Part shown: in pieces, positions 1 through 47,101 of the stretch
How positions within the stretch are numbered: the first letter of the stretch is position 1
Layout: every line of letters begins with the position of its first letter
Origin: a virus
Strand: one strand, 5' to 3'
IMG/VR virus record: IMGVR_UViG_3300006108_000021
Coordinates: 1 to 47,101 of that record
DNA length: 47,101 nucleotides
Made by a program: the position numbers and the translations under genes
The notes under the pieces: generated by a model
Seen by the model: only the letters and a program-made list of their open reading frames with translations
Databases searched by the model: none
What the model was told of the DNA's origin: nothing

Positions 1-488
1 ACCATGCTGGTGACATCGACCTTCTTGCCATTAAGCGCCTTAGACAGATTGTCTACGCGATCCTGGGGAGTGCTGTTCACACCACGGAGGATGACGATGA
101 AGTTCTTTCCTTCAACGCCGTACGTTACGGTATTTGGCTGACGACCGAACAGAACTTCCATCTCAACCATATCGCCAACCTTAAGGAACTTGCGAATGGT
201 TGGCACGACCTTCTCGAGGGCAAGGTGCGCTGCGCGGAATGCATTGCTGTTGGCATTGTCTGGATAATCGTTGACGCTATAGAAGCGACCGCGCTTTGGG
301 GACTTGCCTTCGCGCGACGTAAAGAACCCTGTTTCGTCAAGACCGAACCAGAGGTTAGCACCATCCAACTTTTCTGTCACAATCTTTTCCTTCACGGACT
401 TCACCGTACGGATGAACTCCTGGATAGGGAGGTCCTCAATATGGGTGATGCCTTCGAGAAGGTTGATTGTGGATAGGAGTTTGCTCAT
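1..488 (-). CDS. Nucleotidyltransferase-fold RNA ligase-like protein (3' end cut by window)
   Basis: The reading frame opens at the ATG at 488 and runs without a stop off the window start, so only the first 162 codons are visible. Residues 40-43 read KLDG followed by AN, the lysine nucleotidylation motif of the covalent nucleotidyltransferase superfamily (RNA/DNA ligases, capping enzymes). A second conserved patch, EMEVLFGRQPN near residue 110, resembles motif III/IIIa. The family joins or adenylylates nucleic-acid ends through a lysyl-NMP intermediate. The substrate cannot be told here. An exact late promoter lies 28 bases upstream. It is one of three proteins of this fold in the window, the others being the RnlA-type ligase and the DraRnl-type ligase. 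Motif call is seen; RNA ligase activity is inferred. Confidence 0.7.
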   Translation of the reverse strand, partial: MSKLLSTINLLEGITHIEDLPIQEFIRTVKSVKEKIVTEKLDGANLWFGLDETGFFTSREGKSPKRGRFYSVNDYPDNANSNAFRAAHLALEKVVPTIRKFLKVGDMVEMEVLFGRQPNTVTYGVEGKNFIVILRGVNSTPQDRVDNLSKALNGKKVDVTSM

Positions 489-515
489 TACGTGAACCGC
501 GCGATTTCAACGTAG

Positions 516-523
516 TATTTATA
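516..523 (-). promoter_or_regulatory. T4-type late promoter
   Basis: Minus-strand TATAAATA, an exact match to the T4 late -10 element, in a gap between two genes and 28 bases upstream of the start at 488. No -35 is expected for this class, which uses a phage sigma (gp55 in T4). Confidence 0.7.
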
Positions 524-536
524 GATTGATCACTCC

Positions 537-567
537 GAAAAGTAGAAAGGGGCCCCGAAGGACCCCT
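537..567 (-). terminator. Hairpin terminator with TTCG loop
   Basis: Positions 548-567 form an 8-bp stem (one G-T wobble) closed by a C(TTCG)G tetraloop when read on the minus strand, followed by TTCTACTTTT. It lies after the small gene ending at 591 and before the late promoter at 516. The T tract is imperfect. Confidence 0.75.
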
Positions 568-590
568 CTCCAGAAGTAACAATCGGTTGA

Positions 591-869
591 TTACGCCGCT
601 GGCGTTTCAGCCGGAGCAGCTGCAGGAGCTGCGGCTTCTTCAGCAGGTGCGTTCTTGGCAGCCAGCTCAGCAGCAACAGCCTGAGAAAGTTCGGCGTCAA
701 GGGCACGGATAGCAGCTTCGGTCTTTGCAACAGCAAGACGCTCGTTCTGCAGGTCGTTGCGCCATTCAGTGTGAATGGCAACCAGGCGCTGAACAGTTTC
801 AGAGAAGGTGTTGACTGGGTATTCCGTACCATCAACAGTGATGGTTACTGGGGCTTCGATAGATTGCAT
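591..869 (-). CDS. Small protein with Ala/Pro-rich tail, unknown function
   Basis: 92 residues. The first two thirds are predicted mostly helical and mixed charge. The C-terminal 30 residues are Ala/Glu/Pro low-complexity, like a flexible linker. The start at 869 is set by AGGAG about 8 bases upstream. It lies just downstream of the helicase gene (23-base gap) and ends at the strong hairpin terminator at 548-567, so it is probably the last gene of the replication transcript. I do not recognise a family. Such linkers occur in virion or scaffold proteins, but nothing here decides that. Confidence 0.75.
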   Translation of the reverse strand: MQSIEAPVTITVDGTEYPVNTFSETVQRLVAIHTEWRNDLQNERLAVAKTEAAIRALDAELSQAVAAELAAKNAPAEEAAAPAAAPAETPAA

Positions 870-892
870 TGAGGTTCTCCTATGGGTTGATT

Positions 893-2239
893 TTAGGTGT
901 TCATCAGATTAAGGACACCACCGTCCTCTGATTTCTTCGTAAACACGGTGCCTTCTGTTCCCAGAATGACCGTCTTCGATTTCTTCGTAAGTTGCAGTTG
1001 GCTCTTAGCGTTCTTCAGCGATTTGACGAGAAGTGAGATGGGATCCCATCCGAGAAGGATGCGCTGCCCAACTCCGCCAGAGTTACGCGACTTAAGGATT
1101 TCGAAGTAGATTTCACCGGCAGCTCTCATGAGGTCATCCTGCTTCACAGCGACGGTATAGTCCGAAGTATTGATCTTCGAAATGCCGCCTTGGATGTGAC
1201 CTTGATTGAGTTTCTCTGCTTCAATAGCTCCACGACCAAGTTGCGAGGCGGAGATAATGATAGCGTTGAAGTCGAAGCCGAGTGAGCGGGCTTCTTCCGT
1301 AACATATTTATCCTTGATGAACATATTGTCGGAAGAGATCGCGTGTGTCGTGCCCATGATGTCGATGTAGTCGAGCACGATAAAGTCAGGGACAAAGCCC
1401 TTGGACTGTTCGAGTTGTTGGAGGTAGGAGCGAACGTGGTTGATGTTCGTTCTGTTTTCCGGCATGCGCTTGATGATGAAGCGACCCATGCCATCGTCGC
1501 CAGCCTTCTCAATGGCATTGGCAACTCTCTGCATTTCCTTGAGCAGCTGATCTTGTGCCACGTGGGAGATCATGCTGTCTAGACGCTTAGAGACGGTACC
1601 TTCACCCATTTCCAGGGAGATGTAAACGCCGTTCATTCCCTGCGCCAGCAGATTGTGCGCGAGGTTCAGCATCGTCATGGACTTACCGCCACCAGAGTTG
1701 GCAGCAAAAAGGATCAGCTCCTGACGACCGATGCCACCACCAAGGGCAGCATCCAGTTCAGGCCAGCCAGTGCTGATCTTGGCTTCATCTTCTAGAGTAC
1801 GACGAAGCCGTTCTTCTGGGTTGTCAAAGTAGTCAAGGCCGACATCTTTCTGCAGGCCGACCGAGATAGCTGCCTTGAGCACCTCGATGATCTTACCAAA
1901 GTCCTGCTTGTCAAGAAGTTCTGGTCCCTGGAAGATTGCCTCGGTCACGGCTCTGTTTCTACAGAACTCCTCAACCTCATGGGCAACGTATGCCACATCG
2001 GCGCGTTCGATCTTGCCAGCATCTTCTAGAACGGTTCCTGCTTCAGCTCGAATGGTCGCGAGCTTAGGAACGTCACGGTATTTCTCAAAGTACTCCATCA
2101 TGAACTTCACCGTCTTTTTCAGAGTCGGATCGAAGTATGATGGCTTTAGAATGCCGGCCGTAAGAGCCATCAGATCGCGGTTACACGCGATGATGCTCAG
2201 AAGAAGACGTTGCTTTTCGACTGAAAAACTAGCATCCAT
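893..2239 (-). CDS. 41: Replicative DNA helicase, T4 gp41/DnaB type
   Basis: 448 residues, close to T4 gp41 (475). An N-terminal helical DnaB-like domain (about 1-130) is followed by a RecA-like motor. Walker A is ANSGGGKS at 180-187, and the Walker B segment FIVLDYIDIMG carries its Asp at 290. It would form a hexamer that unwinds the lagging-strand template 5'-3' and stimulates the primase. The primase gene lies upstream at 3110-4093, separated by an HNH endonuclease gene on the other strand. The start at 2239 has AAGGA upstream. This gene is a known target of fractured split-intein genes in phages, but here the P-loop and Walker B are continuous and no intein motif is present. Confidence 0.93.
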   Translation of the reverse strand: MDASFSVEKQRLLLSIIACNRDLMALTAGILKPSYFDPTLKKTVKFMMEYFEKYRDVPKLATIRAEAGTVLEDAGKIERADVAYVAHEVEEFCRNRAVTEAIFQGPELLDKQDFGKIIEVLKAAISVGLQKDVGLDYFDNPEERLRRTLEDEAKISTGWPELDAALGGGIGRQELILFAANSGGGKSMTMLNLAHNLLAQGMNGVYISLEMGEGTVSKRLDSMISHVAQDQLLKEMQRVANAIEKAGDDGMGRFIIKRMPENRTNINHVRSYLQQLEQSKGFVPDFIVLDYIDIMGTTHAISSDNMFIKDKYVTEEARSLGFDFNAIIISASQLGRGAIEAEKLNQGHIQGGISKINTSDYTVAVKQDDLMRAAGEIYFEILKSRNSGGVGQRILLGWDPISLLVKSLKNAKSQLQLTKKSKTVILGTEGTVFTKKSEDGGVLNLMNT

Positions 2240-2246
2240 GTAAATA
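2239..2246 (+). promoter_or_regulatory. Late-type promoter for the HNH endonuclease
   Basis: Plus-strand TGTAAATA, one mismatch from TATAAATA, 26 bases before the TTG start at 2272. It overlaps the helicase start codon on the other strand. Weak on its own, but three other endonuclease genes here have similar elements. Confidence 0.35.
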
Positions 2247-2271
2247 TCCTTTTCAGGCTTAGGAGAACATC

Positions 2272-3015
2272 TTGCTTTTATTTACTACTACGGGATTTTC
2301 ATCAAATCAACTCAGATATTTGCGTCATTATGAACGACTTATATCTAGAGCCAGATTACGTACATTAAATTATAGCGAAAAACATCATGTAATTCCAAAA
2401 TGTTTGGGTGGATCTGATGATGCTAACAATCTAGTACATCTCACTCTTGAAGAACATTATGTTGCGCATCAACTTCTTGTAAAGATTTTCCCAGGAAATA
2501 GAAGTCTGATTTATGCTGCAACTATGATGACTATGGGTCGCAAAAGCAACAAGCATTATGGATGGCTTATTCGATTAAAACGCCAGGCGATGTCAGAAGA
2601 ACTACATCAGCGAATTACTGATGGTAGATGGCACAGCCCAACTGAAGGAAAGTTTGGGTCAGATAATCCAAATTTTGGAAAGAAACGCACGCCGGAGCAA
2701 TGTAAAAGAATTTCTGAATCGTTAAAAGGACAAAAGCATCCCATGTTTGGTCGTGTTGGCGAAAATAATCCGAACTATGGACGTCATCTGAGCGAAGAAC
2801 ATAAACAAAAACTTAGATATACACGAACAGAAGAACAAAAAGCTAAACTGCGAAAGCCTAAATCAGAAGAGCATAAAAGAAAAATCTCTGAAGCCAGAAT
2901 GGGTCAAAAACGCATGACTCCGGTTTCAGAAGAAACCAGGCTAAAGCTCTCAGAAGCAATGAAGAAAGTAAGACATCGCCAAAGTCAAGAAGCAGAGAAA
3001 ATAAAAGTTCTTTGA
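2272..3015 (+). CDS. HNH homing endonuclease with NUMOD3 repeats
   Basis: 247 residues on the plus strand, inserted between the convergent helicase and primase region. Residues 37-66 hold the HNH core, beginning EKHHVIPKCLGGSDDANNL and ending in EEHYVAHQLL. From about residue 127 come repeated NPNFGKKRTPEQ-like segments (NUMOD3 DNA-binding repeats), then a Lys-rich tail of KxSEEHKRK-type units. Such free-standing enzymes cut a site in a neighbouring gene of a related phage so that repair copies them in. The start is a TTG at 2272 with AGGAG six bases upstream; no in-frame ATG precedes the HNH core. The gene is A/T-richer than its neighbours. Just downstream lies a long inverted repeat shared with the primase 3' end. 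Confidence 0.88.
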   Translation: MLLFTTTGFSSNQLRYLRHYERLISRARLRTLNYSEKHHVIPKCLGGSDDANNLVHLTLEEHYVAHQLLVKIFPGNRSLIYAATMMTMGRKSNKHYGWLIRLKRQAMSEELHQRITDGRWHSPTEGKFGSDNPNFGKKRTPEQCKRISESLKGQKHPMFGRVGENNPNYGRHLSEEHKQKLRYTRTEEQKAKLRKPKSEEHKRKISEARMGQKRMTPVSEETRLKLSEAMKKVRHRQSQEAEKIKVL

Positions 3016-3064
3016 TCTTTGACAATTAAAACATTTGTCATCAACAGCTTCTACGATCGCAAAC

Positions 3065-3154
3065 AGCTCAGATGCCGCACTTCTTTCGGTCAACATTGAA
3101 TGTCATGTTTCACCTGCAGTTAATGTTGACCGAAAGAAGAGCGGCGTCTGAGCT
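3065..3154. repeat. 33-bp imperfect inverted repeat at the primase 3' end
   Basis: Arm 3065-3097 is the reverse complement of arm 3122-3154 with two differences, one of which would be a G-U pair in RNA. The loop is 24 bases. The right arm encodes the last residues of the primase (SDAALLSVNI). The left arm is its mirror copy just past the endonuclease gene. It can act as a transcript-end hairpin between converging genes, or may be a scar of inverted duplication. Confidence 0.85.
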
Positions 3155-4093
3155 TTTAGGAATCGACTTCATGAGTTGGTGGAGGGTCCAAATAAATCCG
3201 AACCGCTGAACGCTCTGGTTCAAATCCTCGGCACCTGACGGGGCGAATGCAATCTCCCATCCCTTATCTAGGATGTCCTTGGCTAGGTGCTCACCGTTCT
3301 TATCTTTATCTATGACGAAGACAAGCCTGCGTTGAGACTTTTTCAGCAGCTCTGTCTTTGAATCGTTGAGCTTGCTGCCAAGGATAGAAACTCCATCGAT
3401 GACCATCGCGTCGAACACTCCTTCAGTTACAAAGAGTGGAGTTCTGTCAAAGCCATTGAGCTTGTCAATGTTGAACATGACAGCGTCTCTGCCGACTGGC
3501 GCGTTGTCGTATCTCTTCTTCTCATTCGGGTCGATCGATCTGGCTTGCCAGTAGATCAGGTTTCTGTGTCGATAGAACGGAATGATGATCCTGTTCTTGA
3601 AGCGATCATCCATCGAAAAGAAGAACGGGTATTTGTTCAGGTCGATCCGTCTTTGCACGAGATAGTTGACCAGCTTCTGCTGGTACTCGATGTGCTCTGG
3701 ATGACCCAATGGAAAGGAGTTTGCTGGCAACTTGATCGTAGGCGTAGAAGTGTTTACCTTCGTCAGTTTTGCCAGCGTGATAGTCTTTTCTTCGGCATCT
3801 GGCTTCTTGAAGAAAGCAGAGTTAACGACTGAGCTAACTTCACTGTCTTCAAACCCGTAGGCCGCTAGTATCCTACGAAAGTTCCCGGACATCTTCCCGG
3901 AGAACTCTTCGTATCGTCCGCCCTTAGAACAGTTCCAGCAGTTGTATACGACCTCTCCACCTTCGAACTTGAAACCCGCTCTCTCCTTGTAGTCGTTGCA
4001 CAGTTGGCATTTACCAACCATCCAACCCGTAGAGATGGGACGAAAGTGAACCCTGTCCTCAATGAGGGACTGGAGTGTGGTCTGCTGAAACAT
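3110..4093 (-). CDS. 61: DNA primase, T4 gp61-like with TOPRIM domain
   Basis: 327 residues (T4 gp61 is 342). An N-terminal zinc ribbon has Cys at 29, 32, 52 and 55. A TOPRIM fold follows with the catalytic Glu at 223 (VTEGVFDAM) and the DxD pair at 261/263 (FVIDKDKNG). It would make short RNA primers for lagging-strand synthesis in complex with the gp41 helicase. The start is the ATG at 4093; a late-like TGTAAATA lies at 4124-4131. The last 11 or so codons fall in a 33-bp inverted repeat beside the HNH endonuclease insertion, so the natural C-terminus may have been remodelled. Confidence 0.88.
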   Translation of the reverse strand: MFQQTTLQSLIEDRVHFRPISTGWMVGKCQLCNDYKERAGFKFEGGEVVYNCWNCSKGGRYEEFSGKMSGNFRRILAAYGFEDSEVSSVVNSAFFKKPDAEEKTITLAKLTKVNTSTPTIKLPANSFPLGHPEHIEYQQKLVNYLVQRRIDLNKYPFFFSMDDRFKNRIIIPFYRHRNLIYWQARSIDPNEKKRYDNAPVGRDAVMFNIDKLNGFDRTPLFVTEGVFDAMVIDGVSILGSKLNDSKTELLKKSQRRLVFVIDKDKNGEHLAKDILDKGWEIAFAPSGAEDLNQSVQRFGFIWTLHQLMKSIPKSSDAALLSVNINCR

Positions 4094-4146
4094 CTAAACT
4101 CACAAACGAAAAACTGTCAAATGTATTTACAGTTCGGGTAATCTGC

Positions 4147-4797
4147 TTAGGATCGCTTCCCGTGAAGGTTGCTGATATGCTCCATAACGGCACGGGAATA
4201 ATGCTTTCCCTTTCCTTCCTCTGCACCAGCGACACCCTGATTGTAGGACGCTGCAAGCTGCTGCGGAGAAGTTATGCCGCTTCTTTGCAGAATGAGAAGG
4301 TACTTACTTGCAACGGCAATGTTGAAGTAGTCGTTCTCGATAAGTTTTGCGATGATCTCTTCATCCGTCTTTGTCTGGAAGTTGAACTGCTTCCACAACT
4401 CTGGGTAGCGGTTAAGAACGTCCTTGGCGGCTGAGAGCTTGAGCTGCGCTACGCCATAGTAGCGCTTGTTGACCTGAAGGCCAAACTCACCACCTGCTAC
4501 CTTGTAGACCGGCATTGTCCCAGCCTTAGTCTCCTGCAGAAGAATGCCCTGCAGCAGCTGAGGATAGCGATGCCCGTCTCTCTTGGCCGTCTCATAGGCG
4601 ACGGCAAGAAGATCGGCTTGCTTGCGAGATGGATTGAGCGGTAGTTTTACTGTCATGCCACCACCCACTGCGCCATTTTCGGCTGGGATTTGAATGACAG
4701 ACGTTGGTTGTTGTGATACGGCCAGGGTGCTGGTACCAACTGCAGCACCTATTGCGAACGTAGCCACGATCGAGAGCATAAAGTTGCTCATCTTCAT
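4147..4797 (-). CDS. Secreted lytic transglycosylase-like protein
   Basis: 216 residues. Residues 1-26 form a signal peptide (short basic start, hydrophobic core, AxA-type site near TLAVS). The remainder resembles a lytic transglycosylase domain: a candidate catalytic Glu at 89 (GILLQETKAG), the YYGVAQLK stretch, and a later AASYNQGVAG segment typical of SLT enzymes. It would cleave peptidoglycan glycan strands in the periplasm, perhaps for lysis or infection. It is the first gene after a near-consensus sigma70-type promoter (4961-4989), with a 14-bp hairpin in the leader and AAAGGAG before the ATG at 4797. Early expression would be unusual for a plain lysis enzyme. Family call is moderately sure. 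Confidence 0.72.
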   Translation of the reverse strand: MKMSNFMLSIVATFAIGAAVGTSTLAVSQQPTSVIQIPAENGAVGGGMTVKLPLNPSRKQADLLAVAYETAKRDGHRYPQLLQGILLQETKAGTMPVYKVAGGEFGLQVNKRYYGVAQLKLSAAKDVLNRYPELWKQFNFQTKTDEEIIAKLIENDYFNIAVASKYLLILQRSGITSPQQLAASYNQGVAGAEEGKGKHYSRAVMEHISNLHGKRS

Positions 4798-4821
4798 TGG
4801 GTAATCTCCTTTCCCATTTTT

Positions 4822-4857
4822 GAAGATTTTGTTTCCTAAGAGAGAAACAAAATCTTC
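4822..4857 (-). other. 14-bp perfect hairpin in transglycosylase mRNA leader
   Basis: Arms 4822-4835 and 4844-4857 are exact complements with an 8-base loop. It lies between the early promoter at 4961 and the ribosome site of the gene starting at 4797, ending about 25 bases before the ATG. It has no T tract downstream on the minus strand, so an mRNA-stabilising or processing element is more likely than a terminator. The rest of the 4798-5076 gap holds the promoter and terminator listed here. Confidence 0.6.
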
Positions 4858-4960
4858 CTTGGTGGTAAGGTCTACTTGCTGAAAGACAGAGTAGAGCTTT
4901 TGTGATCCTGATAAGTCGCTAGTTTATCAAAATTCAAGAACGCCTTATGGAACTTGGACT

Positions 4961-4989
4961 ATTATATCCTATTCCTAAGGCAATGTAAA
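4961..4989 (-). promoter_or_regulatory. Early sigma70-type promoter (TTTACA-17-TATAAT)
   Basis: On the minus strand: TTTACA (4984-4989), exactly 17 bases, then TATAAT (4961-4966). It directs transcription toward the transglycosylase and primase genes, and is the best match in a family of eight similar sites in this window. Confidence 0.85.
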
Positions 4990-5005
4990 CGTGTATTTGT
5001 AGTCA

Positions 5006-5048
5006 GCGAAAACACACCGGAAGCCTGAGATCACCCAGGCTTCCGGTG
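5006..5048 (-). terminator. Rho-independent terminator, 13-bp perfect stem
   Basis: Arms 5015-5027 and 5036-5048 are perfectly complementary with an 8-base loop. On the minus strand a short TGTGTTTT run follows. It closes the transcript of the late gene ending at 5077, directly before the early promoter at 4961-4989. Confidence 0.85.
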
Positions 5049-5076
5049 ATGGTTTATTTATTGCGGGGTTAACCCT

Positions 5077-5514
5077 TTAGACGTTGAAGTTCTTCGTCGT
5101 TGGGTCGAGATTGACTTCAGCTGGGTTCGCGAAGTCAGAGCCGATGACCTTGTCATCGCCGTATGCTGCGATGGTCTCAAGACCACCGGTGTTGGCGCGG
5201 GCACCGCGAGGACGCTTTACGCGAACGTTATTGCTGTGGAAGAAGTCCAGGGCGTTCATGCCGTTGGAAAGTCTTGCCTGAGAAAGCAGTTCCCAGCACT
5301 CATACTTGTCGGCGTGCTGCGAGGAAACGATCTTCTTGATACGACCCTTGTCGATGGAATGCAGTGGGTCGATTTCGACGTAGTAGATAGACCCGTCCTT
5401 GAACTTCTTTACGACCATGATCTCCTTGAGGAGACCGCTGTCGTCGATGTCACACAAGAAGATGTGTGGAAGGCTGGTTGGGGTCAGAATGATTTCGTCT
5501 TTGGCCATTGCCAT
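5077..5514 (-). CDS. Unknown protein under late promoter
   Basis: 145 residues, no recognised domain. The N-terminal half is mixed beta-like (LPHIFLCDIDDSG, SIYYVEIDPLH). The C-terminal 50 residues include a basic patch (VRVKRPRGARANTG) and then Asn/Asp-rich sequence. AAGGAG lies about 9 bases upstream of the ATG at 5514, favouring it over the second ATG at 5508. It has its own exact late promoter (5590-5597) and its own strong terminator (5015-5048), so it forms a single-gene late unit. That makes a virion or packaging role plausible, but this is inference from regulation only. Confidence 0.8.
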   Translation of the reverse strand: MAMAKDEIILTPTSLPHIFLCDIDDSGLLKEIMVVKKFKDGSIYYVEIDPLHSIDKGRIKKIVSSQHADKYECWELLSQARLSNGMNALDFFHSNNVRVKRPRGARANTGGLETIAAYGDDKVIGSDFANPAEVNLDPTTKNFNV

Positions 5515-5589
5515 GGTGAACTTCTCCTTTTATATCCGGGGATAACGTGCAAACGTTTTGTAATAACCCCGCGTCTGATTAACGCCAGG

Positions 5590-5597
5590 TATTTATA
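5590..5597 (-). promoter_or_regulatory. T4-type late promoter
   Basis: Exact minus-strand TATAAATA, 76 bases upstream of the gene starting at 5514 and just past the end of the gene stopping at 5609. Confidence 0.75.
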
Positions 5598-5608
5598 GGG
5601 TCCCCGGG

Positions 5609-5980
5609 TCAGAAAAGTTTAGAGGTGTCAACCTGTGGTAGGCCTTCAACGAGATCATCGGTCGAGAACATCTTCTCGTATTCTCCGATGAGGAACGGAA
5701 CGATCTGTTCCAAGTCCTCGAATGGGATTTCATGGACGGGGTTAGGAACATCCGGATCTTCTGGAGCACCGACATCAAAGACGGCGAATGACCTTGACCC
5801 ACCGTGTATGCGTTCAGCTAGAACGATCTTGTTGAGCGGAAGTTCAGCGTAGAAGTCTCCTGCCTCCACGCTGAAGATTTGCCCTTCTTCCGAAAGAACC
5901 CCATCAGTGTAGTCGAGTTCAACGAGAGAGATGTCGCCATCAATGTCGGGAACGCGGAAGATGATGAGGTTGATGGTCAC
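5609..5980 (-). CDS. Acidic protein of unknown function
   Basis: 123 residues, strongly acidic, with many Asp/Glu/Pro. It starts with a GTG at 5980 that overlaps the stop of the upstream membrane-protein gene (GTGA), so the two are probably translationally coupled. No family recognised. It ends just before the late promoter of the next gene, so it closes the early operon running from the RNase H promoter at 7529-7557. Confidence 0.72.
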   Translation of the reverse strand: MTINLIIFRVPDIDGDISLVELDYTDGVLSEEGQIFSVEAGDFYAELPLNKIVLAERIHGGSRSFAVFDVGAPEDPDVPNPVHEIPFEDLEQIVPFLIGEYEKMFSTDDLVEGLPQVDTSKLF

Positions 5981-6504
5981 TGGATCACGACCCGCTTGCA
6001 GGTCTTTTCCTTGAACTTGAGGTAGGCTTCCTTCAGGAAGGAAGGCTTAGGAGGAACGTACGTTCCGTTGCGGATAGCATCTCTGATCGCCATATCACGA
6101 TCGATAGCTGCATACGAGGCCTTCATGATCATGGGACAGATAAAGAAGTAGATGGCTGCGGCAGCCATCAAGATCATGAAGATGACCGCTGGAGGATTGG
6201 GAACAAGATACTTGCCGGCTGCAAACATCTGATAGAGCCAGTAGGCAAAGCCGAGCGGAAAGATCGAGACAAGAACCGCAAGAAGTGCCAGCAGCGTCGT
6301 CATCACGGTAATGGCGACTGCGCCAGCCATAACGCATCGAGTGTACTGACAGAAGTCGCCATCGTATGTCTCGATAAGATTCCCCTTATCATCACGCGCA
6401 TACGAGCCATCGCCCTCAGCTGCGTAATCGGTGAAGCGACCCAGGCCGCCCTGCTTGGCAAGCTTCCAGTGCCAAGAGTTTCTCTTGAAGTTAAGTGTCA
6501 TCAT
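5977..6504 (-). CDS. Integral membrane protein, unknown function
   Basis: 175 residues. Two strongly hydrophobic stretches, about residues 58-92 (GAVAITVMTTLLALLAVLV onward, possibly two helices) and 105-126 (AVIFMILMAAAAIYFFICPM), indicate two or three membrane helices with soluble ends. The N-terminal 50 residues are polar and the C-terminal 45 basic. It sits between RNase H (2-base gap) and the acidic 123-aa protein (4-base overlap) in one early operon. Phages of this type carry many such inner-membrane proteins that modify the host; no specific function can be claimed. Confidence 0.8.
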   Translation of the reverse strand: MMTLNFKRNSWHWKLAKQGGLGRFTDYAAEGDGSYARDDKGNLIETYDGDFCQYTRCVMAGAVAITVMTTLLALLAVLVSIFPLGFAYWLYQMFAAGKYLVPNPPAVIFMILMAAAAIYFFICPMIMKASYAAIDRDMAIRDAIRNGTYVPPKPSFLKEAYLKFKEKTCKRVVIQ

Positions 6505-6506
6505 GG

Positions 6507-7508
6507 TTAAAACTCTATGAGAGCCTTCTTCTTTGCGGCCACAGCTTCGGTCTCTTCACGATGAGGAGAACGCTGGCCAGTTACTGAGAACATGCTTGCG
6601 AACTGTGTCGAGTTTTCGGCGATCTGCTTGAGGCCGTACTTCCCACAGAACTTGGTGAAGTGGAAGTGAGAGAACTTTCCGTGATGGACCAACTCATGGT
6701 CCAGAGTTTCCTTGATCACGGTGCGAACATACTCGGGCTGAGCCTCGAGGTCCATGAGAAGGATGTTCTCAGCGAACAGATCGCCCACGCGGTATTCAGT
6801 TGTCTCGTGCGTGTCAGGGTCCGTGTAGGACCACGTTTCGTTCATGAGCTTGGTCAGATCGTAATCGTCTTCCATGCACTTAAGCAGACGCTTCTTGAGA
6901 ACGCGGGGATAGGCGGGGAAAACATTGTCACCCTTATCTCCGCGCATTCCCTTCTCGAACATGAAGAACATTGGGTCATCTACACCACAGACGTCCAGCA
7001 GATTTCTCGGCTTGCCGTTGTCAGGGTTGATGAGCTGGAAGTTGGGATGCTTCAGGAGCTGAACGAAGTCGCGGTCTCCAGAAATACCGATCACTTCATC
7101 ACCAGCTTCTGAAAAGCGCTGGACATATCCGGCGAAAAGATCATCGCCTTCGAGGATGGGATTTGAAAGGCAGACGAGGGAGGTGTGTTGGCGCGCGAGG
7201 TCTTCGAAGGCCTTAATGAGCTCGAAGAACGGGACCATCGAAGGGTCCTTGACGCGATTGGCCTTGTAGACCTTCTTGGAGAGACACTGCGGGGATTTGG
7301 TGTAGTCCTTGCGCCAGTTCGCGCCACCTTCAAAGGTCATGGCGATCTGGTCTGGACGGTACTGCTTGTAGTACTTGTTGAGCGTATTGAGCGCCATGTG
7401 CATGGCAAGCCCAGCTTTTTCCTCAGGTGATCCCTGAGGCCCGTACTTTCCATGTGCAGCCGCAACCCGGAACAGAAGGTTGGCGGTATCGACGATCATG
7501 CGCTTCAT
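6507..7508 (-). CDS. rnh: RNase H / 5'-3' exonuclease, T4 rnh (FEN family)
   Basis: 333 residues (T4 RNase H is 305). The acidic metal-binding set of the FEN family is visible: D7 in IVDTANLLF, D122-D123 in LEGDDLFAGY, D145 and D147 in GISGDRDF, and D191/D194 in MRGDKGDNV, which starts the helix-hairpin-helix region. The enzyme removes RNA primers and adjacent DNA 5'-3' during lagging-strand maturation. It is the first gene after an early promoter (7529-7557), with a leader of about 14 bases and TAGGA before the ATG at 7508. Confidence 0.92.
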   Translation of the reverse strand: MKRMIVDTANLLFRVAAAHGKYGPQGSPEEKAGLAMHMALNTLNKYYKQYRPDQIAMTFEGGANWRKDYTKSPQCLSKKVYKANRVKDPSMVPFFELIKAFEDLARQHTSLVCLSNPILEGDDLFAGYVQRFSEAGDEVIGISGDRDFVQLLKHPNFQLINPDNGKPRNLLDVCGVDDPMFFMFEKGMRGDKGDNVFPAYPRVLKKRLLKCMEDDYDLTKLMNETWSYTDPDTHETTEYRVGDLFAENILLMDLEAQPEYVRTVIKETLDHELVHHGKFSHFHFTKFCGKYGLKQIAENSTQFASMFSVTGQRSPHREETEAVAAKKKALIEF

Positions 7509-7528
7509 GAGTTTTCCTATTCAGCTTT

Positions 7529-7557
7529 ATTTTAACACACCCCAACGCGGATGTAAA
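7529..7557 (-). promoter_or_regulatory. Early sigma70-type promoter (TTTACA-17-TAAAAT)
   Basis: Minus strand: TTTACA at 7552-7557, 17-base spacer, TAAAAT at 7529-7534. Drives rnh and the two genes after it. Confidence 0.8.
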
Positions 7558-7561
7558 CCCT

Positions 7562-7828
7562 TTATTTACCGGGAGCTTCCGCGGTGTACTGAACGTCTTT
7601 GCTGTTGAACATCAGGTTGATGATCGTCTTCGTAGCAAAGTCGTCAGTGCTGTAGGACTTCATTCCCTGGATGTTGACGGCCATACCATTGGCCAAATCA
7701 CGAGCCATCTCAGAGATGATGGGATCAACCTGAGCCTGAAGACGATCTCTAATCATCCTCTCCAGGTCTTGCGCGACGCCCTTCTGCAGAATCTCTGCCA
7801 GGCGGGTGGGATCAGTTTCTACTTGCAT
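7562..7828 (-). CDS. Small helical protein, unknown function
   Basis: 88 residues, mostly amphipathic helix (PTRLAEILQKGVAQDLERMI and later). No family recognised. It is the last gene of a compact series of small genes downstream of the clamp gene (clamp, 122 aa, 101 aa, this one), with 6 bases separating it from its neighbour. It shares with the 122-aa protein a pattern of a helical region ending in short Asp-rich turns, too weak to call homology. Confidence 0.72.
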   Translation of the reverse strand: MQVETDPTRLAEILQKGVAQDLERMIRDRLQAQVDPIISEMARDLANGMAVNIQGMKSYSTDDFATKTIINLMFNSKDVQYTAEAPGK

Positions 7829-7834
7829 CGTTCC

Positions 7835-8140
7835 TTATCCTCTACGGAACTGGTTGGCCTCATTCGTGAGGTTGGGCGTGGCCTCTGGATTTACCGCATC
7901 GTCGGTAACCATTTCGTCTGGGATCATTCGCATCTGAAGGAAGAACATCTGGACGGTCTCCTCATCGTTGATCCCACCGAGACCGAGGTTCTGGAGGTTC
8001 TCAATGAACGCCTTGTTGGCGCTGATTGAAAATGCAACTCGACCTTCAGCATCTGGGCCAGTTGTCTCAAAGCATGCCCAAGGCTTCTTAGAGCCCTTGG
8101 CAAGTCTTTCCTTGAGAGATACTAGAAAACTTCTCTTCAT
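7835..8140 (-). CDS. Small protein of unknown function
   Basis: 101 residues, basic N-terminus (MKRSFLVSLKERLAKGSKKP) followed by a mixed region with a Gly turn (NLGLGGINDEE). The ATG at 8140 overlaps the stop of the 122-aa gene (ATGA) and has GAGGAA upstream. No recognised domain. Its place between the clamp and RNase H genes hints at an accessory replication or recombination role, but only by position. Confidence 0.72.
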   Translation of the reverse strand: MKRSFLVSLKERLAKGSKKPWACFETTGPDAEGRVAFSISANKAFIENLQNLGLGGINDEETVQMFFLQMRMIPDEMVTDDAVNPEATPNLTNEANQFRRG

Positions 8141-8505
8141 TGCTTCCTCGACATTAGATCAGCGTTGCGAAGCCCCTTGGTTACTGACTCAGCGATAGTA
8201 TCGCGGATTTGTTGCTTGTACAGATTCTCAAAAATCCGTTCAACCATCTGCTGCACGAGGGCTTCAGGGTCTGCGATGTAGTACGCAACTTCGCTCGGAT
8301 CGATCAGCTCGATGAAGCCGTGACCATCAGGCTTTCTGAAGGTCAGCTTTACCCAGAAGCCTTGGTCGTTCTTCTGAACTTCAGAGAGAACTTCCAGCTT
8401 CCAGCCGGCAATGTCCTGCGTCAGTGCGTTAATTTTCTTGTCAGCAGCGCTCATCTTCCGCATTGCGTCGGTGAGATCGCTGGATCTGATTAGGTCGTCG
8501 CTCAT
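8137..8505 (-). CDS. Unknown protein next to sliding clamp gene
   Basis: 122 residues. A heptad-like helical N-terminus (residues 1-40) leads to a beta-rich middle (GFWVKLTFRKPDGHGFIELI) and a long C-terminal helix. The ATG at 8505 overlaps the clamp stop codon (TAATG), so translation is likely coupled to the clamp. In T4 the genes beside gp45 encode clamp-loader subunits and RpbA, but this sequence has no P-loop and I do not recognise it as either. Confidence 0.72.
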   Translation of the reverse strand: MSDDLIRSSDLTDAMRKMSAADKKINALTQDIAGWKLEVLSEVQKNDQGFWVKLTFRKPDGHGFIELIDPSEVAYYIADPEALVQQMVERIFENLYKQQIRDTIAESVTKGLRNADLMSRKQ

Positions 8506-9227
8506 TAGTCCTCCTCATCCTCTCCGACCTTAGGCATAACAACTACCTCATGGCCATTGATTGATGTTCTGATTGTGCCAGCCGCCCCAATGACGATCGT
8601 AGCATTGTCCTGTTCATTCGTCCGCATCACCGCGTGGAAGATGTCGGCATGAAAATTATGAACCACGCTGTTCATATCGTCTCCAGAGATAACCTCGGCT
8701 GGAGTTTCCAAGACGCTTTCAAAGACGTCATTTGTTTCATCCGCGATGCGGAACGTAGCCACTCGATCCTTCTTGATGATGAGCTGCACCGTCTTCGCGG
8801 TCATCACCTTCACGGCGTCGAGAATAAGCTTGAGCTCGTTCTTGCTGATGAAGACATTGTAGATCGCTTCGTCATTGATTGATCGAGGTGCCTTGATCAG
8901 TGCAGTAGCGGTGCAGCGGTATTGGACCTTGCTGCGGCCCGCTGAGATTTCAAGGGCATTGATCTCGCCGCGTTCTGTTTCTCTCGCCTCGATCGCTGCA
9001 CCTTGAGTAGCAAAGAGACCTAGACGATTGCGAAGGGAGCTGAGACGAGACAGCCCGATCTTCTGAGGAAACGCGGGGACGTTGTAATCTGAAATGATGA
9101 CGAAGGTTCTCGCCTCGTTAACTCCGCGAACAACACCATCCTCAATGATGATGCTTTCGATCCCACCGATTGCTGCGGTTGAAAGGATCGCGTTTAGGTT
9201 CGCGGTGTCCTGTGCGGAAAGCTTCAT
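8505..9227 (-). CDS. 45: DNA polymerase sliding clamp, T4 gp45-like
   Basis: 240 residues (T4 gp45 is 228). It begins MKLSAQDTANLNAI, the same start as T4 gp45 (MKLS). Repeating beta-alpha-beta segments and a beta-rich C-terminus fit the clamp fold, as does its place immediately downstream of the polymerase genes. As a trimeric ring it would tether the polymerase and, in T4, act as the mobile activator of late transcription together with gp55 and gp33. That fits the many late promoters in the window. Sequence similarity is modest, so the call rests on length, start and gene order together. Confidence 0.75.
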   Translation of the reverse strand: MKLSAQDTANLNAILSTAAIGGIESIIIEDGVVRGVNEARTFVIISDYNVPAFPQKIGLSRLSSLRNRLGLFATQGAAIEARETERGEINALEISAGRSKVQYRCTATALIKAPRSINDEAIYNVFISKNELKLILDAVKVMTAKTVQLIIKKDRVATFRIADETNDVFESVLETPAEVISGDDMNSVVHNFHADIFHAVMRTNEQDNATIVIGAAGTIRTSINGHEVVVMPKVGEDEED

Positions 9228-9228
9228 G

Positions 9229-9435
9229 TCAAAACTCCACGTCTTCTATGCTGATGTTGAACTCCCGGCGCTCTGGTAAATTAGGGTCAAGGGTCACAAG
9301 AATTCTTCCATCCCCAAAATCAGATAGAACAGTAACTTCATCGCCTTTCACAAGACTGCACGACGTGCTTTGAGGCTGTTTTCTGGTGCGGTCAACCAAC
9401 CCCAAAACGGTGCGCTTCATTTTTGCCTTCTTCAC
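9229..9435 (-). CDS. Small basic protein, GTG start
   Basis: About 68 residues. The best start is the GTG at 9435, because a full AAGGAGG lies five bases upstream. An ATG at 9459 is in frame but has no ribosome site and would overlap the upstream endonuclease gene. The N-terminus is Lys/Arg-rich. The rest (KGDEVTVLSDFGDGRILVTL) looks like a small SH3/KOW-type barrel. The ribosome site lies inside the last codons of the GIY-YIG endonuclease gene, which suggests that the endonuclease was inserted exactly at this gene's front edge. Function unknown. Confidence 0.68.
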   Translation of the reverse strand: MKKAKMKRTVLGLVDRTRKQPQSTSCSLVKGDEVTVLSDFGDGRILVTLDPNLPERREFNISIEDVEF

Positions 9436-9436
9436 A

Positions 9437-10177
9437 TCAACCTCCTTGTTTAGTTGCATGTCTTCTTTTCGCTGCTTCGCTCATTCTTCTTTTTGTTTCT
9501 TCAGAGCGCTTTTTGCCTTTGTTAGATTCTGAGAGTTTCTTTCTTGTTTCCTCAGATCTATTAGCGTTTAGTTCTGAGCGGTGTTTCCTCTTTTCATCGG
9601 TCCAAGTTTTCTTTTGACCTTCAGACATCTTCTGCTTTGTTTCGAGGGAAGGGGTGGGATACTCCCTTCCAGCATGTGATGCCGCTATCTTTGCTTTTGT
9701 TTCTTCAGAGTGCTTTCTACCTAAAGATGCATCTCTTAACTTTTTCCGTGTCTCATCACTTGGATGAGGTCTTTTCTTTGCTGCTTCGCTCATTCTTTTC
9801 TTGACATCGTCTGATAGCGTGTATCGTCTTCCCGTCAGTGAAGCAGAGATATTTCTCCGCGTTTCTTCCGTGTGGGGTCCTCTCCAAACAAATCTGAGCC
9901 CGTCTCCATTGTCATATCTCCTATTCAATAGGAGGACATCTTTTCTATTCTCGCGAATAATCTTTTGCTCAAAATCATACGCTTCATCACCAGTATCGAA
10001 CTCGGCAATGATCTCTGGTAAGAAGTCATCAAAGTGTTTCTTTGTGATTGCGCCAGAAGAAAAATAGACAACTCCTAAGTCTTGGTGTGCATGCACCGTA
10101 TTTGCTTCACGATACCCAAGATAGTATTCTCCAGTTTCTCTATGAGTAAGTTTGTAGACATAAGGTCGTGCTTTCAT
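9437..10177 (-). CDS. GIY-YIG homing endonuclease with NUMOD3 repeats (Seg-like)
   Basis: 246 residues. Residues 6-22 read YVYKLTHRETGEYYLGY, the GIY-YIG core; a Glu in the helix near residue 70 (DEAYDFEQKII) fits the catalytic position. From about residue 105 the protein is built of short SEETRRKxS-type repeats (NUMOD3) that bind DNA. It is a free-standing homing endonuclease of the T4 Seg type. It lies between the polymerase C-terminal gene and a small basic protein gene, with an exact late promoter (10206-10213) 29 bases upstream of its ATG. The ribosome site is weak. Confidence 0.87.
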   Translation of the reverse strand: MKARPYVYKLTHRETGEYYLGYREANTVHAHQDLGVVYFSSGAITKKHFDDFLPEIIAEFDTGDEAYDFEQKIIRENRKDVLLLNRRYDNGDGLRFVWRGPHTEETRRNISASLTGRRYTLSDDVKKRMSEAAKKRPHPSDETRKKLRDASLGRKHSEETKAKIAASHAGREYPTPSLETKQKMSEGQKKTWTDEKRKHRSELNANRSEETRKKLSESNKGKKRSEETKRRMSEAAKRRHATKQGG

Positions 10178-10205
10178 TTTGAAATACTCTGCGTTGATTT
10201 ACAGG

Positions 10206-10213
10206 TATTTATA
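10206..10213 (-). promoter_or_regulatory. T4-type late promoter for GIY-YIG gene
   Basis: Exact minus-strand TATAAATA, 29 bases upstream of the ATG at 10177 and between the polymerase stop and the endonuclease start. Confidence 0.75.
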
Positions 10214-10239
10214 GTTCTGTCTATCTATATTCTGGAGTA

Positions 10240-11193
10240 TTAGAAGGAAAGAATATTATTTGTGAGCACCGACTGCGGTGATGGGATGTCTTTACCGAGT
10301 GCGGAGAAGATGCCCTTGAGCTTGTTGTCAAACATTTTTGCTTCTGTCTGCTTGACATCTACCGAGAAGTTTTCCTCGAACCACTTAGGGAAGCGGGTGA
10401 ACTCGGCAGGGAACGCGACTGCATCGAACTTGAACTGGTTTGGCTTCACATAGAAGACCAGCACCTTGTCACCCGATCGAATGGTCTTGGCACCCTTGTC
10501 GTAGATGTCCAGTAGGAAGTTGTAGTTGCATGCTGCACGAGCATGACCTGGGATGGTCAGTGTCCCACCTTTCTCGGTACGGATGGTACCTGGATTGGCG
10601 TACTCGGCTGCATACTTGTCAAGGTTATTTACCTGCTTAGCAACCCCCAGTAGGAACACGTTTTCTTTCTTCTTGAGGATGTGCTTGCGCTGTTCATTGA
10701 CGTAGGTCGCGACCTCCTCATATTCGACACCATCAAGGATCATGTCGACGGTCTCCTTGAGGAAGGTCTGAATGATCTTTGGCGTATCAGCCTTCTTGAT
10801 CTCGGATCCTTGCGTCTTCATCTTGTCAACAGCAAAGCCTTCAAGATCGACGACCTTGATCATGTACTTCTTTTTGGCTTGGAACAAACCGCGAACACCC
10901 ACGACTTCTCGTCCAGCCGCGATCAGCGTGTCAAACTCTGGTTGACAGTTGAAGGCCTCTCGCATGAAGGATGGGAACGAGTTGTTGACGCCTTCTGCAG
11001 CAAGGTCGGCAATCTCGATCGCCTCTTCCTTGTTGGTTGCCCCTAGACACTTATAGTAGCAAGAGTTATGTGCTAGTATGCCATTTGCGAAAAAATAAGG
11101 TGCTGAAGAATCTTCCATGATCAAATCATAGACGTATCCATCTGTAGGAGGAATTTCCTCAATTGAGACTATTCGCTGTTCTGAGAAATCCAT
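10240..11193 (-). CDS. 43: DNA polymerase C-terminal half fused to a C-intein
   Basis: 317 residues. Residues 1-43 are the C-terminal part of a split intein (block F near VYDLIMEDSS, ending FFANGILAHN). Residues 44-317 are the polymerase C-extein, beginning SCYYKC, which continues motif C of family B polymerases. Conserved thumb/palm segments resemble T4 gp43, for example GVRGLFQAKKKYMIKVVDLEG. Joined to the 621-residue N-extein it gives 895 residues (T4 gp43: 898). The ATG at 11193 lies inside the end of the endonuclease gene (25-base overlap), so translation is probably coupled. Trans-splicing is inferred from the complete intein motifs. Confidence 0.93.
   Translation of the reverse strand: MDFSEQRIVSIEEIPPTDGYVYDLIMEDSSAPYFFANGILAHNSCYYKCLGATNKEEAIEIADLAAEGVNNSFPSFMREAFNCQPEFDTLIAAGREVVGVRGLFQAKKKYMIKVVDLEGFAVDKMKTQGSEIKKADTPKIIQTFLKETVDMILDGVEYEEVATYVNEQRKHILKKKENVFLLGVAKQVNNLDKYAAEYANPGTIRTEKGGTLTIPGHARAACNYNFLLDIYDKGAKTIRSGDKVLVFYVKPNQFKFDAVAFPAEFTRFPKWFEENFSVDVKQTEAKMFDNKLKGIFSALGKDIPSPQSVLTNNILSF
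11065..11193 (-). other. Split intein, C-terminal fragment (polymerase)
   Basis: 43 residues ending ANGILAHN, with Ser as +1 residue of the C-extein. The terminal His-Asn pair and the ANG(I/L)L motif are blocks F and G of inteins. It pairs with the N-fragment at 12144-12500. Confidence 0.92.
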
Positions 11194-12140
11194 TCCATCA
11201 CCTTAGCAATCGTAGCTTCTCTAGATTTAATATACTCATTTTCCCACACCACAAAAACTTTAAAGCCTCTTTTTTCTGCAGCTTCCCGCTTTTTAGCGTC
11301 TTTTTCCCAGATTGCGGATGCTTTTACTGCACCTCCACGGAGATTTACAATATGATCAGCGCTATAATGCGCCGGATTAGCATGCCAAAAGTCCCCGTTG
11401 AATTCGACTATCAGCTTCCAAGGATAAGTTATGACAAAATCAAACAAAAATGCCCGTTCATCGTAAATACAGAACTCTTTAGAAAAAACCCCATCGTGAA
11501 AAATAACATCGCTTGGAAGAACTGAAACCAAATCACGAATAAAACTACTTCCAGAGAGTGAAACGTAATTACCTTTAGTCTTGTCAAGGAATGCATGGTA
11601 GCGCTTAAAGCCCTCGGCTTCACCATATTTTCTAGTTAGATTTTCAAGTGTTATCCCCTTCTGCTTACATACCTGGGCGTATTTAGAATGACCTTCTTCT
11701 AGCCCATATTTTTCCACAAACCAATCTAACGAATTTCCTGCGCGTCTCTGTTTTTCCCGGTAGGAGTTAAATGCCTGGGTTCCTTTTTCAGTACCATACT
11801 TTGCGATAAGGTTCTCAAGGGTGACAGCTCTAGAACTATTATACTTTTTCCAATCTTCCTCGGATTTTCCCTTAGCTAGAAAGCTTTCTAAGCTATTCTT
11901 TCTTGAAAGTTTTTCACAATATTCCTTATAGCGGAGTGTCCCTTCTTCCTGACCGTAATTTTCTATCATCCGCTCAAGCGTGACAGAGCAAGAAGATCTG
12001 ACCTCCGCGCTGTGAGTTTCTGCTTCTGGCCACTTTTCTTTATAACTTTTCAAAGTCGAAAGATTTCCAGAGCATGAAAATTTCAAGTGCGTATGAGTAA
12101 TTACATTAACTTCCTTCCCACACTCTTGACAGGTAATCAT
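11169..12140 (-). CDS. Vsr-like homing endonuclease within the broken polymerase gene
   Basis: 323 residues. The N-terminus has a C2H2-like zinc finger (CQECGK, then HTHLKFSC). Residues 50-195 contain four repeats of the form TLENLIAKYGTEKG, likely DNA-binding. The C-terminal nuclease domain carries LIVEFNGDFWHANP, then AKKREAAEKRGFKVFVVWENEY, the pattern of the Vsr-fold homing endonucleases found in fractured split-intein genes. Its ATG follows directly on the TAA of the polymerase N-gene (TAAATG) and its end overlaps the C-gene, so the three genes form one coupled series. It has no promoter of its own that I can see. Confidence 0.88.
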   Translation of the reverse strand: MITCQECGKEVNVITHTHLKFSCSGNLSTLKSYKEKWPEAETHSAEVRSSCSVTLERMIENYGQEEGTLRYKEYCEKLSRKNSLESFLAKGKSEEDWKKYNSSRAVTLENLIAKYGTEKGTQAFNSYREKQRRAGNSLDWFVEKYGLEEGHSKYAQVCKQKGITLENLTRKYGEAEGFKRYHAFLDKTKGNYVSLSGSSFIRDLVSVLPSDVIFHDGVFSKEFCIYDERAFLFDFVITYPWKLIVEFNGDFWHANPAHYSADHIVNLRGGAVKASAIWEKDAKKREAAEKRGFKVFVVWENEYIKSREATIAKVMEWISQNSE

Positions 12141-14363
12141 TTAAAGTTCCAGTACGGAGATACAGACATCGGTATCTCTATTTATGTCCACCGGCTTTAC
12201 TTCTAACAGTTTTCCATCGCGCTTGATCATAAGAGAATGGTCTTCCGTAATTATTACCCATTTACCATTCTCCAGCTCTATCTTAAAGCGGCGCTTTGGT
12301 GTCTTATGTCGATACACTGATTTTACTTTTAGCAGTTTAGGTGTTTCACCCTTAAATCCAAGGGCACAGAATCCAATACCATCTGCTTCAGCAAATTCTT
12401 TACCTGTATTTGTTTGATGTTTAATTGGTAAAGAATCGAAAAGCTCCTGAACTGTAAGATTTCCAACTGAAGTACTCACAACAGTTAGCGGGTCAACTGA
12501 GTCTGTATCCCCATAGATGATCGCGTCAGAGATAGAATGGTATTCATGGACTAGCTTGCCATCCTTGTCCGTCGTCGTGGTCTTGATGAGAGGATTGCGG
12601 GTTCCAGTTAGGAGCTCGTCAATCGTCTCGACCATGTGCGTCGTGATTGCACGTCCAGTTGCGGTAACCGAAGCACCCATGCGCTCATCGCCGAAACGGA
12701 AGGCGACATTGAGGAGGGCGCCATACAGAGAGTTCATCGAGATTTTCTTGGTCAGCTGCAGCAGATCGTAGTGATCTTCCTGAATCTTGTACTCGGCCTT
12801 CTTGATCGGATCTTTTTCATCCTTGGCAAGCTTGGCGTACTTCTTCTTTTCAGCTTGAAGACGCTTGCGCTCTGCGTACCAGAACCCGAGGATGTCAGCA
12901 ACGACACCCTTGCCCTTGCCTTGGTCAAAGACGGTGCCATATGCGGAGATGGCCCATTTCTGTTCCTTGAGGACCGCCTTCCAGTCCTTGGCTTCGGCAA
13001 CGTGCTGCTCACCGCTCTCAAGGATCAGAGTGAGACGAACATCGCTGCCCTTTCGGATTTCAGCCCATGCTTCTTCGTTCGAAGTGAACTGACCTACGAT
13101 CATCTCTGGTGAGATATTCAGGGATCGGATGGTGTTGGGGTACAGAGAGTTAATGTCAACCGAACCGATCCACTTGTGCAGACCGATCTTCGGGGTCATA
13201 ACGATGGCACCCTCGACCTTCTCATTGTGGCCGATGGTCTTGTCATGAACGATCTTGTTGAGCTTGTAGTGCGCGTGGTTCGTGATGCCCGTTTCCACGT
13301 AGGCCACGGTGCCAAGCACCGCCTCAAAGCCCACGGTGTTTTCATGGGCCATCTGGTTCGCGAGCGCGATGAACCTGAACTTTTCGTCTAGCTGAACCAG
13401 ACCTTCAACGTCTCGGAAGTTGTACGCGACGAAGGTAGGAAAGTCGTTGTGGTAAAGCTGCTCAAGTGTTCCATCGTACTCAAGCTTACCAACGCCAACC
13501 TCTTCTTGAAGGATGTTGCCAAGTGAGTAGGACACGCGACCTTCAAAGGTAAACTTCTGGAAGAGACGCATGTAGTCAAGGTGGCATCGGCCAGTGAACT
13601 TGTAGATTGGTTCTTCTGAACCAAAGCGGTTCACCATTTCTTTCTTAGGAGGCTTAACACCGACGTGCTCCATCTTGCGGAGCATTGGCTCACCACCGGC
13701 AAGAAGGAGACGTTCACAAATATAAGGGATGTCGAAGAACTCGGAGTTCCAGCCGGAGATGATGTCCGCTTCCTGGATCCATTCCAGCATGAGCACGAGA
13801 AGCTCTAGCTCATCGCGGCAGATGTGAACCTCTGGGGTGTTACCCTTGAACTTCACTAGCTCGTTAATCTTGTTGACGAGGTCTTCAGAAGTTCCAGTCC
13901 ATCCTTTAGGAGGAACCACCGCGGTCTTGTACTTCTTGGTCCACGATTGGTAGACCGTGACGCCATTGATTGGCGCATATGGATTGGTTGGACCAGCGAA
14001 GCCGATCTTTTGGGCGTAGTCGACCTCGATGTCGAGGAGGGCGAAGTTTACTGGGGGAGCTGGACGCCCATAGTAGTTGTCCATCAGCACCCGCTTTAGA
14101 GGCGGGATGTCGCTTTCAAACTTGATAGGAAAGTGACGCTGCGCATAGTCATACTGCTCGCGACTGTCAAACTCAGCGCGCACGAGCTTGTCCCCGAAGA
14201 TCGAGGTGTAGGTACCTTCCTCATCAGGGACATAGAAGTAGTAGGGTGGGTTGTAGCGCTTGCGGAACAACGAGCCCTGCGAGTCCCTTTCGAGAACCAC
14301 AATCTTGTCCGCAGCATAATCAACCCACGCCGCCACGTAGTTTCTGTCTTGATCTGTCGTCAT
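12141..14363 (-). CDS. 43: DNA polymerase N-terminal half fused to an N-intein
   Basis: 740 residues. Residues 1-621 are the N-extein of a family B, T4 gp43-like polymerase: Exo I (D111-I-E113), Exo II (SGWNSEFFDIPYI), Exo III (YNFRDVEGLVQLD), motif A (SVDINSLYPNTIRSLN), motif B (KKISMNSLYG) and the start of motif C (YGDTD). Residue 622 begins the intein, splitting motif C between DTD and the next Ser. The N-half alone has proofreading residues but an incomplete palm. The ATG at 14363 has only a distant GGAGG (12 bases) and a nine-codon upstream reading frame overlaps it, so its initiation may be regulated. Confidence 0.95.
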   Translation of the reverse strand: MTTDQDRNYVAAWVDYAADKIVVLERDSQGSLFRKRYNPPYYFYVPDEEGTYTSIFGDKLVRAEFDSREQYDYAQRHFPIKFESDIPPLKRVLMDNYYGRPAPPVNFALLDIEVDYAQKIGFAGPTNPYAPINGVTVYQSWTKKYKTAVVPPKGWTGTSEDLVNKINELVKFKGNTPEVHICRDELELLVLMLEWIQEADIISGWNSEFFDIPYICERLLLAGGEPMLRKMEHVGVKPPKKEMVNRFGSEEPIYKFTGRCHLDYMRLFQKFTFEGRVSYSLGNILQEEVGVGKLEYDGTLEQLYHNDFPTFVAYNFRDVEGLVQLDEKFRFIALANQMAHENTVGFEAVLGTVAYVETGITNHAHYKLNKIVHDKTIGHNEKVEGAIVMTPKIGLHKWIGSVDINSLYPNTIRSLNISPEMIVGQFTSNEEAWAEIRKGSDVRLTLILESGEQHVAEAKDWKAVLKEQKWAISAYGTVFDQGKGKGVVADILGFWYAERKRLQAEKKKYAKLAKDEKDPIKKAEYKIQEDHYDLLQLTKKISMNSLYGALLNVAFRFGDERMGASVTATGRAITTHMVETIDELLTGTRNPLIKTTTTDKDGKLVHEYHSISDAIIYGDTDSVDPLTVVSTSVGNLTVQELFDSLPIKHQTNTGKEFAEADGIGFCALGFKGETPKLLKVKSVYRHKTPKRRFKIELENGKWVIITEDHSLMIKRDGKLLEVKPVDINRDTDVCISVLEL
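12144..12500 (-). other. Split intein, N-terminal fragment (polymerase)
   Basis: 119 residues beginning S-V-D-P-L-T. First residue Ser, not Cys. Block B is TEDH (residues 85-88 of the fragment). It stops without block F/G, which are supplied by the fragment at 11065-11193. The insertion point equals the archaeal pol-c site in motif C. Confidence 0.9.
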
Positions 14364-14403
14364 GCCTTACGCAGCCCTCCTGTCATACCAACCCCATGTT
14401 GGT
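14360..14403 (-). promoter_or_regulatory. Possible translational control region of gene 43
   Basis: A 6-bp hairpin (14387-14392 with 14398-14403, 5-base loop) sits upstream of the polymerase start. A nine-codon reading frame from the ATG at 14386 ends in a TGA that overlaps the polymerase ATG (ATGA). The only good ribosome-binding sequence, GGAGG, lies inside this short frame. T4 gp43 represses its own mRNA through a hairpin operator at this place; the parallel is suggestive only. Confidence 0.35.
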
Positions 14404-14471
14404 GCTTTCTCTCTGTGTTGCACGGATATTTAGGCAACCCAGGAGCCACATCAACCAGTTGGATGGAGGAC

Positions 14472-14780
14472 TTAATCGTCAGTCTGCATGATAGCGTCGA
14501 TTGCGTTCTCGAGTTGCTCGAGCTCTTCGCGCTTTTGTTCGAAGTTGTTATTGAAGAACAGGGAGACGAGGGAGTTGAACATCTTCGGCTGAATGTTCAG
14601 TTCTTCGACAGCCGAGTCACGGAGACCCTTGATGCTTTCGTTTTCGTCGAGGATCTTCTGCTTGCAGCGGACCACTTCGTCGATATAGTTCTGCAGCTTG
14701 CTGCGCTGCGAAGGATTGTTCAGGATGTCGGCGACATCAACAAACTGCTTCCCCACAACAGGTAGCGTGTTCTTAGCCAT
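14472..14780 (-). CDS. dsbA: DsbA-like late transcription co-activator
   Basis: 102 residues (T4 DsbA is 89). Like T4 DsbA it starts MAK and is nearly all helical, with the diagnostic stretch LRDSAVEELNIQPKMFNSLV matching the T4 region around KDELGVDGKMFNRLLAL. The family is a small double-stranded DNA-binding protein that boosts late transcription. The gene lies between the early promoter at 14818-14846 and the polymerase N-gene, with TAGGAG before its ATG. Early expression of a late-gene helper fits the late promoters seen throughout. Confidence 0.85.
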   Translation of the reverse strand: MAKNTLPVVGKQFVDVADILNNPSQRSKLQNYIDEVVRCKQKILDENESIKGLRDSAVEELNIQPKMFNSLVSLFFNNNFEQKREELEQLENAIDAIMQTDD

Positions 14781-14817
14781 CTTGTTCTCCTAGATAGATT
14801 TTTGGATTAGAGTTGAT

Positions 14818-14846
14818 ATTCTATCACGCTTTCGCGCAAGTGTAAA
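14818..14846 (-). promoter_or_regulatory. Early sigma70-type promoter (TTTACA-17-TAGAAT)
   Basis: Minus strand: TTTACA at 14841-14846, 17 bases, TAGAAT at 14818-14823. Upstream of dsbA and, by read-through, of the polymerase series. Confidence 0.8.
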
Positions 14847-14853
14847 CTGTCAT

Positions 14854-15267
14854 TCACGATGTAGGAGGAACTTCACGGGCTTGAATGCCCAGCAGTTCCT
14901 TATCCACGTGGATGTGTCCTTGGACGGTGTAGAGAAGTTTCGCCCCCTTGAGACTCTCCGCATCTGCAACGTAGGCGCGAAGGATGGTGTGCTTGTCCCA
15001 GGTGTTAGGCTCAGCCTTGTTGGCGTTCTCGTCGATGATGGGGTTCAGCTTGCTCACGATCACGTGATCACGGCCAGCCGATTTCGCTTCGTGGAAGCTG
15101 AGAAACGACATGACACCGCTCATTGCCCTCTCGCATTCCTCGTACGTGGAGAACTTAGTAGAGGCGATAAGGACTTCCTTGGCGTTCTTAAAAGCAGAGA
15201 ACTCTCCTGTCTTAAGAACTGCAGCTCCCTCTTCAACCTTGATGCTGTAGGTAAAGTTGGCTGACAT
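14854..15267 (-). CDS. Unknown protein
   Basis: 137 residues. Beta-strand-rich start (FTYSIKVEEGAAVLKTGEF) and a mixed remainder ending LLGIQAREVPPTS; no recognised family. Its ATG overlaps the stop of the preceding 179-aa gene by a TGATG junction, so they are coupled. It is the last gene before the early promoter of dsbA. Position after two structural-type genes may mean a virion or assembly role, but the sequence does not show it. Confidence 0.75.
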   Translation of the reverse strand: MSANFTYSIKVEEGAAVLKTGEFSAFKNAKEVLIASTKFSTYEECERAMSGVMSFLSFHEAKSAGRDHVIVSKLNPIIDENANKAEPNTWDKHTILRAYVADAESLKGAKLLYTVQGHIHVDKELLGIQAREVPPTS

Positions 15268-15806
15268 CAGTGCACCGTGATCTTGGGTGTGGTCTGTCCG
15301 ACTGGACCCATCTTGTTCATGGGCTCAGTGATCTCACGTTCCTTTTCCTTCATGTACGCATGAGGATTGGCAATGAGGCGAGCCGTAATCAGAAGGTTCT
15401 CGCCCTGGACCGTCCAGCGGGTCTGCACAAAATCACCAAGCTCGTCAAACCTCTTGGTGATAGGGATGGCGACCTTGCCTTCCTTCGAGAGAGTTGCCTG
15501 AAGCTGCTCGATATGTTCGTCGAGCATTTCTTTTTCAAGCTTCTGCTTATGCGACAGCTTTACTGGCTGAAGTGTTGGAAAGAACTCAGGGTTGAAGTCT
15601 TTCTTCTCTTCCACGGGAACAGTAAGCCGGTCGGTAACATAAGTCATCGCGCTCTCAAGACCGCCTAGAGCGAGCATATCATTTGGAAAATCGGCCGATC
15701 CAACGGTGATGCTTTCAATCCCGAGATTGCCGGGGATGATTGCACTGACAGCACCACCAGTTGCTTCAACGATGTAGAAGCTCGGTAGTTGTTTGTCGGA
15801 TATCAT
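15267..15806 (-). CDS. Unknown protein
   Basis: 179 residues. A beta-rich first half (SFYIVEATGGAVSAIIPGNL), a charged helix around residues 85-105 (KQKLEKEMLDEHIEQLQATL) and a C-terminal beta region with NPHAYMKEKER. Overlaps the 392-aa structural-like gene by ATGA at its start and the 137-aa gene at its end. No family recognised. Probably works with the neighbouring 392-aa protein. Confidence 0.75.
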   Translation of the reverse strand: MISDKQLPSFYIVEATGGAVSAIIPGNLGIESITVGSADFPNDMLALGGLESAMTYVTDRLTVPVEEKKDFNPEFFPTLQPVKLSHKQKLEKEMLDEHIEQLQATLSKEGKVAIPITKRFDELGDFVQTRWTVQGENLLITARLIANPHAYMKEKEREITEPMNKMGPVGQTTPKITVH

Positions 15807-16981
15807 ACGGGGCCTATGATCTTGGTGCCAGTGAGACGAGCTTCAGGGGTGTCGGATGAAACGTAATCGGTTGTTGAGTAGGTGTCAGCCGTCACAAACG
15901 AGGAGCTAGAGAGTGGAGTTGCACTGATCAGCTGGAATGGTGGGAAGATGTCCACGAGGGCTGAGGAGTCAGCGTAAAGCTCAGGAATGGTTGTCACAAT
16001 CGACTGAGCGTAGAACCCATCAGCGAGGATCTGTGCGTCAACATAGAAGTTCAGATAGCGATCGGTGTTGTCATGCGGAGATGCTGATAGAAGGAATCGC
16101 GCGTCAGCCAGATCACCAAGGGTTCCCGGCATCAGCTCGGTGGTGCTTGTAGAGTTTACTATCGCCGTGAGGAGCAGCTGAGAAGCCGTTGAAAGGCTGG
16201 CAAGCGAGGTGCAGGAATAGATCCACCACTTCTTGTTGCCTGGCTGAACGGACTTAAGAAGGCCCGTCGTTTGATCGTACTCATCGACCCAACGAACGTT
16301 ACCCCATGCGCCTGAGTTTGTGGTGACAAGGAATGAATAGTTGGCGACGAATGAAAGCGAGACAAGCTGGGTTGGAGCCACGCTAAACACGGACACCTCA
16401 ACGATGGATCCAGCGGCAAGCGCGGTGTTGAACGTGATCGTGTTAGGAACGATGGCATAGTCGTTAGCACCGGTTCCGGCTTGACGCGCTACGCCATTAA
16501 CCAGAACTAGGACTCGACCCTCATCGATCGCCGCTTGGTCGAACCGTAGGTTCTTTCCGTTAGCATCTTTTCCCGAAATAATCTGCGTTGACGTCTGCAG
16601 ATTGTACACGTACTCCGTGAATGGGGTGTCCGCAGATAGACGCTGCTTGAACGAGACGTTGACGGTCGGATTTGCAAGAGCTTCGGCCTCAGTAAGGAAC
16701 ATCGCGAGAGTGACAACCCCCGAAGCAGAACATGTTAGAGACACTAGGCTTTCGGCTGGGGTTACTGGGGTGTAGGTCGGCTTCTTACCACGCGCGTACC
16801 AATCTGTCAGCCCTGAAACCGGTGCGACTGTCTCGGGGATGAGCGTTTCACCGATCTTGTAGAGCGAACCGCTACAGCCCTTCGTGATGATGCACTGGTT
16901 TGGCAGAGCACGGACGTTGTCCTGTGCGATGTCCTTAGTGCGACGGCAGACTGAGCATTGGTACGTGATGTAGGTTGTCAT
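15803..16981 (-). CDS. Putative virion protein with N-terminal zinc ribbon
   Basis: 392 residues. The N-terminus carries a zinc-ribbon-like set of Cys at positions 9, 12, 30 and 36 (CSVCRRTK, then QCIITKGCSG). The rest is Ser/Thr/Ala-rich, with beta segments and many aromatic residues in short strands, the composition of phage fibre, neck or baseplate proteins. A segment around 135-205 resembles a small Ig-like or coat-type module (LVLVNGVARQAGTGANDYAI, seen in many phage structural proteins). The gene follows its neighbour directly (TAAATG). Virion role is inferred; a metal ribbon on such a protein is uncommon. Confidence 0.7.
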   Translation of the reverse strand: MTTYITYQCSVCRRTKDIAQDNVRALPNQCIITKGCSGSLYKIGETLIPETVAPVSGLTDWYARGKKPTYTPVTPAESLVSLTCSASGVVTLAMFLTEAEALANPTVNVSFKQRLSADTPFTEYVYNLQTSTQIISGKDANGKNLRFDQAAIDEGRVLVLVNGVARQAGTGANDYAIVPNTITFNTALAAGSIVEVSVFSVAPTQLVSLSFVANYSFLVTTNSGAWGNVRWVDEYDQTTGLLKSVQPGNKKWWIYSCTSLASLSTASQLLLTAIVNSTSTTELMPGTLGDLADARFLLSASPHDNTDRYLNFYVDAQILADGFYAQSIVTTIPELYADSSALVDIFPPFQLISATPLSSSSFVTADTYSTTDYVSSDTPEARLTGTKIIGPV

Positions 16982-17221
16982 TTAGTTCTTTTTGACCCGA
17001 TAACTGCGAAGCACGGTGCCCACGTCATTGCACGTGAAGGCCTCTCCGTTCCTGTAGTTAGCGACCGCGGCACACTTACCGTCAGATGACATCGTCACCA
17101 TAGGAAGCTGAAGGTACTCGCTAACTCTGATATTTATGATGATCAGAGCACCCGCGATTATGCCTATCAGCAACGCCATAATGAAGAGCTGAAAGTTAGA
17201 GACCTGGTAGTAACGGTTCAT
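16982..17221 (-). CDS. Single-pass membrane protein, unknown function
   Basis: 79 residues from the ATG at 17221, which has AAGGAAG upstream; a longer frame to 17269 lacks a site. One hydrophobic helix lies at about residues 9-32 (FQLFIMALLIGIIAGALIII). The C-terminal part would be periplasmic and has two Cys (CAAV and FTCND) that could form a disulfide. The ATG overlaps the stop of the upstream 63-aa gene (ATGA). Function unknown; lysis-control and superinfection-exclusion proteins can look like this. Confidence 0.75.
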   Translation of the reverse strand: MNRYYQVSNFQLFIMALLIGIIAGALIIINIRVSEYLQLPMVTMSSDGKCAAVANYRNGEAFTCNDVGTVLRSYRVKKN

Positions 17222-17409
17222 GTGTCTTCCTTTGGTTGGACTATGAAGAGCATGGATGGATCCACCCACTTCTTCCAGTCAAACGAGGTATCAACCGGGG
17301 TTATCTCTACGAGCAGCAGCTTTCTGCTGCGGGCTCCGGTTCCTACCTCTCTAGTGGCTTCGCGGCCCGTCTTTCGGACCTCTGTGCCTTCAAAAACAAA
17401 CGTGCCCAT
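17218..17409 (-). CDS. Short basic protein, unknown function
   Basis: 63 residues, Lys/Arg-rich at the N-terminus (TEVRKTGREATREV), ending in WKKWVDPSMLFIVQPKEDT. Its start overlaps the DexA-like stop (TAATG) and its stop overlaps the next start (ATGA). These two overlaps are the main reason to accept it as a real gene. No family recognised. Confidence 0.65.
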   Translation of the reverse strand: MGTFVFEGTEVRKTGREATREVGTGARSRKLLLVEITPVDTSFDWKKWVDPSMLFIVQPKEDT

Positions 17410-18038
17410 TATTCCCCCAGGGCGATCTTCATCATCTGACGAATAGCTGCTGCCGAGCCGAGGGTCATGCGAGCATCGTCAAGAGCGTTGTGAGCTCCAC
17501 GAGCGTCATACCCGATCTTCTCAAACAGAAGGTCCGACTTGTAGAGACCCAGGGTTACGAAGCCGATGGGCGACGTGTCAAGCACGACGTGGTGCAGCTG
17601 GATTTGCGCGAAGTCTGGATTTTCACGCTCGACAGAGAACTCGAACTCGACCGTGTTAAGCAGCTGGTTGGTGAAGCGGCGATCGAACTCGGCGTTGTGG
17701 CCCATGAACATCACCTTGCTGTCCGGCCCGAAGTACTTGAGGATCAGCTCAAGCAGTGCGGTAGCAGCTTCTTCTTGGGTAACGCCGTGCTCTTCAAGAT
17801 ACTCACGGCTCTTGCCGTGAATGCGTTCAGCTTCCTCGGACCAGCCCCACTTGGGATCGTACTTGATCTCCACGTAGAGCTCTTCGATCGCGGTGAAGTT
17901 CTCTGTCTCGAAGATGATTGCGCCAAAGGTCAGACCTTGGAAGTCCTTCGAGCTGTCTCCGCCCCAAGTCGCACCACTGGTTTCCCAGTCAATGCACAGG
18001 CCATACTTTTGCGGTTGTTGGTAGGGCTTCTTTGCCAT
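17409..18038 (-). CDS. dexA: DnaQ-like 3'-5' exonuclease, T4 DexA-like
   Basis: 209 residues (T4 DexA is 227). It has the three exonuclease motifs of the DEDDh class: D17-W-E19 (LCIDWETSG), FMGHNAEFDRRF, and HNALDDARMT with the catalytic His and Asp. T4 DexA degrades single-stranded DNA 3'-5' and can substitute for part of polymerase proofreading. GAGGAA precedes the ATG at 18038. It is followed by overlapping small genes and preceded by a P-loop kinase gene (9-base gap). Confidence 0.85.
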   Translation of the reverse strand: MAKKPYQQPQKYGLCIDWETSGATWGGDSSKDFQGLTFGAIIFETENFTAIEELYVEIKYDPKWGWSEEAERIHGKSREYLEEHGVTQEEAATALLELILKYFGPDSKVMFMGHNAEFDRRFTNQLLNTVEFEFSVERENPDFAQIQLHHVVLDTSPIGFVTLGLYKSDLLFEKIGYDARGAHNALDDARMTLGSAAAIRQMMKIALGE

Positions 18039-18047
18039 GTGTTCCTC

Positions 18048-18641
18048 TTAGGCTTTGAGTTCGGTACGCCACTGCATGATACGTACCGCTTCTGCGATCC
18101 GATCATCCTTACTGACGGTGTTGATTGGCATGGTGGGGATCATCGTGTCCCAGGTGAAGGCATCGATTGCCCTCTCGACCTGCTTACGACTTGCGAGGTC
18201 GGCACGGTTGGGTTCTTCGACGAAGGGAATGTTCTCGTGCGGCTTTACCACAACAAACAGATCGTAGCGCTTACACGCTTCACGAAGACGATCCTTGTAC
18301 GCGACGGCCTTTGGATTGAAGACTGGGTTGATGCCTAGACGGAAGCACCAGGTTTCGGTGTAGGCCCAAAGATCAGCAGGAGTTCTCTCTACGAGAGTAA
18401 CATCCTGTGATTGTTCAATCGAAGCATCCCTGACAATCAGGGCATCGAGGATGGCGTTCTGGAGAGCCCACATGTTCTCTTCGCTTTCCTCAACCCGCTT
18501 GAGAGTGTCCCACCCAAGCTGGGCTTGAGCAGACCTAGAGAGCTGAGCCTCAGCAACAGAGAACCCGGCATCCTTGACGCCATTCATGATGGTCGTCTTG
18601 CCGGTGCCGTGAGTTCCAGAAAGTCCTACGATGTAGCGCAT
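18048..18641 (-). CDS. P-loop nucleotide kinase-like ATPase (AAA_28/NadR type)
   Basis: 197 residues. Walker A GTHGTGKTT at 9-17, a Walker-B-like hydrophobic strand with Glu (DVTLVERTPADLWAY) near residue 85, and an Arg-rich lid region (ASRKQVERAI). This matches the AAA_28 group of nucleotide or nucleoside kinases related to the ribosylnicotinamide-kinase domain of NadR. The substrate is unknown; a role in phage nucleotide or NAD metabolism is the usual guess. Its ATG overlaps the stop of the upstream gene (TAATG), with AAGGA upstream. Confidence 0.78.
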   Translation of the reverse strand: MRYIVGLSGTHGTGKTTIMNGVKDAGFSVAEAQLSRSAQAQLGWDTLKRVEESEENMWALQNAILDALIVRDASIEQSQDVTLVERTPADLWAYTETWCFRLGINPVFNPKAVAYKDRLREACKRYDLFVVVKPHENIPFVEEPNRADLASRKQVERAIDAFTWDTMIPTMPINTVSKDDRIAEAVRIMQWRTELKA

Positions 18642-19165
18642 TACATATCCTTGCAGGGAAGTCCCGTGACGTCGGGATAAACTTGGGGATATTTGTCTGC
18701 TTCAATATCCCCAATGAAGAAGGTGTTGTTCTGCTTCATAAAGTAGAACTGGATGTTCTTCTTCTCAATGAAGTGCCAGCCCGTGAACACCTTGTCGTCA
18801 GATCCGGTATCAGGCCAATGGATTAAGTAGCCGTCACGCTCCGCGTCAATGCAGATTTTGGTTGCGTGCGGGTGGCCTCGAACCATGGCGTCCATCGCTT
18901 GGACATCGGATGGTGCCGGCTCATCAGATGCGGGAGCAGGAGTTGCCGCAGAAGCTGTCTCTCGGCCTTCTGCACCCGGTGCTTGCTGTGTTTGCTGCAC
19001 ATCGACTTTGGCTGCTGCCTTAGCAGCATCTGACTTTGACGTGCATGCGGCTAAAGCGATGGTGAGTCCTAGGACAGCAGCAATAATGGCACCGAACCCT
19101 ACCCACTCCTTGGCGGTCCAAGGCGGACCGTTCAGGTATACCGGATCATCCATTTTTTCTGGCAT
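18641..19165 (-). CDS. Membrane-anchored exported protein, possible lipobox
   Basis: 174 residues from the ATG at 19165; a TTG two codons earlier is less likely. After about 22 polar residues comes a hydrophobic helix (VGFGAIIAAVLGLTIALAAC) ending in LAAC, which resembles a lipobox but sits far from the N-terminus, so either a signal anchor or an atypical lipoprotein. A Lys/Ala- then Pro/Ala/Glu-rich linker leads to a periplasmic domain of about 80 residues with two Cys. No ribosome site is obvious. Unknown function; it lies beside another exported protein. Confidence 0.68.
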   Translation of the reverse strand: MPEKMDDPVYLNGPPWTAKEWVGFGAIIAAVLGLTIALAACTSKSDAAKAAAKVDVQQTQQAPGAEGRETASAATPAPASDEPAPSDVQAMDAMVRGHPHATKICIDAERDGYLIHWPDTGSDDKVFTGWHFIEKKNIQFYFMKQNNTFFIGDIEADKYPQVYPDVTGLPCKDM

Positions 19166-19167
19166 GG

Positions 19168-19491
19168 TCAATAGTTCGGATAGAGCAGGTAGCGATCACA
19201 GCCGCAGCGGTAATCGTACGTGAGCTGGTAGTGGTAACCGTACGGAGGAGGCGGAAGCTGAGGACGCTCATACTCGTACGGATAAACCGGCTGAGGACGA
19301 GTGGCTTCATAGACGCCATATCCGAGAATCCCACCGACGATCACGCCCGGAAGGAAATACCGACGGTCATCGTGATCACGATATTCGCGGTGATATTCGC
19401 GGTGCTCACCACGGTCATGATCACGAGGATCAGCCATTGCTGGAGCGGCGAGTGAAACAGCGGCAAGAGCCGCAACAACAAACTTCTTCAT
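19168..19491 (-). CDS. Secreted His/Arg/Tyr-rich protein
   Basis: 107 residues with a classical signal peptide (MKKFVVAALAAVSLAAPAMA, cut after AMA). The mature protein begins with an Arg/His/Asp/Tyr-rich stretch (residues 21-44), followed by a Gly-zipper-like helix (LPGVIVGGILGYGVYEA) and a Pro/Tyr-rich end with a CGC motif. It resembles small periplasmic host proteins of the RcnB/glycine-zipper kind rather than known phage proteins. AAGGAG lies six bases before the ATG. Possibly acquired from a host; could bind metal or the outer membrane. Function unknown. Confidence 0.75.
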   Translation of the reverse strand: MKKFVVAALAAVSLAAPAMADPRDHDRGEHREYHREYRDHDDRRYFLPGVIVGGILGYGVYEATRPQPVYPYEYERPQLPPPPYGYHYQLTYDYRCGCDRYLLYPNY

Positions 19492-19501
19492 GTGCTTCTC
19501 C

Positions 19502-20023
19502 TTACGAGGCCAGCCGGGAGCTCTTCAACAGATGCACCAGCGGGTAATGTTGATCTTGTGGATGGTAGACCCTGTACCCGGTGAGAACACCGGTATTTGG
19601 ATCAGTCTGCTCCCAAGCGTAGCGAGGTTGTCCATCGCCAGCTGCTCGGGTTTCTTCTGGAGAAAACTTGGCGTTAAAGATGTACGCGGGGACAACGACA
19701 CCAACGCAGGTCTTGAGCCCCTTGAGGGAGACTTCGTCCTCATAGAAGGCAACCCACGGGAAGTCAACCGCCGCAACGATGGCCTCTTCAGCAGCATCGA
19801 TACCGGCTGCAGGACCACCGTTCAGAGTGATGAACGTCTTGTGAAGGTTGGCCCAGTTCTGAACGAGGCTGCGCTGGTACTCATCATACCGCAGCGGGCT
19901 CGTCACCAGGTATTTCATCACGAGGTCTACCGCGCAGTGACCCGTCTGAATGCCCTGTTGGATCGAGGACAGATAGAAGTTCACAAAGCAGTAGAAGCGC
20001 AGTTCTTGATCGAGGTCTTCCAT
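19502..20023 (-). CDS. Unknown protein with weak peptidyl-tRNA hydrolase 2-like pattern
   Basis: 173 residues from the ATG at 20023, which has GAAGG upstream. The earlier in-frame ATG at 20044 would coincide with the predicted transcription start of the promoter at 20052-20080 and lacks a site. Segments such as IQQGIQTGHCAVDLVMKYL and WANLHKTFITLNGG recall the PTH2 fold (helix after strand 1, HKTxxxL strand), but the usual Lys near the N-terminus is not evident. First gene of its early transcript, followed by the secreted His/Arg-rich protein gene. Confidence 0.7.
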   Translation of the reverse strand: MEDLDQELRFYCFVNFYLSSIQQGIQTGHCAVDLVMKYLVTSPLRYDEYQRSLVQNWANLHKTFITLNGGPAAGIDAAEEAIVAAVDFPWVAFYEDEVSLKGLKTCVGVVVPAYIFNAKFSPEETRAAGDGQPRYAWEQTDPNTGVLTGYRVYHPQDQHYPLVHLLKSSRLAS

Positions 20024-20051
20024 AGTGCCTTCACAGTTATCCATTTGGTTG

Positions 20052-20080
20052 ATTATACACCGCTTCTCAGCAGATGTAAA
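20052..20080 (-). promoter_or_regulatory. Early sigma70-type promoter (TTTACA-17-TATAAT)
   Basis: Minus strand: TTTACA at 20075-20080, 17 bases, perfect TATAAT at 20052-20057. It starts the transcript of the genes from 20023 down to at least 18641, and its position argues for the downstream start codon of the first gene. Confidence 0.83.
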
Positions 20081-20083
20081 CGA

Positions 20084-21436
20084 TTATGTGCGTCCGATCA
20101 GCATGAACCGCTTGTATTGCGGAAAGGCGCGGGTTCCCTCGTAGAGCACCTCAGAGAGGTTCAAAAGCCTCTTTAGCTCCACCGCAGAGTCGACCGTAGA
20201 AACATGGCCTTCCCCTTCTTCGTAGTCGTTGTTCTGCACAACCACGATCTTTCCAGCAGGCAGCTTCTTGCGCCAGCTAGGAATGTTGGGGATATGCTCT
20301 GACGAGGTGTTGATGATGACATCGTACTCGTTGTAGTTGACCTCATACATGTCCTCGCACTTCGTCAAAAAGTCGTAGTCATAGTTGAACTTTTCAGCGA
20401 TGCGGTTAGCACGAGCGTCTAGATCAATGCTGGTAACAGAAAATGGCAGCTCAAAACAGTTCATCAGAAGAGCGAGAGTGCCAATCCACCCGCCAAGAAT
20501 AGCAATGCGAAGTTTGCCTTCAGCCTCTGGACCGATTTTGCCGTGAACCATCAGCTTATTGAGTTCCTCGATGAGCCACATCTTGCTCAACATCTGTCCA
20601 TCAGACATTGCATCTCTGAGCTCGGTGATGGGAAGATGTTCAATCACAAACGGGTCATATAGAGCGCCCGCGATCCTCGAGGTAAAGAAAAGTTCACTGC
20701 GCATTGGGTTATCCTTTTTAGGAGAAGGATCGATATCGAGATCGATTGATGGGTAGCTCTCATGGAAGAGGCTAAGCTGCAAGTCATGATCGTTGATAAA
20801 CATCAGATCAGACGTAGTTTTGCGGCGCTTGGCTTCTGCAATCCCAGCTCTAGCACCGCCCGCTACAAACTCTCTGAACTCTGCCTTCTTAAGCGGATCA
20901 ATCCACCCCTGCAAACGATCCTTTGCTTCCTCACGGATGGATTCAGGAAGAGTCTCATCGTGCTGGGTTCGGTAAAGCTTCACGCTTTCTCTAAAGGCGC
21001 CTCGATAGGCTCTGAAAGGATCAGAGTTAAAGCGGGTGATGCCAGCGATTTCAGGAATAACTTTGATGTCCTTCGTCAGGGTCGTCGTAAAGTCCAGCTG
21101 GGTCTTTACGTCCTTAAAGAACTTCTTGCTAAAGAGCTTGATGCCGCCGTAACCATAGTCCGCGCCTGTTGCAGGGTTGTAGGAGTGCCAAACATGAACG
21201 TAGTTGGCCTCATGGATGGTCGGCTTGTAGTCAAAGTTGAACGTGTCAAAGACTTCCGTATCACCATCAACGACGTAGAAGAAAGTTGTGTTCGCTTTCT
21301 TTGCGGCCTCGATGTGGGCGTTCGCAATGCCCTTGACTCCGTGAACCCGCTTTGCGTGTGGGAATCGGGTCTTTAGGTCTTTCCAGTTTGCGGATGCGTT
21401 GGGTTCGTCATATGAGATAAAGATGATGTCAAGCAT
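20084..21436 (-). CDS. Glycosyltransferase-like domain fused to SAM methyltransferase-like domain
   Basis: 450 residues. Residues 1-about 240 are homologous to the 322-aa protein at 31648-32616: SYDEP near the start, a VKG(I/F)xxAH helix, D57-G-D59 (DxD-type), YGYGGIKLFSKKF and a DPFRAYRGAFRESVKL stretch. The DxD and layout suggest a GT-A-like nucleotide-sugar enzyme. Residues 308-450 look like a class I SAM methyltransferase: LRIAILGGWIGTLALLM as motif I, acidic SIDLD at 337-341, and a later NEYDVIINTSSEHI strand. A two-step sugar-transfer and methylation enzyme is a reasonable guess; the substrate is unknown. It is followed by an early promoter and preceded by a GTG-start gene whose stop abuts its ATG. 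Confidence 0.75.
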   Translation of the reverse strand: MLDIIFISYDEPNASANWKDLKTRFPHAKRVHGVKGIANAHIEAAKKANTTFFYVVDGDTEVFDTFNFDYKPTIHEANYVHVWHSYNPATGADYGYGGIKLFSKKFFKDVKTQLDFTTTLTKDIKVIPEIAGITRFNSDPFRAYRGAFRESVKLYRTQHDETLPESIREEAKDRLQGWIDPLKKAEFREFVAGGARAGIAEAKRRKTTSDLMFINDHDLQLSLFHESYPSIDLDIDPSPKKDNPMRSELFFTSRIAGALYDPFVIEHLPITELRDAMSDGQMLSKMWLIEELNKLMVHGKIGPEAEGKLRIAILGGWIGTLALLMNCFELPFSVTSIDLDARANRIAEKFNYDYDFLTKCEDMYEVNYNEYDVIINTSSEHIPNIPSWRKKLPAGKIVVVQNNDYEEGEGHVSTVDSAVELKRLLNLSEVLYEGTRAFPQYKRFMLIGRT

Positions 21437-21742
21437 TTACAGGAAGAGCTCCTCGAGCTTGTAGACCACCCCATCGTGGACGAGAGACGGTCGCGTTCGA
21501 ATGTAAACGCGGAGCGGGGTGCGCTTGTGCTTTGTCAGGATGACATCACAGAACGTCAGGTCATTAGACAGCTCGAGACGCTCAACAGCAACTCCCGCGG
21601 TCTCGAAGGAGAGGTTGATCGTCTCAAGAATGGTTTCTTCTGTCTGCGGGGTGTCGCTCGCAATGGTCTCGTTAAAGCTCTGAATGGCTTTGAAACCGTC
21701 GGGGACTTTGCAGGTAAAGAGGGTTTGATACTTAAATTCCAC
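21437..21742 (-). CDS. Small unknown protein, GTG start
   Basis: 101 residues from a GTG at 21742 with AGGA seven bases upstream. Mixed alpha-beta sequence ending HDGVVYKLEELFL; no family recognised. Its stop directly precedes the ATG of the fusion enzyme at 20084-21436. A near-late promoter CATAAATA lies 26 bases upstream. It is separated from the DraRnl-type ligase gene by an inserted GIY-YIG endonuclease gene on the other strand. Confidence 0.7.
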   Translation of the reverse strand: MEFKYQTLFTCKVPDGFKAIQSFNETIASDTPQTEETILETINLSFETAGVAVERLELSNDLTFCDVILTKHKRTPLRVYIRTRPSLVHDGVVYKLEELFL

Positions 21743-21767
21743 GAAGCAATCCTATCTCTAGTCGAGA

Positions 21768-21775
21768 TATTTATG
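21768..21775 (-). promoter_or_regulatory. Late-type promoter, one mismatch
   Basis: Minus-strand CATAAATA in the gap between the GTG-start gene and the GIY-YIG gene; a usable late element for the genes at 21437-21742 and 20084-21436. Confidence 0.5.
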
Positions 21776-21792
21776 CTCTCTCCAATCTTCCC

Positions 21793-21800
21793 AATAAATA
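21793..21800 (+). promoter_or_regulatory. Late-type promoter for GIY-YIG gene, one mismatch
   Basis: Plus-strand AATAAATA, 15 bases before the endonuclease ATG at 21815, leaving only a few bases of leader. Confidence 0.4.
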
Positions 21801-21814
21801 AAAACAGGTTACTA

Positions 21815-22600
21815 ATGCAAACTATGATACACTACGTCTACAAAACAAGAATTAACGGAACTTCCCTCTACTATATAGGTAAGAGAAGTACCGCTTTGCC
21901 TTTAGATGAAGATCATTATACTGGATCAGGCACGCTTCTACACGATTATCCAAAATCTATTCGCTCTAAGGAGATCCTCAGAGTATGCGAATCAGAACAA
22001 GAAGCATATGAACTTGAAAAATCACTAGTTGGTGATCTATGGAAAACTGATCCAAATTGCCTTAATCAAAAACCTGGTGGGAAAGGTGCTCCTTCGGGTA
22101 TAGATCACCATTGGTTTGGAAAACCATCAGCATATAATTGCCGCGGAGATAAGCATCATGCGTTTGGGAAAAAGAGAACACCTGAGGAGCGAGAAAAAAT
22201 AAAGCAAGGTCTTCTACAAAGACCAGAATCAATCTATCTTAGGGGAGAAAATCATCCAGGTTTTGGCAAACAGCGATCAGAAGAAACAAAGAAAAAGCTT
22301 TCAGACAAAATGCGTGGGAAAATCATGCTCCCATTTTCTGATCAGCAAAAGAAAAATATGAGTTTAGCAGCCACAGGTAAATCTAAATCTATAGAACATA
22401 GAAAGAATCTATCACATGCCCTACGAAACCGAAGTGATGAAGAGAGAAGGGCTACGCTAGAAAAGAGAAGGAAGACCATTAAGTTTTATCTCGATGGTCT
22501 TCCCTTTGCATCATACAACCAAGCCGCAGAGCATTTTTCTATAACAACACATGAAGTAAAGAAAAGACTTAATCTTTTTCTTTCTCCAAAAATTTGTTAG
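21815..22600 (+). CDS. GIY-YIG homing endonuclease with NUMOD3 repeats
   Basis: 261 residues from the ATG at 21815 (an ATG three codons later is equally possible). The frame stays open farther upstream, but that part is antisense to another gene. HYVYKTRINGTSLYYIGKRS is the GIY-YIG core, with a Glu-rich helix near residue 65 (EQEAYELEKSL). The middle carries NUMOD3-type repeats (GDKHHAFGKKRTPEERE, GENHPGFGKQRSEETKK). The C-terminus (FYLDGLPFASYNQAAEHF) looks like a NUMOD1-type helix-turn-helix. A/T-rich against its neighbours. Its last 32 bases overlap the end of the RNA ligase gene tail-to-tail. Confidence 0.87.
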   Translation: MQTMIHYVYKTRINGTSLYYIGKRSTALPLDEDHYTGSGTLLHDYPKSIRSKEILRVCESEQEAYELEKSLVGDLWKTDPNCLNQKPGGKGAPSGIDHHWFGKPSAYNCRGDKHHAFGKKRTPEEREKIKQGLLQRPESIYLRGENHPGFGKQRSEETKKKLSDKMRGKIMLPFSDQQKKNMSLAATGKSKSIEHRKNLSHALRNRSDEERRATLEKRRKTIKFYLDGLPFASYNQAAEHFSITTHEVKKRLNLFLSPKIC

Positions 22601-23711
22601 AAATTGCCTTGAAGCTGAACTTTCCGTCTTCACGCTTGAACACAACACCCTCACGAACAGGGTGTGTCAGGCTTGGGCCTTCAGCGAAGGCAAGCAGCTC
22701 ATCAACGTTGGTGATGCCGAGCTCACGAAGGCTGACGTCTGCATGGAGAATAGGAACGTGGTTGACCGCACCCAGAAGCTTGGTCATTAGTTCCATCCGC
22801 TCCGCTGGGGTGAGGTACTTGCCAGTGTCGAGGTTCTGTGCATCGAAGATGAACAGTTGGTGGCCCTTGATGGCCTCACGGTTTCCCTGGATGCCTTCAC
22901 CCATCAGCTCGCCTTGAATAGCAATGTTGCCGATGAGCGGCAGATGAGTGCCAAGGCGAGCCTCTTCGAAGGTTTTCACCAGCGTGTTGTCCGCGTTCTC
23001 ATCGCCGAGCTTCAGCTCGAGGTTGCGGCTGCAAACGCCGATGTCGCCATCACGGAAGTATGCTGTGAAGCTCGTGCCGTCCAGCTTCACGGTGACCTCG
23101 TAGCGAGCGTCAACATCTGAGAAGATGTCCTCGACCAGGTTCTGACAGCGCTCCTGATCTGTCTTACGAATGAAGCTTGGGAACAGTCCACGAACCTTAC
23201 CAGCGAGAGATGCGGGAAGAGCAGGCTCCCACTTCTTAATACCGAGGAGCGCGGCGAGATCAACCTGATCAAGTCGCTCTTGGACCTCAGGGTCAAACAC
23301 GACTGCGCGATGCATTTCGACCATCACATCCAGTCCATGGATTGCCTTCATGTCCTTGACAACATCAGGATCAACAAGCAGGTTGACACCAACGCTCTGA
23401 AGGATTTCAGGGAACGCATCAAGGCGCAGCGCCAGACCCTGGCTGATTTGACCGCGGAGACGGATCGTGCGAAGCTTATGACCTCTTTGACCCTCGAACT
23501 CGCGAACACCAGACTTCATCAGGAAGGCATAGCGAGGATCCGACTCAGGCAGGAAGCTGTCGATCTCAAAGTAGACGCAAGGATCGCCAGCGGCGAACTC
23601 GTTCTTCTTGACGACCAGCTTCCAGCCATCTACGGTCGCTACCTCAATGGCGTCTGCACCCTCGATAGGGTTAACTGCCGCTACGCGGCGAACTGTTACC
23701 AACTTTCTCAT
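22569..23711 (-). CDS. RNA ligase, DraRnl (Rnl5) type with N-terminal OB fold
   Basis: 380 residues. An N-terminal OB-like domain (about 1-100, with VDGWKLVVKKNEFAAGDPCVYFEID) precedes a nucleotidyltransferase domain: motif I K209-L-D-G212 (VKLDGTS), motif III-like GNIAIQGELMGEGIQGN, motif IV REGVVFKRE and motif V FKAISNKFLEK. This order, OB first, is that of the Deinococcus radiodurans Rnl family, which seals nicked RNA or RNA-DNA junctions. The C-terminal codons overlap the GIY-YIG gene. The ATG at 23711 overlaps the stop of the upstream gene (ATGA). Confidence 0.88.
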   Translation of the reverse strand: MRKLVTVRRVAAVNPIEGADAIEVATVDGWKLVVKKNEFAAGDPCVYFEIDSFLPESDPRYAFLMKSGVREFEGQRGHKLRTIRLRGQISQGLALRLDAFPEILQSVGVNLLVDPDVVKDMKAIHGLDVMVEMHRAVVFDPEVQERLDQVDLAALLGIKKWEPALPASLAGKVRGLFPSFIRKTDQERCQNLVEDIFSDVDARYEVTVKLDGTSFTAYFRDGDIGVCSRNLELKLGDENADNTLVKTFEEARLGTHLPLIGNIAIQGELMGEGIQGNREAIKGHQLFIFDAQNLDTGKYLTPAERMELMTKLLGAVNHVPILHADVSLRELGITNVDELLAFAEGPSLTHPVREGVVFKREDGKFSFKAISNKFLEKEKD

Positions 23712-23920
23712 TCATCGTTCTCCAGATTGGCGTGCTTTAGAATGCGCTTCATGACCGCTTCTTCAGTGCACGCAATAATTATTCCCTGGCGGATCAGATC
23801 GTTTAGACCACCAATCTTCATTTCTCCGGGAGGAGTGCCAGGCGGATTGTCCATTGGGATTTTCTGCAGGACCTCGCAGACCTCTTCACGGGTGATGGGA
23901 TACTGCCGTATGTTTCGCAT
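23708..23920 (-). CDS. Small unknown protein
   Basis: 70 residues. EEVCEVLQKIP, a Pro/Gly-rich turn (NPPGTPPGEMK), then a helix with CTEEAVMKRILKHA. GGAGA precedes the ATG at 23920; its stop overlaps the RNA ligase start (ATGA) and its start follows the upstream stop (TGAATG). Unknown function; possibly works with the ligase. Confidence 0.7.
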   Translation of the reverse strand: MRNIRQYPITREEVCEVLQKIPMDNPPGTPPGEMKIGGLNDLIRQGIIIACTEEAVMKRILKHANLENDE

Positions 23921-24277
23921 TCAGTTTCTCCGCATCGTTGCGATTTCAAGAGCGTCTTCCTTCTTGAAGACCGGAACCATGTTCGACTTGTGCATCGTGG
24001 CGATCCCGATAAGGTTACTGCCCGTGTAGACGTTGGCCTCCTTCTTAGCGGTCACGTTGCTCATACCCTTCATCGTCATGACGGAGGGATACTGCGTGGG
24101 TTCGAAGGGAACCGAACTTGGCTTCATCTTCGTCCGCTTGCGCCTTGGCGGCTTTTGGTTCCACGGTCGTCCCGTAAGAGCCTCAATCCGCTTCCGCTCT
24201 TCGCGAATGCGACGTTCTTCTTCCTGCTTCAGCTCACGCCTTTTACTGGCGGACATCATAAAGGCACGAGTGCCCAT
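23921..24277 (-). CDS. Basic unknown protein
   Basis: 118 residues with a highly charged helical N-terminus (ASKRRELKQEEERRIREERK) and a basic Pro patch (NQKPPRRKRTKMK). A mixed C-terminal region follows. Strong AAAGGAGGT ribosome site before the ATG at 24277, which lies inside the end of the preceding gene. Nucleic-acid binding is plausible from charge only. Confidence 0.72.
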   Translation of the reverse strand: MGTRAFMMSASKRRELKQEEERRIREERKRIEALTGRPWNQKPPRRKRTKMKPSSVPFEPTQYPSVMTMKGMSNVTAKKEANVYTGSNLIGIATMHKSNMVPVFKKEDALEIATMRRN

Positions 24278-24561
24278 GCGACCTCCTTTGGAATGTTCCC
24301 ACGCTTTGGATCATGGACCACGTCGGTCCAGAAAATACAGATCGCGCCGTCCCAATATTCGATGTCGTAGGTTCGACGCGACAGCTCTTGTTTGGTTACG
24401 ATTCTGAACGATCCATAACGATGCCGACTATGGATGCCCATCGTACTTTGGTACATGAACGCGCATCCCTGACGATAGCCATTTTCCTTTGCTCGGCGAA
24501 AGGTTTCTTCAAGAGCCTCCTTAGGAGACTCCATGAAGATGTCATAGATGCGTCTGCTCAT
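24256..24561 (-). CDS. Small unknown protein
   Basis: 101 residues, Arg/Tyr-rich, with ALEETFRRAKENGYRQGCAF and YDIEYWDGAICIFWTDVVHD. Overlaps both neighbours (ATGA at its start, 22 bases at its end). No family recognised. Confidence 0.68.
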   Translation of the reverse strand: MSRRIYDIFMESPKEALEETFRRAKENGYRQGCAFMYQSTMGIHSRHRYGSFRIVTKQELSRRTYDIEYWDGAICIFWTDVVHDPKRGNIPKEVAWALVPL

Positions 24562-24824
24562 TGCGAGTATGATTTACGATTGCTAGGGCAGATTTCCTGG
24601 ACCGGGCATTCGTCGCAGTACCACTCGTCCCCTTCTTTTTCAAGGGTTAGCCTACATCCCCACGGGGTAGGGGTGTCCTTACCCGGACCCCATGTCCAGC
24701 GAACAGGCATCGTATCTGCAATCTTAGTGCAGAGCTTCTGCATCTTCCTGGTCTGGGTCAGTGACTGGACCTTCACATCATTTCGAAGAGCGTCGTACTC
24801 TTCTTGGGTCAGGATGTACTGCAT
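24558..24824 (-). CDS. Small Cys-rich protein, unknown function
   Basis: 88 residues from the ATG at 24824, overlapping the RnlA C-half stop as TGATG. LTQEEYDALRND opens a helix. The C-terminal part has a cysteine cluster (WYCDECPVQEICP plus one Cys upstream in WGCRL), which could hold zinc or an iron-sulfur cluster. Coupled to RnlA C-half expression. Function unknown. Confidence 0.7.
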   Translation of the reverse strand: MQYILTQEEYDALRNDVKVQSLTQTRKMQKLCTKIADTMPVRWTWGPGKDTPTPWGCRLTLEKEGDEWYCDECPVQEICPSNRKSYSQ

Positions 24825-25762
24825 CAATCACCTTCAGCGACAGAGGGAACCAGCACGAGCTGGCGAAGAGAGAACTGCTCACGCAGAATGGTACGTTCGA
24901 AGAACTCCTTAAACGACGGTTCACGACCCTGATAGCGAGCCATCAGAAGACCGAAGTGCGGCGAGGCCTTGTGCTTGATCGCGAAGTCCTTTCTCTCAAG
25001 ATGCCCATCCTCGTTGAAGATCACATCTACGTTGAGAGCGAGCTCACGGAGAATGTGGAGGACGCGCTCTTCGATTTGGAGAACCTCATCGATGTTCACG
25101 CCTTCACCCACGAGCATAGCCTTCAGATCGTCAAGACCTTCTTCCAGAACCAGTACGGCGATGTCGCGCTCGCGAAGGAACGTCATGGCGCGGTGGCGCT
25201 TCAAGTACCATTGGGTCTTGAGCTTGACCATCTCACCATTCTCGAACTGGATTACCCAGCCCTCGATGCCCTCGATCGTCTGAGCCGTCTCCAACATCTT
25301 GGCGATGTCGAGCTTCTCACCGTCCCAGAAGCCCGTGACAGGGTCAACTACCTTCACGTTGAAGCGCATTCCAAGATAGAACACGTCGTCATACGTGTGG
25401 TACTCACCGGTCACATTGTCTCGAACGTGCAGAAGCTGAAGCTCCGGCTCGGGATAGTGAAGCACGATGCGCGCGTCTGGCGCCGTCCATTCGAAGATGG
25501 CCGTGCAGTCCAGCGTAGCGAGATGTTCCACGAGACGCAGAACGTTCTTGCTTTCCTGCTCGTGCATCCACTTCTCGGCTGCAATCGCAACCTCAGACGT
25601 GAACGTCTTCTTCGACTTCAGGCGAATGCCATTCTTGGTGATCACCGTGTGGATCATCGAGTTATGGACAAGAATGTCGTTCGCAAAAAAGTTCTCAGTC
25701 CCAGTCTGAATGTCGTACCGTTCTGAGTGATTTTCAACCTTGGAGATGTTCAGAATTTTCAT
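24824..25762 (-). CDS. rnlA: RNA ligase 1 C-terminal half fused to a C-intein
   Basis: 312 residues. Residues 1-34 are an intein C-fragment ending FFANDILVHN, like the C-fragments of phage gp41 split inteins. Residues 35-312 (278) are the C-extein of a T4 Rnl1-type ligase, starting SMIHTVITKNG. Strong matches to T4 Rnl1 include AIFEWTAPDARIVLHY, RDNVTGEYHTYDDV, IEGWVIQFENGEMVKLK and DDLKAM. T4 Rnl1 repairs the anticodon loop of tRNA-Lys cut by the host PrrC nuclease. The gene has its own early promoter (25814-25842), needed because the endonuclease gene upstream points the other way. Ribosome site before the ATG is weak. Confidence 0.95.
   Translation of the reverse strand: MKILNISKVENHSERYDIQTGTENFFANDILVHNSMIHTVITKNGIRLKSKKTFTSEVAIAAEKWMHEQESKNVLRLVEHLATLDCTAIFEWTAPDARIVLHYPEPELQLLHVRDNVTGEYHTYDDVFYLGMRFNVKVVDPVTGFWDGEKLDIAKMLETAQTIEGIEGWVIQFENGEMVKLKTQWYLKRHRAMTFLRERDIAVLVLEEGLDDLKAMLVGEGVNIDEVLQIEERVLHILRELALNVDVIFNEDGHLERKDFAIKHKASPHFGLLMARYQGREPSFKEFFERTILREQFSLRQLVLVPSVAEGD
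25661..25762 (-). other. Split intein, C-terminal fragment (RNA ligase)
   Basis: 34 residues, block F YDIQTGTENFFANDI and block G LVHN, with Ser as +1. Short length is typical of naturally split inteins. It pairs with the N-fragment at 26787-27083. Confidence 0.93.
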
Positions 25763-25804
25763 AGGGCACCGATGATGGAAAAGTGTGACGCGGACGCATT
25801 TGTC

Positions 25805-25812
25805 TATAAATA
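25805..25812 (+). promoter_or_regulatory. T4-type late promoter for Vsr-like endonuclease
   Basis: Exact plus-strand TATAAATA, 35 bases before the ATG at 25847. It points opposite to the early promoter beside it (25814-25842), so the ligase half would be early and the endonuclease late. Confidence 0.75.
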
Positions 25813-25813
25813 G

Positions 25814-25842
25814 ATTATATCACAGTCGATCTAGAAAGTACA
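25814..25842 (-). promoter_or_regulatory. Early sigma70-type promoter for RnlA C-half
   Basis: Minus strand: TGTACT at 25837-25842, 17 bases, perfect TATAAT at 25814-25819 preceded by GTGA as in other sites of this family. The -35 is weaker than in the others. Confidence 0.65.
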
Positions 25843-25846
25843 CAGT

Positions 25847-26815
25847 ATGAAACCGTATAAACCACTAATATGCCCGATCTGCGGGGCTAGTTCAAAGCTA
25901 CCACACTACAAAACTTGCGGTAAGGATCGTCCCAAAGATGAGTTTAAACTACAGGTGTTGGTCAATAATCATTCAAAGATTGATTTGTCAGATAAAGATT
26001 TGATCAATAAACTGTACATTGAAGACGAACTATCATCCGTTGATTTTTACAACGTGTTTGATGTTGGTATTAAGGTGCTGTACTTTGTACTTGATATGCA
26101 CAGTATCCCAAAACGAGACCTTTTAGCCGCGAATAATACCAGCTCAGTCAAAAAGAAATATAGAGAAACGTGTTTGATAAAATACGGAACCACTAATACT
26201 TTATCAAAAGGATCTGTTGGATATGTTACTCGCCAAAAAACACTAAAGGAACGTTATGGTGCCGTAAATGTATTTCAACTCAAAGATATCCAAGATAAAA
26301 TAACCAACACTCACATTCAACGTTATGGTAAGAAAAGGATAAATCCTTATGAAAATCTTACCGATGAACAACTATACGCTTTGCACCAAAAGAAATATAA
26401 CACGATGATCGCCAATGGAACGTTACCGTATTACTTCAAAATCAACAAACTTGAAACTCGCGTCGCGAACTGTTTGACTTCCCTTGGAATCCCATTTCAA
26501 TATTCATTTTTCATCAAGGGGGTCCAATACGACTTTTTGATAAACAATGTTGTTCTTGAAGTACACGGGGATTTCTGGCACGCGAATCCTAAGTTTTACA
26601 CAGAAGAAAGCGTATTAAACTTTCCAGGTAAGACACCTCAGATCATCGCAAAGGATCTTTGGAAAAAAGATCTAAAGAAACAGAATATCGCAATCAAATC
26701 TGGGTATCAATACCTATCAATCTGGGAGAATGATATAAACTCCAAGACAGATGTTGAACTTGAAGAGTTTATCCTATTACAACTCAGTACAGTTGTTGAA
26801 CTTCATCCTCTGTAG
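25847..26815 (+). CDS. Vsr-like homing endonuclease in antisense within the broken rnlA gene
   Basis: 322 residues. An N-terminal CPICG...CGK finger-like segment, then repeats of the form CLIKYGTTNTLSKGS, TLKERYGAVNVFQ and HIQRYGKKR. The C-terminal nuclease domain reads DFLINNVVLEVHGDFWHANP, followed by KDLKKQNIAIKSGYQYLSIW, clearly related to the polymerase-associated enzyme at 11169-12140. Related Vsr-fold enzymes were described with fractured split-intein genes in environmental phage data. Unlike the polymerase case it is on the opposite strand, overlapping the end of the N-half gene by 32 bases tail-to-tail. It has its own exact late promoter. A/T-richer than flanking genes. Confidence 0.9.
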   Translation: MKPYKPLICPICGASSKLPHYKTCGKDRPKDEFKLQVLVNNHSKIDLSDKDLINKLYIEDELSSVDFYNVFDVGIKVLYFVLDMHSIPKRDLLAANNTSSVKKKYRETCLIKYGTTNTLSKGSVGYVTRQKTLKERYGAVNVFQLKDIQDKITNTHIQRYGKKRINPYENLTDEQLYALHQKKYNTMIANGTLPYYFKINKLETRVANCLTSLGIPFQYSFFIKGVQYDFLINNVVLEVHGDFWHANPKFYTEESVLNFPGKTPQIIAKDLWKKDLKKQNIAIKSGYQYLSIWENDINSKTDVELEEFILLQLSTVVELHPL

Positions 26816-27377
26816 TAAGTTGATCAACTCGAACATATTCTGCCCGGTTGATACACCACACCAGGTGGTTTCCCGTCAGTTTGATCTTCTTCCTATTCTC
26901 CATCTCAATTTCATACCAATCATCGTTGTTCGGTTGGACCTTGTGATCCAGGATAGGGGTCCATTGAACTTCATTTGAGACATGATTCCATCCCAGGACT
27001 AATCCTGAATATTTGGAGTCACACGCCTCCTTGATAGACATTGGTCCGTCCGCGGTGTTCAACACGGTATCCGCGTCACAACAGCCATCGCGCTTGTCCA
27101 TGACGCGCGTGACCTTCGACCAATCCAGGTTTTCAACTCGCGTGCTCTCGCGCTCGTTCACGTTGAAGAACTTGTGGAGGGGGCGGCCCACAACCGAACC
27201 GGTCTCGTTGTCGAACACGATCCCGCGGCACTCTCGAGACCAAACGTCATCGAAGGTTCCCTCAGCAGCGATCATGTAGCAGAAGGACGTGCATCCCTCG
27301 CCAATGTCCATCTCGCGCATCTCCTCCTTGTGGGCTACGCGCGAGCGGAACTCGTCGATGTGTTTGATGTCGAGCAT
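26784..27377 (-). CDS. rnlA: RNA ligase 1 N-terminal half fused to an N-intein
   Basis: 197 residues. Residues 1-98 are the N-extein of a T4 Rnl1-type ligase (SRECRGIVFDNETG, then RPLHKFFNVNE, as in T4) and end exactly with the nucleotidylation motif K95-R-D-G98. Residue 99 starts the intein. The active-site lysine matches T4 Lys99 in position. Neither half could be active alone: the N-half has the lysine, the C-half the remaining motifs. Predicted spliced ligase is 376 residues (T4 Rnl1: 374). It lies downstream of two small genes in a transcript from the early promoter at 28072-28100. Confidence 0.95.
   Translation of the reverse strand: MLDIKHIDEFRSRVAHKEEMREMDIGEGCTSFCYMIAAEGTFDDVWSRECRGIVFDNETGSVVGRPLHKFFNVNERESTRVENLDWSKVTRVMDKRDGCCDADTVLNTADGPMSIKEACDSKYSGLVLGWNHVSNEVQWTPILDHKVQPNNDDWYEIEMENRKKIKLTGNHLVWCINRAEYVRVDQLTTEDEVQQLY
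26787..27083 (-). other. Split intein, N-terminal fragment (RNA ligase)
   Basis: 99 residues beginning C-C-D-A-D-T (block A, Cys1) with block B TGNH near residue 71. It ends shortly after RVDQLTTEDEV, so all later blocks come from the fragment at 25661-25762. Confidence 0.93.
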
Positions 27378-27378
27378 G

Positions 27379-27798
27379 TTAAACTTTCAGTGCGTTTTCG
27401 TTGTATTCGATGAGGTGTGCATCTTCCAGAGAAAGCTGCATCGTGTTATTGTCGCCGACAACCGGCAGATTTGCGAGCTGCTGAAGACGCTCATACCACC
27501 GGCACTCCCGACGGCTCAAAGCGCCGTATGCGCTTGAGGCCCAGTGAAGAGTGTTGTCCTCGAACTCTTTGATAAGTTCTTCAACCCGCTGATCAACCGT
27601 CGGAACCGGCTTCTGCTTTCGGAACAGCTTCACGAAGAACTTTTGGTTCTGCTCCTCGCGGAACTTGATCTGGTCCTCAGCGCACTTTCGAACCTTCTTC
27701 GCGATGTAATCCTCTTGCCGCTTGATTTCAAGCTCGGCGCAATAGTTCACGACCCGGATTTTGGCCGGGATCGTGGAGGCGTTCATATTATCGGACAC
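27379..27798 (-). CDS. Unknown helical protein, GTG start
   Basis: 139 residues from a GTG at 27798 (GGAG seven bases upstream; the later ATG has no site). Long charged helix (ELEIKRQEDYIAKKVRKCAE onward), then a short C-terminal domain. It lies directly before the RnlA N-half and overlaps the preceding gene by 11 bases. No family recognised; joint expression with RnlA is clear, shared function is not. Confidence 0.7.
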   Translation of the reverse strand: MSDNMNASTIPAKIRVVNYCAELEIKRQEDYIAKKVRKCAEDQIKFREEQNQKFFVKLFRKQKPVPTVDQRVEELIKEFEDNTLHWASSAYGALSRRECRWYERLQQLANLPVVGDNNTMQLSLEDAHLIEYNENALKV

Positions 27799-28045
27799 AG
27801 CAGTTCTCCAGGTTCGGGTGGTTGGGGCCGTAGGTCCGCAGAATGCTTTCCCGCTTGGCTTTTTCGATCTGCTCTTTCAGTAGGGCAAGCCGCGGCAGCC
27901 CAACATCAGGACGGATCTGAACGTTGTACGGTGCTTCCTGCAGTATCTTACGATACGCGTCAGGCAGATTATCGTAGAAGGCCATGCGTGCTTCAAGCCC
28001 GCGATTGACCGACTTAAACTCACCGCCACCGTTGTTCGTTGCCAT
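27788..28045 (-). CDS. Small unknown protein
   Basis: 85 residues, first gene after the early promoter at 28072-28100, with GAGG before the ATG. Contains ARMAFYDNLPDAYRKILQEA and a C-terminal Cys pair (NLENCCVR). Unknown. Confidence 0.7.
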   Translation of the reverse strand: MATNNGGGEFKSVNRGLEARMAFYDNLPDAYRKILQEAPYNVQIRPDVGLPRLALLKEQIEKAKRESILRTYGPNHPNLENCCVR

Positions 28046-28071
28046 CTTAGCCTCATCGACATTGATGAGAC

Positions 28072-28100
28072 AATATACCCTGAACCTGGTGCTATGTAAA
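28072..28100 (-). promoter_or_regulatory. Early sigma70-type promoter (TTTACA-17-TATATT)
   Basis: Minus strand: TTTACA at 28095-28100, 17 bases, TATATT at 28072-28077. The -35 overlaps the stop region of the upstream gene. Drives two small genes and the RnlA N-half. Confidence 0.78.
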
Positions 28101-28325
28101 CAGGGAAGTACCGCTCGCCAGATTTTTTAGCTCGTCAGGATGGACGTACCCCTTGATGAGAATGGCGGGATCATCGACGCATTTCAGTTCGATGTGGGTG
28201 TCGCGATAGTGAAGTGCGACGACCTCGAACTCATGGTCCTTATACGCGTCATAATAAGGAGCGTATGGGGCTTTGAAAACTTTCGGGTTGAATACGACCC
28301 GTTGACCAATGGTAATCAGCTTCAT
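28092..28325 (-). CDS. Small unknown protein
   Basis: 77 residues from the ATG at 28325, chosen because AAGGAGG lies six bases upstream; the longer frame has none. Beta-rich (KLITIGQRVVFNPKVF, EFEVVALHYRDTHIELK), perhaps a small barrel of the SH3/Tudor kind. ATGA overlap with the cREC gene, so the two are coupled. Confidence 0.72.
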   Translation of the reverse strand: MKLITIGQRVVFNPKVFKAPYAPYYDAYKDHEFEVVALHYRDTHIELKCVDDPAILIKGYVHPDELKNLASGTSLFT

Positions 28326-28636
28326 GTTTCCTCCTTGCCGAGGTGCTCGATAAACCAATCCATGAGGCCTCGTATGTTTGCTGCCCCCACTGGATTCTGA
28401 CTGTGAACGTCATATTTGCGTGGGAAGGGAAGCGACTCATCGTCCATCACCGCGTTGATCATGTATTTGATCAGCCGCATCGACGTGTCATCTCCTCCCA
28501 GATCATGGTCGAAGCTGATGAACTCTGGGAATCCGTCTCGTTCGATAAGCGCGATGGCTTCAGCTGAGGAGCGAACGATCACCCATCCATCGGTAGCCGG
28601 GAACCTTTCATCGTCTATGAACATCTTGTACGACAT
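28322..28636 (-). CDS. Cyclic-phosphate-processing receiver-like (cREC) protein
   Basis: 104 residues from the ATG at 28636. The pattern MFIDDERFP at 5-13, EFISFDHDLGG at 38-48 and VHSQNPVGAANI at 77-88 is that of the cyclic-phosphate processing receiver domain (Pfam cREC), a REC-fold family proposed from comparative genomics to act on 2',3'-cyclic phosphate RNA ends. It stands three genes upstream of the RnlA N-half, so an RNA-repair role fits: it could prepare cut ends for ligation. The biochemistry of the family is largely predicted, not shown. The start lies unusually close to the possible promoter at 28642. Confidence 0.8.
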   Translation of the reverse strand: MSYKMFIDDERFPATDGWVIVRSSAEAIALIERDGFPEFISFDHDLGGDDTSMRLIKYMINAVMDDESLPFPRKYDVHSQNPVGAANIRGLMDWFIEHLGKEET

Positions 28637-28641
28637 GGACC

Positions 28642-28669
28642 ATCCTATCACTTCTGCGGCAGAAGTAAA
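28642..28669 (-). promoter_or_regulatory. Possible early promoter (TTTACT-16-TAGGAT)
   Basis: Minus strand: TTTACT at 28664-28669, 16 bases, TAGGAT at 28642-28647 preceded by GTGA as in its relatives. If real, the transcript would be leaderless or nearly so for the cREC gene, because TAGGA also serves as its ribosome site. Confidence 0.4.
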
Positions 28670-28670
28670 C

Positions 28671-30155
28671 TCAGAAAACGCGGACGTCGTATTTCTTTTC
28701 CCAGCGAATGGCATCCTCGACCGTGTTGACTAGAGGCTCACCCTTGATGTTGAGCGACGTGTTCAGCAGCATAGGACATCCGGTCTTGGCGTGCCACTTC
28801 TCCAGGATTTCACGGAGGATGGGAGCCTCAGCCCCAACAGTCTGGACCCGAGCAGTGTTGTCGAAGTGCGAGATTGCGGGGTACTTCTTCGGAGAGATGA
28901 CGTCCACCACGTACTGCATGTAAGGTGCTGAATCGGTTCCCATTGGGAACACGAAGCACTTTGACGCGTGCTCTTCGAGAACAGCCGGAGCGAAAGGACG
29001 GAACATCTGGCGATGCTTAATCTGGTTGACACGGTCCTTCATGTCTGGTCTGCGTGGGTCGGCCAGCAGGGATCGATTGCCGAGAGCACGAGGTCCAAAC
29101 TCAGCGCGTCCATGGGCAACGCCGCAAAGCCCGACCGTTGAAAGGTGCTCAACGATCTGATCGGTGTTGAACTCGCGGATGATGTTGTGACCAAGGAAGG
29201 GACCTTCCCACTGTAGCTGCGAGCCAACAAACTTCGCCGCGGCGCCAAGGGAGTTACCCGCATCACCTGGATTTGGCATGATCCAGACGTTCTTGAACTG
29301 GTGCTTCACATGAGAGTTCGCAACACAGTTCAGAGCAACACCACCTGAGTAGACTAGGTTGTTAGAGTTTACAAGCGATGCAGCCTTCATCATTATTTGA
29401 CGAATAAAGAACTCAGTGACGCGTTGAGCTGCGAGTGCTAGCGTATACTTGCCTTCATCTGAAGAAGTATACGCGTTAAGAACATCGTCGTGTCGAACTC
29501 CCTGGTGGAAGTTGTAGCTCTGCCAGATTCCAGTATGCGCTCTGTGGTAGGTGCTGAAGATGTACTTCGCGATGTCAGCTGCCTGCTCGGAGTTGCCATA
29601 CGCTGCCATTCCCATAAGGATGTACTCCTCTTCATTTGGCTTCAGCCCCACGAGATCGGTAATCGCGCTGTAGAACAGGCCGACAGATTGTGGGTACTTC
29701 AGCTCCCACTTTCTAATGAGCTGATCTCCTCGACCTTCCCAAATAGAAGCCGTGGTCGTTTCACCAATCGCATCGATGACAACGATCGCCGCATCAGAGA
29801 AGCCGCTCGTGTAGTAGCCGCCTGCAGCATGAGACGCGTGGTGATTTGAGTAGGACATCGGAGCGTTGATGCCGTACTGACGCATGTAGGCGCGAGGAGA
29901 CTTTTCGGTTAGAAGATCGTACTGTCCGCTCTTGAGGTAGCGAAGCTTGCGACCCCATGGATTTTCAAACCACGCGACCTTTTCTGGATAGCCCCAAAGG
30001 AGAGCGTCCTTAATGAGGCCCGTGTTCAGGTCACAGTCGTTCTTGATCCTGCTATACCGCTCGGCATGACCGGCGAACAGGATTTCCTTTGACTCGGCGT
30101 CGACGACGCTGATGGATGCGTCATGGTTGTTTGCGTTGACGCCCCATACGATCAT
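28671..30155 (-). CDS. Carbamoyltransferase, NodU/TobZ family
   Basis: 494 residues. The N-terminal Kae1-like domain has VNANNHDASISV, SNHHASHAAGGYY with the metal-binding His residues near 103-107, and VVIDAIGETTTASIW. The C-terminal YrdC-like/transferase region holds GRAEFGPRALGNRSLLADPR, the family signature. These enzymes transfer a carbamoyl group from carbamoyl-adenylate to a hydroxyl, usually of a sugar. It ends a seven-gene operon running from 35385, with the radical SAM gene overlapping by ATGA. Carbamoylation of a sugar on DNA or on a surface glycan is inferred; the acceptor is unknown. Confidence 0.9.
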   Translation of the reverse strand: MIVWGVNANNHDASISVVDAESKEILFAGHAERYSRIKNDCDLNTGLIKDALLWGYPEKVAWFENPWGRKLRYLKSGQYDLLTEKSPRAYMRQYGINAPMSYSNHHASHAAGGYYTSGFSDAAIVVIDAIGETTTASIWEGRGDQLIRKWELKYPQSVGLFYSAITDLVGLKPNEEEYILMGMAAYGNSEQAADIAKYIFSTYHRAHTGIWQSYNFHQGVRHDDVLNAYTSSDEGKYTLALAAQRVTEFFIRQIMMKAASLVNSNNLVYSGGVALNCVANSHVKHQFKNVWIMPNPGDAGNSLGAAAKFVGSQLQWEGPFLGHNIIREFNTDQIVEHLSTVGLCGVAHGRAEFGPRALGNRSLLADPRRPDMKDRVNQIKHRQMFRPFAPAVLEEHASKCFVFPMGTDSAPYMQYVVDVISPKKYPAISHFDNTARVQTVGAEAPILREILEKWHAKTGCPMLLNTSLNIKGEPLVNTVEDAIRWEKKYDVRVF

Positions 30156-31651
30156 TCGTCTGCTTCCTTGGGCTTGATGTTGTTGATCAGCGTGTGCATC
30201 GCTGGACGTTCTTTAGGGATGCCAGCAGCTTCACGAGCTAGACGAGCGGCACGAATCTCATGTCCTTGCAGATAGACAGGGACAAGCTCTGGGAATACCG
30301 CGGTGAACTGGGTGTCGCGGCGACGGTCCATCTCATCGAAGAACCCAACGAGCGCGTCCAGCTGTTCTGGATCCTGCTCTACCGAGTTCATGAAGTTGAC
30401 GAGACGATTGATCTGGTCAACCTCTTCCAGAAGAAGGGCAGAGTTGTCGTCTGGCTGTCTGTTCGTGTGGTGCTTCTCGATTGAACCAAGCATTTTGTAC
30501 TTGAAGTCGATCTTGCCCTGCTTGTCTAGAAGGGTGATGGACATGTGGCGTGGCCAACGAAGGTAGGCAATGTTGAAGCCGACGCGGCGGCGGTTAGGAC
30601 GACCACCGTAAGCGAGACGAAGCTCAGCGATGTAGTCAAGGAACCAATCAAACTTAGGAGCCGAAAGGATGTTGACGGTCGTCATGAACTGAATGCGAAC
30701 GAGAGGAGGAGTGTTCAGCAGGAAGTAGTCGATGTTGCTCGTGAACAGCTCCCAGTCCATTCCATAACGGGCATACTCTGCCTGCTCACCAACGGATTCA
30801 GTTGACGTGTAGATAACGATCTCACGAATCTTGCCATGGAGCTGGTTGATCTTGCTGCACAGCTTCTCGACCAGCTTACGTGGAATGCCCATGTTCGTGT
30901 TGATGCCAAGCTTGAAGTCTGGGCGTGGGTTGGCAATGATGTAGTCGAGAATCTTCCAGGTGTTCTCAGTCAAAAGCGGCTCGCCACCAGTAATGCGGAA
31001 TGTGTCAAGCGACTGATAAAGCTCTGGCCACCATTCCCAGAAAGCATCGATGTATGGGTTCTGTTCCTTGTGGTGAATCGGGAACTTGCCGACAGACTTC
31101 ATCCATTCAAGATCATGGTGCGTTTCACCGTTAGGCATCTTGTAGCCACCATGGGTCTGGATTTCTTCCATCCAGCGAGAGCTGACGTCGGGCGAGCAGT
31201 AGGTGCACTTGAAGTTGCAGATGTTTTCAAACGCAACTTCGAGATACGCAGGAGCGATCGTAGGACCAAGACCGGACTCAATCACAGCATCAAAGTTTTC
31301 CCACATGCCAAGTCCCCATGCAGACTTGTAGTGGCGATCTGAGAAGTGATCCTTGCCAAGGTTCTCGATGTTCCAGCAGTAGTCGCACTCCTTTGTCTGC
31401 ACACCATTCATCATGTCCTTGCGGGCAGCGATCTTGATAGGCGTGTTGTGGAGTCCGCGATGGTTGTGCTTGATCTCATCAATGTTGATCTTGTGCGCGG
31501 TTGGGTGGTGGCACGAATGCGTGTACCCGTTGTACAGGGTCGTAGTGGACTGAAGCCACTTGGCCAGACAGAACGTGGGGCTAACCGCGTTCAGCTTTTC
31601 AACTCGAGTCTTCAGAAGATCGAGGTGCTGCTTGTTTGCATCTGCGTTCAT
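30152..31651 (-). CDS. Radical SAM protein with N-terminal twitch-type Cys cluster
   Basis: 499 residues. CX3CX2C at C145, C149 and C152 (NICNFKCTYC) binds the SAM-cleaving 4Fe-4S cluster; FRITGGEPLL is the GGE motif. Before it, C28, C47, C89 and C92 (FCLAKW, HSCHHP, KECDYC) form a second Cys set of the twitch type, probably an auxiliary cluster, here N-terminal to the core. Phages carry such twitch-domain radical SAM proteins without known substrates. The gene is overlapped by ATGA junctions on both sides, between the carbamoyltransferase and a glycosyltransferase-like protein, so the three probably act on one product. Confidence 0.9.
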   Translation of the reverse strand: MNADANKQHLDLLKTRVEKLNAVSPTFCLAKWLQSTTTLYNGYTHSCHHPTAHKINIDEIKHNHRGLHNTPIKIAARKDMMNGVQTKECDYCWNIENLGKDHFSDRHYKSAWGLGMWENFDAVIESGLGPTIAPAYLEVAFENICNFKCTYCSPDVSSRWMEEIQTHGGYKMPNGETHHDLEWMKSVGKFPIHHKEQNPYIDAFWEWWPELYQSLDTFRITGGEPLLTENTWKILDYIIANPRPDFKLGINTNMGIPRKLVEKLCSKINQLHGKIREIVIYTSTESVGEQAEYARYGMDWELFTSNIDYFLLNTPPLVRIQFMTTVNILSAPKFDWFLDYIAELRLAYGGRPNRRRVGFNIAYLRWPRHMSITLLDKQGKIDFKYKMLGSIEKHHTNRQPDDNSALLLEEVDQINRLVNFMNSVEQDPEQLDALVGFFDEMDRRRDTQFTAVFPELVPVYLQGHEIRAARLAREAAGIPKERPAMHTLINNIKPKEADE

Positions 31652-32616
31652 AGTCTGTCTGCTTCCATTTCAGTTACGATTGGGTTCGCCGTACGGCGAG
31701 GTGGCTCATACACGGACTTGAAGAACTCTGACTGTTGCTCGCCCATATCAGCGAGGGTCATCCCTAGGTCCTTGTAGAGCGGCGTGAGTAGCTTGGTAGA
31801 TTCGGCTTGCACAAGAGCCTTGTCCCAACGTAGACCGGTTCGGCGACACTTTTCGCTGCCATCACCGGTAAAGCGAGGAGCGATTTCTTCAGCGAAATAT
31901 GTCTTGAACCAGTCGTAGTCGGAGATTTGAGAGATGTCAAAGTCTGCCTTGACGTTGGTCATGTAGATGCCAAGGCGGGTCCCATAGATTGACCACAGAC
32001 CGTTTTCGGCATCAGCACCGACAGATGCCCAGATGAGAAGGCGACGGTAGTTCTTGTCGTGTAGGTACTTTGAGATCGCACCATCACCGGCCTTAGCACC
32101 ACGATCAAGCGTCATCTTGACACCTTCGCGGAAGCCAGCTCTGAATGCCTGAAATGGTGAGCCGTTAGGGCAGGTATCGGAGTAGACGCCGTTTAGCTGG
32201 ACGTACTTGTCGTCCCAGCAGAAGTCAACCTTCTCTTCATCGCGAGTTGCGTTCTCGTGGGTGCGCATGTTAAGGACGAACTCTTTCGTCCAAAGCTTCA
32301 GGCCACCGTTGCCGTAGCAAAGACCGTTGACTGTGTTGCGACCTGCCCAGCTAAGCGTGGCATCTGCTAGGCGATCAGGGATGTCAAGCTCGAGATCAAA
32401 GAACTCTGGGTAAACGATGTTGTCACCGTCTACAGTGATGAAGCGATCTGTTTCCGACAGATTGGCACAGGCCTTGTGGGCGCTATCGAAGCCCTTGACA
32501 CCATCAACTCGTTGTGCCCATGGGGCAAGGTCTTGAAGCTTAGCCCAGAACTCTTCCTTCTGCGGCTCGTCATAGCTTAGGTAGAATAGATCAAACTCGG
32601 TTATGGACCGCTTCAT
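31648..32616 (-). CDS. SYDEP-type glycosyltransferase-like protein
   Basis: 322 residues. FYLSYDEPQ at 11-19, RVDGVKGFDSAHKA at 36-49, ITVDGDNIV with D63-G-D65, YGNGGLKLWTKEF and SPFQAFRAGFREGVKM all match the N-terminal domain of the fusion enzyme at 20084-21436, so the two are paralogues. The DxD motif and the order of blocks suggest a GT-A fold that binds a nucleotide sugar through a metal. Its start overlaps the preceding gene by 26 bases and its stop overlaps the radical SAM start. Glycosyl transfer is inferred. Confidence 0.75.
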   Translation of the reverse strand: MKRSITEFDLFYLSYDEPQKEEFWAKLQDLAPWAQRVDGVKGFDSAHKACANLSETDRFITVDGDNIVYPEFFDLELDIPDRLADATLSWAGRNTVNGLCYGNGGLKLWTKEFVLNMRTHENATRDEEKVDFCWDDKYVQLNGVYSDTCPNGSPFQAFRAGFREGVKMTLDRGAKAGDGAISKYLHDKNYRRLLIWASVGADAENGLWSIYGTRLGIYMTNVKADFDISQISDYDWFKTYFAEEIAPRFTGDGSEKCRRTGLRWDKALVQAESTKLLTPLYKDLGMTLADMGEQQSEFFKSVYEPPRRTANPIVTEMEADRL

Positions 32617-33262
32617 GTCTGATTATGGCCAGCTTAAGATTGGATTTGATGGTGTAGACTGAAAGATCGTCTGCGTTGGGCAAGGGAAGAGCGATCGGGT
32701 TTGGCCACTCTGGAAGATTGTTGACGCGTTGGATTTCATCAACAATATTTACATCAAGAGAAAAAGCGCACTTCAGGTAGGACGGGTTGTTCTCTGCGGT
32801 AAAGTACAGCTTGGCTGGTCTCTGCCAGTTCTTGATGGTCTCACCATTGTAGTAGATCAGCACGACATCTTCTTCAGCACCGACTTCGATCTTTACATCT
32901 GGATATGGGGTGTCTGCATCCACGATCTCAAAGATCGAGAGCGTATCGATTCGCTTAAGCTTCTCACGAAGGAAGTCTTCTTCACGGACGATGATGCATG
33001 TGTCATTACGATAGCGAGCGATCCATCTAGTGATGTTCTCAACCCCACTTAGAAACTTTTCAGCGACGTGATATTCAATCTTGATGCTGATGACTTCATC
33101 GTTCGCCTCTTCAGACAAAGCAACTGGAGAGATGCCCACGATCTGCTGGGTCTTGACGTTGATGTGCGCGTAGAACTGCGGGTTCACTTGCTTTGGAACG
33201 GTGATCGTCATTGCTGGGATATTACCGACAGCAGCAAGGATGCTTTGAAATGTCTCAGACAA
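32591..33262 (-). CDS. Unknown protein in the modification operon, TTG start
   Basis: 223 residues from a TTG at 33262 with GGAG eight bases upstream. It overlaps the preceding stop by eight bases. Beta-rich throughout, with VKIEVGAEEDVVLIYYNGET and FSLDVNIVDEIQ; no recognised motif or catalytic pattern. It could be a structural partner or an oxygenase-like fold, but nothing proves it. Being inside the operon with overlaps on both sides makes a role in the same pathway likely. Confidence 0.75.
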   Translation of the reverse strand: MSETFQSILAAVGNIPAMTITVPKQVNPQFYAHINVKTQQIVGISPVALSEEANDEVISIKIEYHVAEKFLSGVENITRWIARYRNDTCIIVREEDFLREKLKRIDTLSIFEIVDADTPYPDVKIEVGAEEDVVLIYYNGETIKNWQRPAKLYFTAENNPSYLKCAFSLDVNIVDEIQRVNNLPEWPNPIALPLPNADDLSVYTIKSNLKLAIIRHEAVHNRV

Positions 33263-34118
33263 TGCCCAATCTCCGTTCCATATTGATGATCATCTTGTCC
33301 GTGACGAATAACTTGATGTGGTAGTGAAGAGGAAGGTCCTGCTTGTAGTTACCAATCATCAGAGAGCAGTCACGACCATAGTAGCTTCTGATCATCTTGG
33401 TCCAGTCTTCGATCATGTATTGGTCATTCGGCCAGTTCTGTAGTTGACTCTTCATGTGAACGAAGGTTGGAACATCAGACTTTGGGAACTGGTTTAGTGA
33501 CTCATAGTCCATGATCTTTGCAGCGATAGCGAATACGACGTCAGTCGAGACATACCGTGGACGATGCTCTGGCAAAAGGAACTCGTAGAAGTAGCGCTCC
33601 CAGTTGTTGAAGATGTCTTCGGCAAGCTTGAACAGCTCGTAGTTTGGATCTGACTTCTTGAAGTAGAACATCGCCGTGTAGATGTTCGGAAGTTCACTCT
33701 CGGTAAAGACCTTGCGGTAAAAGTTGGACGTAATGATCTCACCGCGATAGGTGCGTGGAGTGGTAGCAAAGACACCTTCGCTCTTATCAAGGATGTCCCA
33801 CCACGAGCTGATGTCAGAAGGAAAGAGCATGTCAGCGTCTAGCTTGATCGTCTCATCGTAAGGCGTCATGTGGATCGCCTTCCATTCGTTCTCAAGCTTC
33901 CACTGAGAGTTCTTGGCGTTGTCCTTCCATGGAATCTTTACGACGTTATCAAAGACCTCGCGGTACTTAGGATTAACGTTCTTAAACTCTTCCTTGGTAA
34001 CACCAATGCTAAGCTTAGACAGCTCATCTGGCTGGGAAATCTTCAAAGACAGAGCAAGCGCGTAGGCCAGGCGCTGGTACTCTTCACCTTGTGCGATCGT
34101 GAAGAACCCTCTGCTCAT
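33255..34118 (-). CDS. GT-A glycosyltransferase-like protein (GT8-like)
   Basis: 287 residues from the ATG at 34118 (ATGA overlap; the longer frame to 34217 is an artefact of overlap). MSRGFFTIAQGEEYQRLAYA opens like GT8-family enzymes. D94-A-D96 in ETIKLDADMLFPSD is the metal/nucleotide-sugar motif. YTAMFYFKKSDPNYELF and a later HYHIKLF follow. It is a paralogue of the next protein (34115-35002). Likely transfers or adds a sugar; acceptor unknown. Confidence 0.78.
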   Translation of the reverse strand: MSRGFFTIAQGEEYQRLAYALALSLKISQPDELSKLSIGVTKEEFKNVNPKYREVFDNVVKIPWKDNAKNSQWKLENEWKAIHMTPYDETIKLDADMLFPSDISSWWDILDKSEGVFATTPRTYRGEIITSNFYRKVFTESELPNIYTAMFYFKKSDPNYELFKLAEDIFNNWERYFYEFLLPEHRPRYVSTDVVFAIAAKIMDYESLNQFPKSDVPTFVHMKSQLQNWPNDQYMIEDWTKMIRSYYGRDCSLMIGNYKQDLPLHYHIKLFVTDKMIINMERRLGIV

Positions 34119-35002
34119 GCGATGGCCTCCAAGATATCGTCGATGTTGTTGAGAAGGGACAACTTGTTCATGCAGTGGACGTTCAGTCCCTTGAGACGAG
34201 ACACGTAGAACTTCCATGTCTCCTTAGGGTCATTAACGAAGATCGAAATATCCGTAGGTGAACGAACCTTGAAGAGCTGGTCGGTATCTAGTGAGGTCAG
34301 AATAACAGGATCGGGAAGAGGAGCGATGACATCGTTGCTCTCTACGAACCCATTCAGAATGTGAATCGCGATCGAGAACGCATAGTCGTTGCGGTACAGA
34401 TGGCCAGGCACCTCGTACAGCATCTTGTAGAACTCCCAGTTCTCCTTGACGTGTTCAACAAGGTTAAAAAGAAGAGCTGCCTTTTCGCTCTTACGGAAGT
34501 AAATCACCGTCGCCCAGTACATCTTGATCCCGAACGGGTTGAGCCTGAACTCCGGACCGGTAAGAGGTTCACCAAGGAGGTTGGTTGCATCCTTGTTCAT
34601 CATGACCTCTTCATCGTTGCCCCAAACGCAGTCAAGGACGTTGTTGCTCACGAGGAAGTCGCAGTCAATCAAAAGAGTTTCGTCAAAAGGAGTCAGGTCA
34701 TACACCATAGAGCGGGTTTCATTTCTGAACAGCGCATCGACATGGTAGTAACGGGTGTCTCGATAGGCACGGCGATTTTCAAACCGATCTTCGTGCCCTT
34801 CTGGAATCAGTCGTACGTGGGTAAAATAGTTGCTAAGCGAGTCACCGCCGCCTTCGTAGTATTCCTGCGAGTGTTTGTCGGTGATGAGGCAGATGTATTC
34901 GACGTTCATGTTCTTCTTAACGAAGCCAGCGCACATGATTGCAAGTCGAATGTAGTCTACCCTGGCATTGTTCACGCCAAAGATAACAACGCCTCTTGAC
35001 AT
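34115..35002 (-). CDS. GT-A glycosyltransferase-like protein, paralogue of neighbour
   Basis: 295 residues. MSRGVVIFGVNNARVDYIRLA start, D113-C-D115 in DETLLIDCDFLVSN as DxD motif, and YWATVIYFRKSEKAALLF matching YTAMFYFKKSDPNYELF of the 33255-34118 protein. The pair seems to have arisen by tandem duplication. Good ribosome site (AGGAGAGC) before the ATG at 35002, whose first base is shared with the stop of the preceding gene. Sugar-transfer role inferred. Confidence 0.78.
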   Translation of the reverse strand: MSRGVVIFGVNNARVDYIRLAIMCAGFVKKNMNVEYICLITDKHSQEYYEGGGDSLSNYFTHVRLIPEGHEDRFENRRAYRDTRYYHVDALFRNETRSMVYDLTPFDETLLIDCDFLVSNNVLDCVWGNDEEVMMNKDATNLLGEPLTGPEFRLNPFGIKMYWATVIYFRKSEKAALLFNLVEHVKENWEFYKMLYEVPGHLYRNDYAFSIAIHILNGFVESNDVIAPLPDPVILTSLDTDQLFKVRSPTDISIFVNDPKETWKFYVSRLKGLNVHCMNKLSLLNNIDDILEAIA

Positions 35003-35385
35003 TACTGCTCTCCTACAAGAGCCTTCGGCGTTCTAAGCTTGTTCAGCCCCTTGATCTCTACGAGATACTCGTTCATGCACTCGTAGTAGGTGTCGACTAT
35101 CTTTTCAGAGAAGTCCTGAAGATCGGTGATTTCGATTGGGTTACCGTTCACGTCAACGAGAATCGCATCCGCTCTACCACCGTAGATTAGGGCCGCGACG
35201 AATGAGATAAGTTCTTGGGTGACGTTGAAGGTGCCGCCATTCGTCGAAAGCGTCAGGTTCTTCTGAAGCTTGAGGAAGGCGTTTTTCTTTTGGGTGTTCA
35301 GCGTGATGCGATAGTTCGCTGCCGCTAGCGCCTCGCTAAGGCGCTTGTCAATCGCGACCTGAAGGTCGGGGTTTTTCGTCTTCAT
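35002..35385 (-). CDS. Unknown protein heading the modification operon
   Basis: 127 residues. Helical N-terminus (KNPDLQVAIDKRLSEALAAA), then AFLKLQKNLTLSTNGGTFNV and a C-terminal helix. A late-like GATAAATA element and a hairpin lie in the 63-base gap upstream. No family recognised. Its stop shares a base with the next start (TAATG), so it is co-expressed with the glycosyltransferase-like genes, though it may be a virion gene. Confidence 0.72.
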   Translation of the reverse strand: MKTKNPDLQVAIDKRLSEALAAANYRITLNTQKKNAFLKLQKNLTLSTNGGTFNVTQELISFVAALIYGGRADAILVDVNGNPIEITDLQDFSEKIVDTYYECMNEYLVEIKGLNKLRTPKALVGEQ

Positions 35386-35401
35386 TATCTGATCCTATGG
35401 C

Positions 35402-35436
35402 GGAGGAGCCCTCGCTGAATGCTCCTCCTATTTATC
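35402..35436 (-). promoter_or_regulatory. Late-like promoter with adjacent 8-bp hairpin
   Basis: Minus-strand GATAAATA (35429-35436, one mismatch), followed by a perfect stem of 35421-35428 with 35402-35409. The hairpin may end the structural gene finishing at 35449 or shape the leader of the next gene. No T tract follows. Confidence 0.4.
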
Positions 35437-35448
35437 TATCGATAGCAA

Positions 35449-37080
35449 TCAAGCGGCGGTGAGGAAGGTACCACTTTGTGCAACTGCTGGAGCTGCGATG
35501 GTTGCGTTGAAAGAGTTTGCATAGATGCCGGTAACGATCGAAGTCATCGTGCCGATAAGAGCAGAAGACGTCGTGTCATTCTGGCCACCGGTACCACCAG
35601 TTACATGCTGCAGATAGTACTCAATGTCCAGCTCAACCACGTAGTTGCTGCCAACCGTTTGCGCGGTTGCCATGATGACGATACCACCATCTGCCGGAGG
35701 ATCAGAGCTGTACAGACCAGAACCTGGGGTAGAGAGAACGTCACGTTCAAAAATCTTGGTTGGGGTAGAACCAAGGTTGAAGTAGCCATAGTAGTTGCTG
35801 CCACCTGGAATGGTTGGCATGTAGGTTGGGGTGAATACTGGGTTTGGAGACAGATAAGCCGAAGTCTCCTTGACACCCTTGTAGTCAAACGCCATACCGT
35901 GGAAGGCCAGAAGGAAGTTCTTCCAGTCAAGCTCAATGTTCGTTGGAGAACCAGAAGATGGAACAAACGACCAGTTGAACTGAAGCTGGCCACCAGCGTT
36001 AAAGAACGCATCAGCATGAGCCTTGTCAGTGAAGGTCATGGTGACGGTATGGGTGTACGCGGTAATGACGGAAGGAATGAACAGCGACTGCGTTGGGTTT
36101 GTGCGAACCGCGTTAGCAAACGTGGACAGCTGAGTCTGAGATGCGCCAAGAGTAAAGCGATAGGTCTCAAGATTCGTCAGTGCGTTTACGGTGTTGTCAT
36201 AGTAGGTCTGAACCTGAAGGCTACCAGCACCTGCCCAACCAGCAGTAACGTTGGCAACCGTTCCTTGGTGAGGAGTTGGACCAGAGTCATAGTTGTTGTA
36301 GTAGTTGGCAAGGGTGTTGCCGGTACCCGTTGGCGTACCATCATCGATGAAGCCAACTGTCGAAGCTGCAGTCTCATAGAGACCGGTCTGACGAAGTGCT
36401 TTGCGCAGGCGGGACAGGAAGATCGCCCATGCGTTATTGTCGAAGTGGCTTGGGAAGGTCAGGCCTGCTGGAAGATTGGCTTCAGCAGCAACCGATGCGG
36501 AATCGAGAGTCCCAGTTGCGTCATACGTTGGAACGAGATCAGTTTGGCCCCAGCCCGCGGTACCAACCATTGCGTTTCCAGTTGGAGCACCGATGATTCG
36601 GTTAAGTCTATTGGCAAGACCAACGACCATAGTGTCTGGGGTTGGAGAGTATTGGGCGATACCTGCAGCGACCTGTGGAGATGCTTTTCTCCAGCCACCA
36701 CCGGTTGGCACTGCGCCATCCCATACGTTCAGAACGTGGTTGGTCGTGTCATACCAGAGCTGTCCAACCAAAGGATTGGATGGGGCAGTCGATCCTGAGA
36801 AGCTGCGGAGAATCTTGTTGTCCCATGCGCTGCCGTTCCAGAACCACTCAACGTTGTTGGTGGTGTCATACCACATCTGACCAATAGTCGGATGCGCAGG
36901 CGCGGTTGGGGCTGCGAAGTTCTCAAGAAGAGCAAGGAAGTTTTCTTGCTGGAAGAGGCCGTAGTTTTGAAGGCCCTTACCGGTGAGAGTCAACGATGTA
37001 GAGGTAGTATCGTATGACTTGTCCGCGACAGTGATCGCCGGCTTTAGAGCGGGATCTGTCCAGTTGACTGTATAGCTCAT
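35449..37080 (-). CDS. Virion structural protein with repeated GQxWYDTTN modules
   Basis: 543 residues from the ATG at 37080, which has GGAG upstream (a longer frame starts 8 codons earlier). The N-terminal 120 residues contain two tandem modules, HPTIGQMWYDTTNNVEWF and NPLVGQLWYDTTNHVLNVW, a pattern common in fibre, neck or collar proteins. The rest is Thr/Ser/Gly/Asn-rich beta sequence. It has a near-consensus late promoter (37163-37170) and is the first gene after the PhoH terminator. Virion location is inferred from composition and regulation. Confidence 0.78.
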   Translation of the reverse strand: MSYTVNWTDPALKPAITVADKSYDTTSTSLTLTGKGLQNYGLFQQENFLALLENFAAPTAPAHPTIGQMWYDTTNNVEWFWNGSAWDNKILRSFSGSTAPSNPLVGQLWYDTTNHVLNVWDGAVPTGGGWRKASPQVAAGIAQYSPTPDTMVVGLANRLNRIIGAPTGNAMVGTAGWGQTDLVPTYDATGTLDSASVAAEANLPAGLTFPSHFDNNAWAIFLSRLRKALRQTGLYETAASTVGFIDDGTPTGTGNTLANYYNNYDSGPTPHQGTVANVTAGWAGAGSLQVQTYYDNTVNALTNLETYRFTLGASQTQLSTFANAVRTNPTQSLFIPSVITAYTHTVTMTFTDKAHADAFFNAGGQLQFNWSFVPSSGSPTNIELDWKNFLLAFHGMAFDYKGVKETSAYLSPNPVFTPTYMPTIPGGSNYYGYFNLGSTPTKIFERDVLSTPGSGLYSSDPPADGGIVIMATAQTVGSNYVVELDIEYYLQHVTGGTGGQNDTTSSALIGTMTSIVTGIYANSFNATIAAPAVAQSGTFLTAA

Positions 37081-37162
37081 GATGTCTCCATTGCGCCGGC
37101 TCACGAGGAGTGATTCTTACGACATGCCGGTATTGAGTAGCCGCAAGTTTTAGTATGCCTGA

Positions 37163-37170
37163 TATTTATG
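37163..37170 (-). promoter_or_regulatory. Late-type promoter, one mismatch
   Basis: Minus-strand CATAAATA, 83 bases upstream of the structural gene and directly after the PhoH terminator. Confidence 0.6.
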
Positions 37171-37176
37171 GAAACA

Positions 37177-37220
37177 TCAAAAAGGTCTGGGGACGGGCCT
37201 CCTTCGAACACCGTCCCCAG
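37177..37220 (-). terminator. Rho-independent terminator after phoH
   Basis: Perfect 10-bp G/C-rich stem (37211-37220 with 37187-37196) and, on the minus strand, ACCTTTTTG after it. It ends the transcript of the PhoH-like gene that stops at 37240. Confidence 0.88.
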
Positions 37221-37239
37221 GTCTAACTAATCCAGTGCC

Positions 37240-38058
37240 TTACGCTTGGTGTAGTGCGGCGACCTCGGTCCCGTCTATGACTTCGCGTACTGCGGCTCCA
37301 TTAAGACTTCTAGACGTATTCTTGTACTCGGGGGCATCTAGCAAGGATAGAATCCTTTTCACCATTTCAGAGCGAACTACGTCCCTGTTCTGAAACTCGA
37401 TATAGCTGATCTTTTCATCCCTCCCTTTTAGTTTACGTACGATGAACTGAAGCCCGTTTTCCCAGTCTTTACCTGCGTCACGGGGTTTTACGAGATCACT
37501 CTGCGACACATCGCCGTTGATAGCGAAGACGCTCTCATAACCCATTCGAGTTACGAACATTCGCATTTGATCTACCGTAGAGTTTTGAGCCTCGTCGAGG
37601 ATCACGAAACACTTGTTGAAGGTTCGGCCACGCATAAAGGCGAGCGGCGCGATTACAATCTTTCCTGTTTCGATGAGTCGTTTTGTCATTGCCGGACCGA
37701 TGTGGTCTTCAAAAGCGTCGATCAACGGCAAGAGATATGGATCGAGCTTTTCCTCAAAGGTTCCTGGTAGGAAGCCGAGGTGTTCACCAGCCTCTACTAC
37801 AGGTCTGGTAACAACGATTTTTTCAACCTTGTTTTCAAGGAGTTTCTCTAGTGCGATAGCAGTGACAAGGTAAGTCTTGCCGGAACCGGCTGGACCACCG
37901 CAGATAGTCATTTGCATTTCGCGAAGAGATTTGAGATAGAGATCTTGAGTTAGGTTTTTGGCTTTGATTTGATACTTGATGCGAACTGGCTGTCCGGTCT
38001 CGCCTTCGCGAGGTGGACCTGCAGGTGGGTATTTTTGCTTCCTTGGGCGTTGAGCCAT
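37240..38058 (-). CDS. phoH: PhoH-like ATPase
   Basis: 272 residues. Walker A GPAGSGKT at 55-62, KIVVTRPVVEAGEHLGFLPG, Walker B FVILDEAQN and FAINGDVSQSDL are the hallmark blocks of PhoH. The family is a RecA-like ATPase linked to RNA metabolism and phosphate stress, and frequent in phages, where its purpose is not known. Short, lacking extra N-terminal domains of the bacterial form. Flanked by a terminator and by an unknown gene under late control. Confidence 0.93.
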   Translation of the reverse strand: MAQRPRKQKYPPAGPPREGETGQPVRIKYQIKAKNLTQDLYLKSLREMQMTICGGPAGSGKTYLVTAIALEKLLENKVEKIVVTRPVVEAGEHLGFLPGTFEEKLDPYLLPLIDAFEDHIGPAMTKRLIETGKIVIAPLAFMRGRTFNKCFVILDEAQNSTVDQMRMFVTRMGYESVFAINGDVSQSDLVKPRDAGKDWENGLQFIVRKLKGRDEKISYIEFQNRDVVRSEMVKRILSLLDAPEYKNTSRSLNGAAVREVIDGTEVAALHQA

Positions 38059-38156
38059 GTTGAAGTCCCCTGAGTTAGAGTTGAGGGCCAGTCACCGGGG
38101 CAATATTCAGCGGTAGAAGAGTTTAGATCTCCTTTGTTCCTTAATGCGGAGGGGGC

Positions 38157-38552
38157 TTAGTTTTGTCTGTGAAGAACCCATCGCATCCATTCCACGACAT
38201 TCATTTGTGGATTGCAAGCGTATGGATTTGTTTCAAAGTTTACAGGACGTTGAAGCTCATTGAGTAGCCACATTGAAACGCCAACCGCTTCTGCAGGTTG
38301 AAAGCCTTTTACAGCCTCAATCACTTCAGCAGATGTTACCATTTCGTAGGAGTTCAAATCGCGGGGCCAACGAGTTGGTCCACCATTCTTGAACATTTCA
38401 ATCAGGGCGGCCATGATGAAGTACTGAACGTTGTTCGATACACCACCGTCTCGGACGACCTGCTCAAGTGTCATTGTAATGTGAACAGGGATAACGCCTT
38501 CAGAAAGGTCGTATGCGCCCTTATTGACAGTCTTGATCTCATTGAGTTTCAT
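38157..38552 (-). CDS. Unknown protein under late promoter
   Basis: 131 residues from the ATG at 38552 (AAAGGA upstream; an upstream ATG at 38579 lacks a site). Begins MKLNEIKTVNKGAYDLS, a start style shared with the divergent gene at 38675 (MKLRDVKRLSL). NYVQYFIM-like and MWLLNELQRPVNFE segments suggest helices; no family recognised. Exact late promoter 43 bases upstream. Confidence 0.75.
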   Translation of the reverse strand: MKLNEIKTVNKGAYDLSEGVIPVHITMTLEQVVRDGGVSNNVQYFIMAALIEMFKNGGPTRWPRDLNSYEMVTSAEVIEAVKGFQPAEAVGVSMWLLNELQRPVNFETNPYACNPQMNVVEWMRWVLHRQN

Positions 38553-38594
38553 ATCGGAGTCCTTTGTAGGGTACGTCATTTCTGCGTACGTGGA

Positions 38595-38602
38595 TATTTA
38601 TA
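38595..38602 (-). promoter_or_regulatory. T4-type late promoter
   Basis: Exact minus-strand TATAAATA, upstream of the gene starting at 38552. It faces away from another exact late promoter 36 bases to the right. Confidence 0.78.
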
Positions 38603-38638
38603 GATTTCTCACCCAAAAGACTTGCGTTGATCTCACGA

Positions 38639-38646
38639 TATAAATA
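38639..38646 (+). promoter_or_regulatory. T4-type late promoter, plus strand
   Basis: Exact plus-strand TATAAATA, 29 bases before the ATG at 38675. With the element at 38595-38602 it makes a divergent late promoter pair. Confidence 0.78.
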
Positions 38647-38674
38647 CTTCTGAACGCTATCAGGAGCAGCACCA

Positions 38675-39088
38675 ATGAAACTTAGAGATGTAAAGAGACT
38701 TTCACTCATCAATGAAGGCGGCTTTCCAGTAAGGATCGAAGCATATTCTCTGAAGCAAAAGTCCTTCATCAAGGAACTGGCGGACGACGTCCACAACGCT
38801 GGATTCCCATCTAGCTTTACGATGGAGATTGAGACGCAGGGCCATAAGATCAATGCTCGCTTCGTGATGGACAAGAAGGAACTGAATCACGAGACCAGCT
38901 GGCATTCGGTAACGTTCACCTACGAGATGGACAGCAACACCCATGCGGCCATCGGAAAGCTGCTTCGCTCTGTAGAGCATGATGAAGAAGCGCATGCGGC
39001 CATTTCAGACGATCTTATGATCGATACGATCAAGGTTACCGCTGAGTTCGGAAAGGACTTTGAGAAGGTCTGGGGCACCGCAAGTTAA
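38675..39088 (+). CDS. Unknown plus-strand protein under late promoter
   Basis: 137 residues, one of very few non-endonuclease genes on the plus strand. MKLRDVKRLSLINEGGF start, then KELADDVHNAGF and a long beta-rich domain (SFTMEIETQGHKINARFVMD, HSVTFTYEMDSNTHAAI). Its base composition and codon use look like the minus-strand core genes. Exact late promoter 29 bases upstream, AGGAGCA as ribosome site. Function unknown; late timing suggests a virion or assembly role. Confidence 0.78.
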   Translation: MKLRDVKRLSLINEGGFPVRIEAYSLKQKSFIKELADDVHNAGFPSSFTMEIETQGHKINARFVMDKKELNHETSWHSVTFTYEMDSNTHAAIGKLLRSVEHDEEAHAAISDDLMIDTIKVTAEFGKDFEKVWGTAS

Positions 39089-39117
39089 CATCCGCCCTCT
39101 ATCAAATAGGACATATC

Positions 39118-39345
39118 ATGGACGCACCAAAGATTACCCCGAAGGCTGAATGGCCTGGACTCTCGGTCCAGCAGCTGTACGATCTGAAGTTTCAGCTCAC
39201 AGACCTGTACTACAACATGCGTGGGGTCAACGCATCGTTCGCGAATCAGTACCGCAGATTTTCAGATGAGGTGTCGGCCTTGATCGCTATCCGCGAGCAC
39301 GAGGCTCGCCTTGAGGCGCTCGCCGAGGCCGAGCGAGACACTTAG
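39118..39345 (+). CDS. Small plus-strand protein, unknown function
   Basis: 75 residues, 29 bases after the preceding plus-strand gene and probably on its transcript. AGGAC precedes the ATG. Helical, with LSVQQLYDLKFQLTDLYYNM and a Glu/Arg/Ala-rich C-terminal helix. Its last 59 bases overlap the end of the ClpP-like gene tail-to-tail. Unknown function. Confidence 0.7.
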   Translation: MDAPKITPKAEWPGLSVQQLYDLKFQLTDLYYNMRGVNASFANQYRRFSDEVSALIAIREHEARLEALAEAERDT

Positions 39346-39946
39346 CCGGTATTTCTAGACTGAACTCGGGCAGTTCGTCTACGATGTGATCCGTCAGCCC
39401 GTACTTCTTACATTCCTGTGGTGTCAGATAACAGTCTGACGCGCCAAACATCACGTCTTCGATCTGCTTCTCGGTCATCTTCGTGTGGCGCTTGAAGTGC
39501 TCGATGAACTGGTGTTTGAGGTAAAGCTCTGCCTTAAAGTCGGCCATGATCTCGTGGAACTTTCCGTACGTTCCGCCGGTGAACTGGTGCGCCATGACGC
39601 AGGAGTTCTTCAACATAATACGGCGTCCCTTGGTACCCGCCGCAAAGATCAGCACGCCCATGGAGATGATGTTGCCGAGACCCACGGTCTTGATGGGCAG
39701 CTTTGACACCTCCATCAGATCGATCAGGGCAAAGCCATCGTAGCAGCTGCCACCAACCGTGTTGATGAAGTAGGTGATCTCGCGGTTGCTGAAGAGCTGG
39801 TTTGCCTTGAGGAGAAAGGTCGACGCGTCCTTCATGGACTGTTCATCAACCTCTCCGAAAATAAGATGGGCGCCTAGGCTCTCAAGTGAGATGTCGTTGA
39901 AGTCCATCATGCCGCTAACGGTCTTTTCGTCAAGGTCGTTTCTCAT
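39287..39946 (-). CDS. ClpP-like serine protease
   Basis: 219 residues from the ATG at 39946 (ATGA overlap). YFINTVGGSCYDGFALIDLM, GNIISMG with the nucleophile Ser at 96, CVMAHQF with His at 120, and SDCYLTPQECKKYGL with Asp at 171 reproduce the ClpP catalytic triad and flanking strands. ClpP itself is a tetradecameric protease driven by ClpX/A; phage versions may alter host proteolysis or serve in head maturation. The Arg/Pro-rich last 16 residues are extra to the family core and are read antisense to a plus-strand gene. Confidence 0.88.
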   Translation of the reverse strand: MRNDLDEKTVSGMMDFNDISLESLGAHLIFGEVDEQSMKDASTFLLKANQLFSNREITYFINTVGGSCYDGFALIDLMEVSKLPIKTVGLGNIISMGVLIFAAGTKGRRIMLKNSCVMAHQFTGGTYGKFHEIMADFKAELYLKHQFIEHFKRHTKMTEKQIEDVMFGASDCYLTPQECKKYGLTDHIVDELPEFSLEIPAKCLARPRRAPQGEPRARG

Positions 39947-40554
39947 GTCCACAGAGTTTCCCTGATATCGATGAGACGCTGAAGGTTTGCCTTCACGGTG
40001 ATCTCATGCTCTTCCTGGATTTCCCGCATCTCTGCAGGCGTGATGATCTTGGGCTCGCCAGTTTCAACATGCTCGAAACCGAAGGTGCCATCGCCACGCT
40101 TGGCCTTAAGCTTGGTGCCGGTCAGCTTGCGGTACTTTTCGTAGTCGAACTTGTACCCCTCGTCCTTGTACCACTCGTAGAGGCGCAGGATTTCAGCGTC
40201 ATTGGTGAACTTCGCTTCGAGATTGGCGTTGGTGAACTTCTTCATCTCGTCATCATACCAATCACCGTAGTACTCTGCCTTCCCTTCAGGGGTGCTGAGC
40301 TTGTAAATGTATTCGCGCATCTCCTTGCGGTTGGTGTGACGCTTCACCCGCTTGTCACTCCAGCTCCTGAAAGGCTGCTCAAGCTCAACAAAGTCGACGA
40401 GCAGCTGGAAGCAGGCGTGGTACATCAGGTAGTCTCGATCATGCCAACCACGGCCGACCTGAGAAAGTTTGATCACGTTGTGCGGGAAGAAAAGGCAGCG
40501 AAGCTGGTAACGAACTTCGCGGTAGGCCTTCATGATAGGATTGTCTCTGAGCAT
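39943..40554 (-). CDS. Unknown protein
   Basis: 203 residues from the ATG at 40554, with AAAGGAG seven bases upstream (a longer frame to 40626 lacks a site). Charged and aromatic-rich: NVIKLSQVGRGWHDRDYLMY, a long helical middle (TPEGKAEYYGDWYDDEMKKF) and a C-terminal coiled-coil-like segment (AEMREIQEEHEITVKANL). No family recognised. ATGA-coupled to the ClpP-like gene. Confidence 0.75.
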   Translation of the reverse strand: MLRDNPIMKAYREVRYQLRCLFFPHNVIKLSQVGRGWHDRDYLMYHACFQLLVDFVELEQPFRSWSDKRVKRHTNRKEMREYIYKLSTPEGKAEYYGDWYDDEMKKFTNANLEAKFTNDAEILRLYEWYKDEGYKFDYEKYRKLTGTKLKAKRGDGTFGFEHVETGEPKIITPAEMREIQEEHEITVKANLQRLIDIRETLWT

Positions 40555-40570
40555 GCGTACTCCTTTGGAG

Positions 40571-40578
40571 TATTTAAG
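40571..40578 (-). promoter_or_regulatory. Weak late-like promoter
   Basis: Minus-strand CTTAAATA, two mismatches from TATAAATA, 17 bases before the ATG at 40554. It lies within the A/T-rich gap after the membrane-protein gene. Confidence 0.3.
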
Positions 40579-40582
40579 AAGC

Positions 40583-41053
40583 TCAGCGCCTGTTTTTCGG
40601 ACCGAAGCCGTACTCAGGATCGGCAAGCTTCTTGTTGTAGAAGAAGATTTTGGCCATGCTGTGGCTGAAGATGACCGCGAATACGTCTGCCAGGTAAAGG
40701 CAGATGCTCGCGTAGGTCGTGTGGAACTGCCACCACCAACTTACGATCTGCCAAGCGCCAACATAAGGGACAGGCAGGATGCTCCAAAGCGGGGCGGCGG
40801 GGTAGCTCTCTGCGATCCACGCCCAATACCCGTCCATCACGTCGGAGTTCAGGTGGACGGTGCCGAAGAAGTCTGGCGGTCCGAAGAACGCTTGCCAGAG
40901 AAGTCCGGTGAAAAATGCAAGGGTGAAGATAAAGACTGTCAGCAACACCCACGTAACCGCCATCTTCGATTTGTATCTCGAGAAGAACAGCCGGAGGAAC
41001 CCGTAGAGGGTTATGACGGGCAGTGCGATGTACCACAGCAAAGAGAACAGCAT
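40583..41053 (-). CDS. Integral membrane protein, unknown function
   Basis: 156 residues. Two hydrophobic helices at the N-terminus (LFSLLWYIALPVITLYGFL; TWVLLTVFIFTLAFFTGLLW) and further hydrophobic segments near 95-130 (AWQIVSWWWQF; SICLYLADVFAVIF) suggest three to four membrane passes, with a Trp/Pro-rich loop between. First gene after the early promoter at 41084-41112, AAAGG ahead of the ATG. An overlapping frame starting at 41072 is less protein-like. Unknown function. Confidence 0.78.
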   Translation of the reverse strand: MLFSLLWYIALPVITLYGFLRLFFSRYKSKMAVTWVLLTVFIFTLAFFTGLLWQAFFGPPDFFGTVHLNSDVMDGYWAWIAESYPAAPLWSILPVPYVGAWQIVSWWWQFHTTYASICLYLADVFAVIFSHSMAKIFFYNKKLADPEYGFGPKNRR

Positions 41054-41083
41054 CTCTAGGACCTTTCATCAAATCCTAAAGCG

Positions 41084-41112
41084 ATCATATCACGCTTCGG
41101 GTTGAATGTAAA
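41084..41112 (-). promoter_or_regulatory. Early sigma70-type promoter (TTTACA-17-TATGAT)
   Basis: Minus strand: TTTACA at 41107-41112, 17 bases, TATGAT at 41084-41089, again preceded by GTGA. The -35 begins just after the stop of the upstream structural gene. Confidence 0.78.
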
Positions 41113-41115
41113 GCC

Positions 41116-41724
41116 TTATTTGAAGAGGATGCGAACTTTTTTCAGGGAGAATGGAGAACCTTCTGGCGCAGATTCCTTGACAGCGACCTTAACAGGTTCA
41201 GCTGCCTTCTTCTCGACCTTCTTCTCAGGTTCAAGCGACTTGAGAATAGACAGGCGCTTCGCTGGAGTCGTAAGCGGTGGAGCAGATTCCATCGTAGGAG
41301 CAGGGGCAGCTGCTGGTACAACGACCGCAGCTGCCGCAGTTGGAACCGCAGCCTGGGGAATGTCGAAGGTCTGAACTTCTGGCTCGGTGACTGGCTCAGG
41401 AGTTTCTACAGGAGCTGGAGTTTGTGGAACAACAAACTCTGGAGCAGCCACATCAACGATGTCGGCGATCGTTTTGAAAGGCGTGAAGATGCGTTCACGA
41501 AGGATCACGTTTACCGACAGCTTTACAGAGCCGGTACCAAATGTCTTTCCTGGCTGATCGATCTTTGCGGTCCAATCATCCCCAAGCTGGTGTGCTGAAT
41601 AGCTCAGCGACTTACCATCGCGCTCAAGCACGACCATAACGCTCGATGGAGGAGAGGCAGTACCAGCGATCCCGACCTTAAAGGTCATCTCGATGGACTT
41701 GTCGGCGGGGAATGTGAACTGCAT
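41116..41724 (-). CDS. Putative virion protein with Pro/Ala-rich linker
   Basis: 202 residues. Residues 1-80 form a beta-sandwich-like domain (FTFPADKSIEMTFKVGIAGT, then VKLSVNVILRERIFTPF). Residues 95-165 are a Pro/Ala/Val/Glu linker, and the C-terminus is basic. ATG shares its first base with the preceding stop. The domain-linker-basic tail layout is typical of head decoration or scaffold proteins, but I cannot name one. Followed by an early promoter. Confidence 0.7.
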   Translation of the reverse strand: MQFTFPADKSIEMTFKVGIAGTASPPSSVMVVLERDGKSLSYSAHQLGDDWTAKIDQPGKTFGTGSVKLSVNVILRERIFTPFKTIADIVDVAAPEFVVPQTPAPVETPEPVTEPEVQTFDIPQAAVPTAAAAVVVPAAAPAPTMESAPPLTTPAKRLSILKSLEPEKKVEKKAAEPVKVAVKESAPEGSPFSLKKVRILFK

Positions 41725-42116
41725 TAGATGACCTTGATGCGGATGTCTGTGATATTTACTGCCTCACCACTATCTTTCAACGGCAGATTGTAGACATTGA
41801 CCATTGGTTGGAACTGCTCATCGCCACGATCGACGGTCTGCGAGAAATTCTGTTCGCCAAACTCGACGGTAACCTGGATCGTTGGATGCTCGAGGGTCGA
41901 TGGATCGATATCCTCCTCGACAATCCAAGGCTGATCGGGATCACGCTTATACATACCCGGGACGATCTTGCGGGTATGTGGGTTAACGTGCTGGGCGCTA
42001 CCACGACCACCGCCCTGCACCCAGTGATTGAGCAGATCGTCAATGATCGCGCTACGTCTGCTTTCGCAGATAGCGTCAATCGTTGCGCAGTCAATGGTGC
42101 AGGAGTTAATCGACAT
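41724..42116 (-). CDS. Putative virion-associated protein
   Basis: 130 residues. The N-terminus has three Cys in CTIDCATIDAICESR and a helix, followed by beta-rich sequence (TIQVTVEFGEQNFSQTVDRG, VNITDIRIKVI). It shares its first and last bases with neighbouring genes, so it is part of a coupled series running from the tail-fibre gene. No family recognised. Confidence 0.7.
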   Translation of the reverse strand: MSINSCTIDCATIDAICESRRSAIIDDLLNHWVQGGGRGSAQHVNPHTRKIVPGMYKRDPDQPWIVEEDIDPSTLEHPTIQVTVEFGEQNFSQTVDRGDEQFQPMVNVYNLPLKDSGEAVNITDIRIKVI

Positions 42117-42520
42117 TAGAGCGAGTTGCTAGGCCACAAGGTTGACATGTAGTCGTATTCTTGAACGGAAATAGGATCAGTCATTGCTTGGATAGCAGCC
42201 TTGTGCGTCCAACCGGCCTTATAGACAGCTGAAAGGAAGGCAAGCATTGTGATACCCATGTTGATCATGTAGGGACCAGTGACAACGTGGACCACGTTGG
42301 CCATGTCTCGGAAGATAAAATTTGGTGGCAGGTGACCCTGATTTAGAACAGCCAGTAGAATCACGCCGACGACGTTGAAGCGAGAAGCCTGGTCGCACTG
42401 CCATTGATGGCCATCATAAACAAAGTGGCTGAAAAGAACGCCATCACGATACGAATCGCAAAGCTCAGTCATCTTTGCGATTGCCATATCAAGTGGGAGA
42501 TTTGGATCTACTTGCGCCAT
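42116..42520 (-). CDS. DUF4376-like tail fibre assembly-type protein
   Basis: 134 residues. SHFVYDGHQWQCDQASRFNV matches the pattern of DUF4376, a small domain (F.YDG..FQ.D..S...) found in tail-fibre assembly proteins and fibre-adjacent genes. It lies 12 bases downstream of the tail-fibre-like gene at 42533-43678, where a fibre chaperone usually sits. Chaperone role inferred. Confidence 0.68.
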   Translation of the reverse strand: MAQVDPNLPLDMAIAKMTELCDSYRDGVLFSHFVYDGHQWQCDQASRFNVVGVILLAVLNQGHLPPNFIFRDMANVVHVVTGPYMINMGITMLAFLSAVYKAGWTHKAAIQAMTDPISVQEYDYMSTLWPSNSL

Positions 42521-42532
42521 TTTAGTCCTATG

Positions 42533-43678
42533 TTATGGGTAGCGAGCACCAAGCTCGCGAGTGTACATTGAGAAGTAGTCTACTTGAACAGTCTTGGCAC
42601 CGGTTGCATTGTTGATCAAAGTTAGACCAACGTTGACTGCGGCAGTTGGAATGTTCGTTGTGCTTGAACCGATAGTGGTGCCATTGATGAATGCAGTCCA
42701 AGATGTTCCATTGTAGAACATCTCTAGGAGATACCAGGTGTTGGCTGCAACCGTTACGGTAGACGTAACGGTTGTCGACGTTGAAGCTGCTCTAGTAATG
42801 AACTGCCAGAAGGCGCTTGTGCCGGTGTTGAAAGAGAAGAACACGCCATCGGTGCCGAAAGTTGCCGTTGACGTGTCTGTTCCCATACCAGCCAGAACAG
42901 AAACTGAAGTGATAGTTGGAATACGAATGAGCCATGCCATGTATTCAACTTGGTTAGCAACTTGAACCAGCGTGGTGTTGGTGTTCCCCAAATGCATACG
43001 CGCTGAAGCGGCGTTAGTTGTTGGCGTGCCGATAGAAAAAATGCCCGGGTGATCTGCAATGCCGGTAACAACAGAGTTGGCGTTAGTGCCAGATCCAGTC
43101 ATCGACCAGTTGATTTCACCGTACGTCGCGATACCAGTAGAAGCGATCGCACCCGTCATGAACTCGTCATACCATGCTCTACGCTTGCGATAAAGTGCAG
43201 TGCGTTGTGCAGCAACCGGAGAAACAGTCGTGCTGTATGGGGAAGAATATCCCTCGAGCACTTCTTCATCCGTGTTGTAGCGCAGCATGCCGTCTGTTGG
43301 CGTTGCTGGACGCTGTGCAGTAGTGCCAACTGGAAGTGTAAGAGACGCCGTTCCTGGCATAATCGCGTTAGACGCGAGACCCACGGTTACCGAGCCAGTA
43401 GAACCTGACAGGGTGATTTGGTTAGTCGTACCCGCAATCGCCGTGACTGTTGCTGCAGCAGAAGCGATAGTGTGCCAAGCTGACGCCGCATAAACATAAA
43501 CCGCATAGTTCGTCGTGTCGATGTAGAGAGAACCAGCCCCATAGGTTGGTGCGGTCGAAGGCGCACTAGCTCCACCAGTCAGTGATGGGATCACGTTGCC
43601 AACCGAAACGGTCAGTGGATCACCAAGGACATCAGGAACTATATCGTAGCTGTAGGAACCAAGAACAAGGGTGGACAT
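42533..43678 (-). CDS. Tail fibre-like protein with LamG-type C-terminal domain
   Basis: 381 residues. The N-terminal region carries a SLYIDTTNYAVYVY module similar to the WYDTTN modules of the 35449 protein. Ala/Thr/Ser-rich beta repeats follow, then RPATPTDGMLRYNTDEEVLEGY. Residues 165-381 look like a concanavalin/LamG jelly roll (FFSFNTGTSAFWQFITRAA; WYLLEMFYNGTSWTAFINGT), a common carbohydrate-binding end of fibres. Good GGAG site before the ATG and a late-like promoter 21 bases upstream. Likely receptor binding. Confidence 0.8.
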   Translation of the reverse strand: MSTLVLGSYSYDIVPDVLGDPLTVSVGNVIPSLTGGASAPSTAPTYGAGSLYIDTTNYAVYVYAASAWHTIASAAATVTAIAGTTNQITLSGSTGSVTVGLASNAIMPGTASLTLPVGTTAQRPATPTDGMLRYNTDEEVLEGYSSPYSTTVSPVAAQRTALYRKRRAWYDEFMTGAIASTGIATYGEINWSMTGSGTNANSVVTGIADHPGIFSIGTPTTNAASARMHLGNTNTTLVQVANQVEYMAWLIRIPTITSVSVLAGMGTDTSTATFGTDGVFFSFNTGTSAFWQFITRAASTSTTVTSTVTVAANTWYLLEMFYNGTSWTAFINGTTIGSSTTNIPTAAVNVGLTLINNATGAKTVQVDYFSMYTRELGARYP

Positions 43679-43698
43679 TCGAATCTCCGTAAGTGATC

Positions 43699-43706
43699 TA
43701 TTTATC
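43699..43706 (-). promoter_or_regulatory. Late-type promoter, one mismatch
   Basis: Minus-strand GATAAATA overlapping the stop codon of the upstream fibre remnant; the nearest late element for the tail-fibre gene starting at 43678. Confidence 0.55.
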
Positions 43707-43815
43707 CAAGAGGAGGTCTTGTATCACGCTCGATATAGCTAGTCGAATATGTAAAGTTGACACCAGTCGCGCCACCAAGAGGCGTCATAGTGTTCGTGTT
43801 GCCAGAATAATCCAT
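43702..43815 (-). pseudogene. 3' remnant of a tail fibre gene at the module junction
   Basis: From an ATG at 43815 this frame gives 37 residues, MDYSGNTNTMTPLGGATGVN and onward to TRPPLG-stop. It reads like the conserved C-terminal end of a fibre or coat protein. The frame stays open upstream to about 43959, but there the sequence becomes GC-rich and antisense to the plus-strand gene at 43849. It appears to be the tail of a fibre gene whose front was replaced by the GC-rich module. It could also be a small real gene; no ribosome site was found. Confidence 0.5.
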
Positions 43816-43848
43816 GGCCGCGCTACCGTCCGCGCGGAGGCCCACACC

Positions 43849-44106
43849 ATGTTCAATTCCGAAGGCAAGCTGCTCGACAATGAGCTCGAGCTCGCCGCCC
43901 GCGCAGACGCGGCGCAGAAGGTCGCCATATGCGCCCTAGCGGCGGTCCGGCGGCTTGCTGAGGCCCGGGGCGTCGATTTAGGGCTGGAGGCCTACGCGGA
44001 CGATCTCGAGGCCCGTGCGCCGCTCCCTGAGGGTCGGGGCAGGGCGATCGAATACCGCGGGCGCATGATCGCTGCATCCCTGATCCGGGCCGTGGCAGAT
44101 CTCTGA
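43849..44106 (+). CDS. Small plus-strand protein in the GC-rich module
   Basis: 85 residues, helical and Ala/Arg/Glu-rich (NELELAARADAAQKVAICAL; ALPEGRG-like turn; a final GRMIAASLIRAVADL helix). GGAGG lies eight bases before the ATG at 43849. Third positions are strongly G/C, unlike the surrounding phage core. It ends two bases before the stop of the minus-strand gene at 44109. No family recognised; it looks brought in with the module. Confidence 0.6.
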   Translation: MFNSEGKLLDNELELAARADAAQKVAICALAAVRRLAEARGVDLGLEAYADDLEARAPLPEGRGRAIEYRGRMIAASLIRAVADL

Positions 44107-44108
44107 GG

Positions 44109-44570
44109 TCAGATGACCGCCGGGATCAAGTTGGTCATCGACTGAATCGCAGTTAGCTGCGGCGCAAGTTGCTCCTCGACCGCGGCAGCAGTCTCGGCCG
44201 CGGTCGGTATCGAGCCCCCGATGCCGACTATTGTCGCAGCAGCCGCCAGCGTCAGCATGACCTGCACGCCGGCGGAATAGGCGACTGGGTCAACGAGCGC
44301 CCCGATCAGGTTCCCACCAGACACCCGCGCGGTGTAGGAACCCGGAGCGAAAACAAGTTGCCACCCGTCCAGCAGCTGCACCGTGATGCCGACGGCAACC
44401 CCAGACGACAGGACCTGCTTTCCCGAGGCCAGGGCGATCGTGGGATATGCCATGCCCTCTGGCGAGTTCTGCGCCGCGACGATGGCGTCATAGAGGGCCT
44501 GGCAGTCCACGACCGTCTGGTCGGCGCTGACGTTGATCCGCTGGTTCACGAAGTCGAATGAGAATGCCAT
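44109..44570 (-). CDS. Putative virion protein, GC-rich module
   Basis: 153 residues. FDFVNQRINVSADQTVVDCQ start, a beta-rich core (AVGITVQLLDGWQLVFAPGS) and a helical Ala-rich end (AAETAAAVEEQLAPQLTAIQ). GGGGGG lies just before the ATG. The N-terminal half and the neighbouring 557-aa protein have the style of phage particle proteins that follow tail genes. Codon use is much more G/C-ending than in the core. Function inferred only as structural. Confidence 0.7.
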   Translation of the reverse strand: MAFSFDFVNQRINVSADQTVVDCQALYDAIVAAQNSPEGMAYPTIALASGKQVLSSGVAVGITVQLLDGWQLVFAPGSYTARVSGGNLIGALVDPVAYSAGVQVMLTLAAAATIVGIGGSIPTAAETAAAVEEQLAPQLTAIQSMTNLIPAVI

Positions 44571-44582
44571 TGGCCCCCCACC

Positions 44583-46256
44583 CTAGGTAGCGACCGCGTC
44601 CGTCGTTCGGATCGCGGAGACTGATTGACCGGTGAGCGACACCGTGCCGGACGTCTCGAACGGCTGGATCGAGTTCCCGGCGCCGCTGGCATAGCGCCGC
44701 ACGCGTACCACGTCATAGATCGGTGCAGACACGATAAGCTGTGTCGAGACGCTGGATCCAGCCGCGGCCTGGTCAATCAGGGGCACCCACATCGTGGCCC
44801 CATTGTAGTTCGCCGAAAGCGTCCCGGACAGGGTGAACGTCGACCCCGACCAACTGGTGTAGGGATAGCGGTCGAAGCCGCCAGACGCGTTCCTGATGCG
44901 CAGGGTGCCGCTCTGAGGCTCATCGGCGCTGATGGTCCCGTTGACGACCACAGTGCCCGAGCCGCTGGCATTGCCGGCGGCGGCCAGCGTGTACCTCGAA
45001 TAATTGATCGTCGTGGAACCCGCGCCGGTCGAGCGCGCCACGAGCACCTGGTCGCCGGCCACCAGGTTGGACACGGTGATCGACTGGATGTTCGGCGGGA
45101 TCTGCGTCGACCCGTCATTGGCGGTCAACTGGTAGTTCTGGATATCGGCCACCGCCATGTTGTAGAGCCAAACGCCCTGGGCCGCGAAGAACTTGCCGCC
45201 GGCGAAGGTGCCGAAGGGCGCGGTTGGCACCGGGGTATAGCCGGGCATTCCCAGGAATAGCTGGCCCTGCGTCCCGTTGGTGTAAGTGGCCGCCGTCTGG
45301 CCGCGCCCGGTGATGTATTGCAGCCACTCATAGACCTTGAGCACGGTCATGCCGTTGCAGTTGATCGCCAGGTCGTAGTTCTTGGCCCCGCCACCATTGT
45401 TGAGGTCATGGGCAGCCGTGCCATAGGCCAGCGTCGGTAGGGTGGCGAAGGCTGCGACCGTGGCGGCGCTGTCGACGATCGAGGTGTCGACCGAGGTCGA
45501 GAGCGGAACCGGGTTACGGCCGCCGGCAGACAGGTTGATCGTGAAATAGTTGTCCGTGTTGCCATACTCGCGGGCATAGACCGTCACGTTCCCAGAGTTG
45601 ATCAGGGCCCCTGCCCGCTGCACCGGCAACACCAGGTCCACGTGGCCAGACGACCAGTAGGACGAGATCAGGGTGTTGACCCCTTGGCTGATGTAGAGCT
45701 GCGTACCGGCCTGCAGGGGAGAGCCCAGGGTGTAGAGGTTGGAGAAGAGGCTCTCACCCGTGGAGACGGCCGTCGACGTCCCGGCGCCCGTGCCGCCGGT
45801 GATGGTGGTAGCCCCGGCGCCGATCGTCCCCGTGCCGGCCCGGACCCACCACAGGCCGGCGGTGTTGTTATAGGCCAGCAGCGTGCCCGAGTTGGCGCCC
45901 TGGACGACGGTCTTGCCGATGTCGGAGGCCACGGCCGGCGTGTAGGTGCTCCCGAACTGGAGGAGCATGATCCCAAGCCCCGGCGAAAGGCTGTTGTCCC
46001 AGCCGCTGGTGGCGATGCCGCCGCCAGAGAGATATTGCAGGCTCGCCTCATCGATGAACCAGTGATTGATCATCGTGTAGGAGGTCGGCGTCGAGGCCGA
46101 CATGGGCGGCGGATACTGGATGTAGCCCACGCCTGCGAACACGCTCTCCAGGTAGGAGTAAAGCGCGTTGACCGTGTAGATCGTGGTCGAGCCGGCCGGG
46201 TTGTGGGCGATGCGATAGTTTACTGGATCGATGATCCAGTCCGAGGAAATGGCCAT
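44583..46256 (-). CDS. Large adhesin-like virion protein, GC-rich module
   Basis: 557 residues. DWIIDPVNYRIAHNPAGSTT start, then long Gly/Ser/Thr/Ala beta sequence with YVARSTG-like, LSANYNGATMWVPLIDQAAA and QLIVSAPIYDVVRVRRYASG segments. No enzyme motif seen. The length, composition and strand place it among tail or receptor-binding virion proteins. Strong GGAGTAAT site before the ATG. Strikingly G/C-rich, against the moderate composition of genes to its left, which points to horizontal exchange of the adhesin region. Confidence 0.75.
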   Translation of the reverse strand: MAISSDWIIDPVNYRIAHNPAGSTTIYTVNALYSYLESVFAGVGYIQYPPPMSASTPTSYTMINHWFIDEASLQYLSGGGIATSGWDNSLSPGLGIMLLQFGSTYTPAVASDIGKTVVQGANSGTLLAYNNTAGLWWVRAGTGTIGAGATTITGGTGAGTSTAVSTGESLFSNLYTLGSPLQAGTQLYISQGVNTLISSYWSSGHVDLVLPVQRAGALINSGNVTVYAREYGNTDNYFTINLSAGGRNPVPLSTSVDTSIVDSAATVAAFATLPTLAYGTAAHDLNNGGGAKNYDLAINCNGMTVLKVYEWLQYITGRGQTAATYTNGTQGQLFLGMPGYTPVPTAPFGTFAGGKFFAAQGVWLYNMAVADIQNYQLTANDGSTQIPPNIQSITVSNLVAGDQVLVARSTGAGSTTINYSRYTLAAAGNASGSGTVVVNGTISADEPQSGTLRIRNASGGFDRYPYTSWSGSTFTLSGTLSANYNGATMWVPLIDQAAAGSSVSTQLIVSAPIYDVVRVRRYASGAGNSIQPFETSGTVSLTGQSVSAIRTTDAVAT

Positions 46257-46262
46257 TGGTGA

Positions 46263-46487
46263 TTACTCCGGGAAATAGGTGTTGAGGAGGTGGAGGGCGG
46301 CATAGTTCTGGATCTCAGCGTCGGTGAGGTCTGCGCGCTTGATGGCGAACCGCGTTCGCTCGTCGTCATCCATCCAGCCGAAGCAGGCGACGATGGCTCG
46401 AAATTCTTCTGGCGTTAGATCCGCTCGGTCCTTTGTGACGGCCGTCCAAAAGAGATGTTGATTTTCCTGAGAAGGTGAGATGTCCAT
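46263..46487 (-). CDS. Small acidic protein between adhesin-like genes
   Basis: 74 residues, DISPSQENQHLFWTAVTKDR then DLTPEEFRAIVACFGWMDDD, DLTDAEIQNYAALHLLNTYF. Helical with two similar DLTxxE turns, perhaps a small tail-fibre assembly partner. It lies 2 bases after the 179-aa frame and 6 bases before the adhesin gene, so it is co-transcribed. Composition is intermediate between module and core. Unknown. Confidence 0.7.
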   Translation of the reverse strand: MDISPSQENQHLFWTAVTKDRADLTPEEFRAIVACFGWMDDDERTRFAIKRADLTDAEIQNYAALHLLNTYFPE

Positions 46488-46489
46488 TT

Positions 46490-47101
46490 TTACGACCCTA
46501 TCGTGTCTTGGATTTGATTGACAACAATCGACAAGCCCGCGCTAGTAATAACGCCGGACGCTTCATACGCAATGTATTTAGTCGATCCGTAATACCGGAC
46601 CCTAACCTTCACGCTTTTGTCCGCTGACCACAAATAGGTGAATGACACCGCGCTGGTTGCAGCTGTTCCACTTGCAATGATGGCATTGGTCGTCGCGTCG
46701 ACTACGGCCCAATTCGAACCGATGACGACATTCGACAATGAAACAGGCGCAGACCCGTAGGAAACAACATTTGAGCCAGCCGCTCCAATGGTCGAGTTGG
46801 CCAGGACAACGGTTATCAGACCAGTCCCGCTATTGCTGATTGTTCCTGTAATCGTGCAATTGGTCAGAGTGACAGTTACGGGAGTGTTTGTATTGTAGGT
46901 AAGATTTCCGCTGATCGTGACATTTGTTAAATTGGTTGGCGTGGCTTGGGTCACGTTTCCAATTATTGATAGGCCATTCGAAATCGCACCATTGGCGGTC
47001 AACGCACCGGTTGATTTAATGGTCGTCATCTTTGAACCGGAAGTGAAATACTCAAGTCCAATAATATTTACCGAGCCAGCATCTGCAATGTTGCCGCTGG
47101 C
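46490..47101 (-). CDS. Beta-helix-like virion protein (5' end cut by window)
   Basis: The frame is open to the window's last base: 24 residues (starting ASGNIADAGSVNIIGLEYFT) precede the first ATG at 47029, which has no ribosome site. So the true start lies outside and at least 203 residues are visible. The visible part is made of short Asn/Thr/Ser/Val strands (NLTNVTISGNLTYNTNTPVT; CTITGTISNSGTGLITVVL), a beta-helix or beta-solenoid pattern of fibres and tailspikes, ending in a small domain with VKVRVRYYGSTKYIAYEASG. Lower G/C than the next two large genes. Confidence 0.75.
   Translation of the reverse strand, partial: ASGNIADAGSVNIIGLEYFTSGSKMTTIKSTGALTANGAISNGLSIIGNVTQATPTNLTNVTISGNLTYNTNTPVTVTLTNCTITGTISNSGTGLITVVLANSTIGAAGSNVVSYGSAPVSLSNVVIGSNWAVVDATTNAIIASGTAATSAVSFTYLWSADKSVKVRVRYYGSTKYIAYEASGVITSAGLSIVVNQIQDTIGS

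What the first reader, a model, noticed from the sequence alone, without database searches (positions are those of the whole stretch)
24824..27377. RNA ligase 1 gene broken by a split intein exactly at its KxDG active site
The N-gene (26784-27377) ends its ligase part at K95-R-D-G98 and continues with a Cys1 intein start (CCDADT, block B TGNH). The C-gene (24824-25762) starts with a 34-aa C-intein ending LVHN and then Ser+1. Removing the inteins gives 376 residues against 374 for T4 Rnl1, with the lysine in the matching place. So a ligase is active only after protein trans-splicing. Fractured split-intein genes are known in environmental phage polymerases, helicases and others, but I do not know of an RNA ligase fractured at its nucleotidylation motif. 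That novelty claim is from memory and unverified.
Basis: partly seen in the sequence, partly recalled or inferred. Interest (0 to 1): 0.92.

Follow-up and report, generated by a model that had tools for sequence, protein, structure and literature searches.

The report
RNA ligase split by mobile intein
An uncultivated phage encodes its tRNA-repair-type RNA ligase as two separate genes, broken exactly at the catalytic motif by a split intein with a homing-endonuclease gene lodged between the halves; this is a new host enzyme for a known type of mobile element, and relatives of the same intein sit at the same catalytic motif in other RNA and DNA ligases.

Summary
Confirmed. Window 24824-27377 (- strand) holds a T4 Rnl1 (RnlA) gene in two pieces. 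The N-gene ends ...K95-R-D-G98 and runs into an N-intein (Cys1, block B TGNH). The C-gene starts with a 34-aa C-intein (..LVHN) and resumes at Ser+1. The inferred spliced 376-aa protein aligns with T4 Rnl1 across the junction (E 6e-36).

This is the published 'fractured gene' arrangement in a new host enzyme.

Fractured RnlA occurs in four distinct lineages, among intein-free relatives with the exact empty site. The element shows purifying selection (dN/dS about 0.1), foreign composition and horizontal movement.

Beyond the finding, 37 related inteins interrupt motif I (KxDG or KxHG) in Rnl1-like RNA ligases, DRB0094/Rnl5-type RNA ligases and ATP-dependent DNA ligases. They separate from eight inteins of other genes (100/98), though most were found with motif-biased searches.

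Splicing and homing are inferred, not shown. No paper in the open library describes an intein in an RNA ligase of this family, but the key 2009 paper could not be read.

The parts
27084..27377 (-). N-extein: RnlA residues 1-98, ending at motif I K95-R-D-G98
   Evidence: PF09511 and phrog_562; alignment to T4 Rnl1 K99
26784..27083 (-). N-intein (99 aa from Cys1, block B T168-G-N-H171) and stop codon
   Evidence: TIGR01445, PF14890; invariant C, T, N, H in the alignment of five N-genes
25661..25762 (-). C-intein, 34 aa, ending V-H-N
   Evidence: TIGR01443; H33-N34-S35 invariant in the alignment of four C-genes
24824..25660 (-). C-extein: RnlA from Ser+1 to the end (278 aa) and stop codon
   Evidence: PF09511, PF20819, TIGR02308, phrog_562
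25847..26815 (+). Vsr/EDxHD-type homing endonuclease (322 aa), antisense to the ligase, between the two halves
   Evidence: phrog_3339 homing endonuclease, Vsr; family profile hits 3R3P mobile intron protein and Vsr structures
26784..26815 (.). 32-bp tail-to-tail overlap of N-gene and endonuclease; 35-53 bp overlaps in the other three RnlA loci
25805..25812 (+). TATAAATA, T4-type late-promoter motif, 34 bp before the endonuclease ATG
   Evidence: 6 in window against 0.32 expected; within 80 nt upstream of the endonuclease in 7 of 21 loci against 0.68 expected
25814..25822 (-). extended -10 like sequence TGATATAAT pointing at the C-gene; the surrounding 24 bp (25799-25822) are identical in L010
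   Evidence: sequence; consensus match only, no -35 found by the scan

Best explanation
A mobile split-intein element, made of an N-intein, an antisense Vsr-type homing endonuclease and a C-intein, has homed into motif I of a phage rnlA gene. The two gene products are made separately. The intein halves associate and splice in trans by the class 1 pathway (Cys1, block B His, terminal Asn, Ser+1), restoring K-R-D-G-S-M and so the nucleotidyl-transfer site of an Rnl1 RNA ligase. The endonuclease, probably expressed late from its own promoter, would cut intein-free rnlA genes of co-infecting phages at the KxDG-coding site and so spread the whole unit. Shown: anatomy, homology, intact catalytic residues, empty site in relatives, purifying selection, scattered distribution. 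Inferred: splicing, ligase activity, cleavage and homing.
For: Profiles and alignments at both junctions. Intein-free single-ORF relatives with the exact empty site; 15+15 nt around it match at 28/30 in L023 and 26/30 in L012. Same architecture in three other RnlA lineages: L010 (=L011), L018, L109 (=L112). Fractured RnlAs do not form one clade among intein-free ones (AU p 1e-43). Window versus L010: third-position identity 0.36 in both exteins but 0.62-0.65 in intein and endonuclease; dN/dS about 0.10 in N-intein, C-intein and endonuclease; GC3 0.82/0.72 in exteins, 0.38-0.56 in the element. A related ligase carries a contiguous 127-aa intein at the same site (L113).
Against: No experiment shows splicing, ligase activity or cleavage. 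Intein profile scores of the single halves are modest (about 3e-4 and 1e-4). Window and L010 may descend from one insertion (AU p 0.38), and different base composition of the two phages could exaggerate the contrast in third positions. No strong ribosome-binding site is evident before the C-gene.
Confidence: 0.88

Rival explanations
1. The ligase is dead: an endonuclease gene landed in a cis-intein and broke it, and the halves are relics.
For: A gene in two pieces needs an extra step to work; the phage has a second RNA ligase (22569-23711) whose motif I (KLDGTS) is uninterrupted and which might cover its loss.
Against: Both intein halves and the endonuclease are under purifying selection (dN/dS about 0.1); all splicing residues are intact; the C-gene has its own start codon; the same layout recurs in four RnlA lineages and many other ligases.
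Confidence: 0.06
2. The halves work as a non-covalent two-piece enzyme without splicing, as reported for an endonuclease-split ribonucleotide reductase of a T4-like phage.
For: [quoted passage not shown]
Against: A complete split intein with Cys1, block B, block G and Ser+1 is present and conserved; unspliced halves would leave about 100 foreign residues attached at the catalytic lysine loop.
Confidence: 0.03
3. The intein is retained as a post-translational switch that delays ligase activity until both halves accumulate (for example late in infection), rather than as a purely selfish element.
For: Insertion at the catalytic motif of many ligase families; the C-gene may have its own promoter; conditional splicing is known for some other inteins (PMC8987985).
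Against: Patchy distribution, a linked endonuclease and faster horizontal movement fit a selfish element; inteins generally sit at conserved active sites because excision must be exact (PMC5784728). No evidence here of regulated splicing.
Confidence: 0.1

Closest known systems
Fractured genes with split inteins and Vsr-like endonucleases (Dassa et al. 2009, NAR 37:2560)
   Same: Conserved phage enzyme broken in two by a split intein with a free-standing endonuclease gene in between; the endonuclease belongs to the Vsr-related family (content of that paper from memory; title seen).
   Different: Host enzyme is T4 Rnl1-type RNA ligase, broken at motif I; the endonuclease is antisense in all four RnlA loci (sense in all other ligase loci with a full-length endonuclease found here). 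The 2009 paper itself could not be read, so its host list was not compared.
NrdJ-1 split intein (PDB 8UBS)
   Same: Nearest solved intein (1e-15); a split phage-type intein.
   Different: Sits in a class II ribonucleotide reductase; the ligase-site inteins fall on the other side of a 100/98 branch.
T4 RNA ligase 1 (Rnl1/RnlA; 2C5U, 5TT6)
   Same: Inferred spliced product aligns over residues 47-350 at 6e-36, with K95 at the place of K99.
   Different: T4 gene is uninterrupted; here the chain is broken after G98 of KxDG.
I-Bth0305I mobile intron protein (3R3P), EDxHD/Vsr homing endonucleases
   Same: The endonuclease family profile matches 3R3P (9.5e-5) and Vsr 1CW0 (1.4e-4).
   Different: Lodged between split-intein halves, not in a group I intron; no Rfam intron is present here.
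Fractured uvsW of Salmonella phages of the S16 group (L253, Gelderlandvirus)
   Same: Cultured phage with N-half plus N-intein, an ORF between, and C-intein plus C-half; intein 35% identical to one of the ligase inteins.
   Different: DNA helicase host; a useful laboratory model of the arrangement.

Membership tests
T4 Rnl1 (RnlA) RNA ligase | PF09511 nucleotidyltransferase domain and Rnl1-specific C-terminal domain | tested here: met
   PF09511 5.8e-35 on the joined exteins; PF20819 4e-6, just above cut-off
T4 Rnl1 (RnlA) RNA ligase | Motif I KxDG lysine at the T4 K99 position | tested here: met
T4 Rnl1 (RnlA) RNA ligase | NCBIfam TIGR02308 equivalog score for the whole protein | tested here: inconclusive
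   C-gene 128 bits and N-gene 36 bits against a cut-off of 242 for an intact protein; a divergent relative scored in two pieces
T4 Rnl1 (RnlA) RNA ligase | ATP-dependent RNA ligation | not testable with these tools
   needs purified spliced protein
Class 1 split intein | Cys1, block B TxxH, penultimate His, terminal Asn, nucleophile at +1 | tested here: met
   C99, T168-G-N-H171, H33-N34, S35, invariant in relatives
Class 1 split intein | Coded by two separate genes split between blocks B and F | tested here: met
Class 1 split intein | Trans-splicing activity | not testable with these tools
   co-expression needed
Fractured gene (Dassa 2009 arrangement) | Free-standing endonuclease gene between the two halves | tested here: met
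   25847-26815 +, homing endonuclease profiles
Fractured gene (Dassa 2009 arrangement) | Whether the host gene is among the enzyme types listed in 2009 | not tested
   paper not held
EDxHD/Vsr homing endonuclease | Vsr-like nuclease core with conserved acidic and His residues | tested here: met
   D242 and H245 invariant in 17 sequences, D229 and E238 at 90% or more; profile match to 3R3P and Vsr
EDxHD/Vsr homing endonuclease | Cuts the intein-free target | not testable with these tools
   cleavage assay needed

The most novel reading that the evidence does not exclude
A single lineage of split inteins, with co-diversifying Vsr-type endonucleases, is specialised on motif I of covalent nucleotidyltransferases. 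It has spread across Rnl1-type RNA ligases, DRB0094/Rnl5-type RNA ligases and ATP-dependent DNA ligases, always breaking the protein just after KxDG or KxHG. That is, a mobile element tracks a catalytic motif across enzyme families rather than one gene.
Probability: 0.55. Interest if true: 0.72.

Novelty: new member of a known kind. Interest (0 to 1): 0.56.

Why it matters
It adds an RNA ligase of the tRNA-repair and tail-fibre-attachment family to the enzymes known to be assembled by natural protein trans-splicing, and shows that the break falls on the nucleotidyl-transfer motif itself. The wider set of motif-I inteins gives about 37 natural split or contiguous inteins in ligases, useful as splicing tools and as a test of whether homing elements can follow a catalytic motif from one enzyme family into another.

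Tried and rejected
Group I or II intron between the halves: no Rfam match in 20000-31000. Chance or assembly artefact: same layout in contigs from several metagenomes. An insertion after motif I in L020/L021 is a 12-aa loop, not an intein; L053 is an RnlA interrupted by a GIY-YIG-like ORF without an intein. L249/L212, first taken for Rnl2 because of KxHG, are DRB0094/Rnl5-type. AlphaFold of the contiguous relative L113 had mean pLDDT 70 and a poor intein end; Foldseek still put T4 Rnl1 first and NrdJ-1 as the first intein, supportive only. A sigma-70 scan found no more promoters than shuffles explain, so the C-gene promoter rests on the conserved TGATATAAT alone. One whole-clade origin of fractured RnlA: rejected. 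Literature searches for an RNA-ligase intein found nothing relevant.

Full report
Observation. The N-gene (197 aa) is RnlA to residue 98 and N-intein from residue 99; the C-gene (312 aa) is C-intein to residue 34 and RnlA from residue 35. The RnlA profile phrog_562 stops at position 107 in the N-gene and resumes at 107 in the C-gene. The joined intein halves pass the PF14890 cut-off and match the NrdJ-1 split intein at 1e-15. The joined exteins (98 + 278 = 376 aa) align to T4 Rnl1 at 6e-36 without a gap at the break. So the break lies directly after K-R-D-G, and the +1 Ser is the ligase's own residue.

Between the halves, on the other strand, is a 322-aa ORF (25847-26815). It matches homing-endonuclease families and Vsr weakly on its own, and a profile of its family finds the mobile intron protein 3R3P and Vsr structures. 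It overlaps the N-gene tail to tail by 32 bp. The pair of halves plus this gene is the 'fractured gene' arrangement named by Dassa et al. in 2009 (title seen in the reference list of PMC7090010; the paper itself was not held).

Relatives with and without the element. RnlA genes close to the window's are single uninterrupted ORFs in L012-L017, L019 and others, and the 30 nt around the site are up to 28/30 identical to the window's joined flanks. The fractured form occurs in four lineages: window (=3300025387_000012), L010 (=L011), L018 and L109 (=L112). On an RnlA tree they lie among intein-free genes; holding them together is rejected (AU p 1e-43), although window plus L010 as sisters is not (p 0.38). 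The endonucleases of the four loci group together (90/91) and all four are antisense, whereas all 17 others in that tree are sense.

Mobility and selection. Between window and L010, third positions agree at 0.36 in both exteins but 0.62-0.65 in N-intein, endonuclease and C-intein; dN/dS is about 0.10 in each of the three; GC3 in the window is 0.82/0.72 in the exteins and 0.38-0.56 in the element. I read this as an element that moved between lineages after the host genes diverged and that is kept functional.

Expression. TATAAATA, the T4 late-promoter consensus (established knowledge), occurs six times in the window against 0.32 expected; one copy is 34 bp before the endonuclease ATG. Across 21 loci it lies within 80 nt upstream of the endonuclease in 7 (0.68 expected; 0 of 2000 resamplings), and in relaxed form in 13 (1.4 expected). 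A TGATATAAT on the opposite strand faces the C-gene, and the 24 bp that hold both motifs are identical in L010. Late expression of the endonuclease is therefore likely; separate expression of the C-gene is plausible.

The wider family. Scans of IMG/VR with alignments of the N- and C-genes found the same break in Rnl1-like RNA ligases (PF09511), ATP-dependent DNA ligases (PF01068; Cys+1) and DRB0094/Rnl5-type RNA ligases (TIGR02306), the last also in two contigs of bacterial metagenome-assembled genomes. L113 carries a contiguous 127-aa intein at the site and no endonuclease. On a tree of 45 inteins, 37 motif-I ligase inteins are separated from eight inteins of NrdJ, NrdA, UvsW-like helicases and terminases with 100/98 support. 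Caution: most ligase rows were found with patterns that include KxDGC, so the sample is biased, and only eight other inteins were compared. An intein 35% identical to one of them sits in the fractured uvsW of Salmonella S16-group phages.

Novelty. No INPHARED phage holds this N-intein at 1e-5, and no paper in the open library has an intein in this ligase family. The arrangement is known, the host enzyme is new as far as could be checked, so I file it as a new member of a known kind. The motif-tracking lineage is the more novel reading, at 0.55.

Limits. Nothing here shows splicing, ligation, cleavage or homing. The AlphaFold model of L113 is of middling quality and only supportive.

Noticed in passing
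window 10240-14363 (-): Second fractured gene: family B DNA polymerase split at YGDTD|S (12141-14363 and 10240-11193) by a split intein with a sense endonuclease ORF (11169-12140; phrog_22677) between the halves.
   Followed up: partly
window 22569-23711 (-) and 21476-22600 (+): A second RNA ligase (DRB0094/Rnl5 type, TIGR02306 3.5e-61) with uninterrupted motif I KLDGTS; its 3' end overlaps an antisense NUMOD3-containing homing-endonuclease ORF.
   Followed up: partly
window 9437-10213 (-): Homing-endonuclease ORF (phrog_314, 9437-10177) after the polymerase C-half, also preceded by TATAAATA (10206-10213).
   Followed up: no
L053:4878-6826: RnlA interrupted by an antisense GIY-YIG-like ORF between two ligase pieces with no intein: a possible case of a gene in pieces without splicing.
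   Followed up: no
L113:3404-4963: Contiguous 127-aa intein at the same motif I in an Rnl1-like ligase, with no endonuclease; possible ancestor or fusion derivative of the split form.
   Followed up: partly
L237, L239, L241, L242, L244, L247: Contigs with fractured RnlA carry further inteins or split genes: NrdA, UvsW-like helicase, DNA polymerase and a portal-like protein (host genes named from the sequences by eye).
   Followed up: partly
L130:2711-4645: Split intein after KLDG in a short protein without a ligase match in Pfam or NCBIfam, possibly an undescribed nucleotidyltransferase or ligase.
   Followed up: no
window 28671-31651 (-): Nol-like carbamoyltransferase next to a radical-SAM-like gene.
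   Followed up: no
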